Source of the DNA: Ignavibacteriota bacterium
GTDB lineage: Bacteria; Bacteroidota; Ignavibacteria; UBA10030; UBA6906
Length of the DNA: 40,419 bases
Assembly (NCBI GenBank): GCA_003162635.1
Contig: PMNE01000087.1
Coordinates: 69,303-109,721 of the forward strand
Reading direction: 5' to 3'
Positions 1-40,419 of this stretch are shown here, piece by piece (the first letter of the stretch is position 1; the number at the start of each line of letters is the position of its first letter). Position numbers and translations under genes: made by a program. A model generated the notes under the pieces. That model had not been told where the DNA came from and made no database searches. It saw nothing but the letters and a program-made list of their open reading frames with translations.

Positions 1-1611
1 CCCGGCCACGCCGATTTCGGTGGGGAGGTCGAGCGAACACTAACGATGGTGGACGGCGTCCTCCTTCTGGTGGATGCAGCCGAAGGTCCGCTTCCGGGAA
101 CCAAGTTTGTCCTCAAAAAGTCATTGGACCTGAATCTGACGCCGATCGTTGTCATCAACAAGATTGACCGCAAGGATGCGCGTCCGCACGAGGTTCTTGA
201 CCTCGTGTTTGACCTCTTTATCTCCTTGGGCGCGAACGACCGTCAATTGGATTTCCCGACGATCTACTGTATTGCAAAACAGGGGATTGCCAAGAACGAG
301 CTCGACGATCCCAGCACCGATCTCAAGCCGTTGCTCGACGCCATCATCACGACTGTTCCGCCCCCCCCGGGAGATACCGTTTCCCCGTTCCAGATGCTTG
401 TGACGACGATCGACTACAACGACTACCTGGGCCGACTCGGCATCGGCCGGGTGCATCGGGGTACGATTCGTCTCGGCGGACCGATGAAGATCATTCACCG
501 CGACGGCGCCGCGGAGAATGCACGCGTCACGAAAATCTATGCCTTCGAGGGACTCAAGAGGGTCGAGGTGGAGGGCGCCTCTGCCGGAGAGATTATTGCC
601 ATTGCAGGCATGGAGGATGTTGACATCGGCGAGACGATCGCCGACGAGGCGGATCCGACACCCCTCCCCTTCGTCGCTATTGAAGAGCCAACCCTCTCGA
701 TGAATTTTCTCGTGAACAATTCGCCGTTTGCCGGACAAGAGGGCAAGTACGTGACGACGCGCCACCTGAGCGAACGATTGGCGCGTGAACTCCGTTCCAA
801 TGTCAGCATGAAGATCGAACTGACAGACTCCCCCGACACATTCAAGGTCAGCGGCCGTGGAGAACTTCATCTCGCCATCCTTATTGAGACCATGCGGCGC
901 GAAGGTTTTGAGTTCCAGGTTTCCCGCCCTGAAGTGATCTACAAACGGATTGCCGACGTGCTGAGCGAGCCCATGGAGCACGTCGTCATCGACGTCCCGG
1001 ATGAATTTGTCGGCGTTGTCATCGAAAACCTCGGACGCCGCCGGGCCGAGATGAAGAACATGATCGCCTCCAATGGAAACACCCGGTTGGATTTTCTTGT
1101 CCCTGCCCGCGGCCTTATCGGGTTCCGCGGGGAGTTCATGACCCAAACGAAGGGGACCGGCGTCCTCCATCAGAATTTTCAAGGTTATGAGCCTTACAAG
1201 GGCGATCTCGCGCATCGCACCAAAGGAGCCCTTATCGCCATGGAAACGGGCGAGGCGGTTGCCTACGGCATGTGGAAGCTGCAGGAACGATCCGTGTTCT
1301 TCGTGGAACCAGGCATGCGCGTTTATGCCGGCATGGTGGTGGGGGAAAACGCACGGGAACACGACATGACCGTCAACGTGTGCAAGACGAAACAACTCAC
1401 CAATATGCGGGCGTCAGGGTCCGATGAAGCCGTCCGTCTTGAACCCCCGCACCTGATGACGCTGGAGCAGGCGATTGAGTGGATCGGAGATGACGAACTG
1501 GTGGAGTTTACACCACAGAGCATCAGAATACGGAAGAAGACGCTCGATACAAATCTGCGGAACAGAATGTCCAAGAAGAAAGCTGATCCTCTCGAGAGTC
1601 CGGGGAAGTAG
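1..1611 (+). CDS. typA: Translational GTPase TypA/BipA, 5' end missing
   Basis: TypA/BipA is an EF-G-like ribosome-associated GTPase that helps 50S subunit assembly under stress or cold. The reading frame is open from base 1, so the start lies outside the window and 536 residues remain of about 600-610. The first residues PGHADFGGEVER are the tail of the G3 (Walker B) motif, and NKIDR near residue 53 is G4; G1 and the effector loop are missing. Domain II, the EF-G-like domains and the TypA-specific C-terminal domain follow, including RGLIGFRGEF near residue 370 and the family signature around NVCKTKQLTNMRASGSDEA. The gene ends at TAG 1609-1611. The first in-frame ATG (46) lies inside the G domain and is not the true start. 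Identification is firm. Confidence 0.96.
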   Translation, partial: PGHADFGGEVERTLTMVDGVLLLVDAAEGPLPGTKFVLKKSLDLNLTPIVVINKIDRKDARPHEVLDLVFDLFISLGANDRQLDFPTIYCIAKQGIAKNELDDPSTDLKPLLDAIITTVPPPPGDTVSPFQMLVTTIDYNDYLGRLGIGRVHRGTIRLGGPMKIIHRDGAAENARVTKIYAFEGLKRVEVEGASAGEIIAIAGMEDVDIGETIADEADPTPLPFVAIEEPTLSMNFLVNNSPFAGQEGKYVTTRHLSERLARELRSNVSMKIELTDSPDTFKVSGRGELHLAILIETMRREGFEFQVSRPEVIYKRIADVLSEPMEHVVIDVPDEFVGVVIENLGRRRAEMKNMIASNGNTRLDFLVPARGLIGFRGEFMTQTKGTGVLHQNFQGYEPYKGDLAHRTKGALIAMETGEAVAYGMWKLQERSVFFVEPGMRVYAGMVVGENAREHDMTVNVCKTKQLTNMRASGSDEAVRLEPPHLMTLEQAIEWIGDDELVEFTPQSIRIRKKTLDTNLRNRMSKKKADPLESPGK

Positions 1612-1701
1612 CCCGCCCTGTTTTGGAGAGCGGCTGCCTGACTGTCGACAAAGCACCCAGGCCCGTGCCGTGGAGAGGAACACGCGATACTACCATTACT
1701 G

Positions 1702-3867
1702 ATGGGAGGAAGAATCGTTCCTGTGGGTACACAGAAGAAAACCCCGGCGGGAGTGATGCGTACCGAGGCCGAGATTCGGGAGCTTGCGTACAATCTATGG
1801 TGGTCATGGCATCCGGCGGCACAGCAGATCTTCCAGGAGCTTTCCCCGTACGTCTGGGAGGAGAGCAATCACAATCCGGTGGAAGTGCTCCAATGGGTGG
1901 CGCCGCAGGAACTCCGTGCGCGATTGCAAGTCCCGCAGTTCCACCGCAGCGTCCAGTTTGTCCTGGATGATTTTCATGCGTATATGGGTGCCAAGCGGAC
2001 GTGGATGCGGAAGCATGCACCTTCGCTCGCAGGCGAATCCATTGCATATTTCAGCGCGGAATTCGGTCTTCATGAGAGTCTCCGCATCTATTCCGGCGGG
2101 CTCGGTGTTCTTGCCGGCGACCATGCGAAGTCGGCCAGTGATCTGGGGCTCCCCCTGTGCGGCATGAGCCTCTTCTACCGCCAGGGATACTTTCAGCAGC
2201 AGATCAACTCGGACGGGTGGCAGCAGGAGCAATATCCTCTGTACGATCCGGCGCGGCTCCCGATCACGCCCGTGCTCGACACGAAGGGGGATCGAATCCT
2301 CGTCCCGGTTGAGATCGGCAACGACACCGTCACGCTCCAGGCATGGATGGTGCAGGTTGGCCGCGTCCCCGTCTTTCTCCTTGATACCGATGTCCCCAAC
2401 AATGACCAGCGATACCGTGATCTGACCGCGCACGTCTACGGCGGCGACAACTGGACGCGCATCGCCCAGGAGATCGTCCTGGGCATCGGCGGGGTCCGCC
2501 TCCTGCGGGCGATGGGGATCAAGCCCGCGACGTTCCACATGAATGAAGGACATTCGGCATTTCTGACGCTCGAACTCCTCCGCGAACAGCGGGCGGCGGG
2601 AAAGTCGTTGGATCAGGCGGAGGCCTACGTGAAGCGCCATTGTGTTTTCACGACGCACACTCCTGTTCCCGCGGGACATGACAGGTTCGACCAGGGGCTT
2701 TTCACTGCGGTATTTGAGGCGTTTGCGCAGAAGATGGGGGTAGGAACGATCGAACTCATGGGGTACGGGCGCGAGAACGTCGCCGATACGGCGGAACTAT
2801 TCACCATGACGGTTCTTGCGCTGAAATTCTGCCGCGCAGCAAACGGCGTCAGTGAATTGCATGGCCACACGAGTCAGGAGATGTGGAAAGCGCTTTATCC
2901 GGGCGTGCCGATGAACCGGATACCGATTGGCCACGTCACCAACGGCATCCACACGGCGGGGTGGACGACTGCTACGGCACATCAGTTCTGGACCGCGCGT
3001 CTCGGAGAATCGTGGACGGAGCATTTGCGTGATCCCAGGTTCTGGCATGCCGCCCTGCACCCGAAGACTGTGTCGGACGAAGAGCTTTGGGCGCTGCGCA
3101 TCTCGTTGCGCCGCGAGCTTATTGAGTTTGCGAGAAAGCGTCTTCATGAGCAGAATCTCCGGTACGGCGCCGGGGACACGGAGTCCCTCCATCGTGTGTT
3201 GTCGCCCGATGTTCTCACGATTGGTTTTGCGAGGAGGTTCGCGACCTATAAGCGAGCGCCCCTCTTCTTCCGCGATTTCGAGTGGGCCATTCGGACGATT
3301 GTCTCGAAGGAAAAACCGGTGCAGCTTCTCTTCGCCGGCAAAGCACACCCACGCGACGACGCCGGCAAGCGGTTCATTCAGGAGGTCGTCAATTTTACGC
3401 ACCGGCTTGATTTGTTCGGCAAGGTAGTCTTCATCGAGGATTATGACATCAATGTTGCACGTCACCTTGTCGCGGGCGCCGATATCTGGCTCAACACGCC
3501 CCGTCGTCCAATGGAAGCGAGTGGCACAAGCGGCATGAAGATTGCCATACACGGCGGCCTGCATCTGAGCACCATGGATGGATGGTGGCGCGAAGCATAC
3601 GATGAGCACAACGGCTGGAAGGTGGGGGAGGATACGACGGCGAGCACCGAACAAATGCAGGATGATCTCGACGCTGCTTCCCTCCGCGCGGTGCTTGAGC
3701 AGGAAATCATTCCGCTCTTTTATCAGAGGGGGAAGGATGGCATACCCCACCAGTGGCTGCGCCGGGTCCGGCACTCGATGGCAACATTGATCCCCGCGTA
3801 TAATACAGAGCGGATGGTTGTCGAGTATGCGGAGAAGTATTACACGCTTCCCAAACCCCGAACGTGA
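1702..3867 (+). CDS. glgP: Alpha-glucan (glycogen/maltodextrin) phosphorylase, GT35
   Basis: It releases glucose-1-phosphate from alpha-1,4-glucans with pyridoxal phosphate as cofactor, in cytoplasmic glycogen or maltodextrin turnover. The N-terminus carries the NLWWSWHP motif and an NHNPV segment, typical of the short archaeal/bacterial phosphorylase branch with a DUF3417-type N-terminal domain. The PLP-binding lysine lies in EASGTSGMK (Lys613 counted from ATG 1702). At about 721 residues it fits this branch rather than the E. coli GlgP/MalP branch. Start choice is uncertain: ATG 1702 has no ribosome binding site, whereas GTG 1723, in the same frame, has GGGAGGA ending about 12 bases upstream and may be the real start. 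Its distance from typA (90 bp) allows either a shared transcript or its own promoter. No other glycogen gene is nearby. Confidence 0.93.
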   Translation: MGGRIVPVGTQKKTPAGVMRTEAEIRELAYNLWWSWHPAAQQIFQELSPYVWEESNHNPVEVLQWVAPQELRARLQVPQFHRSVQFVLDDFHAYMGAKRTWMRKHAPSLAGESIAYFSAEFGLHESLRIYSGGLGVLAGDHAKSASDLGLPLCGMSLFYRQGYFQQQINSDGWQQEQYPLYDPARLPITPVLDTKGDRILVPVEIGNDTVTLQAWMVQVGRVPVFLLDTDVPNNDQRYRDLTAHVYGGDNWTRIAQEIVLGIGGVRLLRAMGIKPATFHMNEGHSAFLTLELLREQRAAGKSLDQAEAYVKRHCVFTTHTPVPAGHDRFDQGLFTAVFEAFAQKMGVGTIELMGYGRENVADTAELFTMTVLALKFCRAANGVSELHGHTSQEMWKALYPGVPMNRIPIGHVTNGIHTAGWTTATAHQFWTARLGESWTEHLRDPRFWHAALHPKTVSDEELWALRISLRRELIEFARKRLHEQNLRYGAGDTESLHRVLSPDVLTIGFARRFATYKRAPLFFRDFEWAIRTIVSKEKPVQLLFAGKAHPRDDAGKRFIQEVVNFTHRLDLFGKVVFIEDYDINVARHLVAGADIWLNTPRRPMEASGTSGMKIAIHGGLHLSTMDGWWREAYDEHNGWKVGEDTTASTEQMQDDLDAASLRAVLEQEIIPLFYQRGKDGIPHQWLRRVRHSMATLIPAYNTERMVVEYAEKYYTLPKPRT

Positions 3868-3869
3868 GA

Positions 3870-3931
3870 AGCAACACCGGGAGAGAGCGTACAGGGCGCC
3901 GGCTTCATTTGGCTCGCGCCCGTTGCTTTTT
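3870..3931 (+). terminator. Probable intrinsic terminator after glgP
   Basis: GGGCGC (3894-3899) pairs with GCGCCC (3916-3921), the loop can form a small inner GCC/GGC stem, and a T-rich run (GTTGCTTTTT, to 3931) follows. AGCAAC at 3870-3875 can also pair with GTTGCT at 3922-3927, lengthening the structure. It starts just after the phosphorylase stop codon. The T run is interrupted, so strength is uncertain. Confidence 0.45.
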
Positions 3932-4340
3932 CATGGGGAGGGGAAGAAGGGATCCATGTCCGGTTGGCGTCTGATGGAGACCTGCCACAGTTGTGAACGG
4001 GGGCTGGAGTCGGCCTGCCGGGGGTACAATCAACGCCAGATCATCAGCAGATCTTCAGCACACCATGAGCACATCCGGAACATCTCTGGGACAGGTCAAT
4101 GCCACATCGGTAGCATACCCGTGTCAGCGGTGTGACAGACCTGTCAATTAAAGTAGACACCCTCTCGCTTTTTCACTAACCGTTTCGCCAAATCTGGGAA
4201 TTCTGCGCATCTTGCTGCCATTGCTGGTAAACATTCTCGAGGTTTTTGACGATTTTGCGATTTTTCTGTCAACTTGAGGTGTTTACTATGATATGGCACA
4301 AAATCTGCTATTTAATCAGGCGGATGAGAGGAACCCAAAC
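3932..4340 (+). promoter_or_regulatory. Non-coding region upstream of merR with an inverted-repeat pair
   Basis: About 400 bases with no convincing gene; the small open frames here lack family features. AGTAGACACC (4152-4161) and GGTGTTTACT (4278-4287) form a 9/10 inverted repeat about 115 bases apart, each preceded by CTGTCAA at a different distance (4141 and 4266). A shorter repeat, GACAG-AC-CTGTC, sits at 4134-4145. TATGAT at 4287-4292 could be a -10 element, about 48 bases before the chosen merR start, but no good -35 is visible at 16-19 bases. MerR proteins often regulate their own promoter, so an operator function is possible but inferred. Confidence 0.3.
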
Positions 4341-4832
4341 ATGAATACTGAAACGACGGTCGACCTGATGCAAAGGACCGGCCAGCGCTACTATACGATC
4401 GGTGAAGCAGCCGACATGACCGGCATTTCCGTTCCCACGATTCGCCTGTATGAGCGCGAAGGCCTGATCGTGCCCATGAGAAAATCCACACGCCACAGAC
4501 TTTTTGACGAAAGTGATTTAGAGCGAATCCGCTCACTCAGGAAGGATATCAACGCGGGGAATAGGGGAATCGCCGGCATCCGCCGACTCATGGGACGCAT
4601 CCCCTGCTGGCAGATAAAAGGATGCTCTGAAGAATCGCGCGACCACTGCCCGGCCTATCTGATCCAGGATTCTCCTTGCTGGATGGTCACCCGAAAATCC
4701 TGGCTGGAGAAGAGCGACCTCTGCAGAAACTGCATCGTGTACCTCGAAGCGTCCAGTTGCGAGCAGGTGCAACGGGCGCTTCAGCAGTATGCCGGCGCAC
4801 CAGACCCGGTGTTGCCCCCCGCGGGGAGTTGA
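4341..4832 (+). CDS. MerR-family regulator with a cysteine-rich (two-CW-like) C-terminus
   Basis: A 163-residue DNA-binding regulator. Residues 18-85 are a MerR winged helix-turn-helix, with YTIGEAADMTGISVPTIRLYE followed by a wing and a short dimerisation helix. The C-terminal 75 residues carry seven cysteines (89, 95, 103, 113, 128, 131, 140) with two PCW motifs and a CRNC pair, resembling the two-CW cysteine-rich module seen on some bacterial sensors. Metal or Fe-S binding, and therefore redox or metal sensing, is inferred. ATG 4341 was chosen because GAGAGGAA lies 8 bases upstream; an in-frame ATG at 4293 would add 16 untypical residues. The target is unknown. The gene converges on the GT2 gene with a 6-base gap, so it is not in that operon. 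Confidence 0.85.
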   Translation: MNTETTVDLMQRTGQRYYTIGEAADMTGISVPTIRLYEREGLIVPMRKSTRHRLFDESDLERIRSLRKDINAGNRGIAGIRRLMGRIPCWQIKGCSEESRDHCPAYLIQDSPCWMVTRKSWLEKSDLCRNCIVYLEASSCEQVQRALQQYAGAPDPVLPPAGS

Positions 4833-4856
4833 ACGCGCTTATCCCTCCGCTGAGGG
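4817..4856. terminator. Possible shared hairpins at the merR/GT2 convergence
   Basis: The palindrome CCCCGCGGGG (4817-4826) lies at the end of merR, and CCCTC-CGCT-GAGGG (4843-4856) lies at the end of the converging GT2 gene. Only six bases separate the two stop codons. Neither hairpin has a clear T tract, so termination here is a guess from position and symmetry. Confidence 0.25.
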
Positions 4857-6113
4857 CTTGACATCGAAGCGGATCGTCTTGTCCCAGGTCCGCTTTTCCT
4901 TCTTCACGTACTCCAACCACCACGCCTTTACCACGATGTAAATCCACGCCTGACAGTACGTGAAATACATCACAACCAGGATCGGCAACTGCTTCACCTT
5001 ATCCTCTCCGTCGTAGGAGATGGCAAGCATCGTCTCAAAGAGGAAAAGGAAGAACGCCATGATCCAGACAAAGGTGTATGGGCCCGGAAGCGAAATGCTG
5101 ACCAGATTCGCGGCACCCAGGATGAAGAGAAGATCCGACGTGACAATCGCAAAGAAAAACACGTAGTACAACAGCAGTGTGTAGAGCACGTCGAACATCA
5201 ACCGCTTGCTCCGGAACTTCGGAATTCGCTTCAGAAACTTCGCCAGGACGTACGAATTCCCCCTCACCCAGCGCGTCCGCTGATGAACCCAGACCCGCCA
5301 TGACTGCGGCTCCTGCTCGTACGTCATCGCGTACGGAACAAACTTGATCTTGTACCCTTCCTGATAAATCCGAATGCTGAGTTCCGAGTCCTCCGTCAGC
5401 GCCTGTTCATCCCATCCTCCGAGCTGGCGGATGAGACGCGTCCACATCACAAAATTCGTCCCCGGGAGCGTGGCGATGTTGTGCATCTGCCACCGTCCGG
5501 CTTGCAGCATCGACTGGAAGCTCAGCGTCTCGATGTTGATGAACTTCGTCAGCAAGTTGACGTTCTTGTTGATGGTTCGGAATTTTCCTATCGCCGCGCC
5601 CAATTCGTTGTTCGTGAGCAGTTGTGCGACGAGATACCGGAGCGAATCCTTGTCCGGTGTATTGTCGGCATCGTAAATGGCGATCACGTCCGAAGTGACC
5701 CGCTGGACGCCGAGATTCAACGCGCGTGATTTGCCCTTCCCCCCCTCACCTTTCGGCACGTCAAAGAGCTCGATCCGGCGATCAGCGCGCGCATAGCCCT
5801 CGATAATGTCCCGCGTCCCGTCGGTGGATCCGTCGTTGATCACCATGATCTTCAACTTCTCCTTCGGATACTCGAGGCGGAGCATCGCTTCAATCGTGCG
5901 GGCGATGACCTTCTCTTCATTATGCGCGGGGATCAGAATGGTGCAGCCGGGGTAATCGAACGCCTTCCCTTCCAGCAGCTTCTTTTCCTTCAACGACTTG
6001 ACGTAATTCAAATATCCGAAAAACGTCAGCACGAACTGGTACCCGATCATGAACCAGATCAGGATGACGGCGACGACAAACAAGAAACTCAAATCAACTT
6101 CGAGGAATGTCAT
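4839..6113 (-). CDS. Processive GT2 polysaccharide synthase (PgaC/cellulose-synthase type)
   Basis: A membrane glycosyltransferase of 424 residues that would polymerise a nucleotide-sugar-derived glycan and move it across the inner membrane. A transmembrane segment (about 10-34) is followed by the GT-A domain: NDGSTDGT (93-100), DAD (148-150), TED (240-242) and QRTRW (278-282), the D, DxD, ED and QxxRW signature of processive synthases. Three or four transmembrane segments lie between about 306 and 398. No PilZ domain is visible. Its ATG overlaps the stop of the upstream deacetylase gene (ATGA, 6110-6113), indicating translational coupling. The pairing recalls PgaB-PgaC, which make poly-N-acetylglucosamine, but the sugar used here cannot be read from the sequence. 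A separate PgaD-like subunit is not present. Confidence 0.9.
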   Translation of the reverse strand: MTFLEVDLSFLFVVAVILIWFMIGYQFVLTFFGYLNYVKSLKEKKLLEGKAFDYPGCTILIPAHNEEKVIARTIEAMLRLEYPKEKLKIMVINDGSTDGTRDIIEGYARADRRIELFDVPKGEGGKGKSRALNLGVQRVTSDVIAIYDADNTPDKDSLRYLVAQLLTNNELGAAIGKFRTINKNVNLLTKFINIETLSFQSMLQAGRWQMHNIATLPGTNFVMWTRLIRQLGGWDEQALTEDSELSIRIYQEGYKIKFVPYAMTYEQEPQSWRVWVHQRTRWVRGNSYVLAKFLKRIPKFRSKRLMFDVLYTLLLYYVFFFAIVTSDLLFILGAANLVSISLPGPYTFVWIMAFFLFLFETMLAISYDGEDKVKQLPILVVMYFTYCQAWIYIVVKAWWLEYVKKEKRTWDKTIRFDVKPSAEG

Positions 6114-9100
6114 GCGTATCGCCGTTTGACGATCTTAAGGATGAGGTACATCGCCGCCAGCATCAGGACGGCAATGACGCCGAAGATGGCAATGGCGTTC
6201 GACGACCAGAATGAGGTCATATTGATCCCGTACGAAAACAGATCCCCTGTCACGACGGACACCGTATGTACTCCCGGCGGCAGCGACAATGTATAGCAAT
6301 CGTTCCCCTTCATGGCCGCAAATTCATATGCCTGTCCGTCAAGCGCAACCGCAGTCGGCTCCCTGTTGAGCGCGACGAGTGTCCGCACGTCGGATGCATA
6401 GGTGAAGAGCACCGTCCGCGTGCCGTACGCAACCGACAGCAGGTTGCCGGTCAGGGAGAGTATCCGCGCTTCCAGGTCGTGTGTGGAAAAGGCGCCCCCC
6501 TGATTCTGCCCGAACGAGACCTCGTGTACACCCGCGGGAATCAGAAACACGTTGTCGCGCGACGGCGAAAGAGGTACGCCGTCGATTTGTATCTCCTTCG
6601 TCTCCAGCGGAAGTTTGAGACTGAAGGAATAGGGGGAAGAGACTCCATATCCCGCTGCGTTGCGCCGGTATTGTACCTCGCTTGCCAGCGCGTAGGGGAA
6701 CATCTTGATATCCTGCGGGTTCACGCTCGATTCCGAGTAAATCGTGAGCCGGGGAGCTCCCAGCGATGCGGCCCGGACAAGATCGAAACTCTCCGTTCCT
6801 GTCTGGGTCAGTGTTGGGAACGGCGTAATCTTGTCGGGTTTCCGGAATTGACCGATGTTCAAATCGAGCATCAGTTTCCCCGGGTCGCTCAACAGTTCCT
6901 TATACCGCTTTCCGATATCGAGGTAACGAAGAGGGTCGGTGGACCAGAGCGGTTCGGGGTCCTCCACCTGAAGCTGGAATCCGTACGTCCGTTGAAGCGC
7001 AAGAATTGATGGCATGTCAACACCGAGGTTCTCGCGCAACGACGGAGTTCCATACCCGTCCATGGCCGTCACAATGATTTGAAACCCCGGGCGCCCTGCA
7101 GCGACCCCGGAGAGCATCTCCAGGATCGTCTTGTACACCCCTTCCAGGGTGCGGACTCTGTACTCCGTCACCATCCGCCGGGCGTCGGGATTGACCTTCC
7201 AGTAGAACGAAGAAGTGGAATCGAGAACTGCAGGGAGTTCAAACCCGTATCTCTTCCGGAACTCCTTCTGCGCCGACGGATGCATCGGGGCAAACAACAG
7301 TGGATCCTGGAAACCTCGTCCGGCGTCAAAATGGAGCTCAGCAATATTGACGCCGTCAAAATCGAACTGTGAGAGGAGTGTGCGATACTCCTCCGTCATT
7401 GCCTGAACGCACGCAGGGTCGGTCAATGCGACGGGGTAACGCCACGACGCATGGAGAAGATCCTCCCCCTTGAAGTTCTTCTCACGCCATTCGGGATGCT
7501 CTGTGTAAAATTTTACGCTGACCTGCGGCGGCTCCAGCCAGGCATACACGATGATGCCGTTCGCGTGCGCCAATGAGATGAGGCGCTTGTAGTCGTAGGT
7601 GTATTTCGCGTACTGGTGCCAACCCGATACGTGAAGGACGCGGACCCCAAGTCGCACCCATTGCTTCACCAATGCCTCGACACTCATCGTCCTGGCACGG
7701 GACCCCGGCTCGAAGTACACTTCAAGATTATCACGACGGACCACCGGGCCAAGCCGGAAGTACCTGTTGATGTACTCCAGAAGATAAGGATAGAGACTGT
7801 ATCCCTCCTTGCTGTACGGATCGAACCGCGTGGAAATGTACAGGAGGCTCCCCTTGCCCACCGATTTCCCGATCACAAGCGGCGCTTCGGTGGCCGCATC
7901 GGTACAGAACACTCCTTCAATTCCCTCCGCGTCAAACTTCGTGGCGAGCTCGGGAAACCTCCACGTGATCCGCTCCTCCGGGAAGTAACGGTCGCGGACC
8001 TGCGTCACCTTCAGCCGTGTTGTGCTCGACGTGATACCAAGTTCCTTCGCGATTTCCGTGGGCATGTCGGTGATCACGTGCCCGCCTCCCTGCACAAACT
8101 TCACGATCGCGTCGTAGTCCGCATCGCGAAGCGAGTCAACAAACGTGTACGGAATTATCAGCAGGTTGTAACCACCCAGTTGCACGGACTGTCCGGCGAA
8201 GATTGTGTCGACCAAAATGTTCACGCTCCGCAAGACAGAGGCAAACGACGCCTGGTCGTTCTCAGCAGCCCCCTCGGCAAAGTGGTTCCAGAGAATCGCC
8301 GCCTTCGCCTCCTGCCACGATTGTTCCTGGCCGAAGACACGATCCATGAATTTGCGTGCACCGTTGACAAATTGCGCGGCAACAGAAGGCGGCTTCTCAT
8401 GGAACTCCACCGCCTCCGCCTTGTAGATCTGCCCCGCGTCGAGATCCACCGAGCGGCTGACGGGTCCTTTGATCCGCTTGTCCGACGTCTCCTCCGTAAG
8501 GACTTCTCCGTTTCGGTCGAACGTCGTTTCCTGCAGGTACTGATCGTCAAGATTCAGAGTGAAATCCTGCTTTCCCGTCAGCATGATCCTGTCTTTCATG
8601 CGTGTCTGCAGCGACAGGTCCCGCACATCCATGTAGGTGTAACCCAGCGCCTCGACACCTTCGACAATTTCCTTCAGAAGGGCCGGGTCGACAAACGCAT
8701 GGAAGAAGCAGGACGCAAAACCATCCCGCACGATGAGATTTGCCTTCGCTCCCGCAATGATCTCCCGCACCGCCTGTTCCCCCACACGCGGGTCGGGATC
8801 CAACGGAACATAGCCAAGGTTCTCCGGAATAATGCGCTGGCCGTAAATATCCCTCTGGATCATGTAGGGAAAGAATTGGCCGTCGTCGATGTCCTCAATG
8901 ACAAGCCGCTGTTCCATCGCCGTGTTGAAGTACTTGCCGATAGTCTCGTACAACTTCAACGAACCCGCGTAGTGTGGAGTCTCCCATACCAGGGGGTAGA
9001 GGCCGTTCTTCATGAATTCCTGTATCCCCATGTCAAGCTTCCGCTCGATGCCTTCGACGGTCTCTTCTTTCACCGGTTTGCCGGTATTTTCGTCCCAAAA

Positions 9101-10057
9101 TTCATAGTCAACCGCCGTGACACCACGGTACTGATGCGTCACGCCGTGCATCACGAGCGTCCCGCCGTTCTGGGTCATGTAGCGCAGCGCGTCAACAAGC
9201 TCCGGCTTGTCTGACAGGCTGATGCGGATCCCTTCCGTGGGGTCGACGTAGAATGGGATCACGCCGACAAGGAAGGGAATATTCCTCGAAGAGAGGATAT
9301 CTGCAATGTTCCGCAGTTTCGCAGGATCTTCCAGCGGGTTGACATCTTCAATGCGTATGAGGGCGGTGTGCGATTCCTCGTGCTGCTGGCCCAGGATATC
9401 GTGCAGCATATCGGCAAAGAACAGATACCGGTCGGTCTCCGTTGCGGAGGCAAACGGACAATCGGCAATGTAGGTCAACATCCCCGACCGAACCATGTAG
9501 GGCACTTCCCAGCGTTTGGTGCTCGAACTCGCCGTTGCGATCACCGTCACCTTTTTTCGATCCAGGATCTCCACCATATTGATGTTCGGTTCCCCCTTCG
9601 TAAACGTTTTCTCTCCCGCCCTGACGACATCGAAGGTGCTGAGGGAATCGATGTGGGTGACAGCAAAACCGAAATTCTTCCTCACGTCGGGTCTGGCGGA
9701 GAACTCTTTGAAGCCGGTATCCATCCAGATCACGGGGACTGTGGAGGAGACAACATCATCCATGAAGCGTGACGGCGGCTGATACCTGGGGCTGTAGCCG
9801 ATGAAGACGACAAGCGTGTAGCGGGAGAACGTGTGCGGGACGTATTCGTTGACGCCGAGTACCCTGTAGGTTGCATTGAAATGACCAAGGAGGTTCGCCA
9901 TTTCCCGCCCACGGGATATCGCCTGATTCTTCAGGGACGTCCCCCCCTCCACGACGATCAGGACATTGGCAGCTTCATCATTTCCCAACAATGAACTCCA
10001 GGCCGCACTCCAGGCACAGAGGAGAAGCACAGTCACCGCGTACAGGAATCGCTTCAC
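6110..10057 (-). CDS. Exported DUF2334 deacetylase + glycoside-hydrolase-like protein with C-terminal membrane anchor
   Basis: A 1315-residue envelope protein that probably deacetylates and perhaps trims the glycan made by the downstream GT2 synthase. A signal peptide (about 1-24) precedes a region of unassigned function, then a DUF2334/NodB-like domain (about 225-480) with the expected metal or catalytic residues: Asp238 in IED, His304-x3-His308 in HGVTHQ, His362 in ETPHYAG. A mid region (about 600-770) looks like a glutamine-amidotransferase-like or beta-galactosidase-trimerisation-like fold. From about 789 a TIM-barrel glycosidase-like domain of the GHL/YngK type begins (ALVKQWVRLGVRVLHVSGW, then DFDGVNIAELHFD). 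One transmembrane helix ends the protein (about 1283-1312). The start was set at GTG 10057, which has AGGGGG just upstream and gives a clean signal peptide; the frame is open to 10384, but the extra residues look non-coding. Catalytic acids of the hydrolase part were not assigned. Confidence 0.82.
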   Translation of the reverse strand: MKRFLYAVTVLLLCAWSAAWSSLLGNDEAANVLIVVEGGTSLKNQAISRGREMANLLGHFNATYRVLGVNEYVPHTFSRYTLVVFIGYSPRYQPPSRFMDDVVSSTVPVIWMDTGFKEFSARPDVRKNFGFAVTHIDSLSTFDVVRAGEKTFTKGEPNINMVEILDRKKVTVIATASSSTKRWEVPYMVRSGMLTYIADCPFASATETDRYLFFADMLHDILGQQHEESHTALIRIEDVNPLEDPAKLRNIADILSSRNIPFLVGVIPFYVDPTEGIRISLSDKPELVDALRYMTQNGGTLVMHGVTHQYRGVTAVDYEFWDENTGKPVKEETVEGIERKLDMGIQEFMKNGLYPLVWETPHYAGSLKLYETIGKYFNTAMEQRLVIEDIDDGQFFPYMIQRDIYGQRIIPENLGYVPLDPDPRVGEQAVREIIAGAKANLIVRDGFASCFFHAFVDPALLKEIVEGVEALGYTYMDVRDLSLQTRMKDRIMLTGKQDFTLNLDDQYLQETTFDRNGEVLTEETSDKRIKGPVSRSVDLDAGQIYKAEAVEFHEKPPSVAAQFVNGARKFMDRVFGQEQSWQEAKAAILWNHFAEGAAENDQASFASVLRSVNILVDTIFAGQSVQLGGYNLLIIPYTFVDSLRDADYDAIVKFVQGGGHVITDMPTEIAKELGITSSTTRLKVTQVRDRYFPEERITWRFPELATKFDAEGIEGVFCTDAATEAPLVIGKSVGKGSLLYISTRFDPYSKEGYSLYPYLLEYINRYFRLGPVVRRDNLEVYFEPGSRARTMSVEALVKQWVRLGVRVLHVSGWHQYAKYTYDYKRLISLAHANGIIVYAWLEPPQVSVKFYTEHPEWREKNFKGEDLLHASWRYPVALTDPACVQAMTEEYRTLLSQFDFDGVNIAELHFDAGRGFQDPLLFAPMHPSAQKEFRKRYGFELPAVLDSTSSFYWKVNPDARRMVTEYRVRTLEGVYKTILEMLSGVAAGRPGFQIIVTAMDGYGTPSLRENLGVDMPSILALQRTYGFQLQVEDPEPLWSTDPLRYLDIGKRYKELLSDPGKLMLDLNIGQFRKPDKITPFPTLTQTGTESFDLVRAASLGAPRLTIYSESSVNPQDIKMFPYALASEVQYRRNAAGYGVSSPYSFSLKLPLETKEIQIDGVPLSPSRDNVFLIPAGVHEVSFGQNQGGAFSTHDLEARILSLTGNLLSVAYGTRTVLFTYASDVRTLVALNREPTAVALDGQAYEFAAMKGNDCYTLSLPPGVHTVSVVTGDLFSYGINMTSFWSSNAIAIFGVIAVLMLAAMYLILKIVKRRYA

Positions 10058-10389
10058 CGAGCCCCCTTTTCTTCTGATGATAGCTTTAAATATAGAGAGA
10101 ATTTCGCTCATTCGGAACATCCATCCCATGTGCGCCTGCCACACACCGGTCGCTTCCGTGAGCTGCGAAGGGAGCGCCACATTCCGGAGAGGGGGGGGCT
10201 CGATGAAAATCCCCCACAGTGCGCCACGCGATGATCGAAGCATCGGCGATGGGAACCAACGTGAAACGGCTTTGTAATCTACAAACCTTCCTGTGGAACG
10301 GCAAACATTCATCCTTTCCGGTGACGCCTCTTTTCTTTCGGGGTGGAAAACGCGTATCTTCAAGAAACGGATACATAGGAGCACACGGT
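10058..10389. promoter_or_regulatory. Divergent intergenic region between the exopolysaccharide module and ldcA
   Basis: About 330 bases holding the outward promoters. On the minus strand, TATATTTA (10094 down to 10087) is a plausible -10/-7 element with a weak TTCCGA 17 bases upstream; transcription would begin about 25 bases before GTG 10057. On the plus strand, TTTT (10331-10334), 20 bases, then TATCTTCA (10355-10362) loosely fits the Bacteroidota -33/-7 pattern before the ldcA start. Both assignments are by eye and weak. No small gene was recognised. Confidence 0.3.
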
Positions 10390-11322
10390 ATGGATGCCCG
10401 CCTCCCGCGCCGCCTTTCCACGCACGATCTTATCGGCATTATCGCTCCCGCCAGTCCGGTTGAGGACGAGAGCAAGACCGAACAGGGGATTCGCTATCTT
10501 GAAGGACTAGGATACCGGACGGTGCTCGGGAAGCATGTCCACGAGCGGACCGGATATCTGGCGGGGAGCGACGACGCAAGGACGGAAGACATTCATGCCA
10601 TGTTTGCCAACCGGCGCGTGAAAGCCGTGTTCTGCCTTCGCGGCGGGTATGGCTCTCCCCGGCTTCTTTCCCGCCTCGACTACCGGCTTGTTGCCCGCAA
10701 TCCGAAAATTTTCGTCGGCTACAGCGATATCACCGCCCTCCATCTTGCCTTCTGGTCGAAGTCACGGCTTGTTACGTTTCATGGACCGATGCTTGCCGTC
10801 GACATGGCCGGCGGAATGGACCCGCTGGCAGAAGAGTCATTCTGGCGGACGTTGACGTCGGGGGAGGATTGCCTGCCTCTCTTGCGATGGGAACCGGCGG
10901 CCTCGCGCGCCAAGGCCGTTTCCGGAACCCTCCTCGGGGGAAATCTTTCCCTTCTTGTTTCTCTTCTCGGCACGCCGTTCCAGCCGGACTTCGGAAAGTC
11001 GATTATCTTCCTGGAAGAAACGGGGGAAGAGCCTTATCGGATCGATCGGATGATGACGCAGATGCGGAACGCCGGTATCTTCAGGAGAGCGGGGGGGGTG
11101 GCACTGGGCGCGTTCACAAATTGCGCCGCGCGCGTCTCTTTCCCGCACACATTCACCGTCGATGAGATCATGCACAATATGGCCTTGATGACGGGAAAGC
11201 CCTTCATCGCCGGACTTCCCTTTGGGCACATGCCGGGCACGGTGACGCTTCCGGTCGGAATACGCGCCAGTTTCGATTTGGAAAAGGGGGGCGCCAAGAG
11301 TCTTGGACAAGCTGTCCGTTGA
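10390..11322 (+). CDS. LD-carboxypeptidase, peptidase S66 family (LdcA/MccF type)
   Basis: A cytoplasmic serine carboxypeptidase that cleaves the L,D bond of muropeptide tetrapeptides during peptidoglycan recycling; MccF relatives instead give microcin C immunity. The 310-residue protein has the S66 layout: IIAPASPV near the N-terminus, the nucleophile elbow GYSDIT with Ser112, a glutamate in the EETGEEPYRID stretch, and catalytic His280 in FGHMPGTVTLPVG. ATG 10390 is preceded by AGGAGC at about 8 bases; a longer frame to 10219 adds residues without homology. It lies upstream of purN with a 65-base gap containing a possible promoter, and near the cell-wall genes starting at 13627, which fits a peptidoglycan role. 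Confidence 0.9.
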   Translation: MDARLPRRLSTHDLIGIIAPASPVEDESKTEQGIRYLEGLGYRTVLGKHVHERTGYLAGSDDARTEDIHAMFANRRVKAVFCLRGGYGSPRLLSRLDYRLVARNPKIFVGYSDITALHLAFWSKSRLVTFHGPMLAVDMAGGMDPLAEESFWRTLTSGEDCLPLLRWEPAASRAKAVSGTLLGGNLSLLVSLLGTPFQPDFGKSIIFLEETGEEPYRIDRMMTQMRNAGIFRRAGGVALGAFTNCAARVSFPHTFTVDEIMHNMALMTGKPFIAGLPFGHMPGTVTLPVGIRASFDLEKGGAKSLGQAVR

Positions 11323-11356
11323 AAGCGCTGAAGTGCCGGATATTTCGATTATCTTG

Positions 11357-11364
11357 TAATTTTG
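11357..11364 (+). promoter_or_regulatory. Bacteroidota-type -7 element before purN
   Basis: TAATTTTG matches the Bacteroidota -7 consensus TAnnTTTG exactly and sits 23 bases before the purN ATG in the most AT-rich part of this gap. No TTTG is found 19-21 bases upstream, so only half of the promoter pattern is present. Confidence 0.35.
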
Positions 11365-11387
11365 ACGAAATTGTTGTAGGTTTCTGC

Positions 11388-11993
11388 ATGCTGAATATTG
11401 CCGTGGTAGGGTCTGGTCGAGGCTCAAATTTTCAGGCGATCCTGACGGCGATGCAACAGGGGAATGTCCCCGGCGCGCGTATCTGTCTTGTCGTCAGCAA
11501 CAACTCGGGCGCGGGCATTCTGGAGATCGCTCGGACTAACGCTCTTCCTGCCGTTCATCTGAGTCAGACGCAATTTCCCGACGAACAGGCGTTTGCCGCA
11601 GGCATGGTGAATCTGCTCCATGAGCACGGGGCAGATTTCATCGTCCTGGCCGGCTACATGAAGAGAGTCCCGAGAGAGGTAGTCCGCGCCTTTCGCGACC
11701 GGATGGTGAATATTCATCCCGCCCTCCTGCCAAAGCACGGGGGCAAAGGGATGTACGGATTGCATGTGCATGAGGCGGTCATCGCTGCGCGCGAACGGTT
11801 GAGCGGCGCAACCGTGCACTACGTCGACGAAGAGTACGATCATGGCAGGATCGTTCTTCAGCGAAGCGTGCCTGTGTTCGCGGAGGACACCCCGGAAACT
11901 CTTGCCGCCCGGGTGCTCGAGGCCGAACACGCGCTCTACCCGGACGCGATCCGGCAGCTTGCCGCGCTGCACGCTGCAGAAGTCGTACGGTAA
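11388..11993 (+). CDS. purN: Phosphoribosylglycinamide formyltransferase (GART)
   Basis: Transfers the formyl group of 10-formyl-tetrahydrofolate to GAR in de novo purine synthesis (cytoplasm). The 201-residue protein has the N-terminal phosphate-binding GSGRGSNFQ (8-16), the folate-site NIHPALLP with catalytic Asn108 and His110, and Asp151 in EEYDHG, which corresponds to Asp144 of E. coli PurN. ATG 11388 was chosen because it gives the usual short N-terminus (MLNIAVVGSG); the frame runs back to 11319 without family residues. purH follows after 52 bases, so the two purine genes are probably co-transcribed. Confidence 0.96.
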   Translation: MLNIAVVGSGRGSNFQAILTAMQQGNVPGARICLVVSNNSGAGILEIARTNALPAVHLSQTQFPDEQAFAAGMVNLLHEHGADFIVLAGYMKRVPREVVRAFRDRMVNIHPALLPKHGGKGMYGLHVHEAVIAARERLSGATVHYVDEEYDHGRIVLQRSVPVFAEDTPETLAARVLEAEHALYPDAIRQLAALHAAEVVR

Positions 11994-12045
11994 GAAAACA
12001 CCAGGCGCTTCAAACATCCACTGAACAACCTCGCAAGGTTCCTCC

Positions 12046-13587
12046 GTGCCCCTTATTCGCCGCGCGCTCATGAGTGTTTCCGACAAGCGCGGTCTGCCCG
12101 AGTTTGCACGTGCGCTCCGTGCCTTGAACGTCGACATTATATCCACGGGAGGCACCGCATCCGCGCTGCGCGAGGCCGGGATCGATGTCACCAATGTCTC
12201 CGATGTGACGGGTTTTCCCGAGATCCTCGATGGACGCGTCAAGACGCTTCATCCGAAAGTGCACGGAGCGTTGCTCGCAATTCCCGGGAACCCGGAACAC
12301 GATCGGCAGGTCCGTGATTTGTGTATCGACCCCATCGACATGGTCGTCGTGAATCTGTATCCCTTCGAACAGACGGTGGCGCGCGAGGGTGTAACTTTCG
12401 ACGAAGCGATCGAACAGATCGATATCGGCGGACCGGCCATGCTCCGCTCCTCTGCCAAGAATCACCGGTACAAGGTGGTGATAGCCGATCCTGATCGCTA
12501 TGCCTCGATCATCGAAGAGATGAAACGGAGCGGCGGGAGCGTTTCCGAAGATACCTGCGCATCGCTTGCCAAAGACGTGTTCCGCCATACCGCGGCATAC
12601 GACGCGGCGATCGCGCACTATCTTGACAGCCCCCATGCGACGCAGGGGGCGCAGCCGCCGGTTCTCACCGTCAACGCAGCCAAAGAGCTCGATCTCCGCT
12701 ACGGCGAGAACCCCCACCAACGCGCCGCCCTCTACGGCTCCTTCACATCGCTCTTCCAAAAATTGCATGGGAAGGAATTATCGTACAATAATATCGTCGA
12801 TATGGCGGCAGCGGCAACGCTCGTCGCGGAATTCGAAGACCCGACCGTCGCGATCATCAAGCATACCAATCCCTGCGGCGTCGGATCCGCCGCAACCATC
12901 GTTGAGGCGTACACGAAGGCATTGGCAACCGACCGCGACTCCGCTTTTGGCGGCATCGTGGCGATGAACAGACCTCTCGACATGGCCGCTGCGGAAGAAA
13001 TCAACAAGATCTTTACCGAAGTCATCATTGCACCGGCCATCCCGGACGCTGTGCTGGAATTTCTTCGTAAGAAGAAGGACCGGAGGATCGTATTGCAAAC
13101 GGCCGACATGCGCGAGCGGCGCGAGCCCGACATCCGGAGCGTCCCGGGCGGCTTCCTGCGACAGGACCCCGATGGACCGCTCACGAAAGGCGAAGCGTTC
13201 CGGGCCGTGACGAAACGGGCTCCATCGGCAACGGAGGCGGATGCACTTCGTTTCGCCTGGCGCGTTGCAAAGCACGTGAAGTCCAACGCTATCATCTATA
13301 GCGGCATCGACAGAAGCCTGGGGATCGGGGCTGGACAGATGTCGCGCGTCGATTCTGCCCGCATTGCCGTTTTGAAAGCCCGCGAAGCCGGCCTTTCTTT
13401 GGATGGGTCTGTGGCGGCATCCGACGCCTTTTTCCCGTTTCCCGACGCCTTGCTGGAGATCGTCAAGGCCGGCGCCACCGCGGTGATTCAGCCGGGCGGT
13501 TCGGTACGCGACGGCGAGGTGATCGCCGCCGCAAATGAGAACGGCATCGCAATGGTGTTTACAGACATCCGGCATTTCCGGCACTAA
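12046..13587 (+). CDS. purH: Bifunctional AICAR transformylase/IMP cyclohydrolase
   Basis: Catalyses the last two steps of IMP synthesis: formylation of AICAR and ring closure. The 513-residue protein has the N-terminal IMP cyclohydrolase domain ([34 protein letters not shown]) and a C-terminal AICAR transformylase domain with RYGENPHQ near 220 and KHTNPCG at about 271-277. The start is GTG 12046; it gives the conserved [14 protein letters not shown] start, whereas the next ATG (12070) would remove a conserved strand. The gene follows purN and lies 39 bases before mreB, so the rod-shape genes may be read through from the purine promoter. Confidence 0.97.
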
Positions 13588-13626
13588 AGAACGTCTTCAC
13601 ATACTTCATGGAGCGGTCACTCCCCC

Positions 13627-14652
13627 ATGGGCATTTTTTCCGTTTTCTCTGCAGACCTCGCCATCGATCTTGGCACAGCCAATACCCTCATCCATATGAA
13701 GGGGAAGGGGATAGTTCTGAACGAACCCTCCATCGTGGCGTTTGACAGAAATACCAAGAGAATTGTCGCCATCGGCAAGGAGGCCCAGGAAATGCTGGGC
13801 AGGACTCACCGTGACATCCGTACGATCCGTCCGATGAAAGACGGGGTGATCGCCGATTTTGAGATCGCCGAGGGGATGCTGCGCGAGTTCATCAAGAAGA
13901 TCCATGCAAACTGGATGCCCAGCCGTCGCATTGTGATCTGCGTCCCGAGCGGAGTGACCGAAGTGGAGAAGCGCGCGGTGCGCGATTCCGCGGAGCATGC
14001 AGGAGCAAAGGAAGTGCACCTCATCGCCGAGCCGATGGCGGCAGCCATCGGCGTCGGCCTCGACGTCGAGGCCCCCATCGGCAACATGATCGTCGACATC
14101 GGCGGCGGAACAACCGAAATCGCCGTCATCGCCCTCTCCGGCATCGTCAACGAGGAATCCGTCAGGATCGCAGGGGACGAGATGAACAACGCGATCATCC
14201 AGTTCTTCAAGAAGAACCATAACATCCTGATCGGCGAGCGGACAGCGGAAGCAATCAAGTGTGAGGTTGGTTCCGCGATGCCGCTGAAGGAAGAGATCAC
14301 CATTCAGGTCAAGGGGCGGGACCTTGTCAACGGCATCCCGAAAACAACGGAAGCCAGTTCTGTCGAAATCCGCGAGGCGCTCAGTGAACCGATCGCCCAG
14401 ATTATCCAGGCCGTGAAGTTGACGCTCGAACGGACTCCGCCGGAGTTATCGGCCGACATTCTCGACCGCGGCGTCATGCTCAGTGGAGGAGGATCGCTGC
14501 TGAAGGGACTCGACGAGCGACTCCGCCTTGAGACCAGTCTCCCCGTCCATGTCGCAGAAGATCCGCTGACGGCGGTCGTACGCGGCACCGGCAAAGTACT
14601 GGAAAACCTCGGCAGATATTCCAAGGTTCTGCTCAAGAGCCGCCGCTACTGA
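13627..14652 (+). CDS. mreB: Rod-shape-determining actin homologue MreB
   Basis: MreB forms membrane-bound filaments that orient lateral peptidoglycan synthesis. The 341-residue product has the usual length and motifs: IDLGTANT (phosphate 1), VDIGGGTTEIAVI (phosphate 2), IAEPMAAAIG (connect 1), and LSGGGSLLKGLDERL (adenosine site). It is the first gene of mreB-mreC-mreD-mrdA-rodA; the stop is 15 bases before mreC. GGAG lies about 14 bases before the ATG, longer than usual. The ATG at 13608 is out of frame. Confidence 0.98.
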   Translation: MGIFSVFSADLAIDLGTANTLIHMKGKGIVLNEPSIVAFDRNTKRIVAIGKEAQEMLGRTHRDIRTIRPMKDGVIADFEIAEGMLREFIKKIHANWMPSRRIVICVPSGVTEVEKRAVRDSAEHAGAKEVHLIAEPMAAAIGVGLDVEAPIGNMIVDIGGGTTEIAVIALSGIVNEESVRIAGDEMNNAIIQFFKKNHNILIGERTAEAIKCEVGSAMPLKEEITIQVKGRDLVNGIPKTTEASSVEIREALSEPIAQIIQAVKLTLERTPPELSADILDRGVMLSGGGSLLKGLDERLRLETSLPVHVAEDPLTAVVRGTGKVLENLGRYSKVLLKSRRY

Positions 14653-14667
14653 ATCTCTGCGTGAAGC

Positions 14668-15495
14668 ATGCTGCGACGACTGTATGATCTTGCCTACCTC
14701 TTCAAGGAGTACCTTGTGGTGATGCTGCTTCTCAGCATCTCCATCGCACTCCTCACTCTCAACGACAACCCACAGATCCGGACCATTCGCTCTCTCGCGA
14801 TTGTCTCCGTCGGCCTTCTTCAGGACGCGGTGGGTATTGTTCCCAATTATTTCGATCTCCGGCGGGAGAACAGAATTCTTCGCGAACTCAACCTGACTCT
14901 CGCTGATGAAGTCAGCCGCCTCCGCGAGGCCAAGCTGGAAAATATGCGGCTGCACCAACTGCTGCAACTTCAGCAGCGGGCTGGGACGACGTATGTAACG
15001 GCCAATGTGATCGGCAAGAACCTCCAGCTTCTCCGCAATACCGTGACACTTGACGCCGGAGAAAACAACGGCATCCGCGCCGACATGCCCGTCGTTACCG
15101 AGAGCGGACTCGCCGGACGTGTGATCGCCGCCAGCAGCCAGTATGCCGTGGCGCAGATCCTGTTCAATAAGGATCTCCGGGTCAGCGCGAAGGTCCAGCG
15201 GAGCCGGGTCGACGGGATAGTGACGTGGGAAGGAGGAAGCGCCCTCAATCTGAACAATGTGGCAAAGGCCCTCGATGTACAGGTGGGGGACGTCATTATC
15301 ACCTCGGAATACAGCAGCGTTTTCCCGCCGGGCATCCGCATCGGCGTGGTTGCAGCGACACATCCCCTCGAAGGATCTCTCTTTCAGGCAATCGAAGTCA
15401 CGCCGAGCGTGGATTTCACCCGGATGGAAGAAGTATTCGTCATCACCGCGGTTCCCGACAGTACCCGGATCGCCCTTGAACACCGGGCTCCATGA
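14668..15495 (+). CDS. mreC: Rod-shape-determining protein MreC
   Basis: MreC is a bitopic membrane protein linking MreB to the periplasmic elongation machinery and activating PBP2. The 275-residue protein has one N-terminal transmembrane segment (about 13-33), a coiled coil (about 63-106, rich in Leu, Glu and Arg) and the beta-rich MreC domain with TYVTANVIGKN, VVTESGLAGRV and a final VDFTRMEEVFV strand. No Shine-Dalgarno is obvious. Its TGA (15493-15495) overlaps the mreD ATG by four bases. Confidence 0.95.
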   Translation: MLRRLYDLAYLFKEYLVVMLLLSISIALLTLNDNPQIRTIRSLAIVSVGLLQDAVGIVPNYFDLRRENRILRELNLTLADEVSRLREAKLENMRLHQLLQLQQRAGTTYVTANVIGKNLQLLRNTVTLDAGENNGIRADMPVVTESGLAGRVIAASSQYAVAQILFNKDLRVSAKVQRSRVDGIVTWEGGSALNLNNVAKALDVQVGDVIITSEYSSVFPPGIRIGVVAATHPLEGSLFQAIEVTPSVDFTRMEEVFVITAVPDSTRIALEHRAP

Positions 15496-15998
15496 CAAGT
15501 CTCCCGATGCGACAAACCCTCATCGATATACTTCTTACTCTCCTGATCATCCTCCTCCAGACCACCCTGGTCCGATTTCTTGCCGTCGGGGGGCTCGAAC
15601 CCGATATCGTGCTCGTGTGGATCGTGTTCTACGCCCTTCGGCGCGGGCAGATCTCCGGAACGATCGCAGGATTTGCCTCCGGCCTGCTTTTGGACCTGCT
15701 GAGCGGTGCAGACGGCATGCTCGGGCTCGCCGCCCTGTCAAAGACCGTTGTGGGGTTTCTCACAGGGTACTATTTCAATGAGAACAAGACTCTGCAGACT
15801 CTCGGGAGCTACCGTTCGGTCCTCATCCTCGCAGGAATGGCTTTTGTGCATAATCTCATTTATTTCACTATCTTTTTGCAGGGAACTGATGTGGGCGTAT
15901 GGGGAACACTCGCGTTGTATGGCATCCCCTCCGCGGCATATACCGCCGCCATTGGGCTGCTCCCCATGTTCGCATATGCCCGCCGTCTTCTCTCGTGA
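15492..15998 (+). CDS. mreD: Rod-shape-determining protein MreD
   Basis: A small integral membrane protein (168 residues, five or six hydrophobic segments) of the elongasome. It was identified from position between mreC and mrdA, the MreD-like start (ILLTLLIILLQTTLV), GLEPDIVLVWIVFYALRRG, and the GFASGLLLDLLSG motif typical of the family. The ATGA overlap with mreC implies coupled translation. Confidence 0.92.
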   Translation: MTSLPMRQTLIDILLTLLIILLQTTLVRFLAVGGLEPDIVLVWIVFYALRRGQISGTIAGFASGLLLDLLSGADGMLGLAALSKTVVGFLTGYYFNENKTLQTLGSYRSVLILAGMAFVHNLIYFTIFLQGTDVGVWGTLALYGIPSAAYTAAIGLLPMFAYARRLLS

Positions 15999-16085
15999 CG
16001 CCGCGGTCAACGACTCAACGATGAGGTGCATGGCGTTGAATCGTTGCGCAGTGTCTGCCGCGCCATCCCACGGACACTCCAACGT

Positions 16086-17924
16086 ATGCCCCAGCAAGAC
16101 GACATAGAGATTTACGGAAAGCGGCGTGCAATGTACATCATCATCACGCTGATCTTTCTGCTGTACCTTGGCCGGCTCTATCAGTTGCAGCTCATCTACC
16201 GCGATGAGTACGGGAAGAAGTCGGAGGAGAACAGCATACGGACCATCCCCCGGGAACCTGTCCGCGGGACGATCTTCGACCGGAACGGTACGCTTGTGGT
16301 GGACAACCGCCCCGCGTTCAGCGTCACCATCATGCCTTTCGAGTTCGACAGGAAGAACATCAATTACCTTGCACAGCTTCTCTCCCTCGATCCGGAATTC
16401 GTCAGTGACCGTCTCAAGAAGGGGGAGACGTACTCCCGCTTTGCGCCGATCAAGATCAAGCGAGACATCGATTTCAAGACACTCGCTGCCTTGGAGGAGA
16501 ACCGCGGCCGTTTGCCGGGTGTCGACTATCAGGTGGAATCGAAAAGGTTCTACACGACCAACGCCCATGCCTCCCATGTTCTTGGATACACCAAGGAGAT
16601 CTCCGAAGCACAGATAAAGATCCTGGGTGAGGACTATGCTCCGGGCGACGTCGTCGGCTCTTCGGGACTGGAAGCCGACTACGAAACAACGCTCCGGGGA
16701 AGGAAGGGGGCCGAGCTGACCGTGGTCAATGTCCGCGGACAGGTCATCGGGAGATTTGAGGGGGGGAAGAGCGATGTGCAGGCCGTCCAGGGAGATAATC
16801 TTCTCCTGTCGATGGATTTCGGCCTGCAGGCCTTCGCGGAATCGCTGATGACAGGACGGCGCGGCGCCGTCGTGGCCGTTGACCCGAACGACGGGGGAGT
16901 CCTCGCATTGGTGAGCATGCCGGACTACGATCTTTCCCTTTTCAGCGGTGTCACCACCCCGGAGCTCTGGCGGTCTCTGAACGAGGACGAGGCTTCTCCC
17001 CTCTTCAACCGTGCAACGCTCACGCGGTATCCTCCGGGTTCAACGTTCAAAATGGTCCTTGCCGTGGCCGCTCTGGAATCGGGAACCATAACACCCTCCT
17101 GGCGCGTGACATGCACCGGGGCATTCAGATACGGCAACAAGGTCTTTAAGGATCTTCACGTCCATGGGTCGGTCGACCTCATTGAGGCCATCCAGCGATC
17201 ATGCAACGTTTATTTTTACCAGCTCATGCTGAAGACAGGGCTTGATCCCTGGTCCCACTACGGAGCAGAGTTCGGATTCGGCCGGCTTACCGGCATCGAC
17301 ATTTTCGAGGAAAATCCCGGAATCCTTCCCACGCAGGCATATATGGATCGCCGGTACGGCAAGAGCGGATGGACGCGCGGATTTCTTCCAAGCTTCGGCA
17401 TCGGACAGGGGGACGTGGGTGTGACGCCGCTGCAGATGGCCCTGTATGCGGCGGCACTCGCAACCAAGGGAGAGTACAACGAGCCGCATGTCGTCCATGC
17501 GGTCGTCCGGAGCAATCCCCACTCCACCGACACTGTCGCCCCCTCCCTCCGCATGATCAATGTCTCTGATGCAACGTGGAGCGCTGTCCGTGAAGGAATG
17601 CGCCGTGTTGTGGAGGAACCGGGCGGGACGGGAGGAATGGCGCGTGTCAAAGGCATCCAAAGCGGGGGAAAGACCGGAACGGCACAGAATCCGCACGGTC
17701 CTGATCACGCCTGGTATATCGGGTTCGCACCATTCGATCACCCAAAGATCGCAATTGCCGTTCTCGTCGAAAATGCCGGGTTCGGAGGATCTGTTGCTGC
17801 ACCGATCGCAGGACAGTGCATTGAGCGCTACCTGTACGGGCGGCTCATTCGCTACGACGGGGTTCCGCAACCGGCGACGCGGGCCGCGCACCAACCACCA
17901 TTGCATGCCGGGATGGTACCATGA
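16086..17924 (+). CDS. mrdA: Penicillin-binding protein 2 (elongation transpeptidase)
   Basis: A class B transpeptidase that cross-links lateral-wall peptidoglycan together with RodA. The 612-residue protein has one N-terminal transmembrane helix (about 15-33), a dimerisation/pedestal domain starting at REPVRGTIFDRNG, and the transpeptidase domain with the three active-site motifs: STFK (nucleophile near 317), SCN (near 371) and KTG (near 529, in GGKTGTAQNP). ATG 16086 (MPQQDDIEIYGKRR) gives the normal short cytoplasmic tail; the frame also allows GTG 16026, which would add 20 untypical residues. About 87 bases separate it from mreD. It overlaps rodA by ATGA (17921-17924). Confidence 0.95.
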   Translation: MPQQDDIEIYGKRRAMYIIITLIFLLYLGRLYQLQLIYRDEYGKKSEENSIRTIPREPVRGTIFDRNGTLVVDNRPAFSVTIMPFEFDRKNINYLAQLLSLDPEFVSDRLKKGETYSRFAPIKIKRDIDFKTLAALEENRGRLPGVDYQVESKRFYTTNAHASHVLGYTKEISEAQIKILGEDYAPGDVVGSSGLEADYETTLRGRKGAELTVVNVRGQVIGRFEGGKSDVQAVQGDNLLLSMDFGLQAFAESLMTGRRGAVVAVDPNDGGVLALVSMPDYDLSLFSGVTTPELWRSLNEDEASPLFNRATLTRYPPGSTFKMVLAVAALESGTITPSWRVTCTGAFRYGNKVFKDLHVHGSVDLIEAIQRSCNVYFYQLMLKTGLDPWSHYGAEFGFGRLTGIDIFEENPGILPTQAYMDRRYGKSGWTRGFLPSFGIGQGDVGVTPLQMALYAAALATKGEYNEPHVVHAVVRSNPHSTDTVAPSLRMINVSDATWSAVREGMRRVVEEPGGTGGMARVKGIQSGGKTGTAQNPHGPDHAWYIGFAPFDHPKIAIAVLVENAGFGGSVAAPIAGQCIERYLYGRLIRYDGVPQPATRAAHQPPLHAGMVP

Positions 17925-19141
17925 TGCTTGCCGCAATCAAGGAGCGGTTCGACTATCGGACCGCGCTCATCGCACTTGCCCTCGTCACCATCGGCGTGAT
18001 CTCGGTCTATAGTGCAACGTACGACGCCAAGGCGGCCGATACGTTCCACAAGCAGCTCCTGTTCGTTTTCCTGGGCTTCATCACCATGGTGGGGGTCATG
18101 TTCATTCCCTTCCGCCTGCTCCAACTCATTTCTTATCCTGCCTACTTTCTGTCGATCCTCATGCTTGTCGCGGTCCTGCTTCTGGGAAGGACGGTGTCCG
18201 GTTCCACCAGTTGGTTTACCATTGGACCTTTCCGCATGCAGCCCTCGGAGTTTACCAAGATCACCTGCGTGCTTGCGCTCGCGACCTTTCTGGCGCGAAG
18301 CGACGTCTCCCTGAGGCGCTTTCGTGATCTGGCGATTGCCGGGGGGATCGTCCTGCTCCCCGTCGCTCTGATCATGATGCAGCCCGATACCGGAACCGCC
18401 CTCATCTATCTCGGCATGTTCTTCCCCGTCCTCTACTGGGCAGGGGCATCCCAATTCACCCTGCTGTCCATCATTGGACCGATCGTTGCGGCTGTTGCCG
18501 CCCTGTTCGGCACGACACTGTTTCTCATCGCTGTCGTCGCGTTCGGCGTGCTGCTGTATCTCTCGATGGAACATCGCATCGCCGCCGCCGCAATGTTCTC
18601 CCTCACCGTCCTGGTGGGGATCTCCGTCCAGTTCATCTACGACGGATTGAAACCGTATCAACAGAAACGCATCGCAACTTTTCTGGATCCGAACACCGAC
18701 CCGCTCGGTGCCGGGTATAACATTCTCCAGTCAAAGGTGGCAATCGGCTCGGGAGGAGTTTTTGGGAAGGGATACCTGCACGGGACACAGACCCAGCTCA
18801 ACTTCATTCCCGAGCAATGGACGGATTTCATCTTCTGTGTTCCGGGGGAGGAGTTCGGCTTCATGGGGTCAGTGACCGTCCTCGCTCTCTTCATCGCTTT
18901 GTTCATCAGGGGGGTCGGACTTGCCGCGACGGTCAAGAACCGTTATGCAGGCGTTGTTGCCATCGGCGTGACCTCCATCCTCGCCACGCACACGTTCATG
19001 AACATCGGCATGTCCCTCGGTCTCCTTCCCGTGGTGGGAGTCCCTCTGCCGTTTCTCAGCTATGGCGGTTCTGCGCTTATCGCATCCATGGCCATGGTCG
19101 GCCTCCTGCTGAACCTCTACGCCAATAGGAAAGAATACTGA
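17921..19141 (+). CDS. rodA: SEDS peptidoglycan polymerase RodA
   Basis: A lipid II glycosyltransferase that polymerises the glycan strands cross-linked by PBP2. The 406-residue polytopic protein (about ten transmembrane segments) has the SEDS signatures MQPSEFTK, QPDTGTALIY, PEQWTDFIF with the functionally important aspartate, GEEFGFMGS, and the C-terminal PVVGVPLPFLSYGGSAL. The start overlaps the mrdA stop (ATGA), giving the usual PBP2-RodA pairing. Confidence 0.96.
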   Translation: MMLAAIKERFDYRTALIALALVTIGVISVYSATYDAKAADTFHKQLLFVFLGFITMVGVMFIPFRLLQLISYPAYFLSILMLVAVLLLGRTVSGSTSWFTIGPFRMQPSEFTKITCVLALATFLARSDVSLRRFRDLAIAGGIVLLPVALIMMQPDTGTALIYLGMFFPVLYWAGASQFTLLSIIGPIVAAVAALFGTTLFLIAVVAFGVLLYLSMEHRIAAAAMFSLTVLVGISVQFIYDGLKPYQQKRIATFLDPNTDPLGAGYNILQSKVAIGSGGVFGKGYLHGTQTQLNFIPEQWTDFIFCVPGEEFGFMGSVTVLALFIALFIRGVGLAATVKNRYAGVVAIGVTSILATHTFMNIGMSLGLLPVVGVPLPFLSYGGSALIASMAMVGLLLNLYANRKEY

Positions 19142-19154
19142 AGAGAAATCGCCA

Positions 19155-21575
19155 ATGACGAAAACTCCCAGCACCCGACGCACGCGCACCGCCCGGAAAG
19201 CACTTGTCCCGCCCGAAGATCTTCGCTGGCGCTGCACGCCCGACCTCCTCGGTGTGACAGAGATGTCCCAGGCAGAGTCCTCCGGGATGATCATCGGACA
19301 GGACCGCGCCGTCCGGGCTCTCCAGCTCGGTCTTGAGATGAAGCACTCCGGCTATAATATCTTCGTCACCGGTTTCTCCGGAACCGGCCGGACCACCACC
19401 ATCGAACGGATGCTCAATGATCTGGCGGAAAAGAGCGTCCCCCTGACCGACAAAGTGTATGTTTACAACTTCCGCTACCCGGACACTCCGGTGATGCTGG
19501 TCTTCCCTGCGGGACAGGGAATAAAGTTTAAGCGGGAGATGGCAACCTTTCTGACCGAACTCCAGAAAGCCATTCCCGCGGTATTTGAAAGCCGCCGATA
19601 TGCTGCGGAACGAAAAGGGATGTTGGAGCATTTTCAGGACCGGCAACGGTCGGTCCTGCGCGATTTTGAAAAGAAGGTCAAGGAAAAGGGATTTGAAGTC
19701 GTTCAGGTGCAAGGAGGAACGACCTCGCGTCCCGAGATCGCACCGCTCATCGACGGAAATCCCACCGGGCTCGATCAACTGCAGACCAAGGTGGATGCCG
19801 GTGAGATGTCGCGGGAAGAGCTCTCCAGGCTGACTGCCCTGCAAAATGATCTCGAAGGACAGATGGACATCGTCATGCGGGAGATGCGCAACATCGAGCG
19901 TCGCGCAAAGAAATCGCTCGACGATCTGACACAGAGAGTCATCGTGCCTGTCGTAGAGGAATTGCTCGGCGACGTGAAGGGGAAATACGATACGAAGGGA
20001 CTCCAGGCCTATCTTGCCGAAATTCAAAAGAGTATCCTCGACAACGTGTCCCGTTTTCACCAGAAAGACGACCAGCCGACATCGTCGGTCCTCGGGATAC
20101 CGATCCAGCGTGAAGACGACAGGTTCCTGGAGTATCAGGTGAACGTTGTTGCGGACAACAGCGGCCTCAAAGGGGCGCCGATCATCATCGAGAGGAATCC
20201 GCGCTATAAGAATCTCTTCGGCACGATCGACCGGGAAATCGACCGGAACGGCGTCTGGCGGTCCGATTTTACACACATCAAAGCCGGATCGGTCGTCAAA
20301 GCCGACGGCGGTTACCTTGTCATCAATGCCGTCGACGCTCTCTCCGAGCCCGGTGTGTGGGTGACCCTGAAGCGTGTGTTGCACAACCGCCAGATCGAGA
20401 TCCAGCCGCTCGAATCCGGCCTCTTCGGCGCAAGTTCCGCCCTGAAGCCGGAACCCATCGATCTTGACGTGAAGGTCATCCTGATCGGCGAATCCGGCCT
20501 CTATCAAACGCTCTACTCCTACGATGACGACTTTAAGAAAATCTTCAAGGTGAGGGCGGATTTCGACACGGAAATGCCGAACGACAGTGTTGCCATCGGC
20601 GGGTATGTCTCTTTTGTGAAGACGATGTGCGATACGGACCAACTTTCCATCTTCGATCCGTCGGGGGTGTGTGAGATTGTCGAATACGGCGTCCGCCTCG
20701 CCGGCCAGCAGAGCAAGCTCTCCACAAGGTTCAGCGTCCTCGCCGATGTCATGCGTGAAGCGGGGTACTGGGCTTCCCATGATCATGCGCCGCTCGTATG
20801 CGACGTTCATGTGCGCAAGGCCATCGATGAACGAAACGAGCGTGCCCGCCTCACCGAGGAGAAGATCCAGGAGATGATCGACGACGGCACGATCATGATC
20901 GATACGGTCGGAAGCGTTGTCGGACAGGTGAATGGGCTTTCGGTCTACCAGACCGGGGAGTACGAATTCGGGAAGCCGTCACGCATCACAGCCAAGACTT
21001 CCGTGGGCCGTGCAGGCATCATTAACATCGAACGCGAAGCATCGATGAGCGGTCCATCGCATAACAAGGGCGTCCTGATCCTGGGCGGATACCTGCGGGC
21101 CAGGTATGCCCAGACGAAGCCTCTTGTTCTCAGTGCCAGCATCGCTTTTGAACAATCCTACGGCGGCGTCGACGGTGACAGCGCATCGTCAACGGAAGTG
21201 TATGCCATTCTTTCGAGTCTTTCAGAGATTCCGCTTGCACAGGGGATTGCTGTGACGGGCTCCGTGAACCAGAAGGGCGAAATTCAGCCCATCGGCGGCG
21301 TCAATTTGAAGATCGAGGGCTTCTTCGATGTCTGCAAGGCCAGAGGCCTGAATGGAACACAAGGCGTGATGATCCCGCGGCTCAACGTGAAGGACCTCAT
21401 GCTGCGGCATGACATCGTCGAGGCAGCGGAGAAAAAGCTCTTCCGGATTTGGGCGGTCACGACGATCGATGAAGGACTTGAGATCCTTACCGGAAAATCC
21501 GCATCATCGGTTCATGCCAGGGTCGATGCGAAATTGAAACGCTTCGTGAAAGCGAACAAGAAGCTGGGATGGTAA
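19155..21575 (+). CDS. LonB-like ATP-dependent protease (AAA_32/YcbZ type)
   Basis: A soluble Lon-family protease of the LonB/YcbZ branch, 806 residues. The N-terminal ATPase part has the nucleotide loop GFSGTGRTTT (73-82), with Arg where Lys is usual in Walker A, and a coiled-coil insertion (about 160-290). The C-terminal proteolytic domain has the Ser-Lys dyad: Ser676 in DGDSASSTE and Lys719 in GGVNLKIEGF, 43 residues apart as in Lon. It starts 13 bases after rodA, so it is probably co-transcribed with the rod genes, although a functional link is not established. The atypical Walker A leaves ATP hydrolysis uncertain. Confidence 0.9.
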   Translation: MTKTPSTRRTRTARKALVPPEDLRWRCTPDLLGVTEMSQAESSGMIIGQDRAVRALQLGLEMKHSGYNIFVTGFSGTGRTTTIERMLNDLAEKSVPLTDKVYVYNFRYPDTPVMLVFPAGQGIKFKREMATFLTELQKAIPAVFESRRYAAERKGMLEHFQDRQRSVLRDFEKKVKEKGFEVVQVQGGTTSRPEIAPLIDGNPTGLDQLQTKVDAGEMSREELSRLTALQNDLEGQMDIVMREMRNIERRAKKSLDDLTQRVIVPVVEELLGDVKGKYDTKGLQAYLAEIQKSILDNVSRFHQKDDQPTSSVLGIPIQREDDRFLEYQVNVVADNSGLKGAPIIIERNPRYKNLFGTIDREIDRNGVWRSDFTHIKAGSVVKADGGYLVINAVDALSEPGVWVTLKRVLHNRQIEIQPLESGLFGASSALKPEPIDLDVKVILIGESGLYQTLYSYDDDFKKIFKVRADFDTEMPNDSVAIGGYVSFVKTMCDTDQLSIFDPSGVCEIVEYGVRLAGQQSKLSTRFSVLADVMREAGYWASHDHAPLVCDVHVRKAIDERNERARLTEEKIQEMIDDGTIMIDTVGSVVGQVNGLSVYQTGEYEFGKPSRITAKTSVGRAGIINIEREASMSGPSHNKGVLILGGYLRARYAQTKPLVLSASIAFEQSYGGVDGDSASSTEVYAILSSLSEIPLAQGIAVTGSVNQKGEIQPIGGVNLKIEGFFDVCKARGLNGTQGVMIPRLNVKDLMLRHDIVEAAEKKLFRIWAVTTIDEGLEILTGKSASSVHARVDAKLKRFVKANKKLGW

Positions 21576-21594
21576 GGGGCCTTTTCCTGCGACA

Positions 21595-23010
21595 ATGAAG
21601 ATAGCAGAGTTCCGCAGCCACGCGCATGAGCTGGTCGACTGGATGGCCGACTACCTCGAGCACATCGAACAACGGCCCGTGAAGCCCGCGGTCGCACCGG
21701 GTGACATTCTCGGAAAACTCCCTTCCTTGCCTCCTGTTGATCCCGAAGACTTCCACCGCATCTTCGGCGACTTCACGGAGATCATCCTGCCGGGAATGAC
21801 GCACTGGCAACATCCTTCCTTCTTCGCGTACTTCCCCGCCAATAGCAGTCCTCCCAGTATTCTCGCGGAGATGCTGACGGCAACAATGGGCGCTCAATGC
21901 ATGAGCTGGGCCACTTCGCCGGCAGCCACAGAACTTGAGGAACGTGTCATGGAATGGCTCCGGGGCATGATCGGTCTTCCGGACACATTCACGGGTGTTA
22001 TTGAAGACACTGCCTCGACAGCGACACTGTGCGCGCTCCTGAGCGCACGTGAGCGGGCCAGCGCATACCGGATCAATGCCGACGGCTTTCCGGCGGGAGG
22101 ACGCTTCACCGTCTATTGCTCGACGGAGGCGCATTCATCGATTGAAAAGGGGGTGAAGATCGCGGGCCTCGGGAAGAGTTCCCTTCGCACAATACCGGTG
22201 GATGCGACGTATGCCATGAACGTGGATGCGCTCGAGCGCGCAATCGCAGCGGATCTCAAGGAAGGCTGCACGCCCCTCTGCGTGGTCGCTGCCATCGGCA
22301 CGACCGGTTCCACCGCCATCGATCCCCTTCGCCCCATCGCAGAGATCTGCAGGAAACACAACCTGTGGCTCCACGTCGATGCGGCCTACGCCGGAACAGC
22401 CCTCCTTCTCCCGGAAATGCGCTGGATGATCGATGGAATAGAACTGGTCGATTCGTTCGTCTTCAATCCGCACAAATGGATGTTCACGAACTTCGACTGT
22501 TCCGCGTACTTTGTCGCCGACCAGGAAGCGCTCGTGAAAACATTTGAGATCCTCCCGGAATACCTGAAGACCGCGGAGGGAACACGCGTTCGGAATTACC
22601 GCGACTGGGGAATCCAACTCGGACGGCGATTCCGTGCTCTGAAACTCTGGTTCGTCATCCGCACGTACGGGGTGAGCGGACTTCAGGAAATGGTCCGGAC
22701 CCACATCGAGCTTGCCCGGTCGTTCGCAGAGAATGTGCGGGAGACAGCGGACTTCGAGATCCTCGCACCGGTCCCCCTCGCAACCGTCTGCTTCCGGTAC
22801 CATCCCCGGGGTGTCGGTGATGAGAGCCGGTTGAATTCCCTTAACTCCGCTCTGATGGATCGGCTGAACGCCGGCGGCCGCCTGTACCTGACGCACACAA
22901 AACTCGGTGGTCGCGTCGCCCTCCGACTGGTTGTCGGACAAACTCAGGTCGCCCAACGGCACGTGGCTGAGGCCTGGTCTCTCATTACATCAACTGCAAG
23001 AGATTTGTAA
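21595..23010 (+). CDS. PLP-dependent group II (aromatic L-amino acid) decarboxylase
   Basis: A 471-residue fold-type I decarboxylase, most like aromatic amino acid decarboxylases that turn tryptophan, tyrosine or phenylalanine into amines. Visible features are the N-terminal HELVDWMADYL helix, PGMTHWQHPSFFAYF, the substrate-domain SWATSPAATELE, HVDAAYAG with the PLP-ring aspartate (Asp262), and NPHKWMFTNFDCS with the Schiff-base Lys294. Substrate cannot be fixed by eye; phenylacetaldehyde synthase-like variants also exist in this family. It begins 19 bases after the protease stop and ends before a terminator, so it is the last gene of the long plus-strand run. Confidence 0.9.
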   Translation: MKIAEFRSHAHELVDWMADYLEHIEQRPVKPAVAPGDILGKLPSLPPVDPEDFHRIFGDFTEIILPGMTHWQHPSFFAYFPANSSPPSILAEMLTATMGAQCMSWATSPAATELEERVMEWLRGMIGLPDTFTGVIEDTASTATLCALLSARERASAYRINADGFPAGGRFTVYCSTEAHSSIEKGVKIAGLGKSSLRTIPVDATYAMNVDALERAIAADLKEGCTPLCVVAAIGTTGSTAIDPLRPIAEICRKHNLWLHVDAAYAGTALLLPEMRWMIDGIELVDSFVFNPHKWMFTNFDCSAYFVADQEALVKTFEILPEYLKTAEGTRVRNYRDWGIQLGRRFRALKLWFVIRTYGVSGLQEMVRTHIELARSFAENVRETADFEILAPVPLATVCFRYHPRGVGDESRLNSLNSALMDRLNAGGRLYLTHTKLGGRVALRLVVGQTQVAQRHVAEAWSLITSTARDL

Positions 23011-23050
23011 ACGAGCCACGTCGGTCCCCCATCGCTTGTAAGGTGAAAAC

Positions 23051-23082
23051 GCCCAAGGAACTCTCTGTATTGGGCCTTTTTT
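23051..23082 (+). terminator. Intrinsic terminator after the decarboxylase
   Basis: GCCCAA (23051-23056) pairs with TTGGGC (23070-23075) across a 13-base loop, followed directly by CTTTTTT. It lies 40 bases after the decarboxylase stop, in the right place to close the purN-to-decarboxylase run. Confidence 0.65.
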
Positions 23083-23109
23083 GACTTTCCCCCCCGTTTC
23101 CCCCATATT
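23081..23109 (+). promoter_or_regulatory. Probable sigma70-like promoter for dcd-pckA
   Basis: TTGACT (23081-23086), a 17-base spacer and CATATT (23104-23109) resemble -35 and -10 boxes (5/6 and 4/6 matches). The -35 box overlaps the T tract of the preceding terminator. Initiation near 23116 would leave a leader of about 24 bases with CAGGAT before the dcd ATG. Confidence 0.4.
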
Positions 23110-23139
23110 AGGTGTTTCCATCGACAACAGGATGACCTC

Positions 23140-23694
23140 ATGATACTCACCGACCTGAAGATACTGGAGGAAATGGAGAAGGGGACGATTGTCATCTCTC
23201 CCTTTGACCGGAAATATCTCGGTTCCAATTCCTACGATGTTCATCTTGGCAGGCATCTTGCCCTGTACAAGAATGACATTCTTGATGCGAAAGCGCACAA
23301 TGAGATCGACCATTTCCAGATTCCCGAGGATGGGCTGATCCTCCTGCCGCATCGCCTCTATCTGGGCGTGACGGTGGAGTACACGGAGACCCATCGGCAT
23401 GTCCCTTTTCTTGAAGGGAAGAGCAGCATTGGGCGGCTGGGGATCGACATCCATGCAACGGCAGGCAAGGGCGACATCGGGTTCTGCAACACCTGGACAC
23501 TGGAGATCTCTGTCAAGCAGCCCGTACGCGTCTATCACAGCATGCCGATCGGGCAGTTGATCTATTTTGAAGTATCAGGCGCCATCGGGACGACCTATGA
23601 CACCAAATCGACAGCGAAGTACAATGAACGGACGGAGCGGCCTGTCGAGTCGATGATGTGGAAGAATTTTGACAAGACCGGTTTTCCGCGGTAA
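23140..23694 (+). CDS. dcd: dCTP deaminase (Dcd family)
   Basis: Deaminates dCTP to dUTP for thymidylate synthesis; some homologues are bifunctional and give dUMP directly. The 184-residue protein begins with the Dcd pattern (MEKGTIVISPFD, LGSNSYDVHLG), then EGKSSIGRLGIDIHATAG (92-109) and WTLEI with the catalytic Glu122. SD-like CAGGAT precedes the ATG at about 8 bases. pckA begins 27 bases later, so the two are likely co-transcribed. Monofunctional and bifunctional forms cannot be separated confidently by eye. Confidence 0.92.
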   Translation: MILTDLKILEEMEKGTIVISPFDRKYLGSNSYDVHLGRHLALYKNDILDAKAHNEIDHFQIPEDGLILLPHRLYLGVTVEYTETHRHVPFLEGKSSIGRLGIDIHATAGKGDIGFCNTWTLEISVKQPVRVYHSMPIGQLIYFEVSGAIGTTYDTKSTAKYNERTERPVESMMWKNFDKTGFPR

Positions 23695-23721
23695 GCAACC
23701 ACATAGGGCAGAGGGAAGATC

Positions 23722-25317
23722 ATGCAGGAACACGGCACGGGCGCGGATCCGCTTGCGCAATCAGGACTTACGAATCTTGGCAACATCTATTGGAATCTTT
23801 CCACAGCATCTCTCTACGAGGAGGTGGTGCGCCGGCGCGAGGGGTGGATTTCGCATCTCGGGCCGCTGGTCGTCCATACCGGCCACCACACCGGGCGTTC
23901 CCCCAACGACAAATTCATCGTGAAGGAGCCTGCCAGCGAAGCTGCCATCGCGTGGGGCAAGGTGAATCGACCCATGTCGGAAGAGAAGTTCCGCGAGCTC
24001 CGCGCCAAACTCTGCGCGTTCTTCCAGGGGCGCGACGCTTTCGTGCAGAACCTGTATGCAGGTGCCGACCCGCACTATCAAATCCCGGTTCGTGTGATCA
24101 CCGACTACGCGTGGCATAACCTCTTCACAAGGAACCTGCTCCTCCGGCCGGAGAAGCCTGTCATGCATACATCCCCCGAGACATTCACGATCATTGACTC
24201 GCCCCGGTTTCACGCGCTACCGGAAGTGGATGGCACAAATTCGGAGGTTTTTGTCGTTATCAGTTTTGCAGAGCGTCTCTGTATCATCGGCGGGACATCC
24301 TATGCAGGGGAGATCAAGAAAGCCGTTTTTACGGTTCTGAATTATCTGTTGCCGGAACGCAACGTTCTCCCGATGCATTGCTCCGCCAATCTCGGCAAGG
24401 GAGGAGACACAGCGCTGTTTTTTGGTCTCTCCGGTACGGGAAAGACGACGCTTTCCGCCGACCCGGAACGGACGCTGATCGGCGACGATGAACACGGCTG
24501 GAGTGAGCATGGCATATTCAACTTCGAGGGGGGATGCTACGCAAAGGTCATCCGTCTCTCTTCCGAGGCGGAACCGGACATTTATGCAACCACGCGCACA
24601 TTCGGGACAGTACTCGAGAACGTCGCCATCGACAGCATGACGCGTCGCATCAATCTCGACGATGCGGGGTTGACGGAAAATACGCGCGCTGCATACCCGC
24701 TCAGCCATATCCGCAATCATTCGAAGACCGGCCTCGGGGATCATCCGAAGAATGTCATCATGCTCACCTGCGACGCCCTCGGTGTGATGCCGCCGATCGC
24801 CAAGCTGACATCGGAGCAGGCAATGTATCACTTCCTTTCCGGTTACACGGCGAAAGTTGCGGGAACGGAGAAGGGTGTTGGAAAGGATCCTGAAACGACG
24901 TTCAGCGCCTGCTTTGGCGCCCCATTCATGCCGCTCGCGCCGACGGTCTACGCAAAGCTCCTCGGTGAACGGATTGCACAGCAGAAGGCGACCACCTGGC
25001 TGGTCAATACCGGGTGGAGCGGCGGCCCGTACGGCGTCGGTTCCCGCATGAAGATAGCGTACACCCGCGCAATGATCCGTGCAGCCGTTTCCGGGGCGCT
25101 CGCATCGGCACCGACGGTCCAGGATCCGATCTTCGGCCTGCACGTACCGACGACGTGTCCGGATGTTCCCGAGGAGATGTTGAACCCTCGCACGACGTGG
25201 AAGGACAAAGAGCAGTACGATGCAAAGGCCCGCGAGCTCGCCGGGAAGTTTAAGAAGAATTTCGAGCAGTTTGCCGCCAGCGCCTCCGAGGAAATCCGGA
25301 ACGCCGGTCCGCGATAA
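23722..25317 (+). CDS. pckA: Phosphoenolpyruvate carboxykinase (ATP)
   Basis: Interconverts oxaloacetate + ATP and phosphoenolpyruvate + ADP + CO2 in gluconeogenesis or anaplerosis. The 531-residue protein matches the ATP-dependent family in length and motifs: HTGRSPNDKF, the PEPCK signature near MHCSANLG, the kinase-1 loop GLSGTGKTT (235-243), LIGDDEHGW with the metal aspartates, and the adenine-site region RTTWKDKEQYD near the end. GGGAAG lies just before the ATG. No regulatory domain is seen. Confidence 0.97.
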   Translation: MQEHGTGADPLAQSGLTNLGNIYWNLSTASLYEEVVRRREGWISHLGPLVVHTGHHTGRSPNDKFIVKEPASEAAIAWGKVNRPMSEEKFRELRAKLCAFFQGRDAFVQNLYAGADPHYQIPVRVITDYAWHNLFTRNLLLRPEKPVMHTSPETFTIIDSPRFHALPEVDGTNSEVFVVISFAERLCIIGGTSYAGEIKKAVFTVLNYLLPERNVLPMHCSANLGKGGDTALFFGLSGTGKTTLSADPERTLIGDDEHGWSEHGIFNFEGGCYAKVIRLSSEAEPDIYATTRTFGTVLENVAIDSMTRRINLDDAGLTENTRAAYPLSHIRNHSKTGLGDHPKNVIMLTCDALGVMPPIAKLTSEQAMYHFLSGYTAKVAGTEKGVGKDPETTFSACFGAPFMPLAPTVYAKLLGERIAQQKATTWLVNTGWSGGPYGVGSRMKIAYTRAMIRAAVSGALASAPTVQDPIFGLHVPTTCPDVPEEMLNPRTTWKDKEQYDAKARELAGKFKKNFEQFAASASEEIRNAGPR

Positions 25318-25502
25318 AGGCGCGATGGGCTGGTCCCGGGAGGGGACGGTGCCGGGGGGCGGTTGTTGCGCGGGAGGATTCCCGCAATGGCAACGCAATG
25401 CTCTACGCACAGCGCATTACTGCAGCTGGCATTGTGCAACGGGATTCAACAACAGAAATTGAGGGGTACCAAACCTCTGTGGACACCTCCATAGCCATTG
25501 CT
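25318..25502. other. Convergent gap with two GC hairpins
   Basis: Between the converging pckA and GT9 genes. Two compact inverted repeats lie 20 bases apart: GTCCC-GGGAG-GGGAC (25333-25347) and GCGGGA-GGAT-TCCCGC (25370-25385). Neither has a T tract, so they may act as weak or factor-dependent terminators. No gene is visible. The base composition changes here from GC-rich to more AT-rich on entering the polysaccharide locus. Confidence 0.35.
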
Positions 25503-26765
25503 TCATTTCTGGTCCCCTTGGGCGAGAACGCGCTTGACAGCTTCCTTCACCCTTTCAACGGTCACACCATTAATGCAGTGCGCATGAGAGGACGAACAGC
25601 GCTCCCTGCAAGGAGCTGACACTTGTGCGGGCTGAAGAACAGCAGAGGCGGCAGATCGAGGACCGAAGCGAACTGGGGATTGAACATCCGATTCATCGCC
25701 GTGTTCCGGGTGACAAGAGATTTCAATCACTGGGATGCCCGAAGCAGCCGCAAGATGGAGAGGCCCGGAATCATTGCCAATGAACAGACGACACTTCTTG
25801 AACAGCGCGCAAGTTTCCCGTAATGACGTACGACCCGATAGATTGTGAGATCGAGTACCGATCCGAGAAGCAAGCATGTCGCCAAGACGCACATCGCGTA
25901 ATCCACCCACAATGATGATGTCGGCGTCGAATTGCTGGCTCAGCCAAACACCAATTCGCGAGTAGTGGTCCAGAGGCCACATCCTTCTCGGGTGCCCAGC
26001 TCCGGGAGCAATGGCAATGAGAGATTTCGCGGTAGGAACGTTAGAATTCTTTAGAAGCAGTTCGACAGCATGAATATCTTCCTCTGTAATCCAACTCTCG
26101 GGTTTGCCATTGCTCGGATCCCCACCCAAGTAACGTATCACATCTAAGTTATGCTCAATCTCGTGTTTCACCTCGTTTCCATCGACGAGATCCGTATAAA
26201 ACCGATCGAACCCCTTATTGAAGTAGGATTTCCTTCTGTTTGCCTGCTCACTGAAGCCAATGCGCCTTCGAGCTCGCAGGAGATACAAGAGAAGGCCCGC
26301 ATAGGAACTATCTGTATCCCATCGCGGCTGAATTCCCAACGTGGGCCTTTTCTCCCATGCCAGCTTGCGTGACATCTTCGCCGCACGAAACGGAAGAACA
26401 AAGGGCCGCAGCACACGCGAACAATGGGCGGCGAATGGAATGACCTCGTCAACATGAGGGCATCGCTCCACAAGATTCAGGAGTGCGTCCTTCACAACAA
26501 GGGTTATTCTTGCAGCAGGGTAAAGTTTCCGCAGCTCTTTCAGGAAACCTGTCATTAACACGATATCACCGATCTCATCAAGTCGAACAACGACGATGTG
26601 ATCATCTGGAAGCTTCTGGGTTTCAGGAAGCGGGGATTCAATCCTCCGCTTCGCCAAGAGCTCTCCCACAAAGAGACATACAACCGCATGGATCTGGATG
26701 ACAACACTCGATATCATCCAAGCGAAAGGAACCTTGCTCGGTTGCTCTCTCCCTTCAATTGGCAT
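25503..26765 (-). CDS. GT9-family (heptosyltransferase-like) glycosyltransferase
   Basis: A GT-B fold transferase of the ADP-heptose/LPS heptosyltransferase family, 420 residues, last gene of the polysaccharide operon. Motifs: VVVRLDEIGDIVLMTGFL at the start of the first Rossmann domain, APGAGHPRRMWP in the second, and FIGNDSGPLHLAAASGIP, the usual nucleotide-sugar loop. A hydrophobic stretch (about 17-40) precedes the catalytic domain. A cysteine-rich segment near the end (PCRERCSSSHAHC) is common in this branch. ATG 26765 was chosen because GGGGA lies about 8 bases upstream and it overlaps the GT4 stop by 11 bases; the frame runs further upstream inside the GT4 gene. Donor and acceptor sugars are unknown; a true heptose role is not implied. 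Confidence 0.87.
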   Translation of the reverse strand: MPIEGREQPSKVPFAWMISSVVIQIHAVVCLFVGELLAKRRIESPLPETQKLPDDHIVVVRLDEIGDIVLMTGFLKELRKLYPAARITLVVKDALLNLVERCPHVDEVIPFAAHCSRVLRPFVLPFRAAKMSRKLAWEKRPTLGIQPRWDTDSSYAGLLLYLLRARRRIGFSEQANRRKSYFNKGFDRFYTDLVDGNEVKHEIEHNLDVIRYLGGDPSNGKPESWITEEDIHAVELLLKNSNVPTAKSLIAIAPGAGHPRRMWPLDHYSRIGVWLSQQFDADIIIVGGLRDVRLGDMLASRIGTRSHNLSGRTSLRETCALFKKCRLFIGNDSGPLHLAAASGIPVIEISCHPEHGDESDVQSPVRFGPRSAASAVLQPAQVSAPCRERCSSSHAHCINGVTVERVKEAVKRVLAQGDQK

Positions 26766-28035
26766 TGGAATGATCCCCAGTCTGAAGACCCATGATTTCT
26801 CTAAACAATATAGCGTACTGTGCTTGCACCCGATGCTTCGAAAACCTTTCTTCAACAATCTTGCGTGCGCGAGACGACATTTGAGGCAACAGAGAGGCTT
26901 TGTTGAATGCATCCTGAATAGCGTTCACCAATTGATCCGGAGCCGCGGGCTGGACAGCCCAGCCCAATCCTTCCTCTTCCAGAAGATGCGCAAGGTCCGA
27001 TGCGGGATCCGTTGCAGCAATTATCAGTTTCCCAGCCGCCAAGTTATTGTATGCGCGACTCGGCACGGAGACTCCGCACATCCCCTGCACGAAAGCGACT
27101 ATAGCAACGTCACAAGCATTGAGGGAAACCACCAAATCCTTCCGGGGTTGGGGTGGAAGTACTGTTATGTTGCTCAAGGCCAGTGCATCTACGGTCATAC
27201 GAAGCCATGGCTCCTTCGCTCCCCATCCAATGAAGAGAAAATGGATACTCCTGTTTCCATGAAGTGCCTTGGCACATTCCACAATATTCTCTATGTCATG
27301 TGTTCTGCCCATATTGCCGGAATACTGTATGATAAACTTCTCGGTCAATCCTAGTTCTCGAATTATTCGATTGTCTTGCCGAGGGAGAGGAACAATTTCG
27401 TCCAGATCCGCCCAATTGGAGATATACACGATCCGCGGCTGGATGCCATCTATTCTTCTCGTAACCAATTCCTGCATATCTCGGCCCAACACAATGATGC
27501 AATCTGCGGCTTTGTACAGTCGGCCTTGCAGTGCGCCGAGCACTCTCATGATTGTCCCATTTTTGTCAAGGATGCCACCCGCGGAGAGCGCTTCAGGATA
27601 GACATCCTCGATTCGTAAAATCAACGTAGCGGATCGCAAGCGACAGACCACGGCGGCAAGAAAGGGGAGCGTGGGAGGATTAGTTACTACGAACATGATG
27701 TCGCCTCGACGAATCCGCATTAGCGCATTGAAGCAGATCGATATGGTAGTTGTCACAAGATTGATGAGGCGAAAAAGGAGGATATCTTTGTTGAATGTCG
27801 TGCCCCAGCACCGACGTATGTCGACGCCATTTCGAGCTTCCTTAGCCGCGGCTCGAATGCCGCGAGCGAGGTATGTAGGTTGCGCACACAACACCTGTAC
27901 GGAGAACTCACGCGCCAGACCTTCAGCAACATGAGTAACATAATAACCGGTCGCAGATTCTTCAGGAAAATACAGCTCCGATAGAATCCAGATCTTCTTT
28001 TCCATGGATTTCAGCATTTTGAAGTCAGTGAACAA
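26755..28035 (-). CDS. GT4-family glycosyltransferase (WbuB/WcaI-like)
   Basis: A retaining GT-B transferase of 426 residues for surface polysaccharide assembly. The N-terminal domain has SELYFPEESATGYYVTHVAEGLA, typical of WbuB/WcaI proteins; the C-terminal domain begins at YSGNMGRTHDIENIVECA and includes PSRAYNNLAAGKLIIA, the donor-binding region. The start is probably TTG 28035: GGGAGG (28044-28049) sits exactly 8 bases upstream, whereas ATGs at 28017 and 28005 have no binding site. It overlaps GT9 and follows the GT2 gene by about 80 bases. WbuB proteins often use N-acetyl-fucosamine, but the substrate here cannot be inferred. Confidence 0.88.
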   Translation of the reverse strand: MFTDFKMLKSMEKKIWILSELYFPEESATGYYVTHVAEGLAREFSVQVLCAQPTYLARGIRAAAKEARNGVDIRRCWGTTFNKDILLFRLINLVTTTISICFNALMRIRRGDIMFVVTNPPTLPFLAAVVCRLRSATLILRIEDVYPEALSAGGILDKNGTIMRVLGALQGRLYKAADCIIVLGRDMQELVTRRIDGIQPRIVYISNWADLDEIVPLPRQDNRIIRELGLTEKFIIQYSGNMGRTHDIENIVECAKALHGNRSIHFLFIGWGAKEPWLRMTVDALALSNITVLPPQPRKDLVVSLNACDVAIVAFVQGMCGVSVPSRAYNNLAAGKLIIAATDPASDLAHLLEEEGLGWAVQPAAPDQLVNAIQDAFNKASLLPQMSSRARKIVEERFSKHRVQAQYAILFREIMGLQTGDHSNAN

Positions 28036-28116
28036 ATGCTTCGCCTCCCGGCCCTCTCTTCCGCCCCGTCTCTGTCACTGCCGTGCTACGTACGCTATAA
28101 AGAATCCAACACTATC

Positions 28117-29049
28117 TCATGATGCAGGCTTGGACCGCGGGAGCTGCATCCCTCGTCCTTCGCAGAGACGATTTCGGTAAAAGTCGACGATCCCCCACCA
28201 CGCAGCACGTGCCAGGAGTGGTTGCGAAATCCGCCAAGTCACGCATTTCAACAAAGTTGTGATCAAAACGTACATTCTTGCGACGATAGCCTGCGGCCCG
28301 CTCATAACTATACGAGTCAATAGCAGCCGATTACGCACAGTATAGTACAGCGGCCTTGCAGTTTCATTGCGATGGATGGTCTTGTGATATATCCGTGAAG
28401 ATGGAACATAGAGCAATCGGAAGCCCTGACGAATGAGTCGTGTTGACAGTTCTGTGTCGTCGACATACAGAAAGAATCTGTCGTCATAAATCGCTTCGGG
28501 TGAAAGCGCTGATGCCCTCACGAGCGATAAACAGCCCGAAACGAACGTTACCTCCGACAATCCTCGATCAGGGACGCTTGCAACATTGTGGTCAAGGTCG
28601 TCAACTATTCCTGTTGCGCGCCAAGGCACAAACCGCCCCCCTGCGTACCATATTCGTTCGGTCTCGGGGAAATAGCAAATTAGTCCGCTGGCTGCGGCGG
28701 CTCCTGGATCTCCTTCCAAAGCCTCAACGAGAGGACCCAGAAAGTTGGGTTCAACGTAAGTGTCGTTGTTGAGAAGCAGTATATAATCCGGATGCTGTTG
28801 AAGAAGGACTCGGTAGCCGGCATTGTTACCACCCGTAAATCCTAGATTTCGACCCATTTCAAGGATCTGAACATTCGTTCCGGCAAGACCATGTCGCAGC
28901 TTTGACAGCCATCTTTCGTCCGAACCGTTGTCAACAACAAGCACATCAAGTGGTTCATATTGAGTCCGGAGAAGAGATTCAACGGCACCAAGTGTATCGT
29001 CGGTGCTGTTATAATTCAGAAAAATGCAGCCTATCCGAGGACTCCTCAT
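28117..29049 (-). CDS. GT2-family rhamnosyltransferase-like glycosyltransferase
   Basis: A 310-residue GT-A transferase. FLNYNSTDDTLGAVESLL, VVDNGSDE and LLNNDTYVEPNFLG carry the early strands and the DxD-like NND motif; YVDDTELSTRLIRQGFRL is the ED-type catalytic region, followed by a hydrophobic tail. The pattern is the rhamnosyltransferase-like branch of GT2, and rfbB/rfbC nearby would suit a deoxyhexose donor, but this is inference. ATG 29049 forms an ATGA overlap with the flippase stop; ATG 29058 in the same frame is an alternative three codons longer. Confidence 0.88.
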   Translation of the reverse strand: MRSPRIGCIFLNYNSTDDTLGAVESLLRTQYEPLDVLVVDNGSDERWLSKLRHGLAGTNVQILEMGRNLGFTGGNNAGYRVLLQQHPDYILLLNNDTYVEPNFLGPLVEALEGDPGAAAASGLICYFPETERIWYAGGRFVPWRATGIVDDLDHNVASVPDRGLSEVTFVSGCLSLVRASALSPEAIYDDRFFLYVDDTELSTRLIRQGFRLLYVPSSRIYHKTIHRNETARPLYYTVRNRLLLTRIVMSGPQAIVARMYVLITTLLKCVTWRISQPLLARAAWWGIVDFYRNRLCEGRGMQLPRSKPAS

Positions 29050-30482
29050 GGTCTCCATGCACGCAATGCCTCAAAAATGATCCGACGCTCATATCTTGAA
29101 TAACCCACAACAAAGACCAGGGAAAAGTAGCAAACCAAAATCACCGCAACACCCAGCCAGCTCCAGGCCAGATGCGAGTATATCCCAACCGCAGAGGCCA
29201 ACCCAAGAAGTGCAAACGGAAGGAGCCGATCAAGGGACGTCCATTTTTCCAGAAACGCATTCCGAGAAAAGAGAATGAAAGCACAGCCAAGTATAGCATT
29301 GGTAACGAATGAGACAGATGCTGCACCAATGACACCGAACCGCGGAATTGTATACATGTTCATTGCGACGTTTGTTATCGTTGCACCAATCACAAGCCAC
29401 GTGCGAAGATGCTGACGATTGGAAGTCGTTAACATAAGTCCGCTCATCTCCACAGAGTATCGCACCGCCACCGTCAGTCCAAAGATCCGCATCACGGGAA
29501 CTGCTGCGGCGTACCTATCCAAGCCATACAGAAGACTGATGATAAGCTCGGCACCAGCAAACAGGAAGAAACCTACCGCCAACCCAACGTGAAAGAGAAT
29601 CCTGCTCGTGACCGAACCGACAAGGGCCCATTTTGCCCTGTCAACGACAAAAAGCCTCGACAATCCAGGCAACGTGGCGTTCACGGTAATATCCGAAAGA
29701 ATAAGAGTAACGCCTATTATCCGAAAGACAGATTGATAAATGCCGACGTCGTGGTCACCACGCCACATCGATAGGAGGACTGTATCGATAAGAAAATAGA
29801 GATTACCAAAAACAAAAAAAAGACCAAATATCACTATCGTCTTCCATGCAGAACTTATCCATGCTGGGTCAAATACAGGTCGAACACTTGTAATCAAGTG
29901 AGAAGACTTTGCAACGGCAAGTGCAACCCCCACAATACGTGAAGCAACAAATGCGAAGGCAACTTGATAGACGCTTCCCCCCGTCAGAGCTATGATCAGC
30001 AAAGTGACCAATAGCGCGACATTGATTATGAGTGTAATCTGCGATTCATGATGCAGTTCATCGTGACCGCGGAAGAAGGCAAACGCAAAATTCTGCAATG
30101 CGGAGAAAAACAAATACATGCTAAAGATGTAAATGAGAACCTGAGTCTCGCGGGAGAAGGTCTGCACGAGGGGATAAGCACACATCAACAAGGAAGCAAC
30201 CAGAGTCAACACAATCTTAAGGCCTAGCATCCGAGGCGTAATGTATGATACCGACTGCCGATCTCTGCCAATTTCCGTGGTCAACAGCAGATCAAATCCA
30301 AAGTCAGCAAAGAGCGTGAAGACGACAGCAAGAGTATGCGCTGTTGTAAACTGGCCGAACTGGACCGGACCGTAGAAGCGAGCGACCATAACGAAGAGCA
30401 CCGCATTCGCCCCGAGTCGGATTACCGAAGACAGCAAAGAATAGAAACCATTTCTGGTTAATGTTTGCAGCAATCTTGACAA
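29046..30482 (-). CDS. Wzx-type polysaccharide flippase (MOP superfamily)
   Basis: A 478-residue membrane protein with about 12-14 hydrophobic segments that would move lipid-linked repeat units to the periplasmic face. The N-terminus (GFYSLLSSVIRLGANAVLF, then YGPVQFGQFTTA) is typical of Wzx/RfbX proteins. The start is TTG 30482: an in-frame TAG four codons upstream rules out anything earlier, and the next internal ATG would remove the first transmembrane segment. AGG lies about 9 bases upstream. A 130-base gap separates it from the polymerase gene. Confidence 0.87.
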   Translation of the reverse strand: MSRLLQTLTRNGFYSLLSSVIRLGANAVLFVMVARFYGPVQFGQFTTAHTLAVVFTLFADFGFDLLLTTEIGRDRQSVSYITPRMLGLKIVLTLVASLLMCAYPLVQTFSRETQVLIYIFSMYLFFSALQNFAFAFFRGHDELHHESQITLIINVALLVTLLIIALTGGSVYQVAFAFVASRIVGVALAVAKSSHLITSVRPVFDPAWISSAWKTIVIFGLFFVFGNLYFLIDTVLLSMWRGDHDVGIYQSVFRIIGVTLILSDITVNATLPGLSRLFVVDRAKWALVGSVTSRILFHVGLAVGFFLFAGAELIISLLYGLDRYAAAVPVMRIFGLTVAVRYSVEMSGLMLTTSNRQHLRTWLVIGATITNVAMNMYTIPRFGVIGAASVSFVTNAILGCAFILFSRNAFLEKWTSLDRLLPFALLGLASAVGIYSHLAWSWLGVAVILVCYFSLVFVVGYSRYERRIIFEALRAWRP

Positions 30483-30612
30483 GCGAAGAACCTATCGTTA
30501 TGAGAGCAGGAATTCTGCTTCCATACCAAAAGGAAGCAGGCACATCAACGAATACCCCTCAACAGTGCCATCATGCAATTAACAATGGAGCGTATTTTTT
30601 TAAGCTACGACT

Positions 30613-31986
30613 TTATGTTGTCGATGAATCTTGGGGGAGGACGGTAATACCATTGGGAGCTATGAAGCGGCTAATCACCAAGAGAACGGCGAATTCAAAC
30701 CAGACAATTTCAATGTACCATATGTCAGTGGTAGAGAGCAGCAACAAATAGCTCAACGCGCTCCAGAAATAGACCGCGACCATGGGTACTTGTTTCCTCA
30801 CTCGATTCGCCTTGTGCAAAACTCTGTAAAGAAAGGCGACAAACGGAATGAAGCCAATAATTCCCACGTCCGTCAGCACATTCAGCCAAATATTCAGCGG
30901 CGTAGCCATAGTCGAACGGTCGAGCCCCCCCAGGGCAGGATACCAAAAGGCAAAGATGCCAGGACCGACGCCCGCCCATGGGTGATTCATGAAGACGACG
31001 GCCCCAATTGCAATGCGGGATACGCGATCAATTGTCGAGGGATCCCTGAATTCAAAGATGTTGGATATCCTATAGCCAACCAGGCTTCCCAAAGGTGTGA
31101 CAACCAATACTGCGGCAACGCAGCACACAAGTGCTACTACGCCAATCCCACCAACAGGGGAGCGGCGAATTCGGGATATCAAAAAAAATGCTGCCAAAAC
31201 AGCCAACGTAAGGATTCCAGTGAGCGATACGTTTATGAGCACAGCAAAGCCGTAGATCGCAAGAAGTGCGTATGATGTCCACCTTGCACCAATTTTCACA
31301 TTCCGTGCGGTTCCCACGATAAGCTTGACTATCAATGGAGCAAGAAAAAAACCAAACGAGGATGGTTCTTTGAAGATCCCGGAAGCGCGAAAAACGCGTT
31401 CAGAACCAATCTTCTGGAGGTAGTATGCACCTTTTCCGAATGTTTCATTCGTCGGTTCAATTCGAGTCAAAACATCGCTTCCAAGAATCGTATATGTCAG
31501 GAACTGGAGGATACCGAACAACGCAACGATTGCACCACACCAGATCTGTATGACAAAAATCCTTCTTATGACATCTTCCGAAGTGCTTGCAAGTACGTTC
31601 ACAAACGTGAAAAAGACCGCCACAACATAGGCCACTCGCAATGTTGTGCTCACAGCGCGATCGGCTTGCGTCCGACCAAGCCAAGTCATATTCGCATCAG
31701 CATCCAGAATGCGGTATGTGCTGCAAACGTAGGCCACAAGAAAGAGGAAAAGATACGTCATGGACCGTTCCGTCCAGAACTCGCCGTTATGCTGAAGAAC
31801 TTCGGCAAGCAACAGGGCGGCGAGAAGAACAACAATCCAAAGCGGCACAGAATCCCTTGAGAAGAAAACCGAAAACACCATAAGGGGATACAGCGCAGCA
31901 AATGCGTAGAGGAGCCAATCCTTAATGCGGAATTCCCGAATTGGAGACTGAGACGGAGATCTTGGTGAAAAAGCACTCATGCCCAT
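30613..31986 (-). CDS. O-antigen ligase/polymerase (Wzy/WaaL-like) membrane protein
   Basis: A 457-residue polytopic protein (about 11-12 membrane segments) of the Wzy_C/O-antigen ligase family. It probably polymerises repeat units in the periplasm. The large periplasmic loop holds MNHPWAGVGPGIFAFWYP, which matches the family hallmark H/NPxxGxGpG. GIFKEPSSFGFFLAP is also typical. Polymerase is favoured over ligase because it sits between the wzz-like and wzx-like genes. TAGGA lies about 8 bases before the ATG. The short codes Wzy and WaaL cannot be separated by sequence alone. Confidence 0.85.
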   Translation of the reverse strand: MGMSAFSPRSPSQSPIREFRIKDWLLYAFAALYPLMVFSVFFSRDSVPLWIVVLLAALLLAEVLQHNGEFWTERSMTYLFLFLVAYVCSTYRILDADANMTWLGRTQADRAVSTTLRVAYVVAVFFTFVNVLASTSEDVIRRIFVIQIWCGAIVALFGILQFLTYTILGSDVLTRIEPTNETFGKGAYYLQKIGSERVFRASGIFKEPSSFGFFLAPLIVKLIVGTARNVKIGARWTSYALLAIYGFAVLINVSLTGILTLAVLAAFFLISRIRRSPVGGIGVVALVCCVAAVLVVTPLGSLVGYRISNIFEFRDPSTIDRVSRIAIGAVVFMNHPWAGVGPGIFAFWYPALGGLDRSTMATPLNIWLNVLTDVGIIGFIPFVAFLYRVLHKANRVRKQVPMVAVYFWSALSYLLLLSTTDIWYIEIVWFEFAVLLVISRFIAPNGITVLPQDSSTT

Positions 31987-31995
31987 TCACCTGTC

Positions 31996-33228
31996 CTACT
32001 TAAAGAGACGCTTGATGCTCAGTTCGCGCCGGATAAACTTCAGATTCTCACTGACTTCTGGCACTTGACCGTTGTTTACTCGTCGAAGCATTTCAACAAA
32101 AAGAGCGAGGAAATATGCGGCAATAAAGCTCACGAAAGCGATAAGGATGAGATTGAGCACTCTCTTAGGTTTGGCTGGACGTTCTGCGGGCACGGCTTTG
32201 TCCAAGACGACCACACTCGCAGTAGTCTTCTGCTCTTCGATTTTTGCTTGTTCATACAGAGGAAGTATCAGTTCCATCAATTTGTTCTGAATTTCCACAT
32301 CTCGAAACCGTCTAACATACTCCATGCCGATTTCTGGAGCATCTTTGAATGCCGGAAAAACAACTGAGGCATCGCCGTATGCACCCCCGTTTTTCATTAG
32401 ATACAACTGCTTCTTGATTTCCTTCAGTTCTATCTCCGCCGACTGTCTCCCGGGGTTGTCTTCGCTCGTCGTATTTGTCAAGATATCAAGCTGGATTTGC
32501 TTCAACCGGACCTGAGATTCTAGCACGGCTGCCGTTTGCACAGCGGCTTTAATTTGGTCAGACACCGAATAGATACCATAGCGCTGCTGCAGATTTCGAA
32601 GGTCTTCCTCAGCATTTTTCAAGTCGGCGACGTTTTGATTGTATCTCCTTTCAAGAAACTCCCGATTCCCGCGAGCTTCTGTCGTTGACATATCAAGATA
32701 TGCTGCATTAAGCGCGTCGACCAGATAGTTCGCCATTTCTGCTGCCCGCTTGGCGTCTGTATCAAAGACCGTAATTTCGACTGATACGTCTTCCTTCCCG
32801 GGTGAGAATGCGACGTTGTCTTCCAACGACTTGATGGCTTTCTCCATCGATTCAACGCCGTAAACGGACTTGAGACCAAAGTGTGTGACTACAGCCTCCA
32901 TGACACGACGACTACCCAAAATTGCCTGGAATTGGGAAAGATCATCCGCAGAACCACCAAGTCCCAGGGTCCGTAAAGAAGAAGTCGCTCGAGTGATAGA
33001 TGAAAGAAGTCCAAGGGCATTCTTTTGCTGAGGCGGCATGATGACTGCAACCGCCTTATACCAGCGCGGAAGGACGAAGAAAAGAAGAATTATCCCAACA
33101 AGAATCGAGATCCCAACAAAGCGAACAATCAACCTCTTGTTCCTTGCAAGAACAGCAATATACTCAACGACATTTGCCATCCGGAGACCAGTTTGTCCCC
33201 CGGCATGATTTTCCTGGGATGAATCCAC
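31996..33228 (-). CDS. Wzz-type chain-length determinant protein
   Basis: A 410-residue inner-membrane polysaccharide co-polymerase. Two transmembrane segments (about 33-53 and 370-390) flank a long periplasmic part with coiled coils (about 170-250); PPQQKNALGLLSS follows the first segment and PAERPAKPKR precedes the second, as in Wzz/Wzc N-terminal domains. There is no tyrosine-kinase domain, so it is not a full Wzc. The start is GTG 33228, with GGAGGA just upstream. Its stop is 9 bases before the polymerase ATG. Confidence 0.9.
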   Translation of the reverse strand: MDSSQENHAGGQTGLRMANVVEYIAVLARNKRLIVRFVGISILVGIILLFFVLPRWYKAVAVIMPPQQKNALGLLSSITRATSSLRTLGLGGSADDLSQFQAILGSRRVMEAVVTHFGLKSVYGVESMEKAIKSLEDNVAFSPGKEDVSVEITVFDTDAKRAAEMANYLVDALNAAYLDMSTTEARGNREFLERRYNQNVADLKNAEEDLRNLQQRYGIYSVSDQIKAAVQTAAVLESQVRLKQIQLDILTNTTSEDNPGRQSAEIELKEIKKQLYLMKNGGAYGDASVVFPAFKDAPEIGMEYVRRFRDVEIQNKLMELILPLYEQAKIEEQKTTASVVVLDKAVPAERPAKPKRVLNLILIAFVSFIAAYFLALFVEMLRRVNNGQVPEVSENLKFIRRELSIKRLFK

Positions 33229-33344
33229 GCTTCCTCCGTCGTTTTGAGCGTCAGCAGAGTTCGCTCTTGATAAGCGCTGCCGATGTATGAGGTCCTACAG
33301 GTTGTATCATTTCACAGAGACAGCAACGACAAAATGCAATACGA

Positions 33345-35003
33345 CTACTTCTTCAATTGTACCGCTAGAATTGCAAGGCTCACTGCAACGCCGATGATTG
33401 ATGCTGTCTGCCCTATGATATTCACATAATAACCGAAGTTGTGTTCAACCACCATTGGCACCCAGATGTAGTCTCCTTCCTCCAACCGCGTGTCATTTGG
33501 GTCGAGCCATTGTTTCGTGCTGGCCTTGACGATTCGAATGTCCCCTTTTCTGGCACGATCCGTCAAGCCACCCGCCCTCGCGATGTAGTACTCCCAGTCC
33601 TTCCCGGATTCGAAGGTAACATGACCGGGTAACACAACCTGACCAAATACATACACGGTGCGGTCGACCGGAGGAATTGTTATGACGTCGCCATCCTTCA
33701 AGAAAACGTCTTGTGTTGTGTCTTGATGCTCAAATAGCGCAACAAAATCTGCCGACATTCGCTCCCCTTGTAGCCGAGATGCAGTTTCAACGCCATAGTA
33801 AAGAGAGTCATCATGCGGAACACCACCTGTGAAGCTTCCGAGTCGTTCAGATTCGATTTGCGTCAACGATGCTCCCTGCCTCACTACCATCGACCGAGAC
33901 AACGCAGCTCTCGATGTGAATCCGCCCGCCATCGCAATAACCAAACTGAGCTTAGTCCCTTCTTGCGATATCGGATAGCCACCCGGATAGTTGACTTCAC
34001 CGTTCACCCACACTCTGGGATCGCCCCGCAAGTCGACCTTCTGTCTTACGATCAACCGATCACCTGGCTGAAGCGGCAGGTCGGTCCTCCCGTCAGTCAA
34101 ATTCAGCACCATATGCTCCGTTTCTTTTCCCGATCGATCATAGCGATAGAGTTCGACGCTATCCAAGCGAGCATTGTCAGTAAATCCATACGCAAGAGCC
34201 AACATCGTGTGCAAACTGTCCTCTGCCACATATTCCAATCGTCCGGGAAGATGTACGGCCCCATAAACACCAATCACGTCCCGCGCCACATTCATCGAGG
34301 GAACAACAATCACATCCCCTTCCCGTAAGTATGGATTCAGCGTGGAAATCCTTTCCGCTGCGTACCGCGCAAGATCAACTCGCTGCTCTCTTCCATCTTT
34401 GTGGCGAACCAGAATCAGACGGTGAGATTGGCCGGAACGAGCACCTTGCAGGGCAAGCTCATCTTCGACTTTCTGGGAACGCATGACCTGGTTTGCCGCA
34501 TCAATTGCACCTGACACGCGATCAGTGACCGAGAGCGTGTACGTCCCTGGCACAAGGATTTGACCGAGAACTGTTACGTTCACGGATCTCGGTACTGACA
34601 GCGTCACTGTCGCGCGCGTAGAAATGAACCGCTTATGGATCTGATCCAGAACAGCCTCACGTGCCTTCGTAAGGGTCATATCCGATAACCTGATTTCTCC
34701 CACTGAAGGCACAACCAACGTCCCTTCCGGTGTAACCGTAACATTAGTTACGAGGGGAGGACTCGTCAAGATGGTCACCGCAAACCCGTCCGACGGCCCC
34801 ACGATATACTCGTCGGGATTTACGACTGATTCGAGCGGGACAATCCGCGGGGCAACTGACGATTGAACCGATGGAAGAACACTTCCTTTGCCCATGGTAT
34901 TGAACAGATCATAGCCAATATCATTCGTTGACTGCTGGGCATCGGCAGGTCCGGCAATCAATAACATCGCCAGAACGAACAGGAGAGGGACAGTTCCTCG
35001 CAT
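33345..35003 (-). CDS. Polysaccharide export protein (Wza-like) with several SLBB domains
   Basis: A 552-residue exporter that would form the periplasmic/outer-membrane channel. A signal peptide (about 1-22, cut near ADA-QQ) is followed by the polysaccharide-export domain (about 63-140, starting EYIVGPSDGF) and four SLBB-like units starting near VLGQILVPGTY (145), VYGAVHLPGRL (246), VNGEVNYPGGY (333) and VFGQVVLPGHV (452). A hydrophobic helix (about 526-548) ends the protein. E. coli Wza is a lipoprotein with fewer SLBB units; here no lipobox cysteine is seen. The start was placed at ATG 35003, one base after the rfbB stop; ATG 35018 is also possible. Longer starts lie inside rfbB. Confidence 0.88.
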   Translation of the reverse strand: MRGTVPLLFVLAMLLIAGPADAQQSTNDIGYDLFNTMGKGSVLPSVQSSVAPRIVPLESVVNPDEYIVGPSDGFAVTILTSPPLVTNVTVTPEGTLVVPSVGEIRLSDMTLTKAREAVLDQIHKRFISTRATVTLSVPRSVNVTVLGQILVPGTYTLSVTDRVSGAIDAANQVMRSQKVEDELALQGARSGQSHRLILVRHKDGREQRVDLARYAAERISTLNPYLREGDVIVVPSMNVARDVIGVYGAVHLPGRLEYVAEDSLHTMLALAYGFTDNARLDSVELYRYDRSGKETEHMVLNLTDGRTDLPLQPGDRLIVRQKVDLRGDPRVWVNGEVNYPGGYPISQEGTKLSLVIAMAGGFTSRAALSRSMVVRQGASLTQIESERLGSFTGGVPHDDSLYYGVETASRLQGERMSADFVALFEHQDTTQDVFLKDGDVITIPPVDRTVYVFGQVVLPGHVTFESGKDWEYYIARAGGLTDRARKGDIRIVKASTKQWLDPNDTRLEEGDYIWVPMVVEHNFGYYVNIIGQTASIIGVAVSLAILAVQLKK

Positions 35004-35004
35004 T

Positions 35005-36018
35005 TTAACGGTTCTCATATTGTCGACGATAATATTCTTGATATGCTCCTGAGACAACTCGCGACCACAACGCAGTATTCTCGCAATACCACGCAATCGT
35101 ATCGTGTAACCCACGCTCAAACGTGTGCGCAGGCTTCCACCCCAATTCCACAAGTATCTTCCCCGCGTCCATTGCGTACCGCTTGTCATGTCCCGGACGA
35201 TCATTGACATAGGTGATCAGAGACTCCGGTTTGTGAAGCTCTTCGAGAATAAGCTTTACAATATCGATATTCCTCCACTCATTGTTGCCGCCAATATTGT
35301 ACACCTCGCCAGGACGCCCTTCCCTCGCAACGATATCAATGGCCGAGCAATGATCCTCCACGTGGAGCCAGTCGCGCACGTTCATCCCGTCTCCATACAC
35401 CGGCAACGGTTTGTCGTTCATCGCATTGATGATCATCAACGGGATGAGCTTCTCCGGAAACTGGTAGGGGCCATAGTTGTTGGAACATCGCGTGACAACA
35501 ACGGGCAAACCAAAGGTGTGGTGGTAGGCCAAGGCAAGCATGTCAGAACCGGCCTTGCTTGCTGAGTACGGGCTGTTGGGATGAAGAGGAGTGTCTTCCG
35601 TGAACTTCCCTGTCGTGCCGAGCGAGCCGTAGACTTCATCGGTCGATATGTGCACAAACCTCTCAACACCAGTGTCCTTAGCCGCATCGAGCATCACTTG
35701 CGTTCCCAGCACGTTTGTGCGCACAAAAACCCCGGCTTCTAGTATGCTCCTGTCAACATGGGACTCGGCGGCAAAATGAACAATTGTGTCAATCTCATTA
35801 CTCGTGAGCACAGCATCAACTGCCGCTCGATCACAAATGTCCCCTTTGACAAACCTATATCGCGGATCATGTGCAATTTCTTTCAGATTCTCCAGATTTC
35901 CGGCATAGGTCAGGAGATCATAGTTAACAACGGTGAGGCCTTCGTACTTGGCAAGAAGAAACCTAATAAAACTGCTGCCGATAAAACCGGCGCCACCGGT
36001 GACTAGGACATTCTTCAT
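35005..36018 (-). CDS. rfbB: dTDP-glucose 4,6-dehydratase
   Basis: Converts dTDP-glucose to dTDP-4-keto-6-deoxyglucose, the branch point to rhamnose and other deoxysugars. The 337-residue extended SDR has GGAGFIGS (NAD binding, near residue 8), STDEVYG, the catalytic Tyr151-x3-Lys155 in [23 protein letters not shown], and [12 protein letters not shown], which together are specific for RfbB. ATG 36018 gives the canonical [11 protein letters not shown] start; the frame runs to 36096 without family sequence. It heads the second transcription unit of the locus. rfbA is not present. Confidence 0.96.
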
Positions 36019-36502
36019 GCCGCTTCTGTCAAGCTCGAAGGGAAAAGCGGAACCGTTCCGATACCGGAATTCATCGATGATCGCCCTCTGCCTCACGCAT
36101 GCGATTGAGCAAATTGACTACCTTGCCCGGAAGCCTCTCCGACATTAAGGCGCGCCGAGACAATACACGACCGTGCTGGAGTGACATTGGGGTTGTTCCC
36201 TCCCTTGGTATCGGCGCACCCGATATGGTCGTTGACAAACACGGCTGACGGTTGCTGCCTTTGGAAAGGGTCGACTAGTGTATCCCGGAAGCTGTGATGC
36301 TCGGTAGGGAATGTTATTTCCGAGGTTTCACTCCAATGTGGCCGGATGCGGTGTATGCCCCAACGTCTGTACTGAAAAGTAGTGTAGCCCAGAAACCGTT
36401 CTAACATAAGAGGATACGGATTCATAGCTGGAAAAGCAATACGACCAAGCACCACCAAATCTGCGCATTTGGGCCGTTGGGTGGAACTGGGAGAGGATCA
36501 TC
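36019..36502 (-). other. Unexplained 480-base leader upstream of rfbB
   Basis: This stretch lies between a strong terminator and the rfbB start and should hold the promoter for the eight-gene polysaccharide unit. One minus-strand frame (36093-36458, TTG start, 121 codons) is open, but its translation matches no family I know and it lacks a ribosome binding site. Another minus frame ends with a short peptide-like stretch ([16 protein letters not shown], stop near 36076). It may be a long untranslated leader or remains of a lost gene. No ops/JUMPstart element was found by eye. Confidence 0.35.
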
Positions 36503-36532
36503 AAAAAAAGTCTGCAATTGGCGACAATCGCA
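36503..36532 (-). terminator. Strong intrinsic terminator after gme
   Basis: Read on the minus strand, TGCGATTG-TCGC-CAATTGCA is an 8-bp stem (one G-U pair) with a 4-base loop (36532-36513), followed by GAC and seven Ts (36509-36503). It lies 80 bases after the epimerase stop and separates the rfbC-gme unit from the rfbB unit. Confidence 0.8.
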
Positions 36533-36611
36533 AATCAAAAGTCTCCGCCTGCGGTTCCTCCATCCCGCCTCAAGAGACGGTCCACTTTCCAGAACTGAAC
36601 TGAAATGTCGT

Positions 36612-37595
36612 CTATTTCGTCGCCCAGCCCGTCCGGCTGAGAGCTACCTGTTGGTCAATCCACTTGTAAGTCATCCTTAAGCCATCCAAAAGCTTCTTGC
36701 TGGGTTTCCAATCGAGCTTTTCGAATATCAATCGGTTGTCAGAATTCCTTCCTCGAACCCCCAAGGGCCCGGCGACATGCTTTATTGAGAGCTTCTTTGC
36801 CGCTATCGACATGACCATCTCAGCAAGTTGATTGATGGTAACCATCTCCTCTGAGCCGATGTTCACCGGTCCCATGAAATCGGAATTCACCAGTCTGCGC
36901 ACTCCTTCAAGACACTCATCAATGTAGAGAAATGACCGCGTTTGCTTTCCATCACCCCAAATCTCGATTTCACCACCCTCTCGCGCTTCAGCCACTTTTC
37001 TGCAAAGAGCAGCCGGGGCCTTTTCCCTCCCTCCCGTCCAGGATCCTTCCGGGCCAAAGATGTTGTGAAATCGGGCAATCCTAACCTGCACCCCGTGGTT
37101 GCGATGATATGAAAGGTACAGACGTTCACTGAAAAGTTTCTCCCAACCGTACTCGCTGTCCGGCGCGGCAGGATATGCAGAATCCTCCGAACACTTCGGG
37201 TTGTCCGGATCCTCCTGATTATATGCCGGATACATGCAGGCAGACGAAGAGTAGAAAATCCTTCCTATGCGGACCAGCTTTGCCTGCTCCAGCACATTGA
37301 GATTGATCGTCGCCGAGTTGTGCATGACGTCGGCGTCGTGTTCACCTGAGAAGATGTATCCTGCGCCACCCATGTCTGCCGCAAGCTGATACACTTCATC
37401 GAATCGCTTGTCGAGGACGGAACGTACGACCGATTGTTCACGAAGATCTCCCACGACAAACTCGTCCACAGGAGACGGAACGTATTCATGGTTCTTTAGG
37501 TCAACACCTCTTACCCAGTATCCCTCCCGCTTCAACCGCTTGGCAAGATGCCCGCCGATGAAGCCCCCAACACCACAGATTAGCGCGGTTTTCAT
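36612..37595 (-). CDS. GDP-mannose 3,5-epimerase
   Basis: Interconverts GDP-D-mannose with GDP-L-galactose (and GDP-L-gulose), here presumably to supply a sugar for the polysaccharide. The 327-residue extended SDR has GVGGFIGGHL at the N-terminus, AADMGGAGYI, the SSACMYP motif with catalytic Cys120, Tyr149-x3-Lys153 in EYGWEKL, FHNIFGPEGSWTGGREKAPAALC, WGDGKQTRSFLYIDEC and VRGRNSDN with the substrate arginine. These segments match plant GDP-mannose 3,5-epimerase closely. ATG 37595 overlaps the stop of the upstream pseudogene (ATGA), showing the two once formed a coupled pair. No GDP-mannose synthesis gene is in the window. Confidence 0.92.
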   Translation of the reverse strand: MKTALICGVGGFIGGHLAKRLKREGYWVRGVDLKNHEYVPSPVDEFVVGDLREQSVVRSVLDKRFDEVYQLAADMGGAGYIFSGEHDADVMHNSATINLNVLEQAKLVRIGRIFYSSSACMYPAYNQEDPDNPKCSEDSAYPAAPDSEYGWEKLFSERLYLSYHRNHGVQVRIARFHNIFGPEGSWTGGREKAPAALCRKVAEAREGGEIEIWGDGKQTRSFLYIDECLEGVRRLVNSDFMGPVNIGSEEMVTINQLAEMVMSIAAKKLSIKHVAGPLGVRGRNSDNRLIFEKLDWKPSKKLLDGLRMTYKWIDQQVALSRTGWATK

Positions 37596-38258
37596 AGAGA
37601 GTCACAGTTGTTATTGAAGATGTTGTAGTATCGTGAGTTGTCCATATCCGCGAACTCCGCCCGATGCTCCAGAAGGTTCCGCACAATGGATGATACGTCA
37701 TGCTGTGGTTTGAAACTCAGGATGTTTGTCGCGCGCTGGACGCTGACTTTGTAGTTCCCATAGTCCTGGATGTGTTTGATCGTCAGGTCAATCTTCACGT
37801 TCAGCACTTCTTCGACGGTGGAGCGAACGACATCTGCCACCTCGCCAACGGTGCAATTGCCCGAAGCAACATTAAGAATTCCGGAAATCTCGTCGCTAGC
37901 CTCGATTGCCCGGACATATGTGTTGCACGCATCTTCGATGGAGAGAATCGGACGCCAAATGGAGGGATTGTTGATGATGATATCATGCCGCTGCAGCTTT
38001 GTGAATAAAGTTCATACCGGGAGAGAATTCCGCCATCGGATCATTCGAAAGCCCGCCAAGAAAGATCACCTAATCGCAACCATGGAGATCTTCCCTGGTG
38101 ACGTCAAAGATGTTCTTCTGGTTAACCTTTACTTGTGACGGCAAGAAACACCCAAACCAGAGCAGATCGATCACTTCGATGTCGTATTCGCGATCCAGCA
38201 ACTTAGGAATAGGTGCCAAGCCGATGTAACCGGCCCCGCCGGCGATGAGAATCTTCAC
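37592..38258 (-). pseudogene. Decayed sugar-nucleotide SDR (NAD-dependent epimerase/dehydratase)
   Basis: Remains of an extended SDR of about 330 residues. The first 62 codons (38258-38073) read MKILIAGGAGYIG... with a normal NAD-binding motif and end at an in-frame TAG (38070-38072), where relatives have Gln (D-Q-V). The same frame continues with VIFLGGLSNDPMAEFSPGMNFI to a point near 37990. About 110 residues, including the catalytic YxxxK region, are then missing, and the C-terminal third resumes in another frame (NNPSIWRPILSIEDA, then YGNYKVSVQRA and the conserved YYNI end), stopping at 37592. Both an amber mutation and a frame-changing deletion are present, so activity is not expected. 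The neighbours rfbC and gme are intact. The missing length is estimated from memory of the family. Confidence 0.85.
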
Positions 38259-38270
38259 AGGAGACGTCCT

Positions 38271-38837
38271 TTAGTATCTGAATTTTTCTGATTCCGGACG
38301 TTGCAGCCACTCTGCGAGCGTCTGCGCAGCTTCATCTTTCTTCGAGAGAGTCGGATTCGAAACGGGCCACGTGATTCCAATTGCGGGATCATTCCATCGG
38401 ATTCCCGATTCGCCCTTGTTGCTGTAGATACCTGTACACTTGTACTGGATCTCGGCCACATCGGAAAGAACGCAGAATCCCCTCGCAAATCCCGCCGGCG
38501 CCCAAACCTGCAGCTTGTTTTCAGCCGACACCTCGATGCCAAACCACTTTCCCAGAGTGGGCGAACCCTTCCGAATATCTACCGCCATGAGATATGCGGT
38601 TCCCACCGTCACGCGCATCAACTTCCCCATTGGCGGCTCGTATTGGAAATGAAGACCGCGGACAACTCCCTTGACCGATTTGGAGTGATTATCCTGAACA
38701 AACTCGCCAGGCAGACCAAGGTCAAGGAACTGATCCTTCCGGAATGCTTCGAGGAAGAAACCCCGATCGTCCTGAAAGACCTCCGGTTTGAGCACAAGAA
38801 GCCCGTTGAGCTGACGGGATTCAATCGTGATCTTCAT
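38271..38837 (-). CDS. rfbC: dTDP-4-dehydrorhamnose 3,5-epimerase
   Basis: Epimerises dTDP-4-keto-6-deoxyglucose toward dTDP-4-keto-L-rhamnose. The 188-residue cupin protein has FQDDRGFFLE, VRGLHFQ with catalytic His63, APAGFARGFCVLSD, YKCT with Tyr132, and GIRWNDPAIGITWP, all RfbC hallmarks. GGAAGAGG lies directly before the ATG. It is the first gene of the minus-strand locus and is followed after 12 bases by the SDR pseudogene. The reductase RfbD needed for L-rhamnose is not in the window. Confidence 0.95.
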   Translation of the reverse strand: MKITIESRQLNGLLVLKPEVFQDDRGFFLEAFRKDQFLDLGLPGEFVQDNHSKSVKGVVRGLHFQYEPPMGKLMRVTVGTAYLMAVDIRKGSPTLGKWFGIEVSAENKLQVWAPAGFARGFCVLSDVAEIQYKCTGIYSNKGESGIRWNDPAIGITWPVSNPTLSKKDEAAQTLAEWLQRPESEKFRY

Positions 38838-39250
38838 CCTCTTCCACAGAGAAAGTGAATTGCAGTGGGTTCGGCGGGGACCCGTCCCAAAAACCTTGCC
38901 GGGTCATGCACCAGTGTACCTAAGCTAAGGATTCGTTCTTGAAGATTCAATGATGCTCTGGCGAAGCTTTGAAGGTGTGCGATAGCCCAGGGAGAATGTC
39001 AGGCAGAAAGCCCAAGAGAAATGCCTTGTCCCCCCCATGGGATTCTCGACAACCAAGGTGGAACCAGGATAAGCAGAGCAACCGCTCCTCGGCACTATTC
39101 CACGCCGCCGATACACGGGGTCTCGCTTCTGTGCGTCGCCTGACAAACAGCCTGGATCAAGCCACGATTGCGACGGGAATTCCATTCGAAAAATGAGTAC
39201 GTTAGTGTCGGATCTCATGTCCGCGAAACGAAAACGGCGAACCGACTCTC
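38838..39250. promoter_or_regulatory. Divergent intergenic region between rfbC and the macrodomain gene
   Basis: About 410 bases without a recognised gene. A minus-strand open frame (38925-39218) ends with GYRTPSKLRQS-like sequence, but has no family support. TTGAA-GA-TTCAA (38939-38950) is a 12-base inverted repeat about 100 bases upstream of rfbC; on the minus strand TTGAAT, 17 bases, TAGCTT could be a weak promoter overlapping it. No clear plus-strand promoter was found for the macrodomain gene. Confidence 0.3.
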
Positions 39251-39808
39251 ATGATTAAAGTGGGATCAACATCGCTGACGCTGGTGCAGGGGGATATCAC
39301 CACCCAGGACGTCGACGTTATCGTCAATGCGGCGAATTCCGGTCTTCTGGGCGGCGGCGGGGTGGATGGCGCCATCCACAGGGGGGCAGGCCCTCAGCTT
39401 CTCGAAGAATGCCGCACGATTCTGGCACGACAGGGGGAATGCCCTCCCGGACACGCGGTCATCACGGGAGGCGGACGTCTCAAGGCACGATTCGTCATCC
39501 ATGCGGTCGGTCCCATCTGGCGCGGCGGGACACAGGGCGAGGACGAGATCCTCGCCTCCACATACAGAAGCAGCCTGCAAATGGCCGCCGATCGCGGGCT
39601 GGGGCGCATAGCTTTCCCTTCCATTTCGACCGGTGCATACGGATTTCCTATGGAGCGTGCATCTCGTATCGCGGTCGCAACAGCTTCGGCCTTTGTCTCC
39701 GCCCCATCTTCGCTCATCGAGATCCGTTTTGTGACATTCAGCAGGAATGATTACGCGGTGTACGCTCTCCTGCTCAACAGAGATGGCACTCATGCAAACC
39801 ACACTTGA
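39251..39808 (+). CDS. Macrodomain ADP-ribose hydrolase (O-acetyl-ADP-ribose deacetylase, MacroD type)
   Basis: A 185-residue stand-alone macrodomain. It would remove acetyl or ADP-ribosyl groups from O-acetyl-ADP-ribose or modified proteins. The ADP-ribose site is intact: LVQGDIT (11-17), VNAANSGLLGGGGVDGAIH with Asn26, Asn29 and Asp39, the VGPIW strand, and SISTGAYGFP, the distal-phosphate loop. These match MacroD/YmdB proteins. Its last 17 bases overlap the start of the esterase gene, implying co-translation. Confidence 0.93.
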   Translation: MIKVGSTSLTLVQGDITTQDVDVIVNAANSGLLGGGGVDGAIHRGAGPQLLEECRTILARQGECPPGHAVITGGGRLKARFVIHAVGPIWRGGTQGEDEILASTYRSSLQMAADRGLGRIAFPSISTGAYGFPMERASRIAVATASAFVSAPSSLIEIRFVTFSRNDYAVYALLLNRDGTHANHT

Positions 39809-40419
39809 ACATCGCGTCCTGATGCCGGAGCAATCCGGGAGCGGCAAGAATCCACTCTTGGTCATGCTTCACGGCCGCGGGGCGGACGAAGAGGATCTGA
39901 TCGATATAGCACGCTTCTACGACCCGCGCCTCCTCGTCGTGAGCCCCCGCGCTCCCTTTGCGTTTCCTCACGGCGGCTTTACGTGGTACGACGTCGATGA
40001 GACGGGGAACCAGAACCAGGCGATGTTCCGCGAAAGCTGTGAGCGACTGTCTGCGTTCCTGGATGACGTTATCAACGGCTACCCCGTCGACGCAGGCCAG
40101 GTGTATCTCCTCGGGTTTAGCATGGGGACGGTGATGTCCTATGCAATGTCCCTGAGCCGCCCTTCCTTGTTCCGCGGCGTGATCGCCAACAGCGGGTATG
40201 TCCCCGAGGGAACCTTTCTGACGCTGCAATGGGACAAGATCGGGCACATCGAGTATTTCATTGCTCATGGAACGGAAGATCCGATCATCCCCCTGCGTGC
40301 GGCACGCAGAGCCCGGGAACTCTTTGCGGCTTCGCCCGCGAAGATCACGTACAAGGAATACCCTATGGGACACCAGCTTAGCGATGAGAGTATTGCAGAC
40401 TCGGCGGCCTTTCTGCAGC
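39792..40419 (+). CDS. Phospholipase/carboxylesterase family alpha/beta-hydrolase, 3' end missing
   Basis: A serine esterase of the carboxylesterase/thioesterase (YpfH/EstB-like) family, 209 residues visible with no stop before the window edge. Catalytic triad: Ser110 in GFSMG, Asp163 in GTEDPIIP, His194 in MGHQLS. The N-terminal LVMLHGRGADEEDL carries the oxyanion-side HGxGxxE/D motif. ATG 39792 is likely the start (GAGATGG lies about 7 bases upstream); ATG 39783 in the same frame is an alternative. Both lie inside the macrodomain gene. The substrate is unknown. Only a few residues are probably missing. Confidence 0.9.
   Translation, partial: MQTTLEHRVLMPEQSGSGKNPLLVMLHGRGADEEDLIDIARFYDPRLLVVSPRAPFAFPHGGFTWYDVDETGNQNQAMFRESCERLSAFLDDVINGYPVDAGQVYLLGFSMGTVMSYAMSLSRPSLFRGVIANSGYVPEGTFLTLQWDKIGHIEYFIAHGTEDPIIPLRAARRARELFAASPAKITYKEYPMGHQLSDESIADSAAFLQ

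Follow-up and report, generated by a model that had tools for sequence, protein, structure and literature searches.

The window, by which we mean the whole 40,419-nucleotide stretch of Ignavibacteriota DNA analysed here, contains a gene for a DUF2334-glycosidase fusion protein followed by a gene for a GT2 synthase (Table 1). The coordinates and the junction agree with the sequence-only reading, which had described a 1315-residue protein whose stop codon overlaps the GT2 start as ATGA, and the C-terminal membrane anchor that it had proposed is present as a hydrophobic helix. Although the open frame of the fusion gene runs on to 10384, the GTG codon at 10057 is supported as the start, since it is preceded by a purine-rich, Shine-Dalgarno-like run (aaaaggggg) and the N-termini of homologues fall at about the same residue in the alignment. 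A convergent MerR open reading frame lies downstream of the GT2 gene (4293-4832, plus strand). No pgaA or pgaD reading frame is found beside the pair within the window, and neither a BcsB-like pssD nor a GGDEF-type pssE gene occurs beside it or among the recurrent neighbours shown.

Table 1. Features of the gene pair and of the encoded proteins, in window coordinates.
Feature	Residues	Position	Strand	Basis or remark
DUF2334-glycosidase fusion CDS, GTG start	1315 aa	10057..6110	minus	exported, C-terminally anchored (predicted)
Putative signal peptide	about 1-26	9980..10057	minus	read from sequence
Class I GATase-like (flavodoxin-like) domain	28-226	9380..9976	minus	AlphaFold2 model and fold matches
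DUF2334/NodB-type deacetylase domain	229-480	8618..9373	minus	Pfam, folds, invariant residues
GH42M-like (beta-galactosidase trimerisation-type) domain	586-742	7832..8302	minus	Pfam, PDB profile, Foldseek
TIM-barrel glycoside-hydrolase-like domain	775-1126	6680..7735	minus	model and conservation
C-terminal beta-rich domain	1127-1270	6248..6679	minus	secondary structure of model
Transmembrane helix	about 1273-1315	6113..6241	minus	long hydrophobic helix then KRR; conserved in alignment
ATGA stop/start overlap, fusion TGA on GT2 ATG		6110..6113	minus	junction reads gcATGAca
GT2 synthase CDS, processive, PssC-like	424 aa	6113..4839	minus	Pfam and motifs

The N-terminal half of the fusion protein was modelled with AlphaFold2 (residues 28-560, pLDDT 92.6) from an alignment of 47 homologues. 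In structure comparisons of this model the GATase-like domain resembles the middle domain of GH42 (5dfa, Z 14.6) and the amidotransferase of aminodeoxychorismate synthase (8rp0, Z 13.9); this domain and the GH42M-like middle domain are additional to those in the sequence-only reading. The next domain matches Pfam DUF2334 (PF10096) over residues 232-467 with an E-value of 1.7e-50 (171.9 bits against a cut-off of 26), and its best structural matches are CE4-type, with Z scores of 16-18.8; 3rxz aligns with a Z score of 18.8 over 221 residues at 2.8 Å and ArnD with a Z score of 17.6. A NodB fold is thus predicted with high confidence from the model and these CE4-type matches. The first Foldseek match of the entire N-terminal half is PelA (9cgy, E 2.5e-11), a similarity that holds at the level of domains only, because the overall TMq is 0.47 and the rmsd 13.6. 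Glu237, Asp238, His304, His308, His362, Asp445 and His453 are identical in 47/47 sequences, and the four residues picked out from the sequence at the start (Asp238, His304, His308 and His362) were correctly numbered. By analogy with the CE4, CE18 and CE21 families, Asp238, His304 and His308 would form the metal triad of the DUF2334 domain, with Glu237 probably acting as base and His453 as acid. No match to DUF2334 was found in phages.

The C-terminal half (residues 556-1315), modelled from an alignment of 48 homologues, has a mean pLDDT of 89.5. Its first domain is matched by the Pfam GH42M family (PF08532) with an E-value of 3.6e-5, just below the cut-off, and by a PDB profile (4oif, E 1.4e-4), and Foldseek agrees; this GH42 middle domain was the only part to find a match when the sequence was searched against solved structures. 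The barrel that follows is matched in Pfam by GHL6 only (E 0.1). A TIM barrel is nevertheless predicted with high confidence, bearing out the expectation of a GHL-type fold, and it superimposes on the GH153 domain of PgaB (4p7l) with a Z score of 26.0 over 318 residues (rmsd 3.9, 10% identity). PgaB glycoside hydrolase domains take all five top places among its structural matches, followed by GH42 enzymes (Z 24.3 to 22), so that the lead of PgaB is modest. The resemblance to GH153 is one of fold; in sequence, the profile of the C-terminal half reaches an hhalign probability of only 0.9% against PgaB. Kinship of the barrel with YbcH (DUF4434) was also considered and rejected, there being no match at the profile level. 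The barrel motif FDGVNIAE aligns with FDGILFHD of Escherichia coli PgaB, and because of this correspondence Glu907 occupies the position of PgaB Asp466, which by our own reading is the counterpart of Bordetella Asp474. The latter residue is the catalytic acid of Bordetella PgaB (PMC5933820). Glu907, Asp901, Asp1000 and Asp1033 are invariant in 48/48 barrel sequences and Glu1032 is present in 46/48.

The GT2 protein carries the set of D, DxD, TED and QRxRW motifs that is the signature of processive synthases (D94, D148xD150, TED242 and Q278RxRW282, kept in 12/12 aligned sequences). With a length of 424 residues it has no C-terminal regulatory domain and no MshEN c-di-GMP domain. The best NCBIfam match is the PgaC/IcaA model, on which the protein reaches 155.9 bits, the cut-off being 422.3. 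In direct comparisons the protein scores 355 bits (43% identity) with a GT2 of Enterococcus faecalis, 333 bits (41% over 413 residues) with Listeria PssC, 257-259 bits with Acinetobacter and 251 bits with Priestia proteins, and 110, 108, 82 and 27 bits with IcaA, PgaC, BcsA and NfrB, respectively. A maximum-likelihood tree separates PgaC and IcaA from the present GT2s, and a forced clade of the two groups was rejected (p-AU 0.001); the tree gives no resolved order of branching among PssC, the Acinetobacter proteins and the present clade. At the level of sequence the synthase is therefore PssC-like, being much nearer to Listeria PssC than to PgaC/IcaA. The label "PgaB/PgaC-like" given at the outset thus fails for the synthase.

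Across 296 genomes of the phylum, 13 full-length homologues of the fusion were found, that of the window included, and a GT2 gene adjoins the fusion in 13/13, in one case across a gap of about 900 bases. The full-length homologues (42-76% identity) retain the whole architecture together with the neighbouring GT2, and the gene pair is therefore more than a chance association. When the survey was widened to 84,980 species genomes, 354 candidate relatives emerged and 80 of them were retained; going by the titles of the metagenome bins, they come from Ignavibacteria, Kapaibacterium, Kryptoniota, Bacteroidales, Acidobacteria, a spirochaete bin and others. Wherever a homologous locus extends far enough, the GT2 gene lies directly 3' of the fusion and in the same orientation (73 loci in the GT2 neighbour cluster), the other loci stopping at a contig edge, so it is by no means a rare neighbour. 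As NodB and GHL folds are predicted and the linkage to GT2 is strict, the combination of a synthase with a deacetylase/hydrolase, the logic originally put forward for this locus, is the best reading of the pair.

The neighbourhood also offers an indication of the sugar. WecB is of the UDP-GlcNAc 2-epimerase type and makes UDP-ManNAc. In 29 loci a wecB gene of the same orientation stands directly 5' of the fusion; among the loci with room the count is 26/71, which are not 26 independent events because related genomes share history, and adjacency to wecB changes state 7 times on the fusion tree. The pair in the window has no wecB beside it, though close kin of its fusion do, and a single wecB is present elsewhere in this genome. 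Occurrence of wecB at the genome level was rejected as support for ManNAc: the gene is found in 38/40 fusion genomes that lack an adjacent copy, but also in 262/296 genomes of the phylum, and being so common its mere presence proves nothing. Restricting the count to wecB matches of at least 450 bits gives 11/13 fusion genomes against 34/283 others (Fisher p 2e-8), a contrast likewise set aside, as the cut was chosen post hoc and is confounded by kinship.

Unfused relatives of the DUF2334 protein show a similar neighbourhood. On a Comamonadaceae plasmid the gene order is wecB, an NfrB-like GT2 (40%), a small open reading frame, a two-domain DUF2334 protein, an NfrA_C/TPR protein and a DUF4434 protein, and the two-domain protein shares 33% identity with the N-terminal half of the fusion over 449 columns (E 1e-73). 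A Streptomyces plasmid has a DUF2334 relative of 35% identity with a GT2 and wecB next to it, and a Burkholderia plasmid has a DUF2334 relative that lacks both a GT2 and a wecB gene within 8 kb. The related GT2 of Acinetobacter is also close to wecB. Judged by their gene order, the Comamonadaceae and Streptomyces loci provide independent support for the wecB link from outside the fusion group. On balance we consider it slightly more likely than not that UDP-ManNAc is the donor of the GT2, and ManNAc is more likely than GlcNAc to be the sugar of the polymer.

The closest known systems are Listeria Pss and, placed with it from the literature alone, ydaJKLMN of Bacillus subtilis. A Listeria locus among those compared encodes a membrane protein, a DUF2334-related protein, a GT2, a BcsB-like protein and a GGDEF protein, which is the order of the pss operon. 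(The record is labelled as a plasmid and looks like a chromosome.) In the published descriptions (PMC6307706; PMC5422440) the Pss polymer is built of beta-1,4-ManNAc and branched with Gal, and its deacetylase is given as PssB. The two systems have in common a PssC-like GT2 and, encoded directly before it, a DUF2334-related extracytoplasmic protein with a C-terminal membrane anchor. PssB is a distant relative, matching DUF2334 in Pfam at 5.3e-5, below the cut-off, and the fusion with an hhalign E-value of 2e-7 over 111 aligned columns, within which Gly stands in place of Asp238 and Asn in place of His304. Metal-binding residues are also lost in the E. faecalis counterpart, whose operon keeps the gene. 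Since the metal triad is lost in the alignable part, PssB does not serve to document a deacetylase step. In contrast, the DUF2334 domain described here has its full set of catalytic residues and shares one chain with GH42M-like and TIM-barrel domains, the pair is not accompanied by a BcsB-like (PssD) or GGDEF (PssE) gene, and the hosts are Gram-negative. The donor used by PssC may also differ from that of its GT2 homologue here. The sequence-only reading knew of no named system with DUF2334 in such a fusion; this holds for the fusion itself, which is undescribed as far as open-licence papers show, but not for DUF2334 beside a GT2, because the pss operon has the DUF2334-related PssB directly before its GT2. 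What is new is the fusion and its intact DUF2334 enzyme, not the occurrence of DUF2334 beside a GT2 as such.

A second point of comparison is the NGR system of E. coli (NfrB-NfrA-YbcH with WecB), which shares the link to wecB and to which the Comamonadaceae locus forms a bridge, as its NfrB-like GT2, NfrA_C and DUF4434 proteins (DUF4434 being the family of YbcH) are encoded together with a protein closely related to the N-terminal half of the fusion. The GT2 of the window differs in its low score to NfrB and in the lack of MshEN, and no NfrA is encoded in the window. NfrB and WecB of E. coli have been proposed to make a ManNAc polymer, likewise on the argument of wecB adjacency (PMC8669472; PMC8669469).

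We consider that the two genes probably constitute a synthase-dependent exopolysaccharide module related to Listeria Pss, in which the fusion would act as a deacetylase and PgaB-like hydrolase. WecB would make UDP-ManNAc, the most likely donor, and the GT2 would polymerise the N-acetylhexosamine at the inner membrane and push the chain into the periplasm. There the fusion protein, held next to the synthase by its C-terminal helix, would remove some of the N-acetyl groups through its metal-dependent DUF2334/NodB domain, and the PgaB-like barrel would then cut or grip the partly deacetylated chain. PgaB acts comparably on PNAG (PMC5933820). A candidate exporter is an outer-membrane-barrel-like protein (family A5) with weak similarity to SlipAM and to other families of barrels, encoded in 28 related loci and mostly just after the GT2. 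The window contains no porin gene and the A5 profile has no match in the genome, which in so divergent a family does not prove absence.

The resemblance to PgaABCD raises the alternative of a PNAG-type system, in which the GT2 makes poly-GlcNAc and the fusion serves as its PgaB, both deacetylating and hydrolysing the polymer. Both proteins combine a deacetylase with a glycoside-hydrolase-type barrel in one exported chain, in the same domain order, and both systems have a processive GT2; the nearest solved fold of the barrel is GH153, with Glu907 at the Asp466 position, and PgaC_IcaA is the best NCBIfam match of the synthase. We nevertheless regard this alternative as unlikely, as the synthase falls far short of the PgaC/IcaA cut-off, has three times the bit score with PssC and is not PgaC by score or tree, while the C-terminal half shows next to no profile similarity to PgaB and linkage to wecB would be unexpected if the polymer were GlcNAc. 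The deacetylase is, moreover, a DUF2334 protein and not of the CE4 sequence family found in PgaB, and the GATase-like, GH42M-like, beta-rich and transmembrane parts are additional to PgaB. It is highly unlikely that the fusion represents PelA in rearranged form, with a GalNAc-rich polymer as its substrate. PelA, which comprises a CE21 deacetylase and a GH166 hydrolase, does top the Foldseek matches of the N-terminal half, likewise carries a GATase-like domain immediately ahead of its NodB-type deacetylase and also lacks an arginine in motif 3 (WETPHY here), and the basic Arg235 in motif 1 may correspond to PelA His526. That match, however, is one of domains, the hydrolase is C-terminal here but N-terminal in PelA, and the base and the metal-binding Asp stand side by side (Glu237-Asp238), which is the CE4 arrangement and not D-x-D. 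The Pel synthase is the GT4 enzyme PelF, whereas that of the present loci is a GT2, and genes like pelD, pelE or pelG are absent from the recurrent neighbours.

There is also a small chance that the domains of the fusion are non-catalytic or serve another step, for example as a periplasmic scaffold guiding the chain, as the degenerate PssB may do in Listeria. The retention in their operons of pssB and its E. faecalis counterpart, despite the loss of metal-binding residues, is compatible with such a role, as is the fact that the PgaB barrel also binds polymer. The invariance of the metal triad in 47 and of the barrel acidic residues in 48 diverse homologues of the fusion, on the other hand, argues for selection on catalysis.

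It is possible, and we suggest it tentatively, that these loci specify a widespread Gram-negative polymer of partly deacetylated poly-ManNAc, cationic and mannosamine-containing, with WecB supplying its PssC-like synthase and a single bifunctional deacetylase-hydrolase processing the chain. If so, the polymer would be the first of its kind, and an active DUF2334 enzyme would for the first time have a function assigned to it. Among the open-licence papers covered, a single one mentions DUF2334, so that it is a family without clear function, for which the module may offer a concrete role in the extracytoplasmic deacetylation of an amino-sugar polymer made by a GT2. Together, GT2, WecB and DUF2334 bring three ManNAc-linked machines that have been studied apart, Listeria Pss, E. 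coli NGR and the present loci of Bacteroidota and Acidobacteria, into one comparative frame, and the module predicts a matrix polymer for these mostly uncultured bacteria.

The outer-membrane-barrel-like family aligned in A5, which is without a name, is represented in the fusion-bearing relatives L022 and L079 and in 26 further loci, mostly by a gene that lies on the same strand as that of the GT2 synthase and immediately 3' of it, and is a candidate exporter. In the relative L033 a gap of ~900 bases separates the fusion from GT2, and one frame of the repeats within it gives EITTSGNENESS(V/A)V. The separate surface polysaccharide locus in the window contains, on reading by eye, flippase-like, polymerase-like, chain-length and Wza-like genes together with dTDP-sugar genes.

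Coordinates of features in the window and compared loci
Feature	Locus	Position	Strand	Remark
Surface polysaccharide locus, separate from fusion-GT2 pair	window	25503-38837		assigned by eye
Outer-membrane-barrel-like family member	L022	13363-14700		alignment A5
Outer-membrane-barrel-like family member	L079	13165-14430		alignment A5
Short tandem repeats inside fusion-GT2 gap	L033	about 12270-12600
C-half-only paralogue of fusion	L120 (own genome, contig C85)	5998-8301	minus	29% identity
Comamonadaceae plasmid operon: wecB-NfrB-like GT2-small ORF-DUF2334-NfrA_C/TPR-DUF4434	L108	4119-13065
DUF2334 gene, Burkholderia plasmid	L109	7233-8876
Acinetobacter PssC-like GT2, wecB close by	L118	5857-10979
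Acinetobacter PssC-like GT2, wecB close by	L115	6857-12803
Listeria PssB gene	L112	4479-5972
E. faecalis counterpart of PssB	L113	5403-6983

The secreted paralogue encoded on contig C85 comprises the GH42M-like part and barrel of the fusion C-half alone; it retains the barrel motif WDGVDVAE and lacks both DUF2334 and the TM helix. NfeD-like and stomatin-like genes adjoin its gene, and this contig carries no GT2 gene.

The Comamonadaceae operon is an NGR-like system with an extra deacetylase. The Burkholderia DUF2334 gene is surrounded or neighboured by two diguanylate cyclase genes, with neither GT2 nor wecB detected within 8 kb, and in Acinetobacter L118 GT2 is followed by a BcsB-like gene. 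Listeria PssB is named a deacetylase in reviews; within its alignable part the metal triad is missing, with G in place of D and N in place of H. Its counterpart in E. faecalis seems likewise degenerate, and Listeria PssB may be a pseudoenzyme.
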